NCBI GenBank assembly: GCA_031082205.1
Contig: JAVHLJ010000002.1
Span: 76,557-137,788, forward strand
Direction: 5' to 3'
From: Elusimicrobiales bacterium
GTDB lineage: Bacteria > Elusimicrobiota > Elusimicrobia > Elusimicrobiales > UBA9959
Length of the DNA: 61,232 nt
A program made the translations under genes and the position numbers. Under the pieces are notes generated by a model that saw only the letters and a program-made list of their open reading frames with translations, did not search any database and had not been told where the DNA came from. This document shows positions 1 through 61,232 of the stretch, one piece after another (position 1 is the stretch's first letter; the number at the start of each line of letters is the position of its first letter).

Positions 1-2
1 GC

Positions 3-719
3 GTTTTCGAGCGGGTGGACCTCTTCCTGGCCAGGGACCTGGGCCTGGAGAAGAAGCTGGAAGAGACCTACATGCTCCTCGGCAAGCCGGCCAGCACCGA
101 CCCGCTTAAGATACTCCACGCCAAGGAGATGGCCGCCGTAGTGCTGCCGCTGGTGATGTACCTGGTCAGCGACTCCTTCATGTCGCTGATCTTCATGCCC
201 CTGGGCTTCCTCCTGCCGGACGGGGTGGTCTTCTCGCGCCGCATCCGCGAGCGCCAGGAGGACATCATCCGCAACTTCCCGACTTTCGTCGACCTCTCGG
301 CCCTGATGATAGAGTCGGGCCTGGACTACATGACGGCCTTCGACCGCATCGTGAAGATCTCCACCCAGAAGACAGGCCTGGAGCTGGAGGTCGAGCGCAT
401 GATAAACGAGGTGCAGCTGGGCTACTCGCGCCGCGACGCGCTGCGCAACCTGGCGATGCGCACCGGCCTGCAGGAGATACGGTCCTTCGTGGGCCTCATC
501 ATCCAGTCGGACGAGCTGGGCACCAGCCTCGTGGAACTGCTGCGCAACTTCTCCACCGACATGCGCTTCCGCCGCCTCAACAAGGCCGAGAAGCTGGCCG
601 CCCAGGCCTCCACGAAGATGCTCATCCCGCTCTTCATATTCATTTTCCCGACCGTGTTCATACTGATGCTCTCGCCCATGATAGCGGACCTGCTGATGGG
701 CGGAGCCCTGCCGTTCTGA
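3..719 (+). CDS. tadC: TadC-like type II secretion F-domain membrane protein (5' partial)
   Basis: The reading frame is open to the window edge, so the N-terminus is missing; the first possible internal start is the GTG at 15. The product is a T2SSF/GspF-domain inner-membrane protein, the platform component of Tad (Flp) pili that works with TadB and the TadA ATPase. Visible features are two hydrophobic segments about 35-80 residues into the fragment, a cytoplasmic helical bundle with the family pattern (IRNFPTFVDLSALMIESGLD, then LGTSLVELLRNFSTDMR), and a C-terminal membrane helix around MLIPLFIFIFPTVFILML. The preference for TadC over TadB rests on its last position before a TPR gene and on the later Flp-like and TadE-like genes of this window. 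The family call is firm; the exact paralogue is less so. Confidence 0.85.
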   Translation, partial: VFERVDLFLARDLGLEKKLEETYMLLGKPASTDPLKILHAKEMAAVVLPLVMYLVSDSFMSLIFMPLGFLLPDGVVFSRRIRERQEDIIRNFPTFVDLSALMIESGLDYMTAFDRIVKISTQKTGLELEVERMINEVQLGYSRRDALRNLAMRTGLQEIRSFVGLIIQSDELGTSLVELLRNFSTDMRFRRLNKAEKLAAQASTKMLIPLFIFIFPTVFILMLSPMIADLLMGGALPF

Positions 720-768
720 CGCGGGGCGGGCCGGGCGGTCCCGGAAGGACGAATTCAAAGAGGGTTTT

Positions 769-2097
769 ATGAAAAACACCGTTCTTATACTGCTGGCCTG
801 CGCCGCCGCCCCGTCGCCGTCTTTCGGCCAGGCGGCGACGGCGGCCAAGCCCGTCCACACGGAGGAGTCGCTGTTCCTCAACATGCAGAAGATAGGCCTC
901 GGGGCGCTCGACGACACCGAGGAGAAGAAGAAGTTCCTCGACACCGTTCAGCTGGAGAAGCAGAAGATACAGTTCAAGATGCTCCAGAACGTCTACGAGA
1001 ACGCCTACCACCTCTACCGCTCCGGGGATTACGACAGCGCCCGCGACATGGCCGCGCGCATACTTTCCATAGACCCCAACTTCCAGGACGCCGCCATGCT
1101 CATGGAGGCGTCCACCCAGCTGCGCGGCAGCGCCAGGCCGGTGCTCTCCGAGCGCGTGATGATCGAGGACAGGTTCAAGGAGGCCCTCTCCCTCTACCAG
1201 GAGGGCCGCATCGTGGAGGCCCACCGCAAGATGGAGGAGGTCGCCAAGCTGGCGCCCAACAATATTAAGGCCCGCTACTGGCTGGGCCGGATGAAGGACA
1301 ACCTCAAGGACTACTACGTCTCCAAAGGCGAGGAGGAATACGTCAAGCGCGACCTCAAGGCCGCCCTGGACAATTACTACAACGCCCTGCTCATAAAGCC
1401 CCGCGAGGCGGCCATCATCGACCGCATCGCCCGGGTGGAGGACGAGCTCAGGCGGGAGCGCGCCACGGACAGCCTGAAGTCCGCGCTGGAGGCCTATGCG
1501 CAGGGGAACCTGCAGGGCGCCTACAACGGCCTGCGCAGGGTGCTGGAGATACAGCCCGGGGACGCCAAGGCCGGCAAGCTCCTGGGCGACGTCAAGGGCG
1601 AGATAGAGCAGGGGTTCATCGCCCGCGGCCGCAAACTTTACGGGGAGCGCAAGTACACCGAGGCGATCTCCGAGTGGGACAAGGCCAAGCCTTACTCCTC
1701 CAACCCGAAGTACCTCGCCCAGCTGGTCTCCAGGGCCAGGCAGCAGATGAAGCTGGAAGAGGAGGCGCGCAAGCGCCGGGCCGAGGAGGCCGCGCGCAAG
1801 GCCCGCGAAGAGGAGGAACGCCGCGCCAGGGAGGAGGAGGAGCGCAGGAAGGCGGAGGAAGAGGCCAAGCGCAAGGGCGTCGCCTCCGGCCCGATAGAGA
1901 AGAAGCCCCAGGGCGTCAGCGAGGAGAACCGCCAGGCCGCGCAGCGGCACTACATGGAGGGCATCAAGCACTTCCAGAGCGCCAACTACGACAAGGCCCG
2001 CGACGAGTGGACCATCGCCAAACAGCTCGATCCCGGCAACGCCGACGCCGAGGCCGGCCTCAAGCGCATAGAGCAGCTGCTCTCCGGCGGGCGGTAG
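769..2097 (+). CDS. Secreted TPR-repeat protein (TadD-like position)
   Basis: 442 residues. The start is supported by an AGAGGG Shine-Dalgarno just upstream of ATG. Residues 1-21 form a signal peptide ending SFGQA, so the protein is probably periplasmic or outer-membrane attached. At least five TPR-type helical hairpins run from about residue 70 to 310 (for example YRSGDYDSARDMAARILSID and YQEGRIVEAHRKMEEVAKLA). A highly charged Glu/Arg/Lys helix follows (about 325-375), then a last TPR ending in EQLLSGGR. It follows the TadC-like gene by 49 bases, the place where TadD, a TPR lipoprotein or pilotin of Tad systems, is often found. There is no lipobox, so TadD itself is not certain. TPRs imply protein-protein contacts in pilus assembly; this is inferred from context. 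Confidence 0.75.
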   Translation: MKNTVLILLACAAAPSPSFGQAATAAKPVHTEESLFLNMQKIGLGALDDTEEKKKFLDTVQLEKQKIQFKMLQNVYENAYHLYRSGDYDSARDMAARILSIDPNFQDAAMLMEASTQLRGSARPVLSERVMIEDRFKEALSLYQEGRIVEAHRKMEEVAKLAPNNIKARYWLGRMKDNLKDYYVSKGEEEYVKRDLKAALDNYYNALLIKPREAAIIDRIARVEDELRRERATDSLKSALEAYAQGNLQGAYNGLRRVLEIQPGDAKAGKLLGDVKGEIEQGFIARGRKLYGERKYTEAISEWDKAKPYSSNPKYLAQLVSRARQQMKLEEEARKRRAEEAARKAREEEERRAREEEERRKAEEEAKRKGVASGPIEKKPQGVSEENRQAAQRHYMEGIKHFQSANYDKARDEWTIAKQLDPGNADAEAGLKRIEQLLSGGR

Positions 2098-2148
2098 CGG
2101 GGGCGCCGCGCAACATTTCCGCAACGAGCGCGTAGTAGACTATAGCGT

Positions 2149-3267
2149 ATGAGACTCACCGGGAAATGGCTTCTCTGGTTCGTGATGATAGGCGCCTACG
2201 TCATGGTGCTGGGCGGCGTCTTCTATTACAACCTGTTCAAGTGGACCTTCGACGAGAAGCTCAAGCAGGACATCGTCGAGACGGTCAAGGTCTACGCCCC
2301 GACGATGCGCAACGGGCTGCTCAAGAACCCGCGCGCCATCACCTTCGAGGAATACGACATCATGCAGTCCCTGGCCAAGGACGAGCGCATCAGCTCGATG
2401 ATCTACCTCAGCCGCCAGGGCACGATACGCTGGCACAAGGAGCCGCGCTTCCTGGGCATCCCGTGGGACGAGTTCCAGAAGCAGGTGCCGCCCCCGACCG
2501 ACGCCATCACCCAGGCCTACCTCTCCAAGATGCCCAAGACGAGGCAGGTCCCCAAGGAGCCGTTCTACGAGATAGCGATCCCGTTCTCCGTGCGGGGCGA
2601 GATCATCGGCATCATAGACCTGCTGGTGTCGCGAGCCGGCGCCGAGGTGCTGATAGGTTCGGCCATGCGCAAGTACGTCTTCGGCGCCGTCGGCGTGCTG
2701 TTCCTGCTGGGGCTGCCGCTGTACTTCTTCTTCCATCATTACGTCATCTCGCCGCTGGAGGTCCTGCGCGACAGCGTGGACACCATCTCCCTCAAGAACA
2801 TGGACCTGCGCTTCGCCAAGCGCGCCGACGAGATCGGGGAGCTGGGGCAGGCCATAGCGATGTTCCTGCAGAAAGTGAAGAACGAGCTGGAATCCCAGGT
2901 CAACAAGGACAGGAAATACCGGGAGGCCGAGCAGCGCTGGTGGCGCTCGCTGCTGAGCGTCATAATCCCGTCCAGCGAGTACGTGATAGTCGTGGACGAG
3001 AACAATAACGTTCTCTACGCCAATTTCGAGCTCGGCGGCGGGCTGGACGCCAAGAACATCCACCTGCTCGACGTGGTCGACAGCCAGCAGCAGAACCTGC
3101 TCCGCCTGGTCGGCCAGGGCTTCGAAAGCCCCAACCAGACCATAGAGGGCGAGACCGTCTTCAAGGGCCAGGCCGCCAGGGTCAAGGTCCTGCACGTGGG
3201 CGAGGGTGCCGACCTCAGCCGCACCCTGATCCTCTTCTCCCCCAAGAAGACCGCCATAAGTATCTAA
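2149..3267 (+). CDS. Membrane sensor with HAMP and PAS-like domains, no kinase domain
   Basis: 372 residues. A first transmembrane helix (about 8-28) and a second (about 176-198) flank a periplasmic sensor of roughly 145 residues. A HAMP domain follows, with the signature ISPLEVLRDSVDTISLKNMD and the DEIGELGQAI segment (about 200-250). A coiled linker leads to a C-terminal PAS-like fold (about 270-365) beginning SSEYVIVVDENNNVLYANFE. There is no histidine kinase, GGDEF, EAL or methyl-accepting module after the PAS, so output must come from a partner, perhaps one of the regulators or kinases downstream. No clear Shine-Dalgarno precedes the ATG. Its exact role is unknown. Confidence 0.7.
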   Translation: MRLTGKWLLWFVMIGAYVMVLGGVFYYNLFKWTFDEKLKQDIVETVKVYAPTMRNGLLKNPRAITFEEYDIMQSLAKDERISSMIYLSRQGTIRWHKEPRFLGIPWDEFQKQVPPPTDAITQAYLSKMPKTRQVPKEPFYEIAIPFSVRGEIIGIIDLLVSRAGAEVLIGSAMRKYVFGAVGVLFLLGLPLYFFFHHYVISPLEVLRDSVDTISLKNMDLRFAKRADEIGELGQAIAMFLQKVKNELESQVNKDRKYREAEQRWWRSLLSVIIPSSEYVIVVDENNNVLYANFELGGGLDAKNIHLLDVVDSQQQNLLRLVGQGFESPNQTIEGETVFKGQAARVKVLHVGEGADLSRTLILFSPKKTAISI

Positions 3268-3271
3268 ATTA

Positions 3272-3289
3272 CGGTAAAATTGCTAATAT
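3272..3289 (+). promoter_or_regulatory. Possible extended -10 promoter, CGGTAAAATTGCTAATAT
   Basis: The only AT-rich patch between the sensor gene and the next start holds TGc-TAATAT (3281-3289), an extended -10 form. The block CGGTAAAATTG recurs ahead of the -10-like box before the FlbD gene (59282-59292). No -35 is evident. This is a weak call that rests mainly on the recurrence. Confidence 0.35.
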
Positions 3290-3360
3290 AAATCCGGCCC
3301 CGGCCGCGCAGCCGCGGGGGGCGGCCGTTCCGCACATATTCGATCCGGAGGTAGTTAGCG

Positions 3361-3660
3361 ATGAAACTAGAGGTAAAAGGCGTTCAGCTGGGCTCGCTCG
3401 TCCTGTCTTCCGTTCCCGCCGTCCTGTTCTTCCTCGGCGTGCTGGGCGGCGGCATAACCTTCTTCGTGGTGGACAATCCGCAGGTCGCCTACATGAGCTT
3501 CGGCCAGAAGCTGCTCGCGATGTCCGTATTTTCCCTCCTCTACATGCTGCTCATGGCCGCGCTCGTGGTGACGGGGGCCTTCATCTACAACGTGCTGACC
3601 TCGGTAGTCGGCATGCGCGGTGTCCGCTTCGAGATAGAAGAGATCGCCGAAGGGGAGTGA
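3361..3660 (+). CDS. Small two-helix membrane protein, DUF3566-like
   Basis: 99 residues with a strong GGAGG Shine-Dalgarno about 12 bases before ATG. Two hydrophobic helices (about 16-36 and 50-76) are separated by a short polar loop, and the charged C-terminus ends GVRFEIEEIAEGE. The layout of N-terminal MKLEVKGV, two membrane helices and a closing IYNVLTSVVG...FEIEE resembles small membrane proteins of the DUF3566 type. That similarity is from memory and is not decisive. It is followed nine bases later by the OmpR-type regulator and is probably cotranscribed. Function unknown. Confidence 0.65.
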   Translation: MKLEVKGVQLGSLVLSSVPAVLFFLGVLGGGITFFVVDNPQVAYMSFGQKLLAMSVFSLLYMLLMAALVVTGAFIYNVLTSVVGMRGVRFEIEEIAEGE

Positions 3661-3669
3661 CGCGAAACC

Positions 3670-4425
3670 GTGAAGATCAACGTAATATTCGCAGCAAAGG
3701 ATTTCTCCCGCGCCTCGCTGGTGCTGGAGATGCTGTCCCGCCAGGGCTACTCGGTGCTGACCGCCCACAAGTCCCGCGAGGTCATGGGGCTCCTGTCCGA
3801 GAAAAGCTTCGACCTGCTCATAGTCGGGCAGAACCTGGCCGACGAGGAGGGGCTCAGTTTTCTCAAGAACCTCCGCGCCAAGAACAAGACCCTGCCGGTC
3901 ATCGCGCTGCTCGAGTCCCCGGACACCTACCTCGACCACATGCCGTCCGGCCTGACCGCCGAGTCTTTCCATCTGCACGGCTCGTCCGGTTCGCCCAAGA
4001 TCACCTACAAGCTGGCTTTCTTCCAGCTCGGCGCCGACGAGTGCCTCAGCTACAGCCAGGACCTGCACGAGAGCATGGCGCGCGTCAGGGCCGTCGTGCG
4101 CCGCACGGCCTCGGTGCAGCCCGAAGAACTCATCAAGATGAACGAGATAGAGCTGAACATGTCGAGCTACACCGTCAAGATCGCCAACAGGGAGATCACG
4201 GTCACCGCCAAGGAGTTCGACCTGCTCTACGTCTTCCTCAGTTCCCCTAACCGCGTGCTCTCCCGCCCCTACCTCATCGAGCGCGTCTGGGGCTACAACT
4301 ACTTCGGCTCCCCCAGGACCGTAGACGTGCACGTCAGGCGCCTGCGCGCCAAGATGGGCAAGGCCGCCCGCTACGTGCACACGGTGCCCTGCGTCGGGTA
4401 CAAGCTCGTGCCCGGCTCGAAATAA
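3670..4425 (+). CDS. OmpR/PhoB-type regulator with degenerate receiver
   Basis: 251 residues from a GTG start, with GGGGAG 13 bases upstream overlapping the previous stop. The C-terminal half (about 150-250) is a clear winged-helix OmpR-type DNA-binding domain: TVTAKEFDLLYVFLSSPNRV, then ERVWGYN, TVDVHVRRLRAKMG and a closing YVHTVPCVGYKL. The N-terminal half has the receiver-like alternation, but the acidic pair after strand 1 is missing (VIFAAKDF), the phosphoacceptor Asp position reads G (DLLIVGQNL), and the usual KPF lysine is replaced (CLSYSQD). About 25 extra residues are inserted before the last helix. It is best described as an atypical, phosphorylation-independent regulator. The next gene is a fully canonical receiver, which could supply the phospho-signal. 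Confidence 0.85.
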   Translation: MKINVIFAAKDFSRASLVLEMLSRQGYSVLTAHKSREVMGLLSEKSFDLLIVGQNLADEEGLSFLKNLRAKNKTLPVIALLESPDTYLDHMPSGLTAESFHLHGSSGSPKITYKLAFFQLGADECLSYSQDLHESMARVRAVVRRTASVQPEELIKMNEIELNMSSYTVKIANREITVTAKEFDLLYVFLSSPNRVLSRPYLIERVWGYNYFGSPRTVDVHVRRLRAKMGKAARYVHTVPCVGYKLVPGSK

Positions 4426-4438
4426 CGGAGGTTCGATC

Positions 4439-4813
4439 ATGGCTTACAAAGTCCTCATAATAGACGACGACACCCATCTCAGGGAAGGCCTGGCCGAGGT
4501 CCTCGACGCCGAAGGCTTCGCCTGCACCGAGGCCGGCAACGCCAAGAGCGGCATCGATTCCGCCAAGAAGCAGAATCCCGACGTCGTGATCATGGACATA
4601 CAGCTGCCCGACTCCAGCGGCTTCCAGATCTGCCAGGAGCTCCGCAGGCACTCGAAGGAGTTCGTCCTGATCATGATGACCGGCCGCTTCCTCTCCGCCG
4701 AGGAGAAGACCCAGGGCTTCGAGCTGGGCGCCGACGAGTACATCACCAAGCCCTTCGACATACAGGAACTGTCCATACGCATAAAGCAGCTCCTTTCGAG
4801 GAAGGGGAAATGA
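4439..4813 (+). CDS. Stand-alone response regulator receiver (CheY-like)
   Basis: 124 residues that are entirely one receiver domain with every catalytic residue present: acidic cluster D9-D11, phosphoacceptor D53 (VVIMDIQLPD), T81 and K104 (YITKPFD). A GGAGG Shine-Dalgarno precedes ATG, and the gene lies 13 bases after the degenerate OmpR-type regulator. It has no output domain, so it presumably signals by protein contact or phosphotransfer. Its last codons overlap the next gene by four bases (ATGA), which suggests translational coupling to the secreted thioredoxin-fold protein, an unusual partner. Confidence 0.9.
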   Translation: MAYKVLIIDDDTHLREGLAEVLDAEGFACTEAGNAKSGIDSAKKQNPDVVIMDIQLPDSSGFQICQELRRHSKEFVLIMMTGRFLSAEEKTQGFELGADEYITKPFDIQELSIRIKQLLSRKGK

Positions 4814-6249
4814 AGCGCCTGCTGCCGGCCCTCCTGCTCCTCGCCTGCGCTTTCCAGGCCGCGCCCGCCCGCGCCGCGGGCCCGGACATGGAGCTTTACT
4901 TCGAGGCGATGGACGGCCAGAGCTGGCAGTGGCTTTTCATGGCCGACGCCGCCCGCCGGCGCATGCCGGCCGCGAAGCTGGAGGTCCTGCCGCTGGTCTC
5001 GCGCGGCGAGAACGGCTGGGTGTCCAAGCGGGGGGAGCCGGAGCTGGAGGAGTCGGCCAGGATAGCCTGGGTCTCGTCCAACAGGCCGGAGGCCCTCTTC
5101 AACTACCTCAACGCCCGCTCGCTGAGCCCCTGGGCGGACGGCTGGCGCGACGCGGCCCTCTTCAGCGGCATCGACCCGGACGAGCTCGGCAAAAAGTCGG
5201 CCGAGTCCCGCGACAGCCTGCTGTCGGGCCTGAGCGCCCGCGCGGAGGCCCGCAAGGCGGAGTCCACCTCCCTGTACATAAACGGCAAGCCTTACGAGGG
5301 AGGCCAGCGCCTCCTGGACCTCTACGCGGCCGTCAACGCCGCCCTGCCCGAGTCCGAACGGCTTTATAAGCCGGCCGCCGAGGCCCCCGGCAAGCCCGCC
5401 GCCGCGCCCCGGACCCCCAAAATGTGGGTGCTGGCCGCCGAAAAAGAGGGCGTAGCCGGCGACCCCAACGTCGCCGGGGCCTTCAAGCGCTATTTCGCGG
5501 GCATAAAGCCGAAGGAACTGGACTACGCCTCGGCGGAAGCGAAGAAGATACTGAAGTCGCCCAGGTCGCTCCCCGCCTACGTCATAGAGGACACCCCGGA
5601 GGTGCGCAAGGCCTTCGGGCAGGCCATCTCCGCCGGCGCCTTCGAACAGGCGGGAAAGAATTTCGTCTATTACGACAAGGGCCGCAGGGCCCTGCTGCCC
5701 GGCGCGAAGCGGCTGCCCGGGGAACTGGAAGTATTCGTGATGAGCCAGTGCCCCTACGGCGTGCAGGCGGAGAACTCGCTCATCGAGGCCCGGAACAAGG
5801 GCCTGCTGCCCGAGGGCACGAAAATAGTCCTGCGCTACATCTCCGACCCCGTCACGGATGAAAAGGGGAACGTGACCGGCTTCAACAGCCTGCACGGCAC
5901 TCCCGAGTGGGAGGAGAACGCCCGCCAGCTCTTCATCCAGAAGCATTTCCCCGACAAGTTCTTCGCCTACCTCTCCGAGCGCAACAGGGACGTCATGTCC
6001 AGCCGCTGGCAGTCCGCCGCGGAGGCCGCCGGAGTCGACGCCGCCAGGGTCTCGGCCGGTTTCGAAGAGGCCAAGGCTCTGCTCGCCGAGAACGCCAGGC
6101 GCGCCAGGGAGCTGGGCATAGGCACCTCCCCGACCTTCCTGGTCGAGGGGCGGGTGCTGGTCACCGGCATAGGCGGCCTGATCCAGGTGAAGGGCTTCGA
6201 AAAAGTCCCGGCCCAGGCGGCCCCTCCCGGGCAGGGCTGCTCGCAGTAG
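4810..6249 (+). CDS. Secreted thioredoxin-fold protein with single-cysteine CPYG motif
   Basis: 479 residues starting within the stop of the receiver gene (ATGA overlap). The signal peptide is about residues 1-23 (LLPALLLLACAFQAAPARAA). The N-terminal 300 residues are not recognised. From about 305 a thioredoxin/DsbA-like domain begins with ELEVFVMSQCPYGVQAENSL, where Cys314 is followed by PYG rather than PxC, so the usual CXXC pair is reduced to one thiol. A helical insertion follows, then the cis-Pro region GIGTSPTFLVEGRVLVTGIGG (around 440-460). The only other cysteine nearby is GCSQ at the extreme C-terminus. Such CPYG domains occur in periplasmic thiol-handling proteins. Activity here could be thiol binding or chaperone-like rather than disulfide exchange; that is inference. 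Confidence 0.7.
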   Translation: MKRLLPALLLLACAFQAAPARAAGPDMELYFEAMDGQSWQWLFMADAARRRMPAAKLEVLPLVSRGENGWVSKRGEPELEESARIAWVSSNRPEALFNYLNARSLSPWADGWRDAALFSGIDPDELGKKSAESRDSLLSGLSARAEARKAESTSLYINGKPYEGGQRLLDLYAAVNAALPESERLYKPAAEAPGKPAAAPRTPKMWVLAAEKEGVAGDPNVAGAFKRYFAGIKPKELDYASAEAKKILKSPRSLPAYVIEDTPEVRKAFGQAISAGAFEQAGKNFVYYDKGRRALLPGAKRLPGELEVFVMSQCPYGVQAENSLIEARNKGLLPEGTKIVLRYISDPVTDEKGNVTGFNSLHGTPEWEENARQLFIQKHFPDKFFAYLSERNRDVMSSRWQSAAEAAGVDAARVSAGFEEAKALLAENARRARELGIGTSPTFLVEGRVLVTGIGGLIQVKGFEKVPAQAAPPGQGCSQ

Positions 6250-6349
6250 CCGCGCTTTTCTTCAATAAAGAAATATTTCGGCAACACGGTTCTGGGATAA
6301 TATCCGTGGCGGCGCGCGCAGCGCACGCCCCACGGAGACGATTTTTATT

Positions 6350-8230
6350 ATGACGCAGAGAAGGAAAAGAGGCCGGCTTTTTTACAAGTTCCTGTTCGTG
6401 TTCCTGATAGTCTCGCTGGTGCCGCTGGGCATAGTGGGGTACTACCTGGTCAACCTCACGCAGGTGACGCTGAACAAGGCCATCACGCGCGACCAGGAGG
6501 CCCTGGCCGTCGGCTTCTCCGACACCGTCTCCACCTACATCACCTCCTTCCGCAACGTCCTATACGACGCGGCGCACCTGAGCGATTTCGTCGGCATGGA
6601 CGTCGAGAAGCAGAAGAACATGGTGAACAACATCATGCAGCTGCACGCGGCGTTCCTGGAGGTCTCGGTCATAGCCGCCGACGGGCAGGAGACCATACGC
6701 ATAGGCCGCTTCCTCAAGGACAGCAAGCTGCGCGATTTCTCCGGCGACGGCATCTTCCAGAAGACGATAACCCGCGGCGAGTTCATCGGCGGCCTGGAAC
6801 GCTACATGGGCTCCTACCCCACGCTGACCATAGGCATACAGATAGTAAGCCCGTCCGATAACCGCGCCGTCGGGGCGGTGCTGGCCAAGCTCAGCCTCAA
6901 CGGCCTCTCGGGCATACTCAAGACCAGCTTCCCCGAGAGCACGCACACGCAGGCCGCGGTCATAGATTCCAGCGGCTTCCTGGTGGCGCATTCCAACCTG
7001 GACGAGGTCTACAAGTCCGACGCCAGGATGCCGGAGGACGTGCTGAAGATACTGCTGCAGAACGACGCCAAGACCGGAGGCGGCGAGATCCTGCTCGACA
7101 GCGGCGAGAAGGTCCTGGGAGCCTTCGCCGAGGCCGAGGAGCTCGGCTGGGTCATCTACATACAGCGCTCGGTCTCGGTCGCCTACCAGGCCTCGGCGGA
7201 CATGCTCGAGCGCACCTACAAGATGGGCGGCATCGTCTTCTTTTTCGTGCTGTTCCTGGGCTACGCCGTCTCGCTGGTCATAGCCCAGCCCATACAGGCG
7301 CTGCGCGAGGCGGCGATAAAGCTGGGCGAGGGGGACTTCGACTACCTGCCCGACCTGAGCATGCCCAACGACGAGATCGGCGAGCTGGCCCACACGTTCA
7401 TGCAGATGAGCGAGTCGCTCAAGGTCAAGACGGCCGAGATCATCTCGGCCAAGGACGAGCTGGAGCGCCTCAACCGGAGCCTGGAGAACCGGGTGGAGGC
7501 CCGCACCCGGGAGCTCCGGAGCGCCCAGGACGAGCTGATCAAGAAGGAGCGCCTGGCCGCCATCGGACAGATGTCGTCCGTGGTAGGCCACGAGATACGC
7601 AACCCCCTGGCCGTCATCAACAATTCCATCTACTTCATAAAGACCAAGCTGGGCGCCGCGCCGCAGCCGCCGGACCCCAAGATGCTCAAGCACATCTCGA
7701 TAATAGAGTCGGAGATACGTCAGGCCAACGGCATCATAGACGAGATACTCGGTTTCGCCAGGACGCGCGAGTTCAACCTCAAGCCCGCCCACCTCAACTC
7801 CTACCTCGAGGACCTGACGATGTCGTTCCCCTTCCCGCCGCACGTCGAGCTGGTCAAGCAGTTCGCCCCGGAGAACCCCGGCGTGAACATCGACGCGGAC
7901 CAGCTGACCCAGGCCCTGCGCAACCTGATCAAGAACGGCATAGAGGTCATGCCCGAGCGCGGCACGGTCTTCGTCCGCAGCGAGGTCGTTTCCCCGGACT
8001 GGGTGCGCGTGGACATAGAGGACACCGGCCCGGGCATCCCCAAGGACGTCCTGGAGAAGATCTTCGCCCCGTTCTTCACCACCAAGGCCCGCGGCACCGG
8101 CCTGGGCCTGGCCGTCGTCAAGAAGGCGGTGGACGGCCACAAGGGGAAGGTCGAGGTCGTAAGCACCGTCGGCAAGGGCACCTGCTTCAAGATCTACCTG
8201 CCTATTGTAAATATCAGTCAAAATAAGTGA
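6350..8230 (+). CDS. Cache-HAMP sensor histidine kinase
   Basis: 626 residues. TM1 is about residues 13-33 and TM2 about 289-312. The periplasmic part between them looks like a double-Cache ligand sensor. HAMP follows (IAQPIQALREAAIKLGEGDF, then NDEIGELAHTFMQMSESLKV), then a coiled coil. The HisKA box has the phosphoacceptor His414 in GHEIRNPLAVINN. The HATPase domain has the N box (LRNLIKNGIEVMP), G1 (DTGPGIP) and G2 (GTGLGLAVVKKAVDGHKG). It is a complete, probably active kinase of the NtrB-like subclass. The stop is followed within seven bases by a REP-like palindrome, and then by a receiver-kinase gene that may be its partner. Confidence 0.92.
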   Translation: MTQRRKRGRLFYKFLFVFLIVSLVPLGIVGYYLVNLTQVTLNKAITRDQEALAVGFSDTVSTYITSFRNVLYDAAHLSDFVGMDVEKQKNMVNNIMQLHAAFLEVSVIAADGQETIRIGRFLKDSKLRDFSGDGIFQKTITRGEFIGGLERYMGSYPTLTIGIQIVSPSDNRAVGAVLAKLSLNGLSGILKTSFPESTHTQAAVIDSSGFLVAHSNLDEVYKSDARMPEDVLKILLQNDAKTGGGEILLDSGEKVLGAFAEAEELGWVIYIQRSVSVAYQASADMLERTYKMGGIVFFFVLFLGYAVSLVIAQPIQALREAAIKLGEGDFDYLPDLSMPNDEIGELAHTFMQMSESLKVKTAEIISAKDELERLNRSLENRVEARTRELRSAQDELIKKERLAAIGQMSSVVGHEIRNPLAVINNSIYFIKTKLGAAPQPPDPKMLKHISIIESEIRQANGIIDEILGFARTREFNLKPAHLNSYLEDLTMSFPFPPHVELVKQFAPENPGVNIDADQLTQALRNLIKNGIEVMPERGTVFVRSEVVSPDWVRVDIEDTGPGIPKDVLEKIFAPFFTTKARGTGLGLAVVKKAVDGHKGKVEVVSTVGKGTCFKIYLPIVNISQNK

Positions 8231-8236
8231 TAATTT

Positions 8237-8313
8237 GGGGTCAGGTCTTTACTTTTGACTTGGCGGAGTCCGGCCTTTCCGCGGGGAAAGGTCAAAAGTA
8301 AAGACCTGGCCCC
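8237..8313. repeat. REP-like palindromic element, copy 1
   Basis: 77 bp. Two 23-base arms (8237-8259 and 8291-8313) are inverted repeats that differ at one position (a G-U pair in RNA); the shared core is GGTCTTTACTTTTGAC and its complement. The 31-base loop is GC-rich. A second copy lies at 54757-54827. Palindromes with GGGGTCAGGTCTT-type ends are known as REP or RAYT-mobilised elements in many environmental bacteria; no RAYT transposase is in this window. In RNA it folds into a long hairpin followed by a short pyrimidine tract, so it may also terminate or attenuate transcription between the two kinase genes. Confidence 0.85.
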
Positions 8314-8320
8314 TTTCTCT

Positions 8321-9508
8321 ATGGGAAGCAAGATACTCATAACCGACGACGACTCGCATCTCCGCGAGACGCTGCGCGACCTCCTGGAAATGGAGGGCTA
8401 CCAGGTTTTCGAGGCGGCCTCGGGCGCCGAGGCCATGAAGATGGTGGTCTCGGACTTCTTCCACGTCATCCTGATGGACTTCAACCTGACCGACAAGACC
8501 GGCATCGAGGTCATCAAGGACATCCGCAAGCTCAACACCGACAGCCAGATACTCATGATGACGGCGCACGCCTCGCTGGACACCGCCGTGAAGGCCATCC
8601 AGGAATCCGTCTACGATTTCCTCATCAAGCCCGTCGATTTCAACTACCTGCGCCGGGCCATCAAGAAGGCCGAGGAGAAGCTCTACCTCGAGCAGGAGAA
8701 CAAGCGGCTCATCGACATGCTGCGGCGCAACAACGAGCAGCTCGACAAGCTCAACAACATGAAGTCGAAGTTCCTGTCGATGGCCTCCCACGACCTGTCC
8801 AACTCGCTGATGACGCTGCAGATAAGCTTCGAGATGCTGGCCGGCACGATAAAGCCCAACGACGACCAGAAGAAGAAGATGGACTTCATCACCGCGAGCA
8901 TCACGCAGATCTCGCGGCTCATAGGCGACCTGGTGGACTGGGCGTCCATCGAGCAGGGCAAGTTCCGGCTGGAGAAGAACTATTTCGAGATGGACAAGAT
9001 GGTCGCCGAGCTCGTCGCCGGGCCCAAGGCCCGCGCGCACCAGAAGAGCATCGAGATCGACTACAAGATAGGCCAGGGCCTCAAGATGGTCTGCGCCGAC
9101 AAGCGCCGCATCGGCCAGGTCCTGCTCAACCTCCTTGAGAACGGCATACGCCACACCCAGCGCGGGGGGAAGATCACGGTCTTCGTCGACAAGCTGGAGG
9201 ATTCGGTCTGCGTCTCGGTGACCGACAACGGCGAGGGCATACCCCCGGACGTCCTGACCAAGCTTTTCCAGAGCTTTTACCAGCCGCAGAGCGGCAAGTC
9301 GCCGCACGGACGGCTGGGCCTGGGCCTGAGCATCTCCAAGGAGATAATCCAGAGCCACGACGGCCGCATATGGGTGGAGTCGGAGGGGGCCGGCAAGGGC
9401 TCCTCCTTCAAGTTTACTATCCCTTTCGCCAAGGAAGGGTCCCGGACGGAGGGCGCGCCCCAGTCGCAGCAGCTGCCCAGGCAGCAGCCGCCCGCCCAGC
9501 AGCAGTGA
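8321..9508 (+). CDS. Receiver-histidine kinase hybrid (N-terminal receiver)
   Basis: 395 residues. ATG at 8321 was chosen because the upstream in-frame extension from 8255 runs through the REP-like palindrome and encodes nothing receiver-like. The receiver is residues 1-120 (D9-D11, phosphoacceptor D53 in VILMDFN, T81, K103). A coiled linker leads to a HisKA-like box with His157 in MASHDLSNSLM and a HATPase domain with NLLENGIRHT, DNGEGIPP and GLGLSISKEII. The C-terminus is a Gln/Pro-rich tail. There are no transmembrane helices, so it is cytoplasmic, a layout typical of relay kinases acting downstream of another kinase such as the Cache-HAMP protein. There is no Shine-Dalgarno before the ATG (CCCCTTTCTCT), possibly a result of the palindrome insertion. 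Confidence 0.88.
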   Translation: MGSKILITDDDSHLRETLRDLLEMEGYQVFEAASGAEAMKMVVSDFFHVILMDFNLTDKTGIEVIKDIRKLNTDSQILMMTAHASLDTAVKAIQESVYDFLIKPVDFNYLRRAIKKAEEKLYLEQENKRLIDMLRRNNEQLDKLNNMKSKFLSMASHDLSNSLMTLQISFEMLAGTIKPNDDQKKKMDFITASITQISRLIGDLVDWASIEQGKFRLEKNYFEMDKMVAELVAGPKARAHQKSIEIDYKIGQGLKMVCADKRRIGQVLLNLLENGIRHTQRGGKITVFVDKLEDSVCVSVTDNGEGIPPDVLTKLFQSFYQPQSGKSPHGRLGLGLSISKEIIQSHDGRIWVESEGAGKGSSFKFTIPFAKEGSRTEGAPQSQQLPRQQPPAQQQ

Positions 9509-9509
9509 A

Positions 9510-9562
9510 CGCCGGGGGAACGGGGGACGCCATGCGGCATGACGTCCCCGCGGGGCCCGGCG
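9510..9562 (+). other. Nested inverted repeat between kinase and NarL-type regulator
   Basis: An outer stem CGCCGGG (9510-9516) with CCCGGCG (9556-9562) encloses an inner stem GGGGACG (9523-9529) with CGTCCCC (9543-9549), itself capped by CATG-CGG-CATG. It begins two bases after the kinase stop and ends 27 bases before the next ATG. There is no T-tract, so a simple intrinsic terminator is unlikely; mRNA stabiliser or processing site is possible. Confidence 0.55.
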
Positions 9563-9589
9563 CAGAAAACAAGGTAAGGAGCTAGAAAC

Positions 9590-10267
9590 ATGGCAAGCCC
9601 CAAAAAGACGGTGACGGTGCTGATAGCGGACGACCAGACCCTTTTCCGGGAGGGCATAAAGGACCTCCTGGAGGACGAGAAAGGCATAACGGTGGTCGGA
9701 GAGGCCTCCAACGGCCCCGAGGCCGTAGCGATGGCCAAGAAGATAAAGCCGGACGTGATCCTGATGGACATCAAGCTGCCCCAGATGGACGGCGTATCGG
9801 CGACCCGCATAATCCGCAAGGACTGCCCGTCTACGAACGTGCTGATACTCTCTTCCTACGAGGACGAGGCGCACATCACCGAGGCCATACAGGCCGGCGC
9901 CAACGGCTACCTGTCCAAGATGCTCCCGGCCAGCGAGCTGGTGCACGCGCTCAAGACCTTCACCGCCGAAGGCGTCATGATACCGCAGCCCATCATGGGC
10001 AAGCTGATACAGGGCCTGCGCCAGATGGGTCCCGGCGGCTACGACAGCGCCCCGGACAGCCTGACCGCCACCGAGATAAAGGTGATGGCGCTGCTCGGCA
10101 AGGGCAAGAGCAACAAGGAGATAGCCGCGGAACTCGGCTGCTCCGTGAAGACGGTCAAGAACCACCTCAACAGCATCTTCCAGAAGCTGGGCGTCAATAA
10201 CCGCACCGAGGCGGTCGTCAAGGCCATAGAGAAGGGCCTGATCTCGCCGGAAGACGGCGCCAGGTAA
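9590..10267 (+). CDS. NarL/FixJ-type response regulator
   Basis: 225 residues with an AAGGAG Shine-Dalgarno 10-15 bases before ATG. The N-terminal receiver has D14-D15, phosphoacceptor D60 (DVILMDIKLP) and conserved SS/K positions (LILSSYED, YLSKMLPA). A short linker leads to a LuxR-type helix-turn-helix from about 155: LTATEIKVMALLGKGKSNKE, then SVKTVKNHLNSIFQKLGVNN. It is a complete DNA-binding response regulator and the likely output of the two preceding kinases. The gene is closed by a strong terminator and stands directly before the pilin promoter, so local control of the pilin operon is a reasonable guess without direct evidence. Confidence 0.93.
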   Translation: MASPKKTVTVLIADDQTLFREGIKDLLEDEKGITVVGEASNGPEAVAMAKKIKPDVILMDIKLPQMDGVSATRIIRKDCPSTNVLILSSYEDEAHITEAIQAGANGYLSKMLPASELVHALKTFTAEGVMIPQPIMGKLIQGLRQMGPGGYDSAPDSLTATEIKVMALLGKGKSNKEIAAELGCSVKTVKNHLNSIFQKLGVNNRTEAVVKAIEKGLISPEDGAR

Positions 10268-10292
10268 GCCCTCCGGTCAGCGGGCGTCGAGA

Positions 10293-10320
10293 GGCGGCCG
10301 GTCAGGGACCGGCCGCCTTT
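10293..10320 (+). terminator. Intrinsic terminator after the NarL-type regulator gene
   Basis: A perfect 11-bp stem GGCGGCCGGTC / GACCGGCCGCC with an AGG loop, followed by TTT. It lies 25 bases after the stop codon and separates the signalling block from the pilin operon. The T-tract is short, but the stem is very stable. Confidence 0.8.
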
Positions 10321-10373
10321 CCATTGCCGGGCGCGCAACACCTATTTAACAACGGGTATCTATAATAAGGGTA

Positions 10374-10402
10374 TTGAAAAACCCCCGTTTTGGTGGTATA
10401 AC
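10374..10402 (+). promoter_or_regulatory. Sigma70-type promoter of the pilin operon
   Basis: TTGAAA (10374-10379), 17-base spacer, TATAAC (10397-10402). The same -35, spacer length and -10 recur at 12442-12470, both followed by AT. Expected transcript start is about 10409, giving a leader of some 25 bases before the pilin ATG. Confidence 0.75.
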
Positions 10403-10434
10403 ATCAGGACTGGAGCGGGGCGGAAGGGACGCTG

Positions 10435-10674
10435 ATGATGATGGAACTGGATATTTTAGCCTGTCTGCTGCGGTCGGGGATCGTCCGCCGCGTGGCGGCC
10501 CCGTCGCGCCCCGGCCTGCGTTTCAGGCGGGGGCAGAACCTGGTGGAGTACATGCTCATGCTCGCGGTCATAGTCAGCGTGACGCTGATGCTGGGCATAG
10601 CTTTCCACCGGAAGTTCCTGGGCGGCTTCTTCACGCTGATAGGGATGATCATAGGCGGGGGGACGCCCAGCTGA
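10435..10674 (+). CDS. flp: Flp-like class IVb pilin (Tad prepilin)
   Basis: 79 residues. The key signature is RRG|QNLVEY followed by MLMLAVIVSVTLMLGI: Flp prepilins are cut by TadV after Gly, with Glu and Tyr at +5 and +6 of the mature chain, exactly as here. Mature length would be about 46 residues, a usual Flp size. The leader is long (33 residues) if the first ATG is used; a GTG at 10492 would give a 14-residue leader and is an alternative. GAAGGG lies upstream of the ATG. It is the first gene after a good promoter and is followed 12 bases later by a pseudopilin-like gene, which fits major or minor pilin of the Tad system whose TadC lies at the start of the window. Confidence 0.82.
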   Translation: MMMELDILACLLRSGIVRRVAAPSRPGLRFRRGQNLVEYMLMLAVIVSVTLMLGIAFHRKFLGGFFTLIGMIIGGGTPS

Positions 10675-10686
10675 GAGCGCGCATAT

Positions 10687-11865
10687 ATGGCCAGCGGGGA
10701 AAAGTCACCGGTAAGGAACTGGGCCGGCCTTAAAAGGGCCGGGCAGGTCCTCATACCCTCCATTTTCGTCATACCCACGCTTTTCCTCTTCGTCTACCTG
10801 CTCTTCGAGACCGCCAAGATCTCCCGCGAGAAGATCCGCCAGCAGTTCGCCGTGGACTCGGCCGCCTTCATACAGATGGGCGACTACACCAACTTCTTCA
10901 ACCGCACGGCCTACGTCAACGGCGCCTTCCCCTACCGTATCTTCAAGGAGGCCTTCGAGTGCCCTTCGCTGGCGCCGGGCACCGACCACGTCTACCAGCG
11001 CAGCACCGGCACCGGCGACGTCTGCCTCTACGACATGATGTACGACAACGGCGTCATCCCCAAGTACGCCGGGGACTCCGCGCGGCAGGTGGAGCCGTCA
11101 CCCCTGGACAACGAGCCCAAGTGGACCATCGGCTACAAGGACACGCTGCGCCCCGGGATAAACGATCTGCAGCCCGGCGACGACCTGGACGAGCGCCTGA
11201 TCCTGATAACCCAGAACCAGGGCCAGTACATAATGATATTCTGGAACGAGGCCTCCGGTTTCGTCTACAAGTTCTACGCCCAGGTCTTCACGCTGCTCGG
11301 CTCGGTCCAGGAGTCGCAATACACGGTCTTCAAGCGGCTGACCGAGAATTTCAACTTCTTCCGCAAGTCCTATTACCTCAACGCCAGCCCCGCTGAGTGC
11401 GTCTCCAACCCGGCCGCCTGCGGCGAGCAGGGCCTGACGGCCGGCGGCAGCAACTTCGTCAACAGGCGGGTCAGCAAGAGCCACGGCAACTTCGCGATGC
11501 ACTTCATACAGAAGATAAAGTTCTTCTGCAAGAAGCCCGTTTCGGGACTGCCGCCCTACCAGCTGGTGGAAACGCCCGACATAGACATGCCCTCGCCGGG
11601 GCTTTTCCAGGTCGCCTCCGTCGAAAAGGAGATCCTGCGGCAGCTGGGCCAGGGCGTGGAGATCTACCAGGGCTGGAACGCCGGCGGCAATTATTTCAAC
11701 GTGCCGCTGGACACGCTCGCCGCCTGCCGGGAGACCGGCCGGCCCTGCGTGCACGCCCGGGTCGCCACGCAGTGCCCCGCCATGTGGGGCGGCGGCTGGG
11801 CCGGCCAGAACAACTGCGTCTGGCCCAACCCCACCCCGAAATACCAGACGAGGCTCTACCCTTAA
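10687..11865 (+). CDS. TadE/TadG-like pseudopilin with large extracytoplasmic domain
   Basis: 392 residues. A basic N-terminus ending KRAG|QVLIPSIF leads into one long hydrophobic helix (about 20-43, IPSIFVIPTLFLFVYLLFET) and then a 340-residue exported domain. The GQ junction before the helix resembles TadE/TadG pseudopilins, but the Glu at +5 of true prepilins is absent, so cleavage is uncertain. The exported part has several Cys (FECPS, AECVSNPAACGEQ, FFCKK, CRETGRPC, QCPAMW, NNCVWP) that may form disulfides. It lies between the Flp-like and TadE-like genes in the same operon. It may be a tip or minor pilin, possibly with a binding function. Confidence 0.65.
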   Translation: MASGEKSPVRNWAGLKRAGQVLIPSIFVIPTLFLFVYLLFETAKISREKIRQQFAVDSAAFIQMGDYTNFFNRTAYVNGAFPYRIFKEAFECPSLAPGTDHVYQRSTGTGDVCLYDMMYDNGVIPKYAGDSARQVEPSPLDNEPKWTIGYKDTLRPGINDLQPGDDLDERLILITQNQGQYIMIFWNEASGFVYKFYAQVFTLLGSVQESQYTVFKRLTENFNFFRKSYYLNASPAECVSNPAACGEQGLTAGGSNFVNRRVSKSHGNFAMHFIQKIKFFCKKPVSGLPPYQLVETPDIDMPSPGLFQVASVEKEILRQLGQGVEIYQGWNAGGNYFNVPLDTLAACRETGRPCVHARVATQCPAMWGGGWAGQNNCVWPNPTPKYQTRLYP

Positions 11866-11874
11866 CAGCACGGC

Positions 11875-12438
11875 ATGACCCGGAGACAACACCAGATAAG
11901 GACGCGCCTGGAGGCCTACGGCCTCTGGCCCTCTTTCCGCCGGCGCAAGGGGCAGGCCATGACGGAGGTGGTGCTCCTCTTCCCTATCTTCATGATCATC
12001 GCTTTCCTGACCATAAAGATCTTCCAGCTGCTGGTGCTGGTGCAGAAGATGGAGATAGCCTCGTATTACGCCGGCCGCCGCTGGCAGCTGGAATCGCATA
12101 TAAACATCGGCTACAGCCCCGACGACAGGCACCTCAAGCAGGAGATCGAGAAGGTCGTGCGCGGCTACCTGGGCTACGGCACCGACGCCCGCAACGTCAC
12201 GCTGGAGATAGAGCGCACCCAGGTCTGGAACGTGGTGACGATAACCGTCGAGACCCGCCCCCCGGGGCTCGGGCTCTTCTGCAAGTATCCCAAACAGACC
12301 GTCTGCGCCCATCCCTACGGCCAGGCCTGCAATGACGGCTACGACTATATCTGCGGCGGCGGCAAGAAGCTCGAGGTCGTGAAGTACGTGCCCAACCGCG
12401 ACAGACCCATACAGTTCGTGCTGCCGGGCCTGCAGTAG
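11875..12438 (+). CDS. TadE-like pseudopilin
   Basis: 187 residues. The N-terminus RRRKG|QAMTEVVLLFPIF has Gly at -1 and Glu at +5, the class IVb pseudopilin signature, followed by one membrane helix (LLFPIFMIIAFLTIKIFQLL). The soluble domain has four cysteines near the C-terminus (FCKYPKQTVC, QACNDGYDYIC). It starts nine bases after the previous stop and ends the three-gene pilin cluster. By family knowledge, TadE/TadF pseudopilins are minor components needed for Flp pilus assembly. Confidence 0.78.
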   Translation: MTRRQHQIRTRLEAYGLWPSFRRRKGQAMTEVVLLFPIFMIIAFLTIKIFQLLVLVQKMEIASYYAGRRWQLESHINIGYSPDDRHLKQEIEKVVRGYLGYGTDARNVTLEIERTQVWNVVTITVETRPPGLGLFCKYPKQTVCAHPYGQACNDGYDYICGGGKKLEVVKYVPNRDRPIQFVLPGLQ

Positions 12439-12441
12439 GCC

Positions 12442-12470
12442 TTGAAATTCCGCGGCCCGCCTGCTATAAC
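12442..12470 (+). promoter_or_regulatory. Sigma70-type promoter before the Cys-cluster protein gene
   Basis: TTGAAA (12442-12447), 17-base spacer, TATAAC (12465-12470), the same combination as at 10374. It begins three bases after the TadE-like stop. The predicted leader is about 80 bases and contains the 16-base motif at 12528-12543. Confidence 0.72.
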
Positions 12471-12527
12471 ATTGGGGTGAGCGCGGCCCCGGAGATGGCG
12501 GTAAGTCATTCCCCGGGCCGCAACTGT

Positions 12528-12543
12528 GTTTTTTGACGCTTTA
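12528..12543 (+). repeat. 16-base leader motif, copy 1 (GTTTTTTGACGCTTTA)
   Basis: An exact 16-base match to 13841-13856. Each copy ends 11-12 bases before an ATG (12556 and 13868) and is followed by a purine-rich Shine-Dalgarno. It could be a leader element, protein-binding site or trace of local duplication. Confidence 0.7.
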
Positions 12544-12555
12544 TCCGGAGGCTTT

Positions 12556-13839
12556 ATGGAAGAGAAAAAGCGCGGGCGGGTCACCGGCGGGCCGTTCTGG
12601 CTGCTCCCGGTGGCTGCCTTCCTCGTGGTCGGTGGCCTCATCGCCGTGGTTTCCATGCGCGACGCCGCCGAGAAGCTGGTGGGCCGGCCGCAGGCCGGGG
12701 ACCTTTCGTCCGGCTCGGGCCTGGGCGTGGCCCCGCGCGGCGCCGGCCTCGAAGGCCGGGACTTCTTTTCTTCCGAGGAGGACCTTTCCGGCGACGCCAT
12801 GGCCTCTTATGAGCGGCATCGCCTGGAGGTGGAGGACAGGCTTTACGAGAAAGGCTCCTCCGGCAAGGTGACCGCTTTCGGGCAGGCTGGCGCGGCCGGC
12901 GCGCAGGACGGCGGAGGCGAAGGCCAGGCCGGCGGAAGGGGGTACTCCGGTTCCGGCGCCGCCGGGGGCGGGCCCGCCCCCAGGCTCGCTTCGAAGCTGG
13001 CGCAGGCCAAGGTCGGCGCCGGCCAGGGCGCCTCGAAATCGTCGCTGGGCGCCGCCGGGGCTTCTTCTTTCGGCGCCCAGTCGGGCAGGCCGGCCACGGT
13101 GACCGGTTCCGGGCAGCCGGACATGAAAGGGAGCGCCTCCAGGTCGGGGGCCGGCGGCGTGATAGAGTCCCTGCGCAGCGCCTGGCGGGGTTCGGTAATG
13201 GGCGCCCGCGAGGCTTCCAACGACGCGGCCAGGAGCATGCTGGCCCGCTCTTTCGACGGCTCGCCTTCGAGCGAGCGCCTCTCGCTCCAGTACGACGAGA
13301 ACATGAAGAAGGCGCTGGACGTGGTGGACCCCAACTCGATCCCCAAGTTCCTCCGCGACCAGGACCTCAGCCCGGACCGGGCCGCCAAGTACGCCGTGCC
13401 CGAGATAACCGGGGCCAAGGTCAACCGCGAGGGGACGGAGGCGGCCCTGGCCGCCGACAAGGATTACCAGGCCAAGAAGGCCCTGGCCGCCATGGACAAG
13501 GGGATGCTCAATTCCATGTTCAGCGGCGTGGCCAATACCAACGGCCTGGCGCCGGAGACCCCCGGCGCGCTGGACGCCGGCGACGGCGACGACGGCGGCA
13601 TGAACCTGATGTCGGACCCGGGCGACCAGCAGTGGTTCGAGGACCTGCAGAACCAGGAGTGGACCGACATGGGGAACATGGGCTGCGGCGAGGAATGCGG
13701 CTGCAGCTGCGCCGCGCCCTGCTGCTGCCTGCCCCCGCCGCCGACGGGGTGCCCGATGTACGGGCCATTCCTGCCCGACGATCCCTGCGGGGCCGATTTC
13801 GGCGTGCCGCCGGCCGGCGACGGCCTGGTCTGGGTCTGA
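12556..13839 (+). CDS. Membrane-anchored Gly/Ser/Ala-rich protein with C-terminal cysteine cluster
   Basis: 427 residues from ATG 12556, chosen over an upstream GTG because GGAGG sits six bases before it. One membrane helix (about 12-32, FWLLPVAAFLVVGGLIAVV) anchors a long low-complexity region (about 45-220) rich in Gly, Ser, Ala and Gln. A more ordered helical stretch (about 245-320) follows. The C-terminus has nine cysteines within about 37 residues (GCGEECGCSC, PCCCLPPPPTGC, DPC), separated by Pro/Gly. I do not recognise the family. Placement after the pilin genes, from its own promoter, suggests a cell-envelope or pilus-associated role. The Cys cluster could bind metal or cross-link. Confidence 0.6.
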   Translation: MEEKKRGRVTGGPFWLLPVAAFLVVGGLIAVVSMRDAAEKLVGRPQAGDLSSGSGLGVAPRGAGLEGRDFFSSEEDLSGDAMASYERHRLEVEDRLYEKGSSGKVTAFGQAGAAGAQDGGGEGQAGGRGYSGSGAAGGGPAPRLASKLAQAKVGAGQGASKSSLGAAGASSFGAQSGRPATVTGSGQPDMKGSASRSGAGGVIESLRSAWRGSVMGAREASNDAARSMLARSFDGSPSSERLSLQYDENMKKALDVVDPNSIPKFLRDQDLSPDRAAKYAVPEITGAKVNREGTEAALAADKDYQAKKALAAMDKGMLNSMFSGVANTNGLAPETPGALDAGDGDDGGMNLMSDPGDQQWFEDLQNQEWTDMGNMGCGEECGCSCAAPCCCLPPPPTGCPMYGPFLPDDPCGADFGVPPAGDGLVWV

Positions 13840-13840
13840 C

Positions 13841-13856
13841 GTTTTTTGACGCTTTA
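13841..13856 (+). repeat. 16-base leader motif, copy 2 (GTTTTTTGACGCTTTA)
   Basis: Identical to 12528-12543 and placed at nearly the same distance from the next start codon. The intergenic space is only 28 bases and most of it is this motif plus AAAGAGG, the Shine-Dalgarno of the S41-like gene. Confidence 0.7.
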
Positions 13857-13867
13857 AAGAGGTGCGG

Positions 13868-14980
13868 ATGAAGAAAAGAACGCTTCTTTGCGCGCTGGCG
13901 GCCCTCGCCTGCGCCTGCTCTTCGGATAACCAGAGGGACGGGAAGATAATAGAGGTATTCCAGCGCCATTCCTACGAGCTGCACCCCGCCGCCGGCCTGG
14001 CGGCCGAGCTGCGCGCCGGCGGGCCGGCCGCCCTTAAAAAGTTCGACCCCTACGCCGCTCTCGTCGGCGCCAGGCCCGAGGCCGCGGCCGCGCGCCCGGC
14101 CGAAGCCCCCGCCTCCACCGGGATGCTGCTGGGGCCCTGCGGCGCCAGGGTCTGCGCGCTGCGCGTCCTGCGCGGCTCGCCGGCCGACAAGGCGGGCGTG
14201 AAGGATTTCGACAGGCTCATCTCCGTGAACGGCTCCGGCCAGTCGCCCGAAGCCATCCTTCCGGCCCTGGAGGGGGCGCGGGGCGCCATAGAGATAAGGG
14301 CCGAGCGCATGGGGCGCGCCGGGGAGATCGGTTTTTCCGTGGAGCCTTCCGCTTTCGCGTATCCCGGCGTCGTGGGACTTTACTCGCCGTCGGCCTCGGC
14401 CGCCTATGTCCGGGTCCCCATCTTCTACGAGGGGGCCGCCGCCGTGGTGGAGAAAGGCCTCGCCTCGCTCAAGAGGTACGGTTTCAGGCGGGTGGTGCTG
14501 GACCTGCGCTACAGCCGCGGCGGCCTGCCGCAGGAGGCCGCGGCCGTCTTCAGGCTTTTCGCCCCGGCCGGCAGCCGCTGTTTTTCGATAAAGTCCAGGC
14601 ACAAGGGCTATTCCATGGAATTCCCCGGTTCGGGCGGCGGGCCCTATTCGAGGCTGCCCCTGTCGGTTCTGGTCAACGGCGAGACGTCTATGGCCTCCGA
14701 AGCCCTGGCCGCCGCCCTGGCCGAGGCCGGCGCCCGACTCTACGGCTCCCGGACCAAGGGCTCGGCCACCATCGCCCGCACTTTCAGGCTCGACGATAAG
14801 GGCGGCCTGCGGCTGGGCGTGGCCAGGTTCTTCGCCCCGTCCGGGGCGGAGATTGAGGGGACCGGGGTCCTCCCGTCCCGCGAGATCCCCGAGCCAGCCG
14901 GCTTCAAGACGATGTGGCAGACCCCGGCCGAGACGCTTTTCTACCGCGACGCCGCCTGGCTGGCGGCCGCGAAAGGCTGA
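13868..14980 (+). CDS. PDZ-S41 (C-terminal processing) protease-like lipoprotein
   Basis: 370 residues from ATG 13868, preceded by AAAGAGG. The N-terminus MKKRTLLCALAALACACSSD looks like a lipoprotein signal with an imperfect lipobox. Residues about 85-155 form a PDZ-like domain (CALRVLRGSPADKAGVKDFD, RLISVNGSG). Residues about 175-345 match the S41 fold: a strand-helix with VVLDLRYSRGGL, then VNGETSMASEALAAALAEAG and LYGSRTKGSA. In active CtpA/Prc enzymes the catalytic Ser lies three residues before the Glu of this SE motif. Here that place holds Met with a Ser beside it, and the Lys loop is two or three residues short, so activity is doubtful. Role may be envelope protein processing or a pseudo-enzyme scaffold. 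Confidence 0.72.
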   Translation: MKKRTLLCALAALACACSSDNQRDGKIIEVFQRHSYELHPAAGLAAELRAGGPAALKKFDPYAALVGARPEAAAARPAEAPASTGMLLGPCGARVCALRVLRGSPADKAGVKDFDRLISVNGSGQSPEAILPALEGARGAIEIRAERMGRAGEIGFSVEPSAFAYPGVVGLYSPSASAAYVRVPIFYEGAAAVVEKGLASLKRYGFRRVVLDLRYSRGGLPQEAAAVFRLFAPAGSRCFSIKSRHKGYSMEFPGSGGGPYSRLPLSVLVNGETSMASEALAAALAEAGARLYGSRTKGSATIARTFRLDDKGGLRLGVARFFAPSGAEIEGTGVLPSREIPEPAGFKTMWQTPAETLFYRDAAWLAAAKG

Positions 14981-14992
14981 CGTTCCGCCGCA

Positions 14993-15004
14993 TTGACCTG
15001 TCAA
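14993..15004 (+). promoter_or_regulatory. Operator-like inverted repeat TTGAC-N2-GTCAA, copy 1
   Basis: TTGAC (14993-14997) and GTCAA (15000-15004) stand 24 bases upstream of a TTGACA -35, start to start. The same layout recurs at 52963-52974 upstream of the other riboswitch promoter. The GTCAAG half also pairs as an inverted repeat with CTTGAC of the -35. It is a candidate binding site for a common regulator. Confidence 0.5.
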
Positions 15005-15016
15005 GACCCAAACCCC

Positions 15017-15044
15017 TTGACAAAAGCGGGAAATCCTGTATAAT
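15017..15044 (+). promoter_or_regulatory. Sigma70 promoter of the riboswitch/HEAT/giant-protein unit
   Basis: A consensus TTGACA (15017-15022), 16-base spacer and consensus TATAAT (15039-15044), the best promoter in the window together with its twin at 52986-53013. Transcription would start near 15051, about 30 bases before the conserved aptamer. Confidence 0.85.
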
Positions 15045-15074
15045 ATAGTGCTCGGCCCCGTGGGCCGCGCGTTT

Positions 15075-15252
15075 TGATGTGTCACGACAATAGCAAACCC
15101 GCCCTAAGGCGGGGGCGCAAAGCTTAGGGTCCGACCGCGGACTGCCTGGCTGCCGAAGACCGGAAAGCGTAAAGGTAGCTGCTACCTTTTGGCGCGATCT
15201 TTCAGGCCGTTCGCCTGTCTTCGGGGTACCGGAGCCGGCGGGCGGTTTTTTA
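15075..15252 (+). promoter_or_regulatory. GEMM-I riboswitch 1 (c-di-GMP-I / cGAMP type) with terminator platform
   Basis: The conserved GEMM core is present: AATAGCAAACC (15089-15099), stem CCCGCC-CTAA-GGCGGG (15098-15113), GCGCAAAGC (15115-15123), a second stem with AGG-GTCC / GGAC-TG-CCT, and the closing GGCTGCCGAAG. The base before GCAAACC's G, equivalent to Vc2 position 20, is A, as in cGAMP-preferring GEMM-Ib members. The first stem has a CTAA loop rather than the usual GNRA. Downstream, CCGAAGAC (15153-15160) is perfectly complementary to GTCTTCGG (15217-15224) inside the terminator hairpin, a ready antiterminator switch. An additional hairpin AAAGGTA-GCTGC-TACCTTT lies between. Confidence 0.9.
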
Positions 15253-15255
15253 TTT
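15207..15255 (+). terminator. Riboswitch 1 expression-platform terminator
   Basis: A two-tier hairpin: CCGTTCGCC (15207-15215) with GGCGGGCGG (15237-15245), two G-U pairs, enclosing CTTCGG-GGTA-CCGGAG, followed by TTTTTTATTT. Its inner 5' strand overlaps the complement of the aptamer's 3' end, so ligand-dependent termination is expected. The direction (on or off) cannot be read from sequence alone. Confidence 0.85.
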
Positions 15256-15288
15256 GGCCGGGACGCCTTTATGGAAACTACCGGAACG

Positions 15289-15352
15289 TTTGAAAAAAAT
15301 ATTTTCGCGCGCGAAACAAAAGCGAAATATTATATTATTATCATAATATTCA
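15289..15352. other. AT-rich palindromic leader patch
   Basis: In a GC-rich setting this untranslated stretch is mostly A/T. It contains a perfect 14-base palindrome TTTCGCGCGCGAAA (15303-15316) and an inverted repeat AATATTAT / ATAATATT (15326-15333 and 15343-15350). It lies between the riboswitch terminator and the HEAT gene. No good -35/-10 pair was found in it. Possible regulator site or mRNA structure. The 431-base gap 14981-15411 is otherwise filled by the promoter and riboswitch. Confidence 0.5.
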
Positions 15353-15411
15353 CGCTTTGCCGCGCGGCCGGTCGTTTAAAACGGGCGCTGCAAGGCGGGC
15401 GTGCTTTTCAC

Positions 15412-16086
15412 ATGAGAAAAACGATCACCGCTTCCGCCTTCCTCGCGCTGCTGCTCTCCGCCGCGCCGCTCCGCGCCCAATCATCGCCCGCCGCCGCGCC
15501 GGCTCTTTCCGCCGCGCAGGTCAGGGAGCGCGCCGCACTGCTTAGGGACAAGGACCTCGAAGTCCGCCTGCGCGCCGCTTCGGAGCTGGGCCGCGCGGGC
15601 ACCGCCGCCGCGCGCCGGGCACTGGTAGCGGAACTCGGCCGCGAGAAGAGCCCGTATATCCGCGCCCGTATAGTGGACGCCCTCGGCGAGCGCCCCGATA
15701 AGGACGGGACGGCCGAGCTTGTTAAGATAGCCCGGGGGGACAAGGACGCCGACGCCAGGCAGGCCGCCGTGAAAGCCCTGGCTTTCTCGGCGGACCCCGC
15801 GGCCGCCGCGGAACTGCTGGCCCGGTTCGCCGACGCGGACGAGGAGATGGGCGTCCGCCTGCGGGCCGCCGACTCGCTCACCCGCTACCAGACCGACGCG
15901 GTCTTCGCCGCCTTCACCGCCGCCCTCGACGACGCCGACGGCCGCATAAGGACGCAGGCCGTCGTTTCCCTCTACAACGGCTTCGGCTATGACAGGCCCC
16001 GGGTCCGTCCCTATCTCGAGCGGATGGCGGACGATCCCTCGGCGGGCGGGACGGCGAAACTTTACCTGGAGAGGCTCGGCCGTTAA
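15412..16086 (+). CDS. Secreted HEAT-repeat protein
   Basis: 224 residues from ATG 15412. An in-frame ATG at 15271 lies too close to the riboswitch terminator and would add a non-signal-like extension. The signal peptide is MRKTITASAFLALLLSAAPL, ending RAQ. The rest is four or five HEAT/PBS-lyase-type helical repeats, for example DKDLEVRLRAASELGRAG, SPYIRARIVDALGERPD, DKDADARQAAVKALAFSA and DADGRIRTQAVVSLYNG. No Shine-Dalgarno stands close to the start. It is the first gene controlled by riboswitch 1 and precedes the giant protein gene by only 12 bases, so it may be a periplasmic chaperone or scaffold for the giant protein's export. This is inference from operon position. Confidence 0.8.
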   Translation: MRKTITASAFLALLLSAAPLRAQSSPAAAPALSAAQVRERAALLRDKDLEVRLRAASELGRAGTAAARRALVAELGREKSPYIRARIVDALGERPDKDGTAELVKIARGDKDADARQAAVKALAFSADPAAAAELLARFADADEEMGVRLRAADSLTRYQTDAVFAAFTAALDDADGRIRTQAVVSLYNGFGYDRPRVRPYLERMADDPSAGGTAKLYLERLGR

Positions 16087-16098
16087 GCCGGACGATAT

Positions 16099-19000
16099 AT
16101 GAGGCTGGAACGCTGGATGAAAGGCATGACAGGCCGCGCGGCTAAAGCCGCCGCGGCCCTGCTGCTTTTCGCCGGCCTGCTGCCCGCGCCCGCCGGCGCC
16201 GACTACGAATGGGGCAACCGGATCGCCGTCTACCGCCAGGTGGACTGCGGCGACATGTGGAGCACGGTCAACAATAACACCGAATTCCGTTTCACCGCGA
16301 TGCAGGACATAACCGGCGTAAACGAGATACGCATGCTGGTATCCTATACGGTCAACGCCGCCGCCGCCTACGCCACCTGGGAGGTGGGCGTGATGAACTC
16401 GGGAGGCACAATATTGAGCTCCACCTCCTGGACGGCCAATATGGGCGACGCCAACACACAGGTCTGGCGGTCCTGGGCCATACCCGCCTTCGATCTGTCG
16501 CAGGGCGGCAATTACAGGATATACGCCAGGGTCACCGGCACCAATGCCGGCCGCCGCATGCCGCGCATCGTGGCCATGCAGGCGCCGCGGGGTTTCGTTC
16601 CCAAGGACGACGAGACCGACTCCTACGCCGGCAGTTATTACAATGGCAGCAGCGTGGGCGCCGAGCCGGTCTACATGATCGGCAATGGCAGCGTCTACCA
16701 GGGCCAGCCCTATGCCCGCGGCCTGGAATCGGGGTCGGCGGTCACGGACGTCCTTCCCATCACGCTCAGCGTAAAGGACCCCAACGCCGTGGGCCAGCTC
16801 TTCCAGGCGCCGGCCGGCGGCCTGGGCCTGGTGGGCCTTAGCGCCTACGCCAAGGCCAAGGATTCAGCCAAAGACCTGCTTTTCAGGATAACCTCCGAGG
16901 ATGGCGCCACGGTCTACGTGGACACAACCACTTTCTTCACCGGTGACGGCAGCAATGTCTTCAAGGAATGGTCCAAATCCTTCCCCGGCGTTTTTCTGCC
17001 CGAGGGAACCTACCGGCTGGCCTTTATAGACCTGGCCGGCGGCGAGACCTGGTTCACCACGGCCGACAGCAAGGTGGGCGGTTCGCCCTTCGACGGCGCC
17101 ACTTACAAGGGCACCCCTGCCCGCTATCAGACCTCCACCAACCGCGGCGGCAGTTGGAGCAATCCCACGGTCTCGGGCGACCTCAACTTCAAGTTCATCA
17201 TAGACGATACCCGGCCGACCATGCAGATACTGCAGCCCAGGAATAATACCTGGCGCAAGAGCCTGCCGCGCATAGAGGGCACGGCGGCCGACAACTATTA
17301 CATTAACCAGAACAATGTCACCCTTTTCATCAAAGAGGAAGGCATCACCAACCGCTACTGGACCGGTTCCTCCTGGGGTTCCTATTCCACCGGCTATGAA
17401 TACGACTACGACAAATGGGTGTCCACCGGACCGGCCTCGGCCTCGGCCGGCGCCACGGTCAACTGGAACTATACTGTGCCCTGGTCGCATGACCGCAAAT
17501 ATATAATCTACTCCCGCGCCAGGGATTCCGCCGGCAATTACACGCAGTACTGGTCCACCTCCACTTTCCACTACGATATCTATTCGGCCGGTCCGCCCGA
17601 GCAGCCGGATTCCCTCGCCCAGGTGCCGGAGCATAACTCGGTCATAAACGCCGTTCCTTCGGCCATAAGCGGCACCGCGGCGGATAATTCGCTGGGCGGC
17701 ATAGGCAATGTGAAATGGGTGCTCTGGCGCAATACCGACGGCGCCTACTGGATGGGCGCCTGGACCGCCGGGCCGGTGCCGGCCGACCCCGGCTCCTGGC
17801 CGGACCCCAACACACTCTCGCCTTCCGGCGGCACCCCCGTGACCTGGGAACGCAATACCATGCTGCCGACGGCCGGCGACATGACCGACGGCGCCACCTA
17901 TTACGTAACGTCGGTCGCGGCCGACCGCGTGGTGGATTCGGCTAACAATGCCGCCCCCAACTACGAGGTGCAGCGTACCACCGTCACCTTCTGGTGGGAC
18001 GTGAGCGCGCCGGTCTCGCGCAGCACCATGCCCGCGCAGGGGGCCAGGTATTCATCGCTGACCGCCCTCCACGGCACGGCCTATGATAATGTCAAGATAG
18101 ACAGCCTGCGCGTCCGGCTGCGGCGCAATACCGATAATAAATACTGGAACGATTCCGCCAACGAGTTCGGCATAACCGACCCCGAGGCCGCCTGGGTGAC
18201 GCTGGGCACAGGCCTGGCCCAGCGCACGACCAACTGGATGTACAGCGACCTCTTCGCCTGGACCGGCAGCCCCGCCACCGAGTACCAGGTCAACGTGCAG
18301 GCTAAAGATTACCTGCGTTATGAGACGAATTTTTCCACCGCCGTCTTCACCTACGACACGCAGGCCCCGTCGCCGCTGGTGACCAGCCCGGCCTCGCTGG
18401 GCTATATGACGGCTCCCCTGGCCGCGGGCGCCACCATACAGGGCACGGTGGACTCCGACGCCTCGCAGGTCAGGGTGAGGATGCAGAACCTGCAGGACAA
18501 TCTCTACTGGACCGGCGGCGGCTGGGGAGCCGAGACCTGGCTGACGGCGACGATATACGCCCCCGGCTTCTGGCGCCTGGTCGTGCCCAAGACCGCTTTT
18601 GCCAGCGGCGGCAAGTACGAGGTGACGCTGGAGGGCACGGATTCCTCCATCCCGACCCCCAATGTGGGCTTCAGCGCGGCCCAGCGCTTCTGGTACGACG
18701 TGGACAAACCCACCTCGGCTGTGACGGGCCTGGCCGACGGCTCGCTGCTGGCGGGGCTGTCCTCCATCTCGGGTACCGCCGCCGACACCGCTCCATTCGG
18801 CCCCGTAGGCACCTCGCTCGATAAAGTGAGGGTTTCCATATACAACGACCAGACCGGCCAGTATTTCACCGGCTCCGGCTGGGGCCCGCTGACCGAGCTC
18901 CCGGTTGACATGGACGGCGGCGCGCTCAACGGCGGCCGCTGGGAGCATAACTGGACCATCACCCCGTCCACCGGCTGGATAAACAATTACGACTACGAGA

Positions 19001-22000
19001 TCCGCTACGTCGCCGTCGACAAGGCCGGCAACAGGGAAGACCATAACCTGCTCAATCCCAACGCGCCGAAAATAGGGTTCAGCATAGACCTGCAGCCCCC
19101 GGTCTCGGTGTCCACCTTCCCGGCCAACGGCGCGGTCTACGGCGCCGGGGCCTGGCGGATATACGGCACGGCCTCCGATAATAAGGGGCTGGACCGGGTG
19201 GAACTCTCCCTCAAGCGTTCCACGTCCACCGATTTCACCGCGCCGTACTCCTACTGGAACGGCGTGTTCTGGCAGGATGATCCCGGCTACGAGGTCTGGG
19301 TGAGCTCGCAGAACATGCAGAACCTGGGCGTCGCCTCGCTGAACTGGAATTACGGCGGCGTGGGCTGGACCTCGGGCAGATATCAGTTGCGGTCCAGGGC
19401 GCGCGACGACGTGGCCCGCTGGCAGACCGCGCTGACCGACGTGGCGTTCACCATAGACATGTCGGCCCCGGCCAGCGCGGTCCTCACGCCGGCCGACGGG
19501 GGCGCCTATAACGCCGCGGGCTTCAGCTCGTTCCAGGGCCAGGCGACCGACGACCTTTCCGGCATCCCGGCCGCCGGGGTGAATATCTGGATACGCGATA
19601 TGGGCTTCACCGACGATGAACTGCCCTGGCCCACTACCTACTGGAACGGCACCGCCTGGCAGAACAGCGCCAGCCCCATCCCGCTTCAGGCCACGCCTGT
19701 CAATCCGGGCGCCATGTCCACGCCCTGGACCTATCCTAAACCGGCCCTGGCCGACGGCCACCGCTACGCCGTGCAGTCGTGGGCGACCGATATCGCGGGC
19801 AACGTCGAATCTCCTTCGGCGGTCTCCGTCTTCGATTATGACGTGCGCCATCCCACCGCGACGATAGGCAATCCTCCGCACGGCGGCGCCGTCAGCTCGC
19901 TGCCGGAGGTAAGCGGCGAATACGTCGATACTTTCCCGGGGTCCGGCGTCCCGGCGGGCGCGGTCAGGGTCTCCATACGTCAGAACTTCGGCTCGCAGCT
20001 TTACTGGAAAGGCTCGGTCATAGGCTGGGATGGTACCACCGAACACTGGCTGGACGCGGCAGCGGCCGAGGTGGATGTCAGCACCGAGACCGGCCGCCAG
20101 GCCTCCTGGAAATACACGGACCTGCCGGCCTGGGAGGACCAGCGCGTCTACCGCGTCAGGGCCAAGGCCGCGGACGCCGCCGGCAATACCCAGGAGTCGC
20201 TGGGCGACTCGTTCATCGCCGTCTCCACTTTCACTTTCGACGCCTCGGCGCCGCAGACCGAGATCTACGCGCCCTCGACAGTCAGCCGGCCGCGCTACGA
20301 CCAGTACGGCGTTTACACCATACAGGGCGCGGCCACGGCCGGCACCGCCGAGATAGACCGGGTGGAGATACTCATATATATCCCCTACAGCGGCACGCAC
20401 CATTATTACTGGAGCTGGGGCGCAAGGAACTGGACCTATGACACCATAGCCAACGACGCCCCGTACTGGAAGGATATAGGCGTGACCAAAGCGGTAGGGC
20501 CGCTGTACTGGCGCTACGAGGGCGCGGATATGCCCAGCTATCCGGGCAACAATACCTATGTCACCGGCTACGACGCCGTCGTAAGGGCCAGGACCAGCAC
20601 GGCGGAGCGCACCGAGGTGGCCGGCGCCGGCGAGCGCTGGGACCCGACCTCCGACTATCCCTGGTCCATACTGGATACGCCGGTACACGGCAGCATAGGC
20701 TCTGGCGTGGCCACGATGACCGGCCGCTTCTGGCCGGACGATGAATCCACCAATCCCGTACCCAAGGTCAGCATCTACAACAAGACCACCGCCAGGTACT
20801 GGGATAATTCGATGAACGGCGGCCTGGGCGGCTGGAGCGCCAGCGAGGTCTGGAACAACGCCGTCTCCGGTTCCGACTTGGGCCGCTTTTACAACTTTAC
20901 CTACAATTCTTCAAGCGTCACCTGGACCACCGGCGAGTACGTCCTCAGGAGCAAGAAAGACCGCGGCACCAGGCTGGAGGTCCCGCATAAAGGTTCTATC
21001 TATATCGTGGACGTCTCGCCGCCCGAATCGCGCGTGCTGGTGCCTGGCAACAATACCATGCACAGCGCCCTGCCTTACCTCAACGGCACGGCCGCGGACG
21101 TGGGCCCGGCCGGTCTGCAGACCGTCGAGGCCGCGCTAAAACGTATCACCGGCGGCACGACCTACTACTGGAGCGGCGGCACCTCCGCCTGGGTCCCCAC
21201 CGAGACGCCGGTCTGGAACGGCGCCTCCCTGAGCGGCTCCAGCTGGACCTACGACACTTCGGGCGTGGCCTGGACCTACGGCCAGCTCTATACCGGCATC
21301 GTGCGCGCCACGGACAAGGGCAACAATGTTCAGACCGCCATCGCGACCGGCCGCAACTTCAGGATAGACAATATCGGCCCCGTCTCGGCCGTGACCGCGC
21401 CGGCCGACGGCGGCATCTATGCCGCCCTCTCCACGCTTTCGGGTACATCGTACGACGAATATTCCGTGCCTATAGACGGCCAGATGCGGCTGCACCGCGA
21501 CGTCAACGGCGACGATGTCCCCGACGGGACCTACGACGGTTCCGCCTGGCAGCCCTACGATGACGATCTCTGGTTCGCGCCGGGCAGCTTCAGCCTGAAC
21601 GGCACCACGGCCACGCTGACCAAGACCATGCCCGACGCGGCCTGGGACTCCGGCTACAAGTACTACTTCTATGTCCGCAGCAAGGATAACGCGCTCTCCG
21701 GCAACAACCAGGGCTCCGCGTCCCCGGTCTCGGCCTTCTGGATAGACAAGACGCCGCCTTATTCGACCATCCTCCACCCCTCTGCCGCGGCCTATAACTC
21801 GCTCACCAGCCTCTACGGCACGGCCGGCGACGCGCTCTCCGGCGCGGACGAGGTGCGAATAACGCTTTACAACACCTCGCTGGGCCAGTATTACGACCCG
21901 TCGGCCAACCCGCCCTGGACCGCTGGCGAGGAGAACGCCGCGCCCTGGGTCCTGGCGCAGGCCACGGTGTACCAGACCTCGGCCTCCTGGAGCTATGCCG

Positions 22001-25000
22001 TGGAGAACTCCACCTGGACCAGCGGCGCCCGCTACCGCCTGCGCGCCCGCGCCAGGGACCGGGTGGGAAATCTCGGCGTCGCCCTTTCCACCGCGACCTT
22101 CCAGTTCGACACCGACCTGCCGGTCTCCAGCGTGACCTATCCCGTCAACGGCACGCATCTGACCAACGCCGCGCTGTCCGTCACGCTGGCCGGCACGGCC
22201 TACGATTACCCTCTCATAGACAAAAGCGGCGTGAACCTCACGCGGCTTTATTTCAGGCGCGGCAACGGCGATTATTTCACCGGCCTGGGCTGGCAGACCG
22301 ATCCTTATCCGCTCAACGCCGAACTGCCCGCGGACAATTGGACATATTCGCTGCCCGACGGCGTCTTCACGGACGGTGAGATCTTCCATGTCTATGCGAG
22401 CGCCAGGGACAATGCCACCAATGTCGAAGCTTTCAATCTGAGGAGCACCTTCGTCTACGACCTGACGCGGCCTACCGGGACCATAACCTACCCGTACAAC
22501 GACGGTTACATCAGCCAGACCGGGCGGATAGCCGGCACGGCCTACGATACGCCCAACGGCCTGGTGGACAAGGTCTATGTCCGCGTGAAGCAGCTGACCG
22601 GCCCCAAGCCGGACCATTACTACCGGGTCTCGGATTCGTCCTGGACCGTGGAGGGTTCTCCCGAGGTGTGGAACGAGCTCCCGCTTCACGGGACTTTGAG
22701 CCCGGACGGCACCTGGTGGCAGCTGAATACCTCGCCCTGGCAGAGCGGCGAGACCTACGAGATGAACGCCACCGTCAAGGACAAGGCCGGCTGGTACCGG
22801 CTGGGCTACAGCACGGTTACGGCCATCAAGGCCGACTTCACCGCCCCGACCTCCACCGTGACCTATCCGTCGCATCTCAGCACGCTGGAGGAGAACCTGA
22901 CCGTCATCTCCGGCTCGGCTTCCGACGCCGCGCCCGGGCAACTCGACAAGGTGAGGGTCTCTTATTTCTGCGTGGACGGCATCTGCCAGAACAAGTACTG
23001 GAACCGCGACGCCGGGGCCTGGAATTCCGACACCGAACTTTTCTACGACGCGACGGTCCTCCCCGGCGACCGCTGGGAGGCCACCGGCGCGTCGTCGCCC
23101 ACCTGGGCCCAGTCCACCGAGGGTATCAGTTTCCGTATCTTCGCCAGGGGCGTGGACAAGGCCGGCAACGAGGTGGCCAAGCCCGGCACGGGCCCCGGCT
23201 CGCATATCGAGTTCACGCTCAAGACGCCGCTGCCGGTCTCGGATATCGCCGTCCCGGACGAGAACACGCCGCACTGGCGGCCTTCGCCGTCGCCGGTTCT
23301 CTCCGGCACGTCCCTCTACGCCAGCGGGGTCAAGGTGCGGGTGGTGGACTGGGGTCCCGACGGTCTCTGGGGCAGCGGCGACGAGTATGTCTGGGCCGGG
23401 AGTTCCTGGGTGCCGGTGGGCGAGTTCGCGGGCTATGTGGACGTCAGCGCCTTCAACCCGCCCAACTGGCAGTGGACCATCCCGTCGTCCGCCTGGAACG
23501 GCAACCGGACCTACCGCGTGCGCTCCATGGCCGTAAGCGCCAGCAATGAAACGCCCAAGACCGGCCGCGACTTCATCATCGACTCCTCGGCCCCGGTCAC
23601 CGGCATAACCGCCCCGTCGGCCGCTTACATGAAGAACGTCCCGGCGCTGACGGCCACTGTCTCGGACCTGGCGCCGGGCGCGGTGAGTTACGCGTATTTC
23701 CGCGTCAAGCGCCAGGAATCGGCCGAATACTGGAACTGGCGGGCCTCCACTTTCACGGCGCTGTCCGGCGCCGACACGGACCTGCCTGCGGTCATCGACG
23801 GCGGGATAGCCTCCTATACCACCGACTATTTCAGCGCCGGTACCGCCTTCGAGGACAACAGGGCCTACGTGGCGCGTTTCTCCGCCTTCGACAGGGCCGG
23901 CAACGAGGGCGCGGCCACCGACCGGGCCTTCACGATAGACCGCTCCTCGCCGGCCGCCCGGATACGCGTCCCTTACGACCTCAATAACGGCGGCATGCGC
24001 TCCGTGACGGCCCTCTCCGGCACCGCCGCTGACAACTGGAGCAACGCCTCCGTGCAGGTGGCGATAGAGCGATGGGTAGGCGGCGCGGTGTACCGTTTCA
24101 ACGGCACCGGCTACGACACCTACGACGACCATTACTGGATAACCGTGGACGGGACCAACGGTTATCTCTCCCCGTCCGCGACCTCCTGGGTCTACGCGCC
24201 CGCGAACCTGGACAACTACTTCGCGAGCGGCTACCGCCACATGGTCCTGGCCCGGGCGCTGGACACGGCCGGCAATGTCCAGGAGTCCTTCACCGTAGGC
24301 GTCTCTTCGCTGGTGGTGAAGGTCGACAAGGAGCCGCCCGCCTCCTTCCTGATCGATCCGCTGGATTCCTCGGACGGCGAGAGCGGCCGCTATAAGGCGT
24401 CGGCCATCGGCCAGTTCCCCGCCAATCATATACGCGGCACCGCCACGGACGGCCCGGCCGGTATGGCCGCCGGCCTGCAGACCCCCCAGATCCGGCTGTC
24501 CTACCTGCTTGCCGGAGACACTTATTACTGGACCGGCGTCTCGTTCAGTTCCGGCGCCGCGGCCGAGGCCTCGGCCTGGCAGGGAGCTTCCAGGAGCGGC
24601 TCGTATCCCGTCTGGAACTGGGACTATATCACCAGCGTGGTGTGGCCGGCCGGCGACCGCGAATACACGGTGGAGGCGCGCGGCATGGACGACTCGCGCC
24701 TGGCCGACGATACCGGCGACGGCAACTGGGGGCAGCCGCCCTACGTCAGCCGCAGGTTCATAGTGGACAACACTCCGCCGTCGGTGGCCATCACCACCCC
24801 GACCGAACTTTCCCTTAACTCCGCGACCAATATATACGGCACGGCCAACGCCGACCTGGCCGGCCACGCGCTTACTTATGTGAGGATCTCCACGGGTTCC
24901 GGCGCCGGCCTGCGCTACTGGGACGGCGGGACTTCCGCCTGGGTCACTTCGGCCGAAACCTGGAATCCCGCCCAGAAACTGGGCCCGACCTCCTGGTATT

Positions 25001-28000
25001 ACACCGTCTCCCCGTCGATACTGGTGGAGAAGACCACCTACACGGTATCGGCCCGGGCGCTGGACTTCGCGGGCAACTATTCCACGGTATACGCCACCCG
25101 GACCTTCCTCAACCAGCGTCCTTCGGACGTCGTGCTGAGCCCCTACTCGGCGGCCTATAATTCGCTCACCTCGCTCTCGGGCGAGGCCTTCGACAATACC
25201 GGCCTGACCGCGTCCGCCGTCTCCATCTTCAATTATACGCAGAGCCAGTGCTACGACCCGTCGCTGACCCCGCCCTGGAAGACCATAGGCTGCGTCACCG
25301 ACAACGACGCGCCGTGGGTGAGCGTGCCCGCCGCCATCTGGACCACTTCTGCCTCGTGGACCTACGCCATAGAGAACTCCAGCTGGACCAGCGGCGCCAG
25401 CTACAGGGTCAGGGCCCGCTCCCGCGACGCGGCCGGCAACTGGAACGTGGTCCTGGCCACCGCGGCTTTCCAGTTCGACACCGAGATCCCGGTCTCCACG
25501 GTCACCTACCCGGCCGACGGCTCCCACCTGCCGCTCTCGGCCAATCCCATGACCATACAGGGCACCGCTTTCGACGGCTTCTCCGGGGTCAACGAAGTCA
25601 GGTTCTACCTGCGCCGGTCCAACGGCGACTATTTCGACGGCATCGGCTGGTACGCGGACCCGCGGCAGCTCACCGGTACGCCGCCTCTCGCCAACTGGAC
25701 CCACTATCTCGAAGGCGCGGCGGCCTATATAGACGGCGAGCGCTACACGCTGTCGAGCTGGGCGAGGGACCTGGCCGGCAACGAGGAGGCGCTGACGCTC
25801 AAATCCACCTTCGTCTACGATATCAGCCGCCCGACGGCCGCCATAACCTACCCGTACAACAGCGGTTATGTCAGCCAGACCGGCCGCGTCACGGGAGATT
25901 CGTACGATAAGCCCAACGGCCGCGTGGCCAACGCCTTCGTCAGGATAAAGCGCGACTCCGACGGCCGCTACTGGAGCAGCGCGCTGGGCGACTGGACGCT
26001 GACCGGCGCGCCGGAGGTCTGGAACGACGTTCTCTCCTACGGCTCGCTGAGCTCCGGCGGCACCTGGTGGCAGCTCAACGCCGCCCCCTGGCAGAGCGGC
26101 CAGTCCTACGAGGTCAACGCCTACACCGTGGACAGGGCGGGCAATCAGCAGCTCGTTTTCTCCACCGCCGCCAATATCAACGCCGACTTCACGGCCCCGA
26201 CCTCCACCGTGACCTACCCGGTCCACGATTCCATAGTACAGGCCGAACTGCCCGTCATATCCGGCTCCGCTTCCGACTTCGCCCCCGGCGTGCTGGACAA
26301 GGTAAGGATCTCGTATTACTGCGTCAACGGCAGCTGCGGCGGCAATTACTGGAACCGCTCCGCGATGGCCTGGAATTCGCCGACCGAGATCTTCTACGAC
26401 GCGGCGATACTGGCGGGGAACCGCTGGGAGGCGACCGGGGTCTCGACCCCCGCCTGGATCTCTACCCTGGCCGGCGTGGACTACAGGGTCTTCGCCAAGG
26501 GCGTGGACCAGGCCGGCAACGAGGTCGCCAAGCCGGGCGCGCCGGCCGCGGGGACCTCGTTCATAAAGTTCACGCTGAGGCCGCCGCCGCCGGACTCCAT
26601 GATAACGACCCCGTCCGGCACGCCGCACTGGAAGATCTCGCCCGCGCCGACGATAATCGGCACGGCCATATATTCCACCACGGTGCAACTGCGCATCGTC
26701 GACTATGGTCCCAACCTTGATGAGAAGACGGGCGGCGACGACCTGGTCTGGAACGGCTCGGCCTGGGTTTCCACCAACGTCTTCACCGGCTATGTCGGCG
26801 TGACCAATTTCGCGGCCCCCAACTGGCAATGGACCATGCCGGGGGCGAACTGGACAAATAACAGGCGCTACCGCGTCTATTCGCTGGCCAAACACGAGCC
26901 CAACGGCATAGACGAACAGGAGGGGGACGACAAGGAATTCGTGATAGACGACACCGCCCCCTCGGCCGCGGTGACCTCGCCGGACAGGGCTTATGTGCCC
27001 GAACTCACGCAGCTTGCCGCTTCGGTATCGGATACCTCTCCCGGCGAGATACAGAGCGCCTATTTCAGGGTGAAGCGCCAGGAGAACGCCGAGTACTGGG
27101 ACTGGAAACTTTCCACTTTCACCCCGACCGGTACGGACATCAACCTGTCCGCGACCGTCGACGCGGGGCTCGCCTCCTACACCACGGATTACTTCCAGAC
27201 GGGCCGGGCCTGGGAGACCAACCGTTCCTACCAGGTCCAGCTCTTCGCCGCGGACAAGGCGGGCAATACCGGTTCCTCCCCCGTCGCCTCATTCACCGTA
27301 GATCGCAGTTCGCCGGTGGCCCGCATAACGGTACCGCGCGACGCCAACTCCAAGGGGATACGATCGATAACCTCCCTGCTGGGTACGGCGCTGGACAACT
27401 GGGGCAACTCCAACGTCGAGATAGCCGTGCAGCAGCTGGGCAATCCCCCGCTCTGGTTCAATGGTCAGACCTTTTTCGAGCCGGATCCATACTGGATTCC
27501 GCTGCTGGGCAATACCAGCGCTTACCTGTCGCCGTCGGCCACCTCCTGGGTCTACGCCCCGGCCGGCCTGGATACGCACTTCACCGGAGGCACCACCGGC
27601 ACGCGCTACCTGTTCCTGGCCCGCGCGCGCGACACCGCCGGCAATCTGCAGGACTACCTGGAGGTGGGCGTCTCGTCCGCGGTCTTCTCGATAGACAAGC
27701 GGCCGCCGACCTCGTCCATAGTCTTCCCAGCCGACCACCAGGACGGGGTCAGTGGCCGTTACAAGTCTTCCAATGCCGGCAAGTCCGGCACCGACACGCG
27801 GTTCTATGGTTCGGCCTCCGATAACTACTATACCGAGCGCAATGCCGGCGTGGCGGCGGGGCGCATGCGCCTGTCCTACCTGGACGGCGGCTCCACCTGG
27901 TACTGGACCGGCGCCGCCTTCGATAATGCGGTCTCCTCCGAGGCCGCCTGGCAGCCTATAAGCGTGAGCGGCAGCGCCCCGTCGTGGAACTGGGTATACC

Positions 28001-31000
28001 TGCCCGACATAGAGTGGCCCGCGGGCGACCGGGAGTACAGGGTGGAATCCAGGGCCATGGACGACTCGCGCCTGTCCGACGATACCGGCGACGGCAACTG
28101 GGAGAACAGCTGGACCAGGGGCGTCAACCTGCGCCACTTCATCATAGACGACACTCCCCCGTTGGTGCTGATAACCTCGCCGACTTTCGACGCCTCCGGC
28201 GCGCTGGCCGAGATACGCGGTACGGCGAACGCCGACATAGCGGGCTTCAAGCGCGCCGAGATAAAGATCTCGACCTCCGGCGTGGACGGCACCCGCTACT
28301 GGACCGGCTCCGGCTGGACCGCGTCGGAGACCTGGATAACCTCGACCATCAAGCAGGGCCCGACTTCGTGGTATTATACCGTCCCGCCGGCCATGCTCAG
28401 GGACGACACGGTCTATACGGCCGTGACCCGGGCCGTGGACTACGCCGATAATTTCTCGACCGTCTATTCGACGAAAATGTTCACCTACGACATAACTCCG
28501 CCGCTGGTGTCCATCGCGCACCCGCAGCACGACGCCACTTATTCGCGCATCCTGCTGTCCACCCCGATAGCCGGCGGCACCTCCAGCACGCAGATCTCGC
28601 CTTTCACCGGGGCCAGCACGGTGGCGGTGGCGGTCAGCGAGCTGGACGGGGCCGGTAATTACGCGAATTGCTTCGACGGCTCCGGCTTCACCGGCTGCTC
28701 CGGGCCGGTCTGGCTGCCGGCGCAGGGTACGGCGGCGAACTGGACTTTCAACGACCCGGACCTGGCCTTCATCAGCGACAAACAGTACAAGTACGAGGCG
28801 CGCGCGGCGGACATAGCGGGGAACATGTCGTCGCCGGTCTCCGTGACGACCAAGTTCGACCTGGACATCCCGACCTCGACCGTGGTGTCGCCCTCGGCGG
28901 AATACGTCAGGTCCCTGACGCTGATCTCCGGCACGGCCTCTGACGAGCGCTACGGTCAGCGTGATTACGAGGCGGGTCTGGGGACATATACGGTGAAGGT
29001 AGCTATAAGGCAGATCGGGCGCGACTGGTGGAACCCCGGCGAAAATGACTTTACCAGGGCTAATCCTTTGTGGTATGAGGCGGCGGTCTCCACGGCAGCC
29101 GCGACCAAGGGGGACTGGACCTATTCGCTGCCGTCGGCTATGCAGACCGCGATATCGGACTGGAAGAGGCGGGACTACCTCGTCGTGACCTGGGCCTACG
29201 ACCTGGCGCTCAACCGCGAGTTCGGGCCGGCCGGCTCCGATCCCTCCAACGCCGACGTGCCGGCCGGCGTCGGCCGGGTGATACGCTACGATAATGTCGT
29301 CCCCATCGCCGTCTCGACGATGCCGGCCGACGGCGGCCATTACAACAGCGTGCCGGCCCTTTACGGCGTGGCCACGGACACGGGCGTCGTGACGACCGTT
29401 CACGTCATGCTTAAGGTCCGCGGGGGATTCAACGCCACCTGGAAGGGGACTTACGACAACGCCATTTCCGACTGGGACGACACCGCGGCCAAGTATACGC
29501 GCTGGAGCACGGCGACCTTCAATAACGGCGCCTGGACCATACCGCTGCCCTCGCTGCAGCCGGTCAATAACCTGCGTTTCTCGGTCTGGGTCAGGGCCAT
29601 CGACGCCGCCGGCAACTGGCAGTCCACGCCCAGCAACGCGCAGATAGACAATAACCAGAACGCCGACGGCTCGCCGGCGCACGTCTTCACCTACGACAAC
29701 ACGATCCCCGTCACGGGGGTCACCGCCCCTTCCGACTACGCCCTGGCCGTGGCGACCGGCCTGATAACCGGCACTTCTTTCGACGAGGGCATCGAGTCGT
29801 CGGGCGTCAGCGAGGTCCGGCTGCGCATGCGGCGCTCCGACGGCGCCTGGTGGAGCTTTAACAACAACAACTGGATCAGCGCCACCCAGTCCGACACTTT
29901 CGGCGTGGACGGCAGCAACCCCTGGACCAGGGTAGTGGCTCCCGCCTCTCAGGAGGACGGTTACAGTTACGACATCTACCACGCCGCCAGGGACCAGGCC
30001 GGCAACAATTTCTCCGGCTTCTATTCCGGCACCTCGTTCTTCTCCACGTTCACTTTCATCGCGGACTATACCGCGCCTTCGTCCAGCATTACCTTCCCGG
30101 CCGACAACAGCTTCATCGGCGCGGCCGTGTCCATAAACGGCACGGCCGACGATTCGGTGGAGAACCTGCGCGGCTGGTCCGGAGCGCGCTCCTACGAGGC
30201 GGGCATCGCGCCCTCCGGCGCTCAGGTCGCCTTGCGGAAGACCAGCGGGAATTGCCCGGCCCTGCCCCCGCTGAACCAGTGCTGGTGGAACGGTTCCGCC
30301 TGGAGCGACACCGCCTCCGGTCCGCTCTGGCTGACCTCGTCGTTCACGGGCGCTTCGAGCGGTACCTGGTCCTACGCCCTGCCCGGCGGCACCGTGGAGG
30401 ACGGCCAGACGTACTACGCCGTGAGCCGCGTGACCGACATCGTCGGCAATCTCAAGTCGCAGTGGACGACCAATTACTTCACCGGCGACACCACGCCGCC
30501 GGATTCCAGGGCGACGGCCCCTACGGGAGAGGTCTCGCAGGTCAACTCCATCTCGGGCACGGCGCGGGACACCGCCCCCGGCCTGCTGCGCGAGACCGGC
30601 ACGGTGCTCATAGCCCTGCGCCAGATCTCCCCGGTGATAAACTGCTACGACGGCGCGCTCAACCAGTTCGTCACCTGCCCCGCCGGCGCCTATCCCAACG
30701 ACCGTCTCTGGCTCAGCACCGGCACCACGGCGGATCCCGGGGGCCAGCCCGCCGCCTGGACCTGGAATACTTCGCTGATAAACTGGGCCAACGACTCCGG
30801 CTACGACGTGCAGGCGCTGGCGGTGGACAAGGCCGGCAATGCCAGGCCCGCGCCGGGAGCCGAGATACGCGACCTGACCTTCACCTTCAAGAGCCCCGCG
30901 GCCGACACGACCATAACCACGCCGGACACCGAGTTCGGCAATTACCGGGCCTCCTCGCTGATCTCGGTCATCGGCAGCGGAGTGAACCTGCGCGCCTCCA

Positions 31001-34000
31001 ATAGCGTCAGGATACATGTAAAAAGGCTCAAAGAGCCCGCGAGCTGGTGGTACGAACCCGGCGGCTACTGGGTGAACAACGACACCTGGACCTATGTCGG
31101 CCACACGGCGGGAGCCTGGTCGATGGGGCTGAGCGGTTCTTCCGTCTTCACTGTGGATAACGCGACCTACGCCATCTCTTCGATAGGCTACAACGCGGCC
31201 AATGAAGCCGAGAACCCGCCCACGGTCCGCAATATAATAATCGACAATACCCGGCCGCAGGCCGCCATACTGTCGCCGGCCTCGCCGTACGCCAGGTCGC
31301 TGCCGGCGCTTGATACGGTGACCGGCACTGCGGCCGACCCCGGGCGCTCGGAATTGCCTTCGCTCTACCGCGAGGGTATGAGCCATGTCCGCGTGCTCAT
31401 CAAGGACACCTTCGCCGGCACCTACTGGAACGGGTCCGCCTTCGGCGCGCTTGCGCCGGAAAGCGAACTCGCGGCCGATATCGGGGAACTTCCGAACTGG
31501 AAGATCTCCACGGACATCACGCCGGCCCTGCGCGACGGGCGCAACTACCGCGTCTTCGCCAGGCCCTACGACAAGGCCGGCAACCGGGACGACAACGAGA
31601 ACACGATGACCCAGTTCGACGTGGTCTTCGACACCAGCCCGCCGGTCTCCTACATCGGCTATCCCGGGCACATGCAGGTGCTGCGTTCTCTCTCTCCGCT
31701 CGCCGGCACGGCCTCGGACCCGGCGGGGGCCTGGGCGCCCAACCTCAAGTCCGACCTCGGGCGCGTGACCGTCCAGATCTACGACGAGGCCGGCGTGAAA
31801 TGGTGGCATCACGGCGCCGGGGCCTTCTCGGTGCTCAGTTCCAGCTTCAACGTGGCCTCGGGCACCGACACCTGGTCCTACACTCATCCCAACCTCGAGG
31901 CTTCGCTGGAGACCGGCAAGTATTACATAATGCGCTCCAGCGCCGTCGACCGCGCCGGCAATCCGCAGGCCGTGGTGACCAACGCGGTCTCGTCCATAAC
32001 CTTCGTCTGGGACAGGACCGCCCCCGAGGCCTTCTTCGCGGTGCCGGCCGAGGGGGGGCGCTACCGGCCCTCCGTGCTCACCGGCGTCAACGCTCTCAGC
32101 GGCACGGCCTCCGACGCCCCGCTGCCGGGCGTCACCGACCAACTCAACAAGGCGCAGATAAACCTGAGCTACCTGCACGAGGGCGACACCTATTACTGGA
32201 CCGGCGCTGCCTTCAGCTCCTGGACCGTGACCTTCGACGGCGCCTGGCAGGACGTGCTGGGCGCGGCCTCCTGGAACTATCCTTTCGACGGCGCCAGGTG
32301 GGTGTCCGACAGGGAATACACGCTGCTGGCGCGGGCCTTCGACAAGGCCGAGCCCATGGGCGCCAACGGCGGCAACGAGAGCGCCTGGACGCGGGTGAAG
32401 TTCGTGGTGGACGGCACGCCCCCGGTCTCGCGGGTCTCGACCCCCACCGCCGGCAGTTACATACAGTCCTCCCTCTCCGGGATCTCCGGCACTTCCTTCG
32501 GCGGGCTGTCGGGCCTGCAGTCCGGCGCGGCCGGCCTGCGCCTGCGCGCCTATTACACGCAGGGCGTTGACACCTGGTACTGGCGCGGCACCGCAGCGCT
32601 GGGCTGGTCGCTCAACGCGCCCGTGGACCTGCCTGTGGATTTCACCGCTTCGGCCTCCACCGTGACCTGGAGCTATCCGCCGGTCGGCTGGGAGCCTCCG
32701 GTCATCTCCACCAACAACCAGGTCTATAATTTCTCCGTCTCCGGCCAGGACCTCGCGGGCAACTCGGGGGCCTACGCGGCCATCTCGGTGACCTCGGACT
32801 TCAATTACCCGGCCATAACGATATCGACGCCCATGGCCGGTTCGAGCGCCTTCTACGGCCCCGCCCGGACCGTGACCGAGCTGCGGGGCCAGGCCGCCGA
32901 TTCGCCGGCCGGCATAGTCCTGCCGCTGCGCGCGCAGCTCTCCAATATCTCGGAGGAAGGGGCCGTGAAGCCCAAGTGGGACGGCTCGCAGTGGGCCGTC
33001 GCGGATTCCACCTGGCTGGCGGCCGCCGCGGCGCTGCCGAACTGGACCTTCTCCTCCCCGTCCTGGCCCGAGAACAAGCGCTTCCAGGTCGAGCTGACCG
33101 GCCTCGACGCGGCCGGCAACGCGGTCCCCGCCGGGACCTATACCAGGGACTTCATCTACGACACGAACAGGCCCTCCTCTACCATCTCGGGCCTCTCCGC
33201 CGCCGGCTTCAGGAACCCGTCCCAGATAGCGACGATAGCCGGCGCGGCCCAGGACTGGGTGAATTTCACCTCCACCCAGGCCTATTCCGGCCTGGCCCCC
33301 GACGGCGTCGAGATACAGATAGTGGACCCGGACACCAACTACTACACCGGTTCCGGCTGGGACGGCAACAGCGTCTGGCGCAAGGCCGTCTTCACCGTGA
33401 CCAATTCCATCAGCGACAGCAAGCTGGGCCAGATCAACCGCACCGCCAACTGGTCCTATCCGAAGGCTCCCGACGTCTGGCCGCCCGCGCTGGTGGAAGG
33501 CAGCACCTATACCGTCCGCGTGAGGGCCATGGACCGCTCGCTGAACCTCGAGAACTATGTCCAGGCCTCGTTCTGCTACGACGCTTCGGCCCCGACGGCC
33601 ACCGTTACCATGCCCGGCAATTTCGCCTACAAGGCCCTGCCCCTGATCTCCGGCACCGTGCTGGAGGCCGTCTCCGCGCTGAATCCCGTGGACGGCGTGC
33701 AGGTGGCGGTGCAGCGCGGCGACAACCGCTACTGGAACGGCACCGGCTGGGACGTGGCCTTCGTCCCCGCCAGCCACTGGAAGAACGCCACTTCCTTCGG
33801 CGGGGGGAACTGGAGCCACGCCGACGCCAATCTGGACGCCGATTTCAACAGCCTGCTGGGCCTCAACGCCGCGCTCCAGTACCGGGTATACGTCCGCGCC
33901 AAGGACGTCACCGGCAATATCTCCAGGTCGGACGCGGCGCCGTCCAATCCCGACGCCTCGTTCACCATAGACCCGATAATCCCGGTCTCCGGCGTCGTAG

Positions 34001-37000
34001 CCCCTTCCAGCGGGGCCTACCTCAACGCGCCCATAGCCGCCATGGAGGGCACGGCCAGCGACTGGAGCGGCGGCGTGCCCTCCGGCCTGAACAATGTCCG
34101 GATGCGGCTCTCAAGGCTCAACTCCGGCGGGGTCAGGACTTACTATAACTGGACCTTCAACAGCTGGTCCTCCAATCCCCCGGACTGGACCTTCGAGAAC
34201 GTGGACGGCGCGCTGGACAACTGGTCCAAGGCCGTGACCCCCACGGCCTTCACCGGCGCGAACACCGGCGACGGCTACCGCTTCGAGATACAGTCCGAGG
34301 CCAGGGACAATACCCAGCCGGTCAACGGCGGTCCGAACATAGAGGTCGCCTACGCCACCTCCACGTTCGTCATAGACTTCTCCACGCCGCTGGTGCATAT
34401 ATCGAGCCCCGCCCACCAGGGCTTCTTCAGGGTGATGCCCTCGGTGTACGGCACGGCGGCCGATCCCGCCGGCCCCGGCGGCCTGGCCGGCGGCCTGGTC
34501 TCCGTCGAGTACGAGCTGATCGACATCGACCGTTCGCCCGTCCAGTACTGGAACTTCAACACGCTGGCCTGGCAGCCGGGGCAGGTCTCCAGCGTGACGG
34601 CTCCGTCGGGCTCCTGGGCCATGTCCGCCCTGCCCGTCAATAATCCCCTGGCCGCCAATTCCTGGGCCGTCGGCCGCTCCAGCGCGGCTTTCGTCCTGCG
34701 GCTGAAAGCGACGGACCGGGCCGGCAATTACGCCGCCTTCCACCTCAACCGCTCCACGTTCACGCTGGACATACAGGAGCCGGATTCCGCGGTCTCGGTG
34801 CCTGCGGTGGAGGACGGCAGCCTGCAGACGCTGGCCGCCATCTCCGGCACCGCGGACGACGCCACTTCGGGGATCAGGCGGGTCCTGCTGCGCATACAGC
34901 AGGACACGGCCCAGTCCGACTGCGTGGACCCGGCCAATAACGGCCAGTACTGGAACGGCTCGGCCTGGCAGGCCGGACAGGCGTGGCTGCCCGTGGATTC
35001 CTACGACTCTTTCTCCAAGGCCTGGAGCTATAATTCCGCCGGCGTGGTCTTCAAGCCGCAGTGCTTCTACGTGATAAAGTCCAGCGCGGCCGACGTGGCC
35101 GACAACGGCGAGTCGACCTTCGGCAGCCGCCGCTTCAAGTTCACCCCGCCGCCGGCCGTCACCCGCGTCCTGGTGCCCGGGAACCTGCGCTACCAGAAGG
35201 CCCTCAGCGTCCTGAGCGGCACCGCGAACCCGGACACCAAGTCCCTGGCGCTGGAGCTGCGCCGCCTCTCCGACAATCAGTACTGGAATTTCGGGGCCCA
35301 GGCCTGGCAGGGCACGGCCGTCTCCACCGCCGGCCTCTCTCATACGGCCGGCAACTGGTCCTATGACTGGAACCTGCCGCCGCTGGCGCATAATTCGTCC
35401 TACACCCTGCGTTCGATAGGCACCAATTTCTCCGACGTGCAGGAGCTGGCGCCGGTTACCGTGCAGTTCTACTACGACACGCAGTCCCCCGACCCCTCGG
35501 TCTCCCTGCCGGCCGCGGCCGCAGTCTACTACCGCTCGCTGCCGGGGATGGGCGGCGCCGTCTCGGACCCGCCGGGCGCCTCGCCGCCGGCCGCCGGCGT
35601 CAACAGGGTCTGGACCCAGCTGCAGGCCGCCAACGGCCCGCACGCCGGCGAGTACTGGAACAATGTCCAGTCCACTTTCACCGCGGTCTGGACGCAGAAC
35701 GACAACGAGGGCTCCTATCACCTGGCCGGCTCCTCCTGGAGCTTCGCTTTCTCCTATTCCACGGCGGCGCTGCTCAACAGGGTGCAGTACTCCGCGCGCG
35801 TTATGGCCGCCGACCTGACCTACAATAACGGCGTGATCGAAGGCAACCAGTCGGCCCTTTCGGCCGCCGTGCTCTTCAATTACGACATCTCTCATCCCAC
35901 CGCCACGGTCGCGTCCGTTTCGGGCGGGCAGGTGCGCTCGGCGGTGGACATAGCTTCCGGCACGCTGAACGAGGAGATGGTCCTGGCTAACGTCGGCCAG
36001 CAGCCCGGGGTGCAGATCGCGGCGGTGCGCCTGCGGATAAAGGACAACAAGCTCAACCAGTACTGGACGGGGGCAGCCTGGAGCCCGCTGCCCTCCTCCT
36101 ATTCCGACGCCGCGGTGCACCAGTCCTCCTGGTCCTACTCCTCCCTGCCGGTCTGGGCGGATAACGGCAGCTACACCATCTGGGCCGAGGCCGAGGACAA
36201 GGCCGGCAATATCCAGGCGAACTTCACCGCCAACGGCTCCTCCGTCACCTTCGTGACCGACAAGTCCGCCCCGCTGGCGGGCGTCGCGTCGCCGGCCGCC
36301 TCTTCCAAGATCTCCTCGTTGCTGGCCCTCAGCGGCACCGCCCTCGATCCCAATCCCCCGGCCAACGCCGGCATAGCGGGCATGGCCAATATCCAGGCCC
36401 AGCTCTCCTACCTGGAGGGAGGCGCCACCTATTACTACGACAACGCCGTGGGCTTCTCCTCCTGGACGCTCAACGACTCCAACTCGTGGTGGTCGTCCAC
36501 CGAGTGGACCGCGCAGGGACCCTCCTCGGGCACCTGGTACTACGCCCCGCCCGGCCTGGCGACGGCGCTGGTGCCGAACAGGGTCTACCGCGCCAGGGCG
36601 CGCGCCCGCGACAACGCGCTGCCGCAGTCGAACCCGGCCGATCCCATGGCCAACGCGGTCACCAACGCGGACATCGTCTACGACGTGACGCCGCCGGTCT
36701 CGCGCGTCGTCTCCCCGGCCCATGGCTCGGTCAGGCGGACGCTCGCTTCCGTCTCCGGCACCTCCCTGGACAACCTCGCCGGCATCTCGACGCTCGGCCA
36801 GCTGGAGATAGCCATACAGGAGGTATCGCCCGGAGCCGGGCACTGGAACGGCGTGGTCCCCGGCACCTTCACGCTGGCTTCGGAGATATTCTATCCGCTC
36901 AACGGGGGGTCGCTGGGCGGGGCCTACGACGGCCTTAACTGGAGCATGCTCTCCCCGGCGCTCAGCGACGGCTATACCTACCGGGTGAAGATACGGGCCC

Positions 37001-40000
37001 GCGACGACGTCACGCCGCCCAACCAGGAGACCGTCGTCTCTTCGGTGACCTTCACCTACGATACCTCCGCGCCGCAGGCCGCCATCACCGCCCCGGTCGG
37101 ACTGCCCGACAGCCGCGGCAGCGTCAAGGCGCTGGCGCAGATAGCCGGAACGGCCTACGAGCAGTTCGGCATACGCTCGGCTTCCGTCTCGGTGCAGGAG
37201 GCCGACACCCTGCTCTATTACAGCCTCCAGTCCTCCACTTTCTCTTCGGTCTCGCAGGTCTGGATGACGGCGGAGCTTTCCGGCTCCGGCCCCGCCTATA
37301 CCTGGACGCTGGCGGCGCCGGCTTTCCAGGACAACCGCAATTACAACTTCCAGGTCACGGCCGAGGACGCCGCCGGCAACGTGACGACCCCGCCCACCCC
37401 CACCGTCATGCGCTACGACGTCACCGCCCCGGTGGGACGCGTGCTGACCCCGGCCGACAACGCCTTCCTGCGCTCGCTGGCCTCGGTCTCAGGCACGGCG
37501 CAGGACCCGAATTCCAATCCCTCCGGCGTGGCCGGCACCCAGGTGAAGGTGCAGCGGGCCTCGGACGGCAATCACTGGAACGGTTCGATCTGGGTCTCGC
37601 AGGAGGCCTGGCTCGGCGCGGTCGCGGGCTCGCCGTGGGCCAAGAACTCGCAACTGCCGCCGGCCGACAATTTCGCCGGCCTGGTGGACGGGCAGCAGTA
37701 TATCGTCCAGGCCCGGTCCTACGACGTGGCGGGCAATACCCAGAGCGTGCTGCTGGGCGGTTCCTCTTTCCGCTTCGATATCTCAAGCCCGGCGGCTCAC
37801 ATAGAGCTGCCCGGCCACGGCCTCCGGTATAGTTCGCTCTCCTCGATAGGCGGCACGGCCGGCGACACCTTCAACGTCACTTTCCCGAGGATCAGGATCT
37901 ACGACATCGGCCTCAACAAGTACTGGATGGACGGCACCGGCTCCTGCGGCGGCACCGCCCTGCCCAACTGGGTCGGTACCGAGTGCGGCGCCTTCCCGAA
38001 CGTCTGGAACCTCTCGGTCTCCTCGTCCTCGGCCGGCGGGTCCTTCTCCTGGAACTACCCGTCCTCGCAGGTCACCTGGCCGGACCGCGACAACGAACTG
38101 CGCGTGGAAGTGCGCGCCTACGACGAGGCCGGCAATTACGGCGTGGCCTCCTCCACCTTCAGTTACGACCGCACGCCGCCGTCCTCGCGCATACTGTACC
38201 CGCCGGTCAGCGAGGTCCTCTACTCCTCCATGTCCCACATAAGCGGCACCTCGCGGGACCTGGTCTCGAGCATCAACGACGTCCGGATACGCATGTGGTA
38301 CCTCTCCGGCGGCGCGACCTATTACTGGTCGCCGACCGCCCCGCACTGGGAGCCCGCGGACACCGGCTGGTGGTCCATCGCCGGCGCCCCCGGCTCCAAG
38401 CTGCTGGACAATCCCTGGTCGTACACGAACTCCGACTTCGACAACCCGGGGACCATACAGTTCGCCTGGAAGGAGGGCACGCACGACGGCCTCAACGGCA
38501 AGCGCTTCCACATAGTCACCAAGGCCATAGACGCGACCGGCAACGAGGAGGTGTCCTATTCCACCCGCACCTTCGTCTTCGACAACGAGCCGCCCATGTC
38601 CCGCCCGGTCGTGCCCGGGCCCGATACGGCCTACCGGGAGCTGCCCCTGATCTCCGGCACCTCGGTGGACGGCGTCACGACCGTCAATTCCGCCTATATC
38701 TCGATACTCAGCCAGGACGAGCCCGGCGGCGCCAAGTATTTCGACGGCTCCTCTTTCATCAACGAGTCGGAGACCTGGCTGCCCGTGACGAACCTCTACC
38801 AGTCCTCCTGGACCTATTCCAACGGCCTGCTGACTTTCGCGGACAAGCGCCATTACGTGGTGAAGTCCTCCGCCACCGACTCCATCGGCAACGTGCAGTC
38901 GGCCGTCGGCCAGTCGCGCTTCCTCTACGACGTCACCGAGCCGGTCTCTTCCGTGCTCAACCCCGTCAACGGCTCGGTCTATAACGACAACAAGGTGGTG
39001 CTCGGCAACGCCGCCGACCCGGGCTTCACCAGCGGGATAAACGGCACGGGCTCGGGCGTCTATCCGTCCCTGGGCTGGCACGCCGGCAAGGCCGAGATCC
39101 TGGTCTTCCGCGACACCGAGCCGTATATCTCGGCCTCCGGGCCCTTCCTCTACGGTTCCTGGGACGACAGCGGTTTCTTCTGGAACGGCTCCACCTGGAC
39201 GCCCGTCTCCGCCGGCCCGGTCTGGGTGCAGGCGCAGTACACCGACGCCCTGGGCAACTGGCAGTACTCCGGCCTGGTCTGCCCCTCGCCCAACACGGAC
39301 GGGACGCCCTGCTGGGCCCGCGGCGACTCCTACGCGTCCTGGGTGCGCGCCACGGACAACGCCGGCGTGGTGCAGACCATCATCTCCCAGGGCCCCAAGT
39401 TCTACATCGCCGCCCCGGCCCAGAGCTTCCTGGTCACCGTCTCGCAGAACCCCATGTCGGCGGGCGCCGACGTCAACATGACCGTGGAGGCCAAGGACGG
39501 TCCCGACGGCACCGGCAACCGCGCTTCCGCGTACCAGGGAACGGTCAACTTCTACATAGACGGCGTGCCCGGCGGCCCCGAGACCATGGACGACAACGCC
39601 GTGCTGGACGATATCTACGGCCTGCCGCAGCAGACCCCCTTCGTCTCCACCGACTACGGCATAAAGACGTTCCAGTTCCGCCTGCGCAAGGCGGCGGCCC
39701 GCGCGATGCGCGTGGAGGACAGGGACAACTCGGCCATATACGGAACCAGGAACGTCACCGTGAACCCTACCTCGCCCGACAGGGTGCAGGTCATAGCCGA
39801 CTACGACCCCGCCGGCCAGATGCCCGCGCCCGGCACGCCCGCCGGACGCTCCGGTTCGCCGCGCACCAAGCCCGCCGGCAGCTCCATCCCTTTCCTGCTG
39901 CAGGTGACCGACAGGTACTGGAACCTGGTCGTCTCCTCGGCCGCCTCGGTCTACGTCACGGACAGCGATCCCAATAACGCGGCGGCCTCTCCCGACGGGG

Positions 40001-43000
40001 TCTCGGTCTTCACCGGTTCCACCACGCTCAACAGGGTCTTCGTCTCGGCCGACCCGGCGGGCTGGACCGTCTCGGCCTCGGGCCAGGGCCTGTTCACCAA
40101 TTCCTCGAACCCGTCGAGCCCCGTGCCGGTCATAGCCAACGCCGCCGACCGCCTGCTGGCCATGCTGCCGGGCGAGACCCGGGTGCAGGGAAAATACTCT
40201 TCGGAGCCTTACGGCAAGAGCGGCGTCCCTGCCGACCAGCAGGCCGGCTCCACCTTCACCGTTACGGTTTACGGCGTGGACGCCTTCTACAACACGGACC
40301 CGACGGCCGTCTTCCAGGTAGCTGCCGATATCCCGACCGACCTTTACGACGCCGATCCGCCGCTGAAGAACCTCGTCGCCGGCGTCACGACCTTCGCCTT
40401 CACGCCTGTCACGGCCTCCAGCCATACCCTGAGGGCGAGGAGCGGCTCGCTGCCCTCGGCCACTTCCTCGTACATGACGCCCAACCCGGTCGCGGTCTGG
40501 TGGGGGCGGCCGGTCAAGCTGCACATGGTGCCGGAGGGGATGGCTCTTGCCTCCGGCCTGCCGCCCTACGGTTCCAACCCCTCGAACGGCGGAAAATCCG
40601 GTACGGCGTCGGCCCTGACGGCGGGCGCGACCACGCAGGTGACGGTGTACCTGACCGACAGTTACTACAACGTGGTGCGGGGGGCCACCCCCTTCATGTC
40701 GGTCTCCTCCAATACACCCATCGCCGAACTCCGCTTCGACAATGACCCCAATATCGTCGGGCGCGGGCTGGCCCCGTCGCCTTACCAGAAGAGTCTCGTG
40801 GCCGGCGCCACCACTTTCAGTTTCGTGCCAGTGACCAGGAACCAGGGCTCGGGCCTCTCGGTGACCGTCAGGGATACCGGACTCAACCTGGGCACCTCTT
40901 TCAGCACGGACACCGTCTCCGGCCTGACCGTGAACCCCAATACGCCCGTCGCGCTTCAGCTCCTGTTGCCCTCCGATTCGGGAGGGGGGGAACAGCCGGC
41001 CGAGGGCACCGTGGCCGGCAAGACCGGCTCGCCCGGGCCGCTGACGGCCGGCACGGCTTACACGGTGAAGGTCCGCTCGGTCGACGCCTACAATAACCTC
41101 GCCCCCGACGGCAGGCAGGTGAGGCTGACGTCCAACGACGTCTACGCGGACCACCCGCCCAGGCAGCCGCTTGCCAGCGGCGAGGCCGTGATCAATAACT
41201 TCGTGCCCAGCGCGGCCACCGGCTACCTGGTCGTCAACGCCGTGGACGACGATACGCTCGAGCCGAAACTGTCCACCCAGACCGTCTCCGGGATAACGGT
41301 CAACGCCGGCGCGGCCGCCAGGATGATATTCGTCCTGCCCACCCAGACCCTGGTGCCCGGCAAGACCTCCTATCCCTACGGCGTGACCGGCGCCATCTCG
41401 ACCCAGACGGCCGGCAACGCCTTCACGGCCATGCTCTACGCGGCCGACTCGCGCTACAACAGGGTCTACGGCGTGAACCGCGCCGGCGTCCCCGTGACGT
41501 CGGACGATCCGTTCGCCTCCTCGATAGGCATCTATTCCATGTCCGACGGCGCGGCTTCCGTGACCGGGGTGACCTTCAGGACGGCCGGGACCCGGGTGCT
41601 GACCGCCTCCGATCCCAACGCCGTGCTCACCGCGGCTCAGTCGGGACAGGTGCCCGCCGCCCCCAATATCCCGACCCGCCTCCGCGTGCTGCCCATCGGG
41701 GAGTCGCGCGTCCCGGGTTCCACGGCCAGCGGCCGCTCCGGTTCCCCGGACCCCCAGCAGGCCGGCGTGCCTTTCAACGTCACCGTCGACATAACCGACG
41801 CCTTCTGGAACCTGGTGCCCGGGGCCAGCCAGCAGGTGCGCCTCGTGCCCGACGACCCCTACGCGCAGGTCGTGCCGGCGGGGCAGATCGTCGTGACCTC
41901 GGCCACCTTCTCGGTGACGCCCGTGCGCTCCGGGGCCCTCTACCTGCGCGCCGAGATGCTGTCCTCCCCGCCCGACTGGGGCTACAGCCTGGCCGAGGAC
42001 ACCTCGACCGTGGTCAACGTCGCGCCCGGCGTGCCCAGGCGGCTGCTGGTCAGGCTGCCCGGCGAGGAATTCGCGCCCGGCTCCGCCACCGGCAAGAGCG
42101 GTTCGCCGTCCTCCTCTCTCCGCGCGGGAGACACCTTCGTGGTGCAGGTCGGCGTGGTCGACGATTACTTCAACCTGGTGACCGGCCGCGCCCTGGACGT
42201 GAGGGTCAACACCCCCACCGACCCGTACGCCAGCCCGGTCGCCACCGCGGCCGTCAACGTCCTTACCGGCGCGACCGGCAGCATGAACGTCACGCTGAGA
42301 AGGGCCGCCACCCATTACCTGACGGCCACCGACCTCAATACCGGCCTCTCCGGCGATCCCCAGTCCTCCACCTTCACGGTGAGGGCCGCCGCGCCGGTGG
42401 GCCTGCAGGTGGTGCTGCCCGGCGAGACCCGCCTGGGCGGCAGCGCGGATTACCCGGCCGCGGGCAGGACGCTGACGCCGTCCACCCAGACCGCTGGCGC
42501 GGAGTTCTTCGCCCAGGTCAACCTGGTGGACCGCTTCATGAACCGCTTCACCGAACTTTCGGTCGGCCCCACCGTCTACCTGGTCACGTCGGACGCCTAC
42601 GACATAGAGCCCTCAAGCCAGGCGCTCAACAACGGCGCCCTGCAGATACCGCTGACGATGGTGACCAGGAACTCCTCCGCCTGGATAAAGGCCTGGCCCG
42701 TGGACGCCGCGGACAACAGGGTCTGCTCGGGCAACACCCCGCTGGGCATATGCCGCAACGACGACGCCGCGGCCCGGGGCTCGTTCAAGGTCTGGGCGTC
42801 CACCGCCGCGCGCCTCGAGGTGGTCCTGCCGGGCCAGGCCCTCGAAGAGGGCCGCTGCAACATATCGCCGCCCTGCCGCGACGCCGGCATCTCCAGGCCG
42901 GGCCGCTCCGGGACCGTGCTGCCCTACGCCATAGGCGGCGGCTCGCTGTTCGCCAACGTCTATCTCACCGACCGCTTCTACAACAGGGTCAGCGAACTGA

Positions 43001-46000
43001 CCGGCGCCGCGCAGGACACCAACCCGGTGGCCGTGATGCCCGAGGTCTCGATCCTGCTGGCCCAGGACGGCAAGACCGCCCCGCCTCCGCCGCAGACTCT
43101 GGCTTCCGGCGCCGCGCTTTTCTCCGTGGACCCCAGGACCTCGCTCAGCAGCTATACCGTGACGGCCGCCACCACACCCTCTTCCGCGGCTTCCTACGCG
43201 GTGGGCGTTTCCACCCTGGTCGTCCACCCCGGCGTAGTGGCCCGGCTCAGCTATGTTCTGCCCTCGACCAACGCGGTCGCCGGACAGCCTTTCTCGGCTT
43301 CGCTCTACGCGCTGGACGCCTACGATAATATCTGCTCGACCGGCCCCAATGTATACGTTTCCACGGCGGCTTTCGTCATCGAGACGCAGCCCAATCCCAA
43401 CCAGCAGCCCGAACTGCTCGCCAACGAGGTGTTCTTCTCTTCCGCCTCCGCGGGCGTGCGCGCGCTGACCGACTGGTTCACTTTCCGCAAGGCGGGCGTC
43501 AGCACCCTCGGCGCGCAGGACACTTTCTCGCCGGCGATAAGCGTCTCTCCGCTGGTGAACATAAACGTGAGCCCCGGCCCGCCCACCGTCTACAAGGTCT
43601 CGCCCGACTCGGACCAGGAAGTCGGGGCCGGCTCGCTGTCCAACCCCGGCCGGCAGTCGCTCACCGCCCAGCTGACCGACGCCTACGACAATAATATCTC
43701 GTCCGCCGGGCTGCCGGCCTACCTCGCCATAGCCGAGGTTTCCGGCGCCCAGGGTTCGTTCGAGTACTACGACGGCCTGAACTGGCAGGGCATCGGCGTC
43801 TCCACGCTGGTCTACACCGACTCCTTCGGGCGCATAGGCGTGTCCACGCAGATGGCCTACCGGGTCTCGTCGGCCGCCGGCGACTGGGCCAGGGTCTGGA
43901 TCGGGACCACGACCATAACCCTGCTCAACGACTACATAGCAAGGCGCCAGAACGTCACGGGCATGCTGACGACCGCCGGCGGCACGCCCACGAGGCTGCT
44001 GTACGTCTCAAGCCAGGCCTCGGCCGAGGCGGGCGTCCTGGAGATGCCCGGGACCGGCGCCGCCTTCACGGTGGAGCGCCGCGACGACTTCGGCAACGTC
44101 ACCAGGCAGGGGCAGACCGACGTTTACCTGGTGCTGCTGGCCTCGCACGTGACGGTGCATACCGGCCTCGGGCGCTCGCTGGGCAGCTTCGGCACGGTCG
44201 GCGACTACGGCTTCCGAAACGTGATAAACGACCAGTTCGTCACCGCCGTCAGCATACTGCCCGGCCAGAGCCAGGTCTCCTTCCGCTACCACGACCGCAC
44301 GGCCTCCTACTCCGGCGTCTCTCCCCAGGCCAACACGGCGGAGGGAGGCAGGCCGGGCTACTGGCACCTCATAGCCCAGTCGGGTTCGATGCAGTCCGCG
44401 TCCCATCTGCTGCGGGTCGACCCCCAGCAGATAACCAAGGTGGCCTTCGCCAATCCGCAGAGGACGATGACGGCGGGCAAGACGATCTACCAGAGCCAGA
44501 ACTCCGAGTCCTTCCGGGCGGAGCTGCGTGACATGTTCGACAATCCCCGGGTCGCCACCTCCACCGTGGAGGTGCTGCTCTCCACCGTCGCCAGGCAGTC
44601 CTCCACCGTGAACGACTCCTTCGGCTTCTCGGCCTCCACCATCCTGGCCGGCGGCTTCCCGCCCATCTTCGCCTCGACCGTTTCACTGGTGACGATACCG
44701 CTGGACAGGTACTCCGCCACCTTCTATTACATCGACACCACCGCCTCCTCCGTCTACGAGGTGGCCCTGCCGACCAAGCCGATAATAGGGCTCTCCGTGC
44801 CGGCCCGGTCCGAGTGGTCGGGGTCCACGCAGTCGGTCAGGATAGTGCCCGACTTCACCTACCGGGTGAACGTGCGCTCCGGCGCGGGCCAGACGCTGGT
44901 CGCCGGCACCACATCCCAGATGTTCACCCTGGCCATAGAGGACAATTACGGCAACCCGACCCCGGTCGGCCCCGGCCAGGAGGACTCCGGGACGCAGTAC
45001 GTCTCCTTCGTCCTGCAGTCGGGTTCCGCCGGCGACGTCCGCTTCTCCTCGCCCGGCATGGGCCCCTTCACGGCGCAGCCCGGCACCGCGCGGCTCAGGC
45101 TCGGCGAATCTTCCACCTCTTTCTACCTCATCGACACCCTGATGTCGGCGCCTACCCACCAGTTCTCGGTGAACACGGTGATCTCCAAGGGCTGGTTCCC
45201 GGCCGTCGCCTCCTACACGGTGGTGGCGGCCGCGCCGCATCACATTTCCTTCTTCACCCCGCCGCGGCGCCTGGTCGCCGGAACCACGGTGCAGTACGCC
45301 GATTACGCGCTCAATGTCACGACCCCGACCAGGATCACGGTGGTGCTCAAGGACGCCTACGAGAACACCACGACGACGGGGTCCGCGGTGGACCTCGCCT
45401 TCTCCGGGGCCCGCAACAGCACCTACGGCGGTATCGATTCGGCGCAGCCGACCGATTCCTCCAACCCGGCCTGGCAGCTGATAAACACCAACCCGATCCC
45501 CAGGACCATCTTCCCGGGCGAGTCCTACGCCTCCATCTTCATCTGGGACACGGCCGTCGGCACCGCCCCGGTCACCGTCCAGGCGGGGATCCCCGCGGCC
45601 GGGGTCACTTTCCCCGCGGTATCCCAGGACCAGTACATCACGCCCAACGTGGCCGATTATTTCACGCTGCACCACGGCTACACCCTGGCCAGCCCGCTGC
45701 GCGTGCTGGCGCCCGGCACCATAACGCTGCGCGCCCGCGACCGTTTCGGCAACCAGGCCGCCGGCGACCCGGTCAACGGCCAGTACTACACCGGCAAGAT
45801 AAACATGGCCACCAACACCCGCGGTTCCGCCGACCTGCGCGACTATATCGCCGACACCACCGACTACACTTTCGTGCCGGCCGACCGCGGCGAGCGGGAG
45901 CTGCAGATCAGGGACACTTTCGTGGAGACGCTCAGGGTCAGCGTTACGGATTACGCCAGGCCTTCCGTCTACGGCCATACCAGCGACGGCGGGCGCGGCA

Positions 46001-49000
46001 AGCCGGTCGCCTCCTCGGGCGACGTCGTGCTCAGCGGCATGGTCATCACCCCCACGGACATGGCCCCGCAGGACCCGCTGCCGAGCTCGAAGATATCCAT
46101 AGGCATAAACAAGCTCGCGCTCTACCAGGGCGACGGCAACATCGCGGACGTGCCGGGCCCGGTGGTGATGCTGCGACTGACGATGCAGACCACGCCGGCC
46201 GGCTCGCCGCCGGCTTACCTCAAGTCGATACAGGTGAAGAGCTCCGGCACGCTCTCGTACTCGGACGTGACGCAGGTGGGCTTCTACGCCGACAATCCCT
46301 ACGCGGGCCAGCTCGGCATGCTGGACGTGGAGAGCGCGCTCGGCGGGAGCCCGGTGGACTTCTTCGTCACCAGCGGCACCTACGACTCGGGCCTCGGCAC
46401 CTGGCGGTTCGACGACCTCAACGTCAAGGTCTCCACGGCCGTGCTGATCTCCAACTCCCCCAAGAACTTCTTCCTGGCGGTGAGGGTCTCCACCGTAGCC
46501 GCCACGCCGCGCAGCCTGGCCCTGGTGGTGGACCAGCCCAGCTACGTGGTGCTGGACTCCACCTTCGTGGGCGTTGCCTACAACAACTTCCCGCTGCAGA
46601 CTTCCACGTCCCCGGTGCGCAACCAGCCCGCCACCATAAACGTCTCGGGCGAGGACATCGCCGCGTGGTGGCAGCCGTCGGTCGGCGGCGTGCAGCAGGC
46701 CCTGGGCAAGTACGATTACGTGGACCAGGGCGTGGCGCGCGCCGGCATGCTCAAGGTAAAGGCCTGGACCGACAACTTCATCGGCACCATACGCTCTTTC
46801 AGGATCATCAAGACCGGCACGGGCGGCGGCTCCTCGCTGCTGAGCATGCGCCTCTTCCTGGACGCCTCCGGCGGCGACCCGGCGCTGGGCGACGGGGAGT
46901 TCCAGCCCAGCATAGACAAGGAGGTCACCGACCCCTCCAACCCTCCGCGGTTCAACCCGGACGACCCCGACCAGTTCGTGCTGCCGCTGCTCGAGCCCAG
47001 GGTGGACGGCGAGATCAGCCGCTCCACGCGCACGTACTTCGTGGTCTACGAGCTCAGCCCCGACGCGGTGGCGGACCAGACCCACGGCGCCCGCCTGGAG
47101 ACCGCCGGCGTCAGCCTGCTCGACGGCCAGATGGCCGCCTTCAGCCCGATAAATTCCTCCACCGTCGTGGTGCGCGCGACGGCGGACAAGCTGCTGCTGG
47201 CCGACGTCAACAAGTCACAGCCCAACGACTTCACCAAGCCCACCGCGCTCACGCAGAACGACAGGGACAAGGCGGTGGCCAGGCTTACCGTGCAGGTGGA
47301 GGGCAACCAGGGCGCCGTGGTCTGGACCGGCCTCAAGCTGGACCGCTGGATAACGGCGGCCGAGAACGGCGGCACGCCGGTCTACAACAAGGCGAGCGAC
47401 GTCAAAAAGATAAGCGTCTGGTACGACTCCACGGGCGACGGCCTGCTGCAGACGACCGGCACCGTCAGGGACACCGAGGTCCTGCTGGTGGGCGGGCGGA
47501 ACCGGACCTTTCCGTACGACGCGCTGGAGCAGCCCGCCCTCGCGGCGGACACCACGCTCTACGTCAAGGACGTGCAGTCCTTCTTCTCCACCGACAGCCC
47601 CTTCCCGCGGGCCCCGGGCAGGCTTGTGATAAACGACGCTCAGACCGACCCCGCCCTCAAGGAAGTGGTCTATTACTCCGGCGTGGATAACGACGCCAAC
47701 GCCTTCACAGGCGTCACCCGCGGCGCGGAGGGCACCGCGGCCGTGGCCTGGTCCAGCGGCACCGTCGTCTCTGGCCAGGCGGCGCTGCCGCTAATCGGCG
47801 ACGGCGGCAACCTGGACGGGCAGTCCGTATACGTGACGCCCAAGGACTATTTCGTGACGTTCGACATAGACCCGCTGGCCACCGTGGACAACATGGCCAA
47901 TATCGGCCTTTCCATGCGCGGCACGGATTACTTCGCCGTTTCGCCCTCGACCAAGGGCGTCAGCGGCGTCAATATCGGCGTCACGCCGCCAGGCAAGTCG
48001 GTCTCGCTGGTCGGCCGCATACGCGAGTACGCCGATAAAGTGCTGATAAAGGCCACCGACACCGTGGCCGGCGCCACGCTGCAGCAGAAAGCGCAGGACC
48101 AGCCTATAATCGCCTTCACGGCGGAGACCGACGTGGCCGACGCCCAGTGGCGGTGGGTCATGGTCTACGCCTCCGGGACCCCGCTCTCCGACGGCACGGC
48201 CGTCAACGACGTGGCCCGCGTCAAGATCTGGTACGACGCCGATAACAACTCCTACCTGGGCGGCGGCGACGTGCTGGTGGGCAGCGGCACCTTCGGCAAC
48301 ACGATATTCGGGCCGCTGGTCGCGAGGGTCAACTTCAACTCTCCGGTGACGCTGCATACCGAAGGCCGCGCGCTGCTGCAGGGCATCTCCCAGCGCTACT
48401 TCGTCACCTACGACATCACGGATTCGGCCATGCCCAACGACGCCATCGGTAACCCGCGTTACCTGGGCGCTTACCTCAGGTCCGATTCCTTCGCCAATAC
48501 CAGCCCGACGGTGGACGACCCGGTCAAGAACGCCTTCTCCCTGCCCAACGCGCTCAGCGCGAGCTCGGTGCTGCCATTCGAGTCCAGGGTCAGGGAGATA
48601 ATCTCCGCGCCCAGCACGGTCACGGTGCTGGCCCAGCCGGTATTCGCCTCGCCTTCCGGTGGCAGCGTCAATTCCATACGCCTGGCGCAGGACATAACCA
48701 CCACCGGCTCCCAGGACGCGGCCTGGGCCGTGGTCTCCACGGCGGGCATACCCTCTTCGGGCTACCTGACGGTCGACAACGAGATAATCTATTACAGCGC
48801 CACCGGCGCCGGCGCGCTGCTCTTCGTCGAAAGGGGACAGTTCGGCTCGCCCTCCGTGACCCACGCCAACGGCTCGCCGCTGGGCGTCATGTCCTTCCAG
48901 GGCAACGTCAACGTCCCGCTGCTCAAGCTCACCATGACCACCGACGGCTACGGCGTGCGCTGGGAGTCGCTGCGGCTCGCCAGGCGGCAGCCGGCGCCGC

Positions 49001-52000
49001 TGAGCGGCTACGACGCCGACGCCCAGGTCATACGGGTCTGGAAGGACAACGGCAACGGCCTCTTCGACCGCGACCCCGTGACCGGCGGCAACCTGACCGA
49101 CGTCGTGGTTGGCGAGGGGCGGCTGGGCGTCAATGAGCCGGTCGGCCGCGCCACCATCAAGGTGGTGGACCCGGCCCTCAGGGGTCAGCAGTACGTGGTC
49201 GTCAGCGCCACGCCGACGGTCTACTTCGTGACCGTGAGCGTGGACAAGGCCTCCAACTTCTCGCACAACGCGATGACGCCGCCCAACGACGTCTTCGGGC
49301 TCGAGGTGCAGACCGAGGGCAACTTCACATTCGGCCCGGCGGGCTCCGGCCATTCGGCCTATTTCCCCTCCCCGGTGCGCTCCCCCGTCAACGTCGTCAT
49401 GCCCACGATAAACCTGGTGACGCTGGAGCCCGAGGATATCTCGCCCGTGGAACTGACCCAGGCCGACATGAACGTCGGGCTGCTGTCGATGAAGATGCGC
49501 ACCGACCTGACCTCCGCCAGGGTGGAGGCCATACGGCTGGCGCGCACCGGCACCGCCAACGACAGCGACATCGACCTCATCAAGGTCTGGCGGGATTCAA
49601 ACGACAACTGCCTCTTCGACTCGCAGGATACCGCGGTGGACGAGAGCGGCCTGCCCCCGAACCTGATGAGCTACGGCAACGAGTCCTTCGCCGAGGGCTC
49701 GGTCAACGTGGTGCTCAAGAAGCCGATAATCGTGACCACCACGCCGCTCTGCGCTTTCATATCCTACGACGTGTCGCAGTTCGCCGTGATAGGCAGCACC
49801 ATGGGCCTCTTCATAGGCGGCACCGACTACTTCACCATCGGCATCCCCAACGCCATAGTGCTCACCACGGCGCCGCTGCGCACCGCCCCGATAACCGTGA
49901 AGGAGATCCCCAGCGACGTCGTTATGGGCGCCTATGACTCGGCCTACGACCTGCTCAACCAGGGCGGGGTCGGCCAGGCGCAGATCGGGGCCGCCATGCT
50001 GCGGTTCAACCTGACCACCGAGGCCGGCAACGCCCGCTGGTCTTCAATGAAGCTGCAGCGCACCGGCGCCTCCAACGACCCGTCGTCCCCGTTCGGCAAG
50101 AATACCGACGTGAAGTTCATCCATGTCTACCAGGACGCCAACCAGAACGACACGCTGGACCTCAACGATATCAACATCTCCCGCGCGGACACGCGGGTCG
50201 CCGTCCCCGTCGCCAGCTCGGCCACGGTGCCGTTCCTGCTGGTCGTCGAATCCACGGCAGGCTTCCCCGCCGCGGGCAGCCTGTACCTGGCCAACGCCGA
50301 GCTCATGAGGTATACGGGCGTCGGGCTTAGCACGACCACCGGCAAGCCCTATTTCATCGTCTCGGAGCGCGGCCGCAGGCTCGGCGAACTGAATACGTCG
50401 AAGATGGACCATGCCGCGGGCGTCGGGGTGGTCAAGGTGGACCTCTACGACCAGGACAACCCGCTCAATACCCAGGCCCAGATCCACCTGTCCCAGGTCC
50501 AGACGCTCTCGCCGCTGGCCCAGACCTTCTTCGTGGTCTACGACATCGGCGAGACCGCGGTGAAGGCCAACAAGGTGGGCGTCCGCGTCAGCGACCGCTC
50601 GTGGTTCACGGTCAACGCGCCGCACGACGTCTCCCCCAGGATATACATGAACATCTCCCGCACGCTGCCCACGGGCACCTACACGGGAGAGTACCCCTAC
50701 ACCTCGAGCCTGGTGCCGATACGGGCCGTCACTCTGCGCGTCAGCGGCGCCGACATGGCCCCGCGCTCGGCCGAGAGGGACACCAGCAACGTCCACCTGC
50801 TGACGCTGACCCTCAACACCGAGTCCGATTACGTCAACCTGGGCCGCATCAACCTGCGCCAGACCGGCACGATCAGCACCGCGACGGCGAACCTGGGCGA
50901 CGGCGACTTCTCGGACATCTCCATCTGGAAGGACGACGGCGACAGGGTCTTCTCCAGCGTGCGCGACAGGCGCGTAGCGAGGGTGCTCAACTCCTCGGCG
51001 CCGTTCGACGGCGGCGTGAGCCTGGACATACTCGACGGGCAGCTGCCCTACGTCTCGGTGACCACTTCCCCGGTGATACTCTACGTCTCCGGTTCCATCG
51101 GCTCGGCCGACAGGTCCGGCGCCGACACGCTGGGGCATTCCGCCGGCCTGAGCCTGGATTACTTCTTCGAGCTCAAGGGACCCAACGGCCTGGCCCTGGC
51201 GGCCGGCCAGAGCGTCTACGACTCGTTCCCCAAGGCCTCGGGGCAAGTCCTGATCGTGCCCGGCATCATACAGTCCATAGCCGAGTACGGCAAGATATTC
51301 GTAGCCGACAACGGCTACCCAGCCTACGCCATCCTGGACTCCAGCGGCGTAGTGGTGCCCGGGCCCAACGGCAGGCCCCAGGCGGACCCGTCGCGCTGGA
51401 TATACGGCTACACGGATTCCGGCTGCCGCGCCGACGAGCCGCTTATCGACCTCAACGGCGACGGCGTGCCGGACAACTTCGACTTCGCCGGCGCCGGGAA
51501 ATGCGTCAACGTCAGCCTGATAGGCTCGATGACGCCGTCCTATAACCTGGACAATGACCCGAACGGCTTCCTCGATTACGATTTCAACGGCGACGGCGAG
51601 GCGGATTCCATAGAGATGGTGGACGGCAAGCCGGTCTATTCCCTGGGCGGCCTGGGGCCCATTCCTTCCGAAGGGGCCGTGCCCTCCGCCTGGCAGTCGG
51701 CGCTGACCTCGGTAGCGGCGAAGTGGCCGCCGGCCTCCACCCCGGTGGTCTCCTACGAACTGGCCGTCAGCACCAATTACGACAATCCGACCAGCCATTC
51801 CAAGCGGTGGGCCACGGTGGGGGACAATCTCTCCGGCAAGGTCTCGGTGCCGTCGATGATAACCTACGCCGTCGGCCGCCTGCTGGACAAGATAGACGAC
51901 AATACGTCCAGCTTCCGCGTCAACAAGAAGTTCGACAAGAGCCTGACCGGGAAGACCTACTTCGTTTTCGTGGGCAACGAGATCATGGAAGTGACCGCCG

Positions 52001-52884
52001 ACGGGGCGGAGCCGTACACCACCTTCACGATAGTGCGGCGCGCCGTGATGGGCTCCCGCAGGGTCCCGCACAGCCCCAACGAGCCGGTCTCGGGCGGCCT
52101 CGGCGGCCTGGGCGCCTACGTGGTGTCCGTCCGCGGCGTGACCTCCGGCGGACAGTATATTCCCGAGCCCGACGGCTCCTCGCTGGTGGTCATGCGTCCC
52201 GACACCGTGCCCCCGCCCAGGCCGGCCGATCCCGCTCCGGAACTCGAGTCGGGCGACAACTTCAAGTACCTGGTCAAGTGGGCCCGCACCGACGACAGGG
52301 ACGACCGCGAGTCCGGCATAGTCTCCTACGAACTGCAGGAGCGCGAGGGGACCAATCCCGTCTGGCGCACCCTGTCGACCATTCCCTATATCAGGGCGGA
52401 CTTCCTCAGCTACTGGGTCGGGGACCCCCTGGAGAGCCCCGGCGAAACCCCGCGCCCTTCCGGCAGCTACTACACCTACCGCGTGCGCGCCTGGGATAAC
52501 GCGGGCAATTATTCGCCCTGGTCGCAGACTTCCGCGCCGGCGGGCACCACCATAGGGGAGGAGGTCCTCTCCAATGTTTCCAATTACCCCAACCCCGTGG
52601 ACCTGCGCAAGGGAGGCGTGGAGGGCAGGACGATGATCACCTACACCCTGAACTCCGACGCCGAGGTCAGCATAACCATCTACGACCTGCTGGGCTACGT
52701 GGTGCGCGAGTGGAACATAGCCAGCGGCCAGCCCGGCGCGAAGCAGGGCCCGAACTTCCATCCCTGGGACGGCAAGAACGGCCTGGGCGGCATAGTCTCC
52801 AAGGGCGGCTATATAGTCCGGGTCAAGGCCTCGAGCCCCAAGGGCAGCAAGACCATCCTGCGCAAGGTCGGCGTGATACACTAA
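16099..52884 (+). CDS. Giant (12,261 aa) secreted repeat protein with C-terminal FlgD/T9SS-type sorting domain
   Basis: A single uninterrupted frame of 36.8 kb, predicted mass about 1.3 MDa. Residues 1-34 are a signal peptide (AAAALLLFAGLLPAPAGA|DYEW). Residues 35-365 are a unique beta-rich region. Then come 58 Ig-like modules of about 125 residues by my count (17203-39415), sixteen or so longer modules with a PGE...GKSG...AG...D-Y-N pattern (39415-46020), about eight modules with calcium-loop-like DxNxDGxxD motifs (46020-51240), a segment with DLNGDGVPD and DFNGDGEAD, an Fn3-like domain (52200-52560), and a terminal module (residues 12155-12261) with NYPNP, ITIYDLLGYVVREW, WDGKNGLGG and GGYIVRVKA. 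That last fold is shared by FlgD and T9SS type A sorting domains. It is likely a cell-surface adhesin or filament, perhaps for attachment or gliding. Control is by riboswitch 1. Confidence 0.93.
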   Translation: MRLERWMKGMTGRAAKAAAALLLFAGLLPAPAGADYEWGNRIAVYRQVDCGDMWSTVNNNTEFRFTAMQDITGVNEIRMLVSYTVNAAAAYATWEVGVMNSGGTILSSTSWTANMGDANTQVWRSWAIPAFDLSQGGNYRIYARVTGTNAGRRMPRIVAMQAPRGFVPKDDETDSYAGSYYNGSSVGAEPVYMIGNGSVYQGQPYARGLESGSAVTDVLPITLSVKDPNAVGQLFQAPAGGLGLVGLSAYAKAKDSAKDLLFRITSEDGATVYVDTTTFFTGDGSNVFKEWSKSFPGVFLPEGTYRLAFIDLAGGETWFTTADSKVGGSPFDGATYKGTPARYQTSTNRGGSWSNPTVSGDLNFKFIIDDTRPTMQILQPRNNTWRKSLPRIEGTAADNYYINQNNVTLFIKEEGITNRYWTGSSWGSYSTGYEYDYDKWVSTGPASASAGATVNWNYTVPWSHDRKYIIYSRARDSAGNYTQYWSTSTFHYDIYSAGPPEQPDSLAQVPEHNSVINAVPSAISGTAADNSLGGIGNVKWVLWRNTDGAYWMGAWTAGPVPADPGSWPDPNTLSPSGGTPVTWERNTMLPTAGDMTDGATYYVTSVAADRVVDSANNAAPNYEVQRTTVTFWWDVSAPVSRSTMPAQGARYSSLTALHGTAYDNVKIDSLRVRLRRNTDNKYWNDSANEFGITDPEAAWVTLGTGLAQRTTNWMYSDLFAWTGSPATEYQVNVQAKDYLRYETNFSTAVFTYDTQAPSPLVTSPASLGYMTAPLAAGATIQGTVDSDASQVRVRMQNLQDNLYWTGGGWGAETWLTATIYAPGFWRLVVPKTAFASGGKYEVTLEGTDSSIPTPNVGFSAAQRFWYDVDKPTSAVTGLADGSLLAGLSSISGTAADTAPFGPVGTSLDKVRVSIYNDQTGQYFTGSGWGPLTELPVDMDGGALNGGRWEHNWTITPSTGWINNYDYEIRYVAVDKAGNREDHNLLNPNAPKIGFSIDLQPPVSVSTFPANGAVYGAGAWRIYGTASDNKGLDRVELSLKRSTSTDFTAPYSYWNGVFWQDDPGYEVWVSSQNMQNLGVASLNWNYGGVGWTSGRYQLRSRARDDVARWQTALTDVAFTIDMSAPASAVLTPADGGAYNAAGFSSFQGQATDDLSGIPAAGVNIWIRDMGFTDDELPWPTTYWNGTAWQNSASPIPLQATPVNPGAMSTPWTYPKPALADGHRYAVQSWATDIAGNVESPSAVSVFDYDVRHPTATIGNPPHGGAVSSLPEVSGEYVDTFPGSGVPAGAVRVSIRQNFGSQLYWKGSVIGWDGTTEHWLDAAAAEVDVSTETGRQASWKYTDLPAWEDQRVYRVRAKAADAAGNTQESLGDSFIAVSTFTFDASAPQTEIYAPSTVSRPRYDQYGVYTIQGAATAGTAEIDRVEILIYIPYSGTHHYYWSWGARNWTYDTIANDAPYWKDIGVTKAVGPLYWRYEGADMPSYPGNNTYVTGYDAVVRARTSTAERTEVAGAGERWDPTSDYPWSILDTPVHGSIGSGVATMTGRFWPDDESTNPVPKVSIYNKTTARYWDNSMNGGLGGWSASEVWNNAVSGSDLGRFYNFTYNSSSVTWTTGEYVLRSKKDRGTRLEVPHKGSIYIVDVSPPESRVLVPGNNTMHSALPYLNGTAADVGPAGLQTVEAALKRITGGTTYYWSGGTSAWVPTETPVWNGASLSGSSWTYDTSGVAWTYGQLYTGIVRATDKGNNVQTAIATGRNFRIDNIGPVSAVTAPADGGIYAALSTLSGTSYDEYSVPIDGQMRLHRDVNGDDVPDGTYDGSAWQPYDDDLWFAPGSFSLNGTTATLTKTMPDAAWDSGYKYYFYVRSKDNALSGNNQGSASPVSAFWIDKTPPYSTILHPSAAAYNSLTSLYGTAGDALSGADEVRITLYNTSLGQYYDPSANPPWTAGEENAAPWVLAQATVYQTSASWSYAVENSTWTSGARYRLRARARDRVGNLGVALSTATFQFDTDLPVSSVTYPVNGTHLTNAALSVTLAGTAYDYPLIDKSGVNLTRLYFRRGNGDYFTGLGWQTDPYPLNAELPADNWTYSLPDGVFTDGEIFHVYASARDNATNVEAFNLRSTFVYDLTRPTGTITYPYNDGYISQTGRIAGTAYDTPNGLVDKVYVRVKQLTGPKPDHYYRVSDSSWTVEGSPEVWNELPLHGTLSPDGTWWQLNTSPWQSGETYEMNATVKDKAGWYRLGYSTVTAIKADFTAPTSTVTYPSHLSTLEENLTVISGSASDAAPGQLDKVRVSYFCVDGICQNKYWNRDAGAWNSDTELFYDATVLPGDRWEATGASSPTWAQSTEGISFRIFARGVDKAGNEVAKPGTGPGSHIEFTLKTPLPVSDIAVPDENTPHWRPSPSPVLSGTSLYASGVKVRVVDWGPDGLWGSGDEYVWAGSSWVPVGEFAGYVDVSAFNPPNWQWTIPSSAWNGNRTYRVRSMAVSASNETPKTGRDFIIDSSAPVTGITAPSAAYMKNVPALTATVSDLAPGAVSYAYFRVKRQESAEYWNWRASTFTALSGADTDLPAVIDGGIASYTTDYFSAGTAFEDNRAYVARFSAFDRAGNEGAATDRAFTIDRSSPAARIRVPYDLNNGGMRSVTALSGTAADNWSNASVQVAIERWVGGAVYRFNGTGYDTYDDHYWITVDGTNGYLSPSATSWVYAPANLDNYFASGYRHMVLARALDTAGNVQESFTVGVSSLVVKVDKEPPASFLIDPLDSSDGESGRYKASAIGQFPANHIRGTATDGPAGMAAGLQTPQIRLSYLLAGDTYYWTGVSFSSGAAAEASAWQGASRSGSYPVWNWDYITSVVWPAGDREYTVEARGMDDSRLADDTGDGNWGQPPYVSRRFIVDNTPPSVAITTPTELSLNSATNIYGTANADLAGHALTYVRISTGSGAGLRYWDGGTSAWVTSAETWNPAQKLGPTSWYYTVSPSILVEKTTYTVSARALDFAGNYSTVYATRTFLNQRPSDVVLSPYSAAYNSLTSLSGEAFDNTGLTASAVSIFNYTQSQCYDPSLTPPWKTIGCVTDNDAPWVSVPAAIWTTSASWTYAIENSSWTSGASYRVRARSRDAAGNWNVVLATAAFQFDTEIPVSTVTYPADGSHLPLSANPMTIQGTAFDGFSGVNEVRFYLRRSNGDYFDGIGWYADPRQLTGTPPLANWTHYLEGAAAYIDGERYTLSSWARDLAGNEEALTLKSTFVYDISRPTAAITYPYNSGYVSQTGRVTGDSYDKPNGRVANAFVRIKRDSDGRYWSSALGDWTLTGAPEVWNDVLSYGSLSSGGTWWQLNAAPWQSGQSYEVNAYTVDRAGNQQLVFSTAANINADFTAPTSTVTYPVHDSIVQAELPVISGSASDFAPGVLDKVRISYYCVNGSCGGNYWNRSAMAWNSPTEIFYDAAILAGNRWEATGVSTPAWISTLAGVDYRVFAKGVDQAGNEVAKPGAPAAGTSFIKFTLRPPPPDSMITTPSGTPHWKISPAPTIIGTAIYSTTVQLRIVDYGPNLDEKTGGDDLVWNGSAWVSTNVFTGYVGVTNFAAPNWQWTMPGANWTNNRRYRVYSLAKHEPNGIDEQEGDDKEFVIDDTAPSAAVTSPDRAYVPELTQLAASVSDTSPGEIQSAYFRVKRQENAEYWDWKLSTFTPTGTDINLSATVDAGLASYTTDYFQTGRAWETNRSYQVQLFAADKAGNTGSSPVASFTVDRSSPVARITVPRDANSKGIRSITSLLGTALDNWGNSNVEIAVQQLGNPPLWFNGQTFFEPDPYWIPLLGNTSAYLSPSATSWVYAPAGLDTHFTGGTTGTRYLFLARARDTAGNLQDYLEVGVSSAVFSIDKRPPTSSIVFPADHQDGVSGRYKSSNAGKSGTDTRFYGSASDNYYTERNAGVAAGRMRLSYLDGGSTWYWTGAAFDNAVSSEAAWQPISVSGSAPSWNWVYLPDIEWPAGDREYRVESRAMDDSRLSDDTGDGNWENSWTRGVNLRHFIIDDTPPLVLITSPTFDASGALAEIRGTANADIAGFKRAEIKISTSGVDGTRYWTGSGWTASETWITSTIKQGPTSWYYTVPPAMLRDDTVYTAVTRAVDYADNFSTVYSTKMFTYDITPPLVSIAHPQHDATYSRILLSTPIAGGTSSTQISPFTGASTVAVAVSELDGAGNYANCFDGSGFTGCSGPVWLPAQGTAANWTFNDPDLAFISDKQYKYEARAADIAGNMSSPVSVTTKFDLDIPTSTVVSPSAEYVRSLTLISGTASDERYGQRDYEAGLGTYTVKVAIRQIGRDWWNPGENDFTRANPLWYEAAVSTAAATKGDWTYSLPSAMQTAISDWKRRDYLVVTWAYDLALNREFGPAGSDPSNADVPAGVGRVIRYDNVVPIAVSTMPADGGHYNSVPALYGVATDTGVVTTVHVMLKVRGGFNATWKGTYDNAISDWDDTAAKYTRWSTATFNNGAWTIPLPSLQPVNNLRFSVWVRAIDAAGNWQSTPSNAQIDNNQNADGSPAHVFTYDNTIPVTGVTAPSDYALAVATGLITGTSFDEGIESSGVSEVRLRMRRSDGAWWSFNNNNWISATQSDTFGVDGSNPWTRVVAPASQEDGYSYDIYHAARDQAGNNFSGFYSGTSFFSTFTFIADYTAPSSSITFPADNSFIGAAVSINGTADDSVENLRGWSGARSYEAGIAPSGAQVALRKTSGNCPALPPLNQCWWNGSAWSDTASGPLWLTSSFTGASSGTWSYALPGGTVEDGQTYYAVSRVTDIVGNLKSQWTTNYFTGDTTPPDSRATAPTGEVSQVNSISGTARDTAPGLLRETGTVLIALRQISPVINCYDGALNQFVTCPAGAYPNDRLWLSTGTTADPGGQPAAWTWNTSLINWANDSGYDVQALAVDKAGNARPAPGAEIRDLTFTFKSPAADTTITTPDTEFGNYRASSLISVIGSGVNLRASNSVRIHVKRLKEPASWWYEPGGYWVNNDTWTYVGHTAGAWSMGLSGSSVFTVDNATYAISSIGYNAANEAENPPTVRNIIIDNTRPQAAILSPASPYARSLPALDTVTGTAADPGRSELPSLYREGMSHVRVLIKDTFAGTYWNGSAFGALAPESELAADIGELPNWKISTDITPALRDGRNYRVFARPYDKAGNRDDNENTMTQFDVVFDTSPPVSYIGYPGHMQVLRSLSPLAGTASDPAGAWAPNLKSDLGRVTVQIYDEAGVKWWHHGAGAFSVLSSSFNVASGTDTWSYTHPNLEASLETGKYYIMRSSAVDRAGNPQAVVTNAVSSITFVWDRTAPEAFFAVPAEGGRYRPSVLTGVNALSGTASDAPLPGVTDQLNKAQINLSYLHEGDTYYWTGAAFSSWTVTFDGAWQDVLGAASWNYPFDGARWVSDREYTLLARAFDKAEPMGANGGNESAWTRVKFVVDGTPPVSRVSTPTAGSYIQSSLSGISGTSFGGLSGLQSGAAGLRLRAYYTQGVDTWYWRGTAALGWSLNAPVDLPVDFTASASTVTWSYPPVGWEPPVISTNNQVYNFSVSGQDLAGNSGAYAAISVTSDFNYPAITISTPMAGSSAFYGPARTVTELRGQAADSPAGIVLPLRAQLSNISEEGAVKPKWDGSQWAVADSTWLAAAAALPNWTFSSPSWPENKRFQVELTGLDAAGNAVPAGTYTRDFIYDTNRPSSTISGLSAAGFRNPSQIATIAGAAQDWVNFTSTQAYSGLAPDGVEIQIVDPDTNYYTGSGWDGNSVWRKAVFTVTNSISDSKLGQINRTANWSYPKAPDVWPPALVEGSTYTVRVRAMDRSLNLENYVQASFCYDASAPTATVTMPGNFAYKALPLISGTVLEAVSALNPVDGVQVAVQRGDNRYWNGTGWDVAFVPASHWKNATSFGGGNWSHADANLDADFNSLLGLNAALQYRVYVRAKDVTGNISRSDAAPSNPDASFTIDPIIPVSGVVAPSSGAYLNAPIAAMEGTASDWSGGVPSGLNNVRMRLSRLNSGGVRTYYNWTFNSWSSNPPDWTFENVDGALDNWSKAVTPTAFTGANTGDGYRFEIQSEARDNTQPVNGGPNIEVAYATSTFVIDFSTPLVHISSPAHQGFFRVMPSVYGTAADPAGPGGLAGGLVSVEYELIDIDRSPVQYWNFNTLAWQPGQVSSVTAPSGSWAMSALPVNNPLAANSWAVGRSSAAFVLRLKATDRAGNYAAFHLNRSTFTLDIQEPDSAVSVPAVEDGSLQTLAAISGTADDATSGIRRVLLRIQQDTAQSDCVDPANNGQYWNGSAWQAGQAWLPVDSYDSFSKAWSYNSAGVVFKPQCFYVIKSSAADVADNGESTFGSRRFKFTPPPAVTRVLVPGNLRYQKALSVLSGTANPDTKSLALELRRLSDNQYWNFGAQAWQGTAVSTAGLSHTAGNWSYDWNLPPLAHNSSYTLRSIGTNFSDVQELAPVTVQFYYDTQSPDPSVSLPAAAAVYYRSLPGMGGAVSDPPGASPPAAGVNRVWTQLQAANGPHAGEYWNNVQSTFTAVWTQNDNEGSYHLAGSSWSFAFSYSTAALLNRVQYSARVMAADLTYNNGVIEGNQSALSAAVLFNYDISHPTATVASVSGGQVRSAVDIASGTLNEEMVLANVGQQPGVQIAAVRLRIKDNKLNQYWTGAAWSPLPSSYSDAAVHQSSWSYSSLPVWADNGSYTIWAEAEDKAGNIQANFTANGSSVTFVTDKSAPLAGVASPAASSKISSLLALSGTALDPNPPANAGIAGMANIQAQLSYLEGGATYYYDNAVGFSSWTLNDSNSWWSSTEWTAQGPSSGTWYYAPPGLATALVPNRVYRARARARDNALPQSNPADPMANAVTNADIVYDVTPPVSRVVSPAHGSVRRTLASVSGTSLDNLAGISTLGQLEIAIQEVSPGAGHWNGVVPGTFTLASEIFYPLNGGSLGGAYDGLNWSMLSPALSDGYTYRVKIRARDDVTPPNQETVVSSVTFTYDTSAPQAAITAPVGLPDSRGSVKALAQIAGTAYEQFGIRSASVSVQEADTLLYYSLQSSTFSSVSQVWMTAELSGSGPAYTWTLAAPAFQDNRNYNFQVTAEDAAGNVTTPPTPTVMRYDVTAPVGRVLTPADNAFLRSLASVSGTAQDPNSNPSGVAGTQVKVQRASDGNHWNGSIWVSQEAWLGAVAGSPWAKNSQLPPADNFAGLVDGQQYIVQARSYDVAGNTQSVLLGGSSFRFDISSPAAHIELPGHGLRYSSLSSIGGTAGDTFNVTFPRIRIYDIGLNKYWMDGTGSCGGTALPNWVGTECGAFPNVWNLSVSSSSAGGSFSWNYPSSQVTWPDRDNELRVEVRAYDEAGNYGVASSTFSYDRTPPSSRILYPPVSEVLYSSMSHISGTSRDLVSSINDVRIRMWYLSGGATYYWSPTAPHWEPADTGWWSIAGAPGSKLLDNPWSYTNSDFDNPGTIQFAWKEGTHDGLNGKRFHIVTKAIDATGNEEVSYSTRTFVFDNEPPMSRPVVPGPDTAYRELPLISGTSVDGVTTVNSAYISILSQDEPGGAKYFDGSSFINESETWLPVTNLYQSSWTYSNGLLTFADKRHYVVKSSATDSIGNVQSAVGQSRFLYDVTEPVSSVLNPVNGSVYNDNKVVLGNAADPGFTSGINGTGSGVYPSLGWHAGKAEILVFRDTEPYISASGPFLYGSWDDSGFFWNGSTWTPVSAGPVWVQAQYTDALGNWQYSGLVCPSPNTDGTPCWARGDSYASWVRATDNAGVVQTIISQGPKFYIAAPAQSFLVTVSQNPMSAGADVNMTVEAKDGPDGTGNRASAYQGTVNFYIDGVPGGPETMDDNAVLDDIYGLPQQTPFVSTDYGIKTFQFRLRKAAARAMRVEDRDNSAIYGTRNVTVNPTSPDRVQVIADYDPAGQMPAPGTPAGRSGSPRTKPAGSSIPFLLQVTDRYWNLVVSSAASVYVTDSDPNNAAASPDGVSVFTGSTTLNRVFVSADPAGWTVSASGQGLFTNSSNPSSPVPVIANAADRLLAMLPGETRVQGKYSSEPYGKSGVPADQQAGSTFTVTVYGVDAFYNTDPTAVFQVAADIPTDLYDADPPLKNLVAGVTTFAFTPVTASSHTLRARSGSLPSATSSYMTPNPVAVWWGRPVKLHMVPEGMALASGLPPYGSNPSNGGKSGTASALTAGATTQVTVYLTDSYYNVVRGATPFMSVSSNTPIAELRFDNDPNIVGRGLAPSPYQKSLVAGATTFSFVPVTRNQGSGLSVTVRDTGLNLGTSFSTDTVSGLTVNPNTPVALQLLLPSDSGGGEQPAEGTVAGKTGSPGPLTAGTAYTVKVRSVDAYNNLAPDGRQVRLTSNDVYADHPPRQPLASGEAVINNFVPSAATGYLVVNAVDDDTLEPKLSTQTVSGITVNAGAAARMIFVLPTQTLVPGKTSYPYGVTGAISTQTAGNAFTAMLYAADSRYNRVYGVNRAGVPVTSDDPFASSIGIYSMSDGAASVTGVTFRTAGTRVLTASDPNAVLTAAQSGQVPAAPNIPTRLRVLPIGESRVPGSTASGRSGSPDPQQAGVPFNVTVDITDAFWNLVPGASQQVRLVPDDPYAQVVPAGQIVVTSATFSVTPVRSGALYLRAEMLSSPPDWGYSLAEDTSTVVNVAPGVPRRLLVRLPGEEFAPGSATGKSGSPSSSLRAGDTFVVQVGVVDDYFNLVTGRALDVRVNTPTDPYASPVATAAVNVLTGATGSMNVTLRRAATHYLTATDLNTGLSGDPQSSTFTVRAAAPVGLQVVLPGETRLGGSADYPAAGRTLTPSTQTAGAEFFAQVNLVDRFMNRFTELSVGPTVYLVTSDAYDIEPSSQALNNGALQIPLTMVTRNSSAWIKAWPVDAADNRVCSGNTPLGICRNDDAAARGSFKVWASTAARLEVVLPGQALEEGRCNISPPCRDAGISRPGRSGTVLPYAIGGGSLFANVYLTDRFYNRVSELTGAAQDTNPVAVMPEVSILLAQDGKTAPPPPQTLASGAALFSVDPRTSLSSYTVTAATTPSSAASYAVGVSTLVVHPGVVARLSYVLPSTNAVAGQPFSASLYALDAYDNICSTGPNVYVSTAAFVIETQPNPNQQPELLANEVFFSSASAGVRALTDWFTFRKAGVSTLGAQDTFSPAISVSPLVNINVSPGPPTVYKVSPDSDQEVGAGSLSNPGRQSLTAQLTDAYDNNISSAGLPAYLAIAEVSGAQGSFEYYDGLNWQGIGVSTLVYTDSFGRIGVSTQMAYRVSSAAGDWARVWIGTTTITLLNDYIARRQNVTGMLTTAGGTPTRLLYVSSQASAEAGVLEMPGTGAAFTVERRDDFGNVTRQGQTDVYLVLLASHVTVHTGLGRSLGSFGTVGDYGFRNVINDQFVTAVSILPGQSQVSFRYHDRTASYSGVSPQANTAEGGRPGYWHLIAQSGSMQSASHLLRVDPQQITKVAFANPQRTMTAGKTIYQSQNSESFRAELRDMFDNPRVATSTVEVLLSTVARQSSTVNDSFGFSASTILAGGFPPIFASTVSLVTIPLDRYSATFYYIDTTASSVYEVALPTKPIIGLSVPARSEWSGSTQSVRIVPDFTYRVNVRSGAGQTLVAGTTSQMFTLAIEDNYGNPTPVGPGQEDSGTQYVSFVLQSGSAGDVRFSSPGMGPFTAQPGTARLRLGESSTSFYLIDTLMSAPTHQFSVNTVISKGWFPAVASYTVVAAAPHHISFFTPPRRLVAGTTVQYADYALNVTTPTRITVVLKDAYENTTTTGSAVDLAFSGARNSTYGGIDSAQPTDSSNPAWQLINTNPIPRTIFPGESYASIFIWDTAVGTAPVTVQAGIPAAGVTFPAVSQDQYITPNVADYFTLHHGYTLASPLRVLAPGTITLRARDRFGNQAAGDPVNGQYYTGKINMATNTRGSADLRDYIADTTDYTFVPADRGERELQIRDTFVETLRVSVTDYARPSVYGHTSDGGRGKPVASSGDVVLSGMVITPTDMAPQDPLPSSKISIGINKLALYQGDGNIADVPGPVVMLRLTMQTTPAGSPPAYLKSIQVKSSGTLSYSDVTQVGFYADNPYAGQLGMLDVESALGGSPVDFFVTSGTYDSGLGTWRFDDLNVKVSTAVLISNSPKNFFLAVRVSTVAATPRSLALVVDQPSYVVLDSTFVGVAYNNFPLQTSTSPVRNQPATINVSGEDIAAWWQPSVGGVQQALGKYDYVDQGVARAGMLKVKAWTDNFIGTIRSFRIIKTGTGGGSSLLSMRLFLDASGGDPALGDGEFQPSIDKEVTDPSNPPRFNPDDPDQFVLPLLEPRVDGEISRSTRTYFVVYELSPDAVADQTHGARLETAGVSLLDGQMAAFSPINSSTVVVRATADKLLLADVNKSQPNDFTKPTALTQNDRDKAVARLTVQVEGNQGAVVWTGLKLDRWITAAENGGTPVYNKASDVKKISVWYDSTGDGLLQTTGTVRDTEVLLVGGRNRTFPYDALEQPALAADTTLYVKDVQSFFSTDSPFPRAPGRLVINDAQTDPALKEVVYYSGVDNDANAFTGVTRGAEGTAAVAWSSGTVVSGQAALPLIGDGGNLDGQSVYVTPKDYFVTFDIDPLATVDNMANIGLSMRGTDYFAVSPSTKGVSGVNIGVTPPGKSVSLVGRIREYADKVLIKATDTVAGATLQQKAQDQPIIAFTAETDVADAQWRWVMVYASGTPLSDGTAVNDVARVKIWYDADNNSYLGGGDVLVGSGTFGNTIFGPLVARVNFNSPVTLHTEGRALLQGISQRYFVTYDITDSAMPNDAIGNPRYLGAYLRSDSFANTSPTVDDPVKNAFSLPNALSASSVLPFESRVREIISAPSTVTVLAQPVFASPSGGSVNSIRLAQDITTTGSQDAAWAVVSTAGIPSSGYLTVDNEIIYYSATGAGALLFVERGQFGSPSVTHANGSPLGVMSFQGNVNVPLLKLTMTTDGYGVRWESLRLARRQPAPLSGYDADAQVIRVWKDNGNGLFDRDPVTGGNLTDVVVGEGRLGVNEPVGRATIKVVDPALRGQQYVVVSATPTVYFVTVSVDKASNFSHNAMTPPNDVFGLEVQTEGNFTFGPAGSGHSAYFPSPVRSPVNVVMPTINLVTLEPEDISPVELTQADMNVGLLSMKMRTDLTSARVEAIRLARTGTANDSDIDLIKVWRDSNDNCLFDSQDTAVDESGLPPNLMSYGNESFAEGSVNVVLKKPIIVTTTPLCAFISYDVSQFAVIGSTMGLFIGGTDYFTIGIPNAIVLTTAPLRTAPITVKEIPSDVVMGAYDSAYDLLNQGGVGQAQIGAAMLRFNLTTEAGNARWSSMKLQRTGASNDPSSPFGKNTDVKFIHVYQDANQNDTLDLNDINISRADTRVAVPVASSATVPFLLVVESTAGFPAAGSLYLANAELMRYTGVGLSTTTGKPYFIVSERGRRLGELNTSKMDHAAGVGVVKVDLYDQDNPLNTQAQIHLSQVQTLSPLAQTFFVVYDIGETAVKANKVGVRVSDRSWFTVNAPHDVSPRIYMNISRTLPTGTYTGEYPYTSSLVPIRAVTLRVSGADMAPRSAERDTSNVHLLTLTLNTESDYVNLGRINLRQTGTISTATANLGDGDFSDISIWKDDGDRVFSSVRDRRVARVLNSSAPFDGGVSLDILDGQLPYVSVTTSPVILYVSGSIGSADRSGADTLGHSAGLSLDYFFELKGPNGLALAAGQSVYDSFPKASGQVLIVPGIIQSIAEYGKIFVADNGYPAYAILDSSGVVVPGPNGRPQADPSRWIYGYTDSGCRADEPLIDLNGDGVPDNFDFAGAGKCVNVSLIGSMTPSYNLDNDPNGFLDYDFNGDGEADSIEMVDGKPVYSLGGLGPIPSEGAVPSAWQSALTSVAAKWPPASTPVVSYELAVSTNYDNPTSHSKRWATVGDNLSGKVSVPSMITYAVGRLLDKIDDNTSSFRVNKKFDKSLTGKTYFVFVGNEIMEVTADGAEPYTTFTIVRRAVMGSRRVPHSPNEPVSGGLGGLGAYVVSVRGVTSGGQYIPEPDGSSLVVMRPDTVPPPRPADPAPELESGDNFKYLVKWARTDDRDDRESGIVSYELQEREGTNPVWRTLSTIPYIRADFLSYWVGDPLESPGETPRPSGSYYTYRVRAWDNAGNYSPWSQTSAPAGTTIGEEVLSNVSNYPNPVDLRKGGVEGRTMITYTLNSDAEVSITIYDLLGYVVREWNIASGQPGAKQGPNFHPWDGKNGLGGIVSKGGYIVRVKASSPKGSKTILRKVGVIH
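16201..17202 (+). other. Giant protein: N-terminal unique beta-rich region
   Basis: Residues about 35-368 after the signal peptide. Two jelly-roll-like stretches are suggested by alternating strands (for example TWEVGVMNSGGTILSSTSW and DLLFRITSEDGATVYVDTTT), each ending in a YRIYARVTG- or YRLAFIDLAG-type strand. It contains one of the few cysteines of the protein (VDCGDMW). Family not recognised; it could be a ligand-binding head. Confidence 0.45.
21742..25107 (+). repeat. Nine-module block, copy A of an internal segmental duplication
   Basis: Modules 13 to 21 of the Ig-like array. Each aligns in order with modules 22 to 30 in the next block, for example TGTITYPYNDGYISQTGRIA against TAAITYPYNSGYVSQTGRVT, and TPHWRPSPSP against TPHWKISPAP. 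Length about 3,366 bp. Confidence 0.8.
25108..28484 (+). repeat. Nine-module block, copy B of an internal segmental duplication
   Basis: About 3,377 bp, directly following copy A. Order-preserving module matches include FDTEIPVSTVTYP (A: FDTDLPVSSVTYP), ADFTAPTSTVTYP (same in A), VDRSSPVARITVP (A: IDRSSPAARIRVP) and DDSRLSDDTGDGNW (A: DDSRLADDTGDGNW). The copies have clearly diverged at DNA level, so the event is not recent. Confidence 0.8.
39415..46020 (+). other. Giant protein: second zone, PGE/GKSG-type modules
   Basis: About sixteen modules of 110-160 residues with a consensus start such as P-x-x-L-x-V-x-LPGE-x-x-x-PG, a GKSGSP or GRSGSP turn, Q-x-AG-x-x-F, then a strand with VxDxxxN. 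Examples begin LLVRLPGEEFAPGSATGKSG and LRVLPIGESRVPGSTASGRS. This resembles Big_1/filamin-type extended Ig repeats in invasin-like proteins; an exact family name is not claimed. Confidence 0.65.
46021..51240 (+). other. Giant protein: third zone with calcium-loop-like motifs
   Basis: About eight longer modules, each with a strand such as ARVEAIRLARTGTANDSDID followed by a VWRDSNDNCLFDSQD-, VYQDANQNDTLDLND- or WYDADNNSYLGGGD-type loop. The D-x-N-x-[DN]-x-x-x-D spacing resembles EF-hand or dockerin-type calcium loops. Several also have an inserted strand pair including NEIIYYSATG or AELMRYTGVG. Confidence 0.55.
52561..52881 (+). other. Giant protein: C-terminal FlgD-like / T9SS type A-like sorting module
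   Basis: Residues 12155-12261. Signature pieces are NYPNPVDL, MITYTLNSDAEVSITIYDLL, GYVVREW, HPWDGKNGLGG and SKGGYIVRVKAS, ending with a short basic strand. The same pattern marks C-terminal domains recognised by type IX secretion in Bacteroidota, and also FlgD-like Ig domains elsewhere. The PorV-like gene next to it supports a secretion meaning. Confidence 0.75.
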
Positions 52885-52913
52885 GCCCCGGGCCATTAAA
52901 AGGCTTGTTTTTT
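52883..52913 (+). terminator. Possible terminator of the giant gene
   Basis: AAGCC (52883-52887), overlapping the stop, can pair with GGCTT (52902-52906) and is followed by GTTTTTT. The stem is only 5 bp with a 14-base loop, so it is weak. A second T-run follows at about 52918. Confidence 0.35.
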
Positions 52914-52962
52914 ATGTGTTTTTTGGGGGCCGGACGGAGGGGGGGGGTCCTTCTTTAAGGGA

Positions 52963-52974
52963 TTGACTTGTCAA
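52963..52974 (+). promoter_or_regulatory. Operator-like inverted repeat TTGAC-N2-GTCAA, copy 2
   Basis: TTGAC (52963-52967) and GTCAA (52970-52974), 23 bases start to start upstream of the -35. The match to copy 1 covers ATTGAC-Y-TGTCAAG and continues as CCCCTTGACAAA, with a one-base spacing difference. A 9-G run (52939-52947) lies just upstream. Confidence 0.5.
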
Positions 52975-52985
52975 GCCCGGACCCC

Positions 52986-53013
52986 TTGACAAACGGCCAT
53001 TCTCTGCTATAAT
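52986..53013 (+). promoter_or_regulatory. Sigma70 promoter of the riboswitch/PorV-like unit
   Basis: TTGACA (52986-52991), 16-base spacer, TATAAT (53008-53013): the same boxes and spacer as at 15017-15044. Transcription should start about 53020, ahead of riboswitch 2. Confidence 0.85.
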
Positions 53014-53029
53014 ATTTAAAGCAAAAAAG

Positions 53030-53230
53030 GGCAACAGTTTCGTAATGCCCTGATGTTACGATAATAGCAAACCCGTCGAAAGACGGGGGCGCAAAGCTAA
53101 GACCCGCTAAGTCGGCGGGGGTCAGGCTGCCGAAAACGAAATGGAACGCATTACTGCTAATGCTTTCGCCCCGCATGTTTGGGCGTATATGAGCCGCGTC
53201 GCGCGCTCATGCGCCTTTGCGGGGTTTTTT
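53030..53230 (+). promoter_or_regulatory. GEMM-I riboswitch 2 with platform overlapping the coding start
   Basis: The aptamer core is AATAGCAAACC (53063-53073), a stem CCCGTC-GAAA-GACGGG with canonical GAAA loop, GCGCAAAGC, a second stem GACCCGC / GCGG-GG-GTC, and GGCTGCCGAAA (53125-53135). The position equivalent to Vc2 G20 is A (53066). A flanking TTTCGT / ACGAAA pair can close the base. A GCATTA-CTGC-TAATGC hairpin follows, and its 5' strand can instead pair with GTAATGC at 53042-53048. The terminator hairpin beyond it contains the ATG of the PorV-like gene. Confidence 0.9.
53169..53230 (+). terminator. Riboswitch 2 terminator inside the 5' coding region
   Basis: CCCCGC (53169-53174) pairs with GCGGGG (53219-53224), followed by TTTTTT (53225-53230). 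Inside it, ATGAGC (53189-53194) pairs with GCTCAT (53205-53210). The T-tract encodes part of the signal peptide, so terminator and coding sequence overlap and the start codon is held in a stem. An alternative hairpin CGCCC / GGGCG (53168-53172, 53181-53185) would break the terminator. Confidence 0.75.
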
Positions 53231-54751
53231 ATTGCCGTTTTCGCCGCCGCCTCCTTCGCCCAGAGCGGCGGCCGCCCCGGCGCCTTCATGAGCTACGGCG
53301 CCGGCGCCCGCGCGCTGGGCATGGGCGGCGCCTTCTTCGCGGTGGCCGACGACGCCAGCGCCTCCTACTGGAACCCCGCGGCCCTGACCCTGCTGGAGCG
53401 CAAAGAGTTCTCCGCCATGCAGGCGACCCTGTTCGAGGACACCACCCTCAACTTCTTCACCTACGCGCATCCCACCACCTCCAAGGGCACCTGGGCCATC
53501 AGCATGACCCAGCTCCAGTCCACGGGCTTCGAGAAGATCGGCATAACCGTAAACCCCAACACCCAGGAGGTCGTCAACATAGAGACCCTCGGCACCTTCG
53601 ACAGCATGGAGCGCGCGCTGGCCTTCTCCTGGGGCCGCGACGTCTCCGAGAGCCTGGCCTTCGGCTTCATGGCCAAGAACATCTCCCGCGCGCTGGACGA
53701 CTCCACCGACAGCTTCAACGCCATCGACGTCACGATGCTGCACAAGTTCTCCAAGATGTACCGCCTCTCCGTCGGCGTCCAGAACGTCTTCTCGATGGCC
53801 TCGGGCGACACCGACGACAAGCTTCCGCTGACCTTCAAGGTCGGCCAGGCGCTGAGCCTGTTCAAGGGCAGCCTGGTCTTCGGCCTGGACTTCACCAAGC
53901 CCCAGGAAGCCGACATGAACTGGCGCTTCGGCGGCGAGTACTGGCTGATGTACTGGGCCGGCCTGCGCTTCGGCGTCATGGGCTCGCCCGCCATCCAGGA
54001 GGCCGACTTCGGCATCGGCCTCAAGTACAAGAACTTCGGCTTCGACGTCGCGCAGGGCGTGCACGCGCTGGGCACCACCACCCGCTTCTCGGTGACGATG
54101 AAGATGGGCCAGAGCAACAAGGCCAAGCACACCCGCGAGGTGCGCCAGATCGTCAACCAGGCCCTGCAGTACTTCAAGGCCGGCTACTTCACCCGCGCCC
54201 AGGAGAAGCTGCGCGCCGCCATGGACGCCGACCCCGGCAATCCCGAGATCCGCCGCATGCTGACCCGCCTGCAGGGCGCCATCGACTTCGTGCCCGACGC
54301 CACCGGCGGCGACGAGGTGCCCACGCTGACCCGCCGCGGCGTCATCGCCTACGTGGACGGCAAGGACCTGCGCAACTCGGTCAACATCCTGCGCCACGCC
54401 TTCAACAAGGAGCCCCGCAACGACCGCCTGCTCTCGCTGCTGAACATGGTGGAGAAAGAGGCCGGCGTCAGCGAGCTGACCCGCAAGCCCGAGGGCCCGG
54501 AGATCTTCACCTACATCGACCAGCGCACCTACGACGCCCGCCAGGCCATCTACGAGGGCAAGTACGACCTTGCGATGAAGCGCGCGCAGGACATCCTGGA
54601 GCTCGAGCCCAACAACGAGACCGCGCTCGAGATCATGGGCAGCGCCTTCTTCCTGATGGACCAGAAGGACAAGGCCAAGATCATCTGGGAGAAGGTCCTG
54701 GAGATCAACCCCAACAACAGGATCGTGCGCCAGTTCATGAGCCAGCTGTGA
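53189..54751 (+). CDS. PorV-like (UPF0164) outer-membrane protein fused to C-terminal TPR domain
   Basis: 520 residues from ATG 53189. An in-frame ATG at 53141 lies at the riboswitch edge and would spoil the signal peptide. The signal peptide is MSRVARSCAFAGFFIAVFAA, ending SFAQ|S. The mature start GGRPGAFMSYGAGARALGMG, then ASASYWNPAAL, is the hallmark of PorV/UPF0164 beta-barrels, which cooperate with type IX secretion to deliver proteins to the surface. The barrel runs to about residue 310. The last 200 residues are TPR repeats (ALQYFKAGYFTRAQEKLRAA; IYEGKYDLAMKRAQDILELE; KAKIIWEKVLEINPNN). Typical PorV proteins lack this TPR tail. It follows the giant gene with a sorting-type C-terminus, its likely client. 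Confidence 0.85.
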   Translation: MSRVARSCAFAGFFIAVFAAASFAQSGGRPGAFMSYGAGARALGMGGAFFAVADDASASYWNPAALTLLERKEFSAMQATLFEDTTLNFFTYAHPTTSKGTWAISMTQLQSTGFEKIGITVNPNTQEVVNIETLGTFDSMERALAFSWGRDVSESLAFGFMAKNISRALDDSTDSFNAIDVTMLHKFSKMYRLSVGVQNVFSMASGDTDDKLPLTFKVGQALSLFKGSLVFGLDFTKPQEADMNWRFGGEYWLMYWAGLRFGVMGSPAIQEADFGIGLKYKNFGFDVAQGVHALGTTTRFSVTMKMGQSNKAKHTREVRQIVNQALQYFKAGYFTRAQEKLRAAMDADPGNPEIRRMLTRLQGAIDFVPDATGGDEVPTLTRRGVIAYVDGKDLRNSVNILRHAFNKEPRNDRLLSLLNMVEKEAGVSELTRKPEGPEIFTYIDQRTYDARQAIYEGKYDLAMKRAQDILELEPNNETALEIMGSAFFLMDQKDKAKIIWEKVLEINPNNRIVRQFMSQL

Positions 54752-54756
54752 GGTAC

Positions 54757-54827
54757 GGGGTCGGGTCTTTACTTTTGACCTTGGGGTTCAGGGGGGGCTC
54801 CCGGGTCAAAAGTAAAGACCCGGCCCC
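54757..54827. repeat. REP-like palindromic element, copy 2
   Basis: 71 bp with 23-base arms (54757-54779 and 54805-54827), again differing from a perfect inverted repeat at one G-U-compatible position. The core is the same GGTCTTTACTTTTGAC. It starts six bases after the PorV-TPR stop, just as copy 1 starts seven bases after a stop, and is followed by CTTTT. The loop (25 bases) is unrelated to that of copy 1. Confidence 0.85.
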
Positions 54828-54890
54828 CTTTTATGGAATACTCTGTGAATATTTCTGAAACAACCCCGTAATACGCGAAAGATAAGATAA

Positions 54891-56864
54891 ATGCGTATAT
54901 ATATGAGGACTCTCCGCGCCATCTCTCTTTCGGCGGCCCTGCTGGCCTGCCCGCTTTTCCCGGCCTCCGGCCAGGAGAAGCCGTCCGCGGCCGACGCCGG
55001 CACCGGCCTCTCGGTCATCGAGAAGCAGGACGCCCTGCGGCGGGAGACCGAGACCAAGATCAAGAAGGAGATACTCGACCCGATATTCGGTGAGGGGAAA
55101 TCTTTCGTTTTCGCCGACGTGGAGCTGGAGATAATCGCCCGCAAGTCCGACCAGAGCCGCGAAGGCGTGGGCGTCATGCAGAAGTACAAGGAGAAGGGCG
55201 GCCAGGACGCTGGCCAGCAGGAATCGGAGTTCCTGCTGCCCGGCATCCCCAAGCCCAAGTCCATAATGGGCGGAAAAAGCGGCCCGCCGGAGGCCGCCAT
55301 CGGCCAGCAGGCCCAGCAGTCCCGGGGCATACAGGAGACCCGCTACGGGGCCGAGACCGAGATAAACCGCTTCCAGGTCACGGTCATACACGACGAGACG
55401 CTCGCTCCCGAGCCGGTGGCGCTCGCCCGCGAGAGGGTGGACGACTTCCTGCTGCCCTACAAGATAAAAGGGCAGGACGCCCCCACGGTCGTTTTCAAGC
55501 CCACCCGGTTCAAGAGCTATAATTACCTGGACGACCTGAAGCGGCCCTCCGTCTACCTGCCGCTTCTTTACGCGCTGCTGTTCCTTCTCCTGCTGCTGTT
55601 CCTTTTCGGGCCGCTCTGGGGCTTCTTCCGCAAGTACATAAAGGCCCTGATGGCCAAGCCCGGCGCCGAGGTCAACATAGAGGACAAGCGCGAGGAGGGG
55701 GGAGCCGGCTCCGGCGACGAGGACGGCAAGCAGGAGACCGAAGGACACCAGAGCATCGACATGAATTTCCTTCAGAAAGAGGAGGAAAAGAAGGAAGACG
55801 AGGACGAACTTATGAAGAAATTCGAGCCGTTCACCTATGTCAACGAGGAGAACCTCAAGCGCCTCATCTACCTCTTCCTGATGCGCAAGGAGGAGCCCTG
55901 GGTCATAGCCATCGTCCTGAGCTACATGAAGCCCGACCTCTCCCGCCAGGCCCTGTCGATGCTGCCCATAGAGGTGCAGTCCAAGGTGGCGCTCGAGGCC
56001 CTGACGGTGCGCCAGGCCACGCGCGAGCAGATCGAGGCCATAGACAAGGATATAAGGGAGAACATCGATTTCGTCATGGGCGGCATCGAGCGCCTCTCCC
56101 GGATGCTCGAGGACGCCGATCCCGCCACCCGCAAGAACATCATAGAGTACCTCAAGACCCAGAAGCCCGACATCTACGAGAAGGTCAAGCGGGTCGTCAT
56201 GACCTTCGAAGACATAGCCGCCTACTCCGACCGCGACCTGCAGACCATAATCCGCGCTCTGTCCAACGAGGTCATAGCCCGCGCCGTGGCCAAGGCCCCG
56301 CCGCAGATAGTGGAGAAGTTCTTCGCCAACATGTCGCAGGGCGCCGTCAGCGCCATCAAGGAGATCATCGACTACTCCGGCGAGCTCTCGCCGGTGCAGA
56401 TAGACGAGGCGCAGTCCAAGGTCCTCGACGCGGTCAAGACGCTGGAAACGGAGGGGAAGATCACGGCCCGCAACCAGCAGTCCCAGGAGGTCTATATCGT
56501 GGACAGCGTGGACATGACATCCTCCTCCGACCGCAAGCGCAAGTTCGACAGCCTCTCGTCCGGCGCTTCAGGCGGCGCCGTGCCCGGTTCCGCCGCGCCC
56601 GCGTCTCCGGAGGCGCAGCAGTACCTGACGGCCGGCGCCGACCTCTACAACCAGGGCCGGGCCGAGGAGTCGCTGCAGTACCTGGAATACGCCGCCTCGC
56701 TGGCCCCCGGCTCGGCCGAGGTGCAGCAGTACCTGGGCGCGGCCTACTACGCCCTGGGTCGCGTGGACGAATCGGTCGCGGCCTACGAGAAATACGCCTC
56801 GCTGAGCGGAGATCCCGCCGCCTCCGAATGGCTGGCTTCGTTCAAGCAGCAGGTGGGCCGGTAG
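54891..56864 (+). CDS. FliF-like / FliG-like / TPR fusion: flagellar-type rotor protein
   Basis: 657 residues; ATG 54903 is an alternative start. A signal peptide ends about PASGQ. Residues about 45-215 resemble the last periplasmic (RBM3/collar) part of FliF: ETKIKKEILDPIFGEGKSFV, then EINRFQVTVIHDE and KGQDAPTVVFKPTRF. One membrane helix is at about 221-245. After an acidic linker, residues about 312-524 match FliG middle and C-terminal domains: NLKRLIYLFLMRKEEPWVIA (EHPQ replaced by EEPW), MTFEDIAAYSDRDLQTIIRA and EKFFANMSQGAVSAIKEIID. Some torque-face charges are kept and some lost. TPRs end the chain. This is a membrane-anchored rotor candidate for the MotAB encoded downstream. Confidence 0.8.
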   Translation: MRIYMRTLRAISLSAALLACPLFPASGQEKPSAADAGTGLSVIEKQDALRRETETKIKKEILDPIFGEGKSFVFADVELEIIARKSDQSREGVGVMQKYKEKGGQDAGQQESEFLLPGIPKPKSIMGGKSGPPEAAIGQQAQQSRGIQETRYGAETEINRFQVTVIHDETLAPEPVALARERVDDFLLPYKIKGQDAPTVVFKPTRFKSYNYLDDLKRPSVYLPLLYALLFLLLLLFLFGPLWGFFRKYIKALMAKPGAEVNIEDKREEGGAGSGDEDGKQETEGHQSIDMNFLQKEEEKKEDEDELMKKFEPFTYVNEENLKRLIYLFLMRKEEPWVIAIVLSYMKPDLSRQALSMLPIEVQSKVALEALTVRQATREQIEAIDKDIRENIDFVMGGIERLSRMLEDADPATRKNIIEYLKTQKPDIYEKVKRVVMTFEDIAAYSDRDLQTIIRALSNEVIARAVAKAPPQIVEKFFANMSQGAVSAIKEIIDYSGELSPVQIDEAQSKVLDAVKTLETEGKITARNQQSQEVYIVDSVDMTSSSDRKRKFDSLSSGASGGAVPGSAAPASPEAQQYLTAGADLYNQGRAEESLQYLEYAASLAPGSAEVQQYLGAAYYALGRVDESVAAYEKYASLSGDPAASEWLASFKQQVGR

Positions 56865-56960
56865 CCGGCCCTATAATAGGGAATTAACATTTATTTAACT
56901 AAAAGGAAACTGGCCGAAAGTAGAATATAGAGGCGCGGAAACGATCCCGCCCCGATTCCT

Positions 56961-59252
56961 ATGGACGACAAGAACGAGAAAGACCCCAAGAAGCCGCTGC
57001 CTCCCCCGTTCCCCCCGGGACTGAAGCAGCCGGCCCCGCCGGCGCGCCCGGTCGCGCCCCCCGGTCTTCCTCCCATGCCCGGAGGCGGCCCGGCCGCGCC
57101 CCGCCCCGCCATGCCCTCTTTCCAGCAGGCTCCCGCCGCCAGGCCCGACCGTTCCGAGGAGGAGCTCCGGGCCGCCCGCGAGGAGAAGGAGAAGCTCGAG
57201 AAGCGGATGCTCGAGATGGAGAAGGTCGTCGCCCAGGAGAAGGAGAAGGCGCTGCTGGCCACGCTCAAGAGCCAGCAGGACGAGGTACTCTCCTCCAAGG
57301 TGGAGTCCTCGCTCAAGGACATACAGGACAAGCTCCGCCGCGAGCGCCGCGACCAGGAGGTCGAAGAGGAGCGGCTCACCCTCAAGTCCAAGATCAAGGA
57401 ACTCGAGAACAGGATCGTGCAGGAGCGCGAGACCTGGATGCAGACGCTCAAAGGCCAGATGCTCGAGCGCGAGACCCAGTCCAAGGACGTAGAGGGGCAT
57501 TTCATTTTCCGGCTCCAGGAGATGGAGCGCCGCTGGCTGGAGGAGAAGGCCCAGTGGCAGCGGACCATCGGCCAGAAAGAGGACGAGGTCCGCTCGCTTA
57601 AAAGTTCGGCCGAGCGCCTCGTCGAGGTGCAGCAGGAACTGCGCGAGTCCGCGATGGAGCGCACGCTGCTCGAGCGCGAGAGCGCCAAGCTGCGCGAGGA
57701 GATCTCCCGCCTGGAGCGCGAACGCGCCTCCGTGGAAGGGTACATCAAGAGCATCCCGGAGAAGGAGCGCGAGCTCGCGCAGCTGCGGGCCGAGGTCGCC
57801 ATCCTGAAGATGAAGGAGGAGAAGTCCTCCTCGGAGTCCAAGTCCCGCGAGGACAAGCTCAACGCCGACATAGACAGGCTGCAGCGCGAGATCGGCTCGA
57901 TAGCCGACCGCAAGAATTCCGAGAAAGAGCAGGAACTGGCCAAGGCCCGGGAGAAGTACGAGGCCGAACTGCACGCGCTGGAGGCGAAACTCGCGGAAGC
58001 CTCGGGCGAGAAGGTCCGCGCCATCTCCGAACTGGTCAAGCTCAAGGGCTTCATCTCCCGCGTGCAGGCCGTCAACGCCGCGCTGGAGAAGGAGCGCTCC
58101 CAGATGCGGGTGGAGAAGGTGCAGCTGGCACAGAGCATGGCCGCCGGCATCGAGGAGAACAAGCGCCTGAAGTCCGAGCTGGAGAATTTCGCGGCCAGGC
58201 GCGCCGGCGAGATAGAGGCCGTGAACGCTTCCCGCGCGGCCGAGCTCAAGGCCCTGCGCGACAAGTTTTCCGCCGACGCCGAAAATTCCGCCGCCGCGCA
58301 CTCCGCCGAGGTGGAGAGGCTCAAGCGCGATCTGCCGGGGGAGGTCTCCCGGGATTACGAGGAAAAACTGGCTCAGGCGCGCAAGGCCGCCCAGGAAGAA
58401 GTCTCGCGCCTGCAGCGCCGCTACGACGCGGAGATCTCCAACCTGCAGAAGGCCCACCAGCAGGACCTGGAGCGCGTCTCCTCCGAGAAACAGATCCAGG
58501 CCGAGAGCCGCGCTATGGAGCTGCGCGGCACCTACGAGGCCGCCATGGCCGACATGAAGGCCAATCTCAAGGCCCGCATGGAGGCCGACTACGCCGAGGA
58601 GCTGCGCAAGCTCAAGGACGCCCGCAACCGCGCAGAAGAGGAGGCCGCGACGCTGCGCGCCGAGACCCAGCGGCTCGCCGCCGAGCTGCGCGCCCGCGAG
58701 GCCGACCTGGCCGCCCGCTCCGCCGCCTCGCGCGAGGAGAAGGACCGCTTCGAGGCCGCCATGAAAGAGCGGCTCGCCGTGATGGGCGAGGAGAAAACGC
58801 GCGCCGAAGGCGCCATGAAGGCCCAGGCCGAGGCCGCCGAAGCCGCCGAGGCCGCCCGCCGCCGCATGGAATCGGAGCTGGAAGCCCTCAAGCTGCGCTC
58901 GGGAGACCTGGCCCGGCAGGCCGCCGAGCTCTCCGGCAACGCCGCAGAGCGCGAGAAGGAGCTGGCGGCCCTGAAAGATTCTTTCCGCATAGAGAACGAG
59001 AACCGCGCCCGCTTCGAATCCGAGGTCGTGTTCCTCAAGCAGAAGTCCCAGCAGCTGGAGTTCCAGGTGCAGGACCTGGCCTCGCAGCTGGACGCCGAGC
59101 GGGCTTCGCGCGCCGAGACCGACGCCGCCTGGGGAGCCCAGCTGGGCGCCCGGGAGCAGGAGCTGGCCGCTCTGGCCGCCGAGGTCGAGAAGTACCGCGC
59201 CCTCGAGAAGAGCCTCGCCGACCGCCTCAAGTGGGCCATAAAGGGCAAGTGA
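56961..59252 (+). CDS. Long coiled-coil protein with proline-rich N-terminus
   Basis: 763 residues. The first 60 residues are Pro/Gly-rich and cytoplasmic in character (PLPPPFPPGLKQPAPP). From about 65 to the C-terminus nearly everything is heptad-like, rich in Glu, Lys, Arg and Ala (EELRAAREEKEKLEKRMLEM; LEKSLADRLKWAIKGK at the end). There is no signal peptide, membrane helix or enzymatic motif. An extended rod of up to about 100 nm could link a motor to other structures, as long coiled-coil proteins do in gliding bacteria. That role is inferred only from the neighbouring FliG-like and MotAB genes. No clear Shine-Dalgarno. Confidence 0.7.
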   Translation: MDDKNEKDPKKPLPPPFPPGLKQPAPPARPVAPPGLPPMPGGGPAAPRPAMPSFQQAPAARPDRSEEELRAAREEKEKLEKRMLEMEKVVAQEKEKALLATLKSQQDEVLSSKVESSLKDIQDKLRRERRDQEVEEERLTLKSKIKELENRIVQERETWMQTLKGQMLERETQSKDVEGHFIFRLQEMERRWLEEKAQWQRTIGQKEDEVRSLKSSAERLVEVQQELRESAMERTLLERESAKLREEISRLERERASVEGYIKSIPEKERELAQLRAEVAILKMKEEKSSSESKSREDKLNADIDRLQREIGSIADRKNSEKEQELAKAREKYEAELHALEAKLAEASGEKVRAISELVKLKGFISRVQAVNAALEKERSQMRVEKVQLAQSMAAGIEENKRLKSELENFAARRAGEIEAVNASRAAELKALRDKFSADAENSAAAHSAEVERLKRDLPGEVSRDYEEKLAQARKAAQEEVSRLQRRYDAEISNLQKAHQQDLERVSSEKQIQAESRAMELRGTYEAAMADMKANLKARMEADYAEELRKLKDARNRAEEEAATLRAETQRLAAELRAREADLAARSAASREEKDRFEAAMKERLAVMGEEKTRAEGAMKAQAEAAEAAEAARRRMESELEALKLRSGDLARQAAELSGNAAEREKELAALKDSFRIENENRARFESEVVFLKQKSQQLEFQVQDLASQLDAERASRAETDAAWGAQLGAREQELAALAAEVEKYRALEKSLADRLKWAIKGK

Positions 59253-59292
59253 GCCCCGTCCCCGCCCGCCGGGCCCCGGCGCGGTAAAATTG

Positions 59293-59298
59293 TATAAT
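59293..59298 (+). promoter_or_regulatory. TATAAT -10 box before FlbD, possible leaderless start
   Basis: TATAAT lies nine bases before the FlbD ATG, so transcription would start within a few bases of the start codon. There is no Shine-Dalgarno. CGGTAAAATTG directly upstream matches 3272-3282. No -35 is visible, so the call is tentative. Confidence 0.4.
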
Positions 59299-59307
59299 CG
59301 GATTACG

Positions 59308-59532
59308 ATGATACGCCTTCAAAAGCTCAACGGCACCGAGGTGGTGGTCAACGCCGAGCTCATAGAGAGCGTCGAGGCCGCCCCGGACACCGTGATCAAC
59401 CTGGCGACGGGGAACCGCTTCCTGGTGAAGGATTCGGTGGACGAGGTGGTGGCGAAGGTCATTGAATACAGAAAGAAGGTTTACGCGGAGAAAAAAGCGG
59501 TCAATCCGCTGGAGTATTACGAGAAAAAATAG
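59308..59532 (+). CDS. flbD: FlbD-family flagellar-type protein
   Basis: 74 residues from ATG 59308; an upstream in-frame TTG overlaps the -10 box. MIRLQKLNGTEVVVNAELIE, then SVEAAPDTVINLATGNRFLV and a KDSVDEVVAKVIEYRKK helix match the small FlbD family found beside motA/motB in many flagellar operons. Its biochemical role is not established. Here it is the immediate upstream neighbour of MotA and MotB but no flagellar filament gene is present, which strengthens the view that a motor module is encoded. Confidence 0.88.
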   Translation: MIRLQKLNGTEVVVNAELIESVEAAPDTVINLATGNRFLVKDSVDEVVAKVIEYRKKVYAEKKAVNPLEYYEKK

Positions 59533-59578
59533 GCCCTGGTCCCCGGCCGGGCGATGAAGTTCAACGGAGCTTTTTAAT

Positions 59579-60364
59579 ATGGACATAGCGACTTTAACCG
59601 GCATAATCATTTTCCTGGGCTTCGTGTTCGGGGCCATCTACCATGGCGGCGGCGTAGAGGGGTTCCTGCCTTTCCTGAACATGGAGGCGGCCCTGATAGT
59701 CATGGGCGGAACTTTCTGCGCCCTGCTGATCAACTTCCCTCTCTCTTCGGTCATCAGCTCCGGCAAGATCCTGAGAAAGGTGCTGACCACCAAGGGCGAG
59801 GATACCTCCAAGCTCGTCTCCACCTTCGTCTCGCTCGCGCAGAAGGCCAAGAAGGAGGGCTTCCTGGCCCTGCAGTCCGACGTGCAGACCATCGACAACG
59901 ATTTCCTCAAGCGCGGGGTGCAGCTGGTCATAGACGGCTCCGATCATGAGTTCATCCGCAATATGCTCGAGACCGAGCTGGATTTTATACGCGAGCGGCA
60001 TAAGGCCGGCCGCGAAATTTTCAACGCCCTGGGCACCTACGCCCCGGCCTTCGGCGTCATCGGCACGGTGCTGGGCATGATCATGATGCTTTCCACGACC
60101 GAGGACGTCGCGGCCGTGCCGCGGCGCATGGCCCTGGCGCTGGCCGCCGCTTTCTACGGCCTGGGTTCCGGCTACTGGCTGTTCCTGCCGATGGCCGGCA
60201 AGCTCAAGCACAGGTCCGAGGAAGAGCTTTTCGTCAAAGAGATCGTCATCCGCGGCGTGCTGCTGCTGCAGAGCGGCGCCACGCCCAGCGTGGTAGAGGC
60301 GAATCTGAAAGCCTACCTCGAGCCCCAGAAGCGCAAGACGGTGACGGCGGAAGCCGCCGCCTGA
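59579..60364 (+). CDS. motA: MotA-like stator subunit (proton channel)
   Basis: 261 residues with GGAGC upstream. Family features are helix 1 (LTGIIIFLGFVFGAI), helix 2 (MEAALIVMGGTFCALLINFP), a cytoplasmic loop with charged KKEGFLALQSD and ETELDFIRERH segments, helix 3 APAFGVIGTVLGMIMMLST with the channel Pro, and helix 4 MALALAAAFYGLGSGYWLFL. It should form the MotA5B2 stator with the next gene and drive a FliG-type rotor. The FliF-FliG fusion 2.7 kb upstream is the obvious partner. It is closer to flagellar MotA than to ExbB/TolQ. Confidence 0.92.
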   Translation: MDIATLTGIIIFLGFVFGAIYHGGGVEGFLPFLNMEAALIVMGGTFCALLINFPLSSVISSGKILRKVLTTKGEDTSKLVSTFVSLAQKAKKEGFLALQSDVQTIDNDFLKRGVQLVIDGSDHEFIRNMLETELDFIRERHKAGREIFNALGTYAPAFGVIGTVLGMIMMLSTTEDVAAVPRRMALALAAAFYGLGSGYWLFLPMAGKLKHRSEEELFVKEIVIRGVLLLQSGATPSVVEANLKAYLEPQKRKTVTAEAAA

Positions 60365-60368
60365 GCTT

Positions 60369-61085
60369 ATGGCCGTAAAAGTCAAGGGCTGGATACGGGA
60401 GGATGATCCGAGGGTGGCGGCGGTCGGCCATCCCGCTCCGCCGTGGATGACCGCCTACGCCGATCTGATGACCGAACTGGTCTGCTTCTTCGTCATTCTC
60501 TACGCCCTTTCGGCCGCCCTGAACAAGAACATGCAGGAGGCCAAGAGCCAGATCGAGGAGATGATGCAGAAGGGCGAGCTGCAGGGGCAGGTGCAGATGG
60601 ACAAGGAAGGGCTTCGCATCACCCTGGAAGAACAGGGCTCGGTAGCCTTCTTCGAGAGCGGCCGTTCCGAGATAACGGAGGAGATGAAGCTCAAGCTGGA
60701 GAAGATCTCCCCGATACTGAAGAATCTTTCCACCAAGCACGATATAGTGGTAGAGGGCCACACCGACGCCGTCCCGATAAGGACGAAGCAGTTCGCGTCC
60801 AACTGGGAACTCTCCACCGCCCGCGCGACCAGCGTGGTCAAGCACCTGCTGGACATAGATTTCGTTCCCAAGAGGTTGTCCGCGGTGGGTTACGGCGAGT
60901 TCCATCCGTCCGTGCCCAACGACAGCCCCGAGAACCGGCAGAAGAACCGCCGCGTAGTGTTCTTCATAAAGAACAACCCCTACCCAGATCCGCCGGGCAT
61001 GGCCGCGGCGCAGACCACGGGCCCGCCGGCCGGGAGCGCGCAGCTGCCGGCCGCGGAGGGAGAAGGGGCCACGGAGAGAATATGA
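60369..61085 (+). CDS. motB: MotB-like stator subunit with OmpA peptidoglycan-binding domain
   Basis: 238 residues, four bases after MotA. The N-terminal membrane helix PPWMTAYADLMTELVCFFVI contains the proton-binding Asp at residue 32, the same number as in E. coli MotB. A plug-like amphipathic stretch follows, then an OmpA-like domain (about 75-205) with VVEGHTDAVPI, NWELSTARATSVVKHLL, RLSAVGYGE and NRRVVFFI. The last 30 residues are Pro/Ala-rich. It is complete and apparently functional. It overlaps the following lipoprotein gene by four bases (ATGA), so further genes of this operon lie beyond the window. Confidence 0.93.
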   Translation: MAVKVKGWIREDDPRVAAVGHPAPPWMTAYADLMTELVCFFVILYALSAALNKNMQEAKSQIEEMMQKGELQGQVQMDKEGLRITLEEQGSVAFFESGRSEITEEMKLKLEKISPILKNLSTKHDIVVEGHTDAVPIRTKQFASNWELSTARATSVVKHLLDIDFVPKRLSAVGYGEFHPSVPNDSPENRQKNRRVVFFIKNNPYPDPPGMAAAQTTGPPAGSAQLPAAEGEGATERI

Positions 61086-61232
61086 AAACGAGGATACTGG
61101 CCGCCGCTTTCCTGTCCGCGGCCCTTTCGGGCTGCTTCGGCGGCATGAAGGCCCTGCAGGTGGTCGACTATACCGACGCCCGCGTCACCGACCTGACGCT
61201 GACCAAGAAAGTGGTCGGCAAGCGCGAGTTCG
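61082..61232 (+). CDS. Lipoprotein, 3' truncated by window end
   Basis: The first 50 residues are visible. The type II signal MKTRILAAAFLSAALSGCFG has a good lipobox LSGC, so it should be lipidated at Cys18. The following text (MKALQVVDYTDARVTDLTL) is not recognised. The start overlaps the MotB stop by four bases, and a purine-rich GGAGAGA precedes it. Translational coupling to MotB suggests a part of the motor or its envelope attachment. Confidence 0.7.
   Translation, partial: MKTRILAAAFLSAALSGCFGGMKALQVVDYTDARVTDLTLTKKVVGKREF

What the first reader, a model, noticed from the sequence alone, without database searches (positions are those of the whole stretch)
54891..56864. Natural FliF-like to FliG-like fusion with a TPR tail
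The order signal peptide, FliF RBM3-like domain, membrane helix, FliG middle domain, FliG C-domain, TPR joins the MS-ring and rotor in one chain. The FliF RBM1/RBM2 domains appear missing. EEPW replaces EHPQ, and at positions equivalent to E. coli R281, D288, D289 and R297 I read G, E, I and S. This suggests a simplified or repurposed rotor.
Basis: partly seen in the sequence, partly recalled or inferred. Interest (0 to 1): 0.85.

Follow-up and report, generated by a model that had tools for sequence, protein, structure and literature searches.

The report
Flagellum-free motor rotor in one protein
Many bacteria of the phylum Elusimicrobiota carry the torque-making core of a flagellar motor (the MotA/MotB stator and a rotor in which parts of FliF and FliG are joined in one protein) although they lack the genes to build a flagellum, which suggests an unrecognised rotary machine that acts on outer-membrane and giant surface proteins.

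Summary
ORF 54891-56864 (657 aa) is, in order: signal peptide, FliF RBM3/collar domain, one membrane helix, FliG middle and C domains, TPR. FliG is certain (Pfam 1e-23, PDB 4e-29). The N-domain profile of its family finds solved FliF rings (6e-10) and four canonical FliFs. RBM1, RBM2, the FliF C-tail and FliG-N are absent. EEPW and G/E/I/S are read correctly; the glycine (39/43), glutamate (43/43) and loss of R297 are conserved family-wide.

In 295 Elusimicrobiota genomes, FliG_C occurs in 120, but FlhA, FliM/N and FliF RBM1/2 only in the same 3. MotB co-occurs with FliG (118 both, 167 neither, 10 discordant). The gene sits in a conserved operon: giant secreted protein (12,261 aa here), PorV-like barrel+TPR, FliF-FliG, coiled coil, FlbD, MotA, MotB, lipoprotein. 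Stator catalytic residues are kept; selection is purifying.

Best reading: a flagellum-independent, MotAB-driven rotor that actuates an outer-membrane/surface-protein complex, possibly for gliding or adhesion. Homology, architecture and co-occurrence are shown; rotation, ring formation and output are inferred. No earlier report was found in the open-access library searched.

The parts
54891..56864 (+). FliF(RBM3)-FliG(MC)-TPR fusion protein, 657 aa (rotor)
54891..54971 (+). likely signal peptide (residues about 1-27)
   Evidence: hydrophobic N-terminal helix in the sequence and model; not tested with a dedicated predictor
55008..55520 (+). FliF RBM3 / collar domain (residues about 40-210); the collar insertion carries a conserved LPGIPKPKS motif (residues 116-124)
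   Evidence: family-profile hits to FliF; AF2+Foldseek; conservation
55539..55610 (+). single transmembrane helix, equivalent to FliF TM2 (residues about 217-240)
   Evidence: hydropathy, model helix 219-255
55845..56090 (+). FliG middle domain (residues about 319-400; EEPW in place of EHPQ)
56121..56465 (+). FliG C-terminal torque domain (residues about 411-525)
   Evidence: 1qc7 TMt 0.97, 0.8 A; 8ucs TMt 0.92
56607..56855 (+). cytoplasmic TPR tail (residues about 573-655)
16099..52884 (+). giant secreted protein, 12,261 aa, signal peptide, Ig-like domains, C-terminal FlgD-Ig/T9SS-like domain ending KVGVIH
   Evidence: the C-terminus lies directly upstream of the module in relatives
53141..54751 (+). 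PorV/PorQ-family outer-membrane barrel with a TPR tail, 536 aa
   Evidence: NCBIfam PorV_fam 5.8e-31 over its cut-off, TPR
56961..59252 (+). proline-rich plus coiled-coil-like cytoplasmic protein, 763 aa
   Evidence: conserved position
59308..59532 (+). FlbD-family small protein
   Evidence: Pfam FlbD 8e-26
59579..60364 (+). MotA stator subunit
   Evidence: Pfam 1e-26, NCBIfam MotP/MotA/PomA up to 232 bits; P173/P222 kept
60369..61085 (+). MotB stator subunit with plug and OmpA peptidoglycan-binding domain
   Evidence: D32 equivalent kept
61082..61232 (+). start of a lipoprotein gene (lipobox LSGC), cut by the contig end; about 250 aa in relatives, C-terminus D-(L/I)-F-K-x-F-x-F

Best explanation
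The protein is the rotor of a flagellum-independent, ion-driven envelope motor. Shown: it joins the FliF RBM3/collar+TM2 segment to FliG-MC; it sits in an operon with its own MotA and MotB; the genome has no flagellar export gate, FliM/N or full-length FliF. Inferred from homology: the RBM3 domains form a periplasmic ring, one helix per subunit crosses the inner membrane, and the FliG-C domains form the ring that peptidoglycan-anchored MotA5MotB2 units push, as in a flagellum. There is no FliM/FliN switch, so rotation is probably one-way; the TPR tail and the coiled-coil protein would take the cytoplasmic place of FliM/N. The periplasmic ring would pass torque, perhaps through the LPGxPKP loop, to an outer-membrane assembly (PorV-like barrel with periplasmic TPR, lipoprotein) that carries the giant surface protein. 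Moving that fibre would give gliding, surface attachment or contact with other cells.
For: FliG and FliF homology by sequence, profile and fold. All 61 distinct fusions (440 aa or longer) in the loci examined have a hydrophobic helix between the N-domain and FliG. Flagellar genes absent: FlhA, FliMN_C and YscJ_FliF each in the same 3 of 295 genomes over cut-off, against FliG_C in 120. MotB and FliG co-occur 118/2/8/167. Operon conserved across many families of the phylum: of 24 distinct TPR-type loci, PorV-TPR in 22, MotA in 20, giant C-terminus in 17, with several misses cut by locus ends. Stator intact: MotA P173 and P222 in 37/37, MotB D32 in 37/40 aligned rows; MotA R90 kept as K/R in 22/22 and FliG D288 as E in 43/43, while FliG R281 is lost (39/43 G) and MotA E98 is relaxed to E/Q. 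dN/dS 0.07-0.22. The FliG tree broadly follows the phylum's taxonomy. G216 has both a true flagellar locus and this one, each with its own MotAB. [quoted passage not shown]
Against: No experiment shows rotation, ring assembly or motility in any Elusimicrobiota. The output (PorV barrel, lipoprotein, giant protein) is linked by gene neighbourhood only; in some relatives other large genes lie between. No CheW in the genome, so no chemotactic control. The torque helix has lost R281 and R297 equivalents. Foldseek TM-scores for the N-domain are low (0.30-0.36 of query), probably because the collar insertion is disordered.
Confidence: 0.6

Rival explanations
1. The motor powers export or surface display of the giant protein (a secretion motor, as GldLM does for type IX secretion), and does not move the cell.
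For: PorV-like barrel next to a giant protein with a FlgD/T9SS-like C-terminal domain; giant C-terminus next to the module in most loci; the KxGVIH tail occurs once in the genome, a dedicated client.
Against: T9SS uses GldL/GldM directly, without a FliG rotor; no SprA-type translocon match in this genome, although that search had no positive control.
Confidence: 0.22
2. A non-rotating scaffold or tether: the RBM3 ring and FliG part organise envelope proteins, with MotAB acting as a gated channel or tension sensor.
For: Loss of two positive charges in the torque helix; several sensor kinases and response regulators lie beside the second copy on contig C2.
Against: MotA prolines, a basic residue at 90, MotB D32 and the acidic residue at FliG 288 are kept; near-perfect co-occurrence of FliG and MotB.
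Confidence: 0.12
3. A decaying remnant of a lost flagellum.
For: Flagellar export and switch genes are absent.
Against: Purifying selection, conserved operon and residues, tree broadly matching taxonomy, expansion to 2-8 FliG copies per genome in many relatives.
Confidence: 0.03
4. Assembly artefact or chance joining of two genes.
For: None found.
Against: The same fusion occurs in independent assemblies from many projects at 70-93% identity and in divergent families.
Confidence: 0.01

Closest known systems
Bacterial flagellar motor (FliF MS ring, FliG C-ring, MotA/MotB stator)
   Same: Homologous rotor domains (RBM3, TM2, FliG-M, FliG-C) and stator (MotA, MotB with plug, D32 and peptidoglycan-binding domain)
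   Different: No FliF RBM1/2, FliG-N, FliM, FliN or FlhA in this genome; rotor is one chain with a TPR tail; no rod, hook or filament genes seen in the neighbourhood; output genes are a PorV-like barrel, lipoprotein and giant surface protein
Salmonella FliF-FliG deletion fusion and full-length fusions (PMC6445934, PMC6079021), Vibrio fusion construct 8z4d
   Same: FliF joined to FliG-MC without FliF-C and FliG-N is close to the natural layout here; the Salmonella deletion-fusion motor works
   Different: Those are mutants or constructs with RBM1/RBM2 and FliM/N inside a whole flagellum; here the fusion is natural, old within the phylum and without a flagellum
Type IX secretion / Bacteroidota gliding (GldL-GldM, PorV, SprB)
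   Same: 5:2-type motor family in general; PorV-family barrel; surface protein with a T9SS-like C-terminal domain
   Different: Stator is true MotAB, with a FliG rotor partner; no SprA hit (control-less test)
Myxococcus Agl-Glt gliding machinery
   Same: MotAB-like motor used without a flagellum; TPR proteins and outer-membrane barrels
   Different: From general knowledge Agl-Glt has no FliF/FliG rotor; not searched here
SpoIIIAG / SctJ ring-building (RBM) proteins
   Same: RBM3-like ring domain (SpoIIIAG 5wc3, 4e-4)
   Different: No FliG torque domain, no MotAB partner

Membership tests
FliG | FliG middle and C-terminal domains | tested here: met
   Pfam FliG_M 1.3e-9, FliG_C 1.4e-23; PDB 1lkv 3.9e-29; Foldseek 1qc7 TMt 0.97
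FliG | FliG N-terminal domain that binds the FliF tail | tested here: not met
   the FliG part begins at about residue 312 after a disordered linker; the weak PF14842 hit (below its cut-off) overlaps the middle domain
FliG | NCBIfam equivalog fliG score cut-off (226.7 bits) | tested here: not met
   98.4 bits: homologue, not called an equivalent FliG
FliG | EHPQ FliM-binding motif and the charged set R281/D288/D289/R297 | tested here: not met
   EEPW; G/E/I/S; only the acidic 288 position is conserved
FliF | RBM3/collar domain followed by TM2 | tested here: met
   (by family profile; the single window sequence alone does not reach significance)
FliF | RBM1, RBM2 and TM1 | tested here: not met
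   no PF01514 in the protein or genome; a single membrane helix after the signal peptide
Bacterial flagellum | FlhA export gate | tested here: not met
   no match in the genome, controls rang
Bacterial flagellum | FliM/FliN switch proteins | tested here: not met
   no PF01052 match in the genome, controls rang
Bacterial flagellum | MotA/MotB stator | tested here: met
Bacterial flagellum | flagellin, hook and rod | not tested
   not searched genome-wide; none among the neighbours examined around the fusion genes
Type IX secretion system | SprA translocon | tested here: inconclusive
   no PF14349 match, but no control genome rang
Type IX secretion system | PorV-family barrel | tested here: met
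   NF033709 108 bits over cut-off 90; below the T9SS PorV equivalog cut-off
Type IX secretion system | GldL/GldM (PorL/PorM) motor | not tested
   -
Rotary motor | ring assembly and ion-driven rotation | not testable with these tools
   needs cryo-EM and tethering assays

The most novel reading that the evidence does not exclude
A new class of envelope machine, inherited from early in a bacterial phylum: flagellar-type stators turn a minimal one-piece FliF-FliG ring that drives giant outer-surface proteins for gliding or predatory/adhesive contact, without any flagellum. Several paralogous copies in one cell would power different surface systems.
Probability: 0.4. Interest if true: 0.95.

Novelty: new variant of a known kind. 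Interest (0 to 1): 0.86.

Why it matters
[quoted passage not shown] This family gives a concrete answer to test: MotAB plus a FliF-FliG ring working alone. It would show that the torque core of the flagellar motor can be detached from export, switch and filament. It is also a naturally minimal rotor (one chain, one membrane helix, reduced charge set) for structural work on how MotAB turns FliG, and bears on how the flagellum evolved. It offers a possible job for giant proteins common in Elusimicrobiota (PMC11573180, PMC12057145) and a candidate motility system in a phylum described as lacking flagellar genes (PMC7031533).

Tried and rejected
phmmer of residues 21-249 alone against PDB gave only chance glutamate-receptor hits; the FliF relation needed family profiles. 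A profile of the TPR-type N-domains without the membrane helix finds the Synergistales FliF at 3e-8 and G216 FliF at 5e-5 but E. coli FliF only at 0.3; full support comes from including paralogues and the helix. Apparent fusions of about 1,170 and 1,210 aa (G210, G182) are stop-free upstream frames over the PorV gene in GC-rich DNA, not longer proteins; those of G163 and G277 are probably the same. Flagellar remnant and assembly artefact were rejected on dN/dS, synteny and independent assemblies. T9SS: SprA not found, but the search had no positive control. Chemotaxis control: no CheW. KxGVIH as a general sorting tag: only one occurrence in the genome. Literature: no paper on a natural FliF-FliG fusion or an Elusimicrobiota motor; preprints and most subscription papers, including Meheust 2020, are not held. 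Other phyla could not be scanned: the one genome-contig scan returned only Elusimicrobia fusions and one canonical Synergistales FliG.

Full report
CHECK OF THE OBSERVATION. The reading frame 54891-56864 (+) encodes 657 aa. Pfam finds FliG_M (330-393, 1.3e-9), FliG_C (420-525, 1.4e-23) and TPR repeats (about 580-640). Against the PDB the best match is Thermotoga FliG-MC (1lkv, residues 312-529, 3.9e-29). In the AlphaFold model the FliG-C domain superposes on 1qc7 (0.8 A, TMt 0.97) and on the FliG fragment of the MotAB-FliG structure 8ucs (TMt 0.92).

THE N-TERMINAL DOMAIN IS FliF. The single sequence finds nothing. I therefore collected relatives: 61 distinct fusions of 440 aa or more, each with a hydrophobic helix between the N-domain and FliG. 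A profile of 49 non-redundant N-domains, searched against all reading frames of 150 aa or more in the fetched DNA, hits the four canonical FliFs present: Synergistales 5e-21, G216 3e-17, E. coli 1e-13 at residues 233-470, and G032 2e-6. Apart from family members and fragments of those FliFs, the next hit is E=0.9. These E-values are for a small database; the independent PDB search gives FliF 6scn 5.7e-10, further FliF entries and SpoIIIAG 4e-4. Two relatives, including the paralogue in this genome, exceed Pfam's curated cut-off for YscJ_FliF_C. The AlphaFold model of the domain (core pLDDT above 90) matches FliF MS-ring structures as its first 18 Foldseek hits; TM-scores are modest, probably because the collar loop is disordered. 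A conserved loop, LPGIPKPKS (L116, P117, G118, P120 in 91-98% of rows), lies in the collar insertion, in the region where FliF has VPGALSNQP. RBM1/RBM2, TM1, the FliF C-tail and FliG-N are missing.

RESIDUES. Across 43 TPR-type fusions these are conserved: position 281 G in 39, 288 E in 43, 289 I or E in 36, 297 S/T in 40. In the partner MotA, P173 and P222 are invariant, R90 is K (20) or R (2) and E98 is mostly E or Q; MotB D32 is kept in 37 of 40 aligned rows. In the flagellum MotA R90 pairs genetically with FliG D289, and E98 with R281 (PMC4030992). One side of this interface (basic MotA 90, acidic FliG helix) is kept and the other is relaxed on both partners, which reads as a reduced but maintained interface.

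NO FLAGELLUM. In a sample of 295 Elusimicrobiota genomes, FliG_C occurs in 120, but FlhA, FliM/N and FliF RBM1/2 pass their cut-offs only in the same three (G032, G216, G246). 118 of the 120 FliG-bearing genomes have no FlhA. The window's genome (2.7 Mb, estimated 100% complete) has none of them. MotB_plug occurs in 126 genomes; the cross-table with FliG is 118 both, 2 FliG only, 8 MotB only, 167 neither (not corrected for relatedness). G216 holds a flagellar locus with separate FliF, FliG and MotAB and the fusion operon with its own MotAB (L054), so the two systems are distinct.

NEIGHBOURHOOD. In the window the order is: giant 12,261-aa protein with signal peptide, Ig-like domains and a FlgD/T9SS-like C-terminus; PorV/PorQ-family barrel with TPR; the fusion; a proline-rich coiled-coil-like protein; FlbD; MotA; MotB; and the start of a lipoprotein at 61082, cut by the contig end. 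The order holds across families: in 24 distinct TPR-type loci PorV-TPR is present in 22, MotA in 20 and the giant C-terminus in 17; several absences are loci cut short or with extra large genes inserted. The same genome has a second module on contig C2: PorV-TPR, histidine kinase, a 484-aa FliF-FliG without TPR, a coiled-coil kinase, then MotA/MotB with response regulators and another kinase on the other strand. The genome's third MotA/ExbB-family gene lies elsewhere (C54) and was not classified.

EVOLUTION. dN/dS of the fusion gene between close relatives is 0.07-0.22. A tree of FliG domains places the TPR-type fusions in one supported group whose inner order broadly follows the phylum's families, with the fusion of G216 inside it and the flagellar FliGs outside. 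Several paralogues and flagellar FliGs are long branches and their placement is unsure.

MECHANISM. Shown: homology, architecture, partner genes, absence of flagellar genes, conserved stator chemistry. Inferred: ring formation by RBM3, torque from PG-anchored MotAB on the FliG-C ring, fixed direction (no FliM/N, no CheW), and transfer through the periplasmic collar to the PorV-TPR/lipoprotein/giant-protein assembly. A Salmonella strain whose FliF-FliG deletion fusion lacks FliF-C and FliG-N still swims (PMC6445934), so the FliF-TM2-to-FliG-MC join is mechanically possible. The output is the weakest step: gliding or adhesion by moving the giant protein is preferred (about 0.4); powering its export is the main rival (about 0.2).

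COMPARISON AND NOVELTY. It works like the flagellar motor core but is not a flagellum: FlhA, FliM/N and RBM1/2 were tested and not met. It shares a PorV-type barrel with T9SS, but its motor is MotAB-FliG. Agl-Glt gliding also uses a MotAB-like motor without a flagellum, but to my knowledge without FliG. The held literature names no natural FliF-FliG fusion and no motor in Elusimicrobiota; an earlier report in preprints or subscription journals cannot be excluded. I file it as a new variant of the flagellar-type rotary motor, and leave open that it is a new class of machine.

Noticed in passing
16099-52884: One uninterrupted 12,261-aa ORF with Ig-like domains; its C-terminal KxGVIH tail is found only once in the genome and recurs in relatives next to the motor operon.
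   Followed up: partly
L014 (G000:C2:38000-57900): Second motor module in the same genome with a 484-aa FliF-FliG lacking TPR, its own MotAB, a coiled-coil/kinase fusion and several two-component genes.
   Followed up: partly
L059 5050-9852 (-), L063 11164-16725 (+), L056 11204-16009 (+): In distant families a 1,600-1,850-aa protein with a C-terminal TPR (Pfam-confirmed in L059 and L063) is inserted between the fusion and the coiled-coil gene.
   Followed up: partly
L060 10339-11448 (-): A FliG-MC-TPR protein without the FliF part (370 aa) in G037, which also has complete fusions: a possible free FliG ring component.
   Followed up: no
L065 2144-10652: Two different FliF-FliG modules side by side in one locus, each with its own MotA/MotB type.
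   Followed up: partly
L052, L053, L054 (G216): A genome of the same family carrying a complete-looking flagellar/chemotaxis locus besides the fusion operon: a natural control for separating the two systems.
   Followed up: partly
59308-59532: FlbD-family protein in a flagellum-free operon; its role outside flagella is unexplained.
   Followed up: no
10687-12438: ORFs with an N-terminal hydrophobic stretch resembling Tad-type pilus proteins, upstream in the window.
   Followed up: no
15271-16086: HEAT-repeat protein directly upstream of the giant gene.
   Followed up: no
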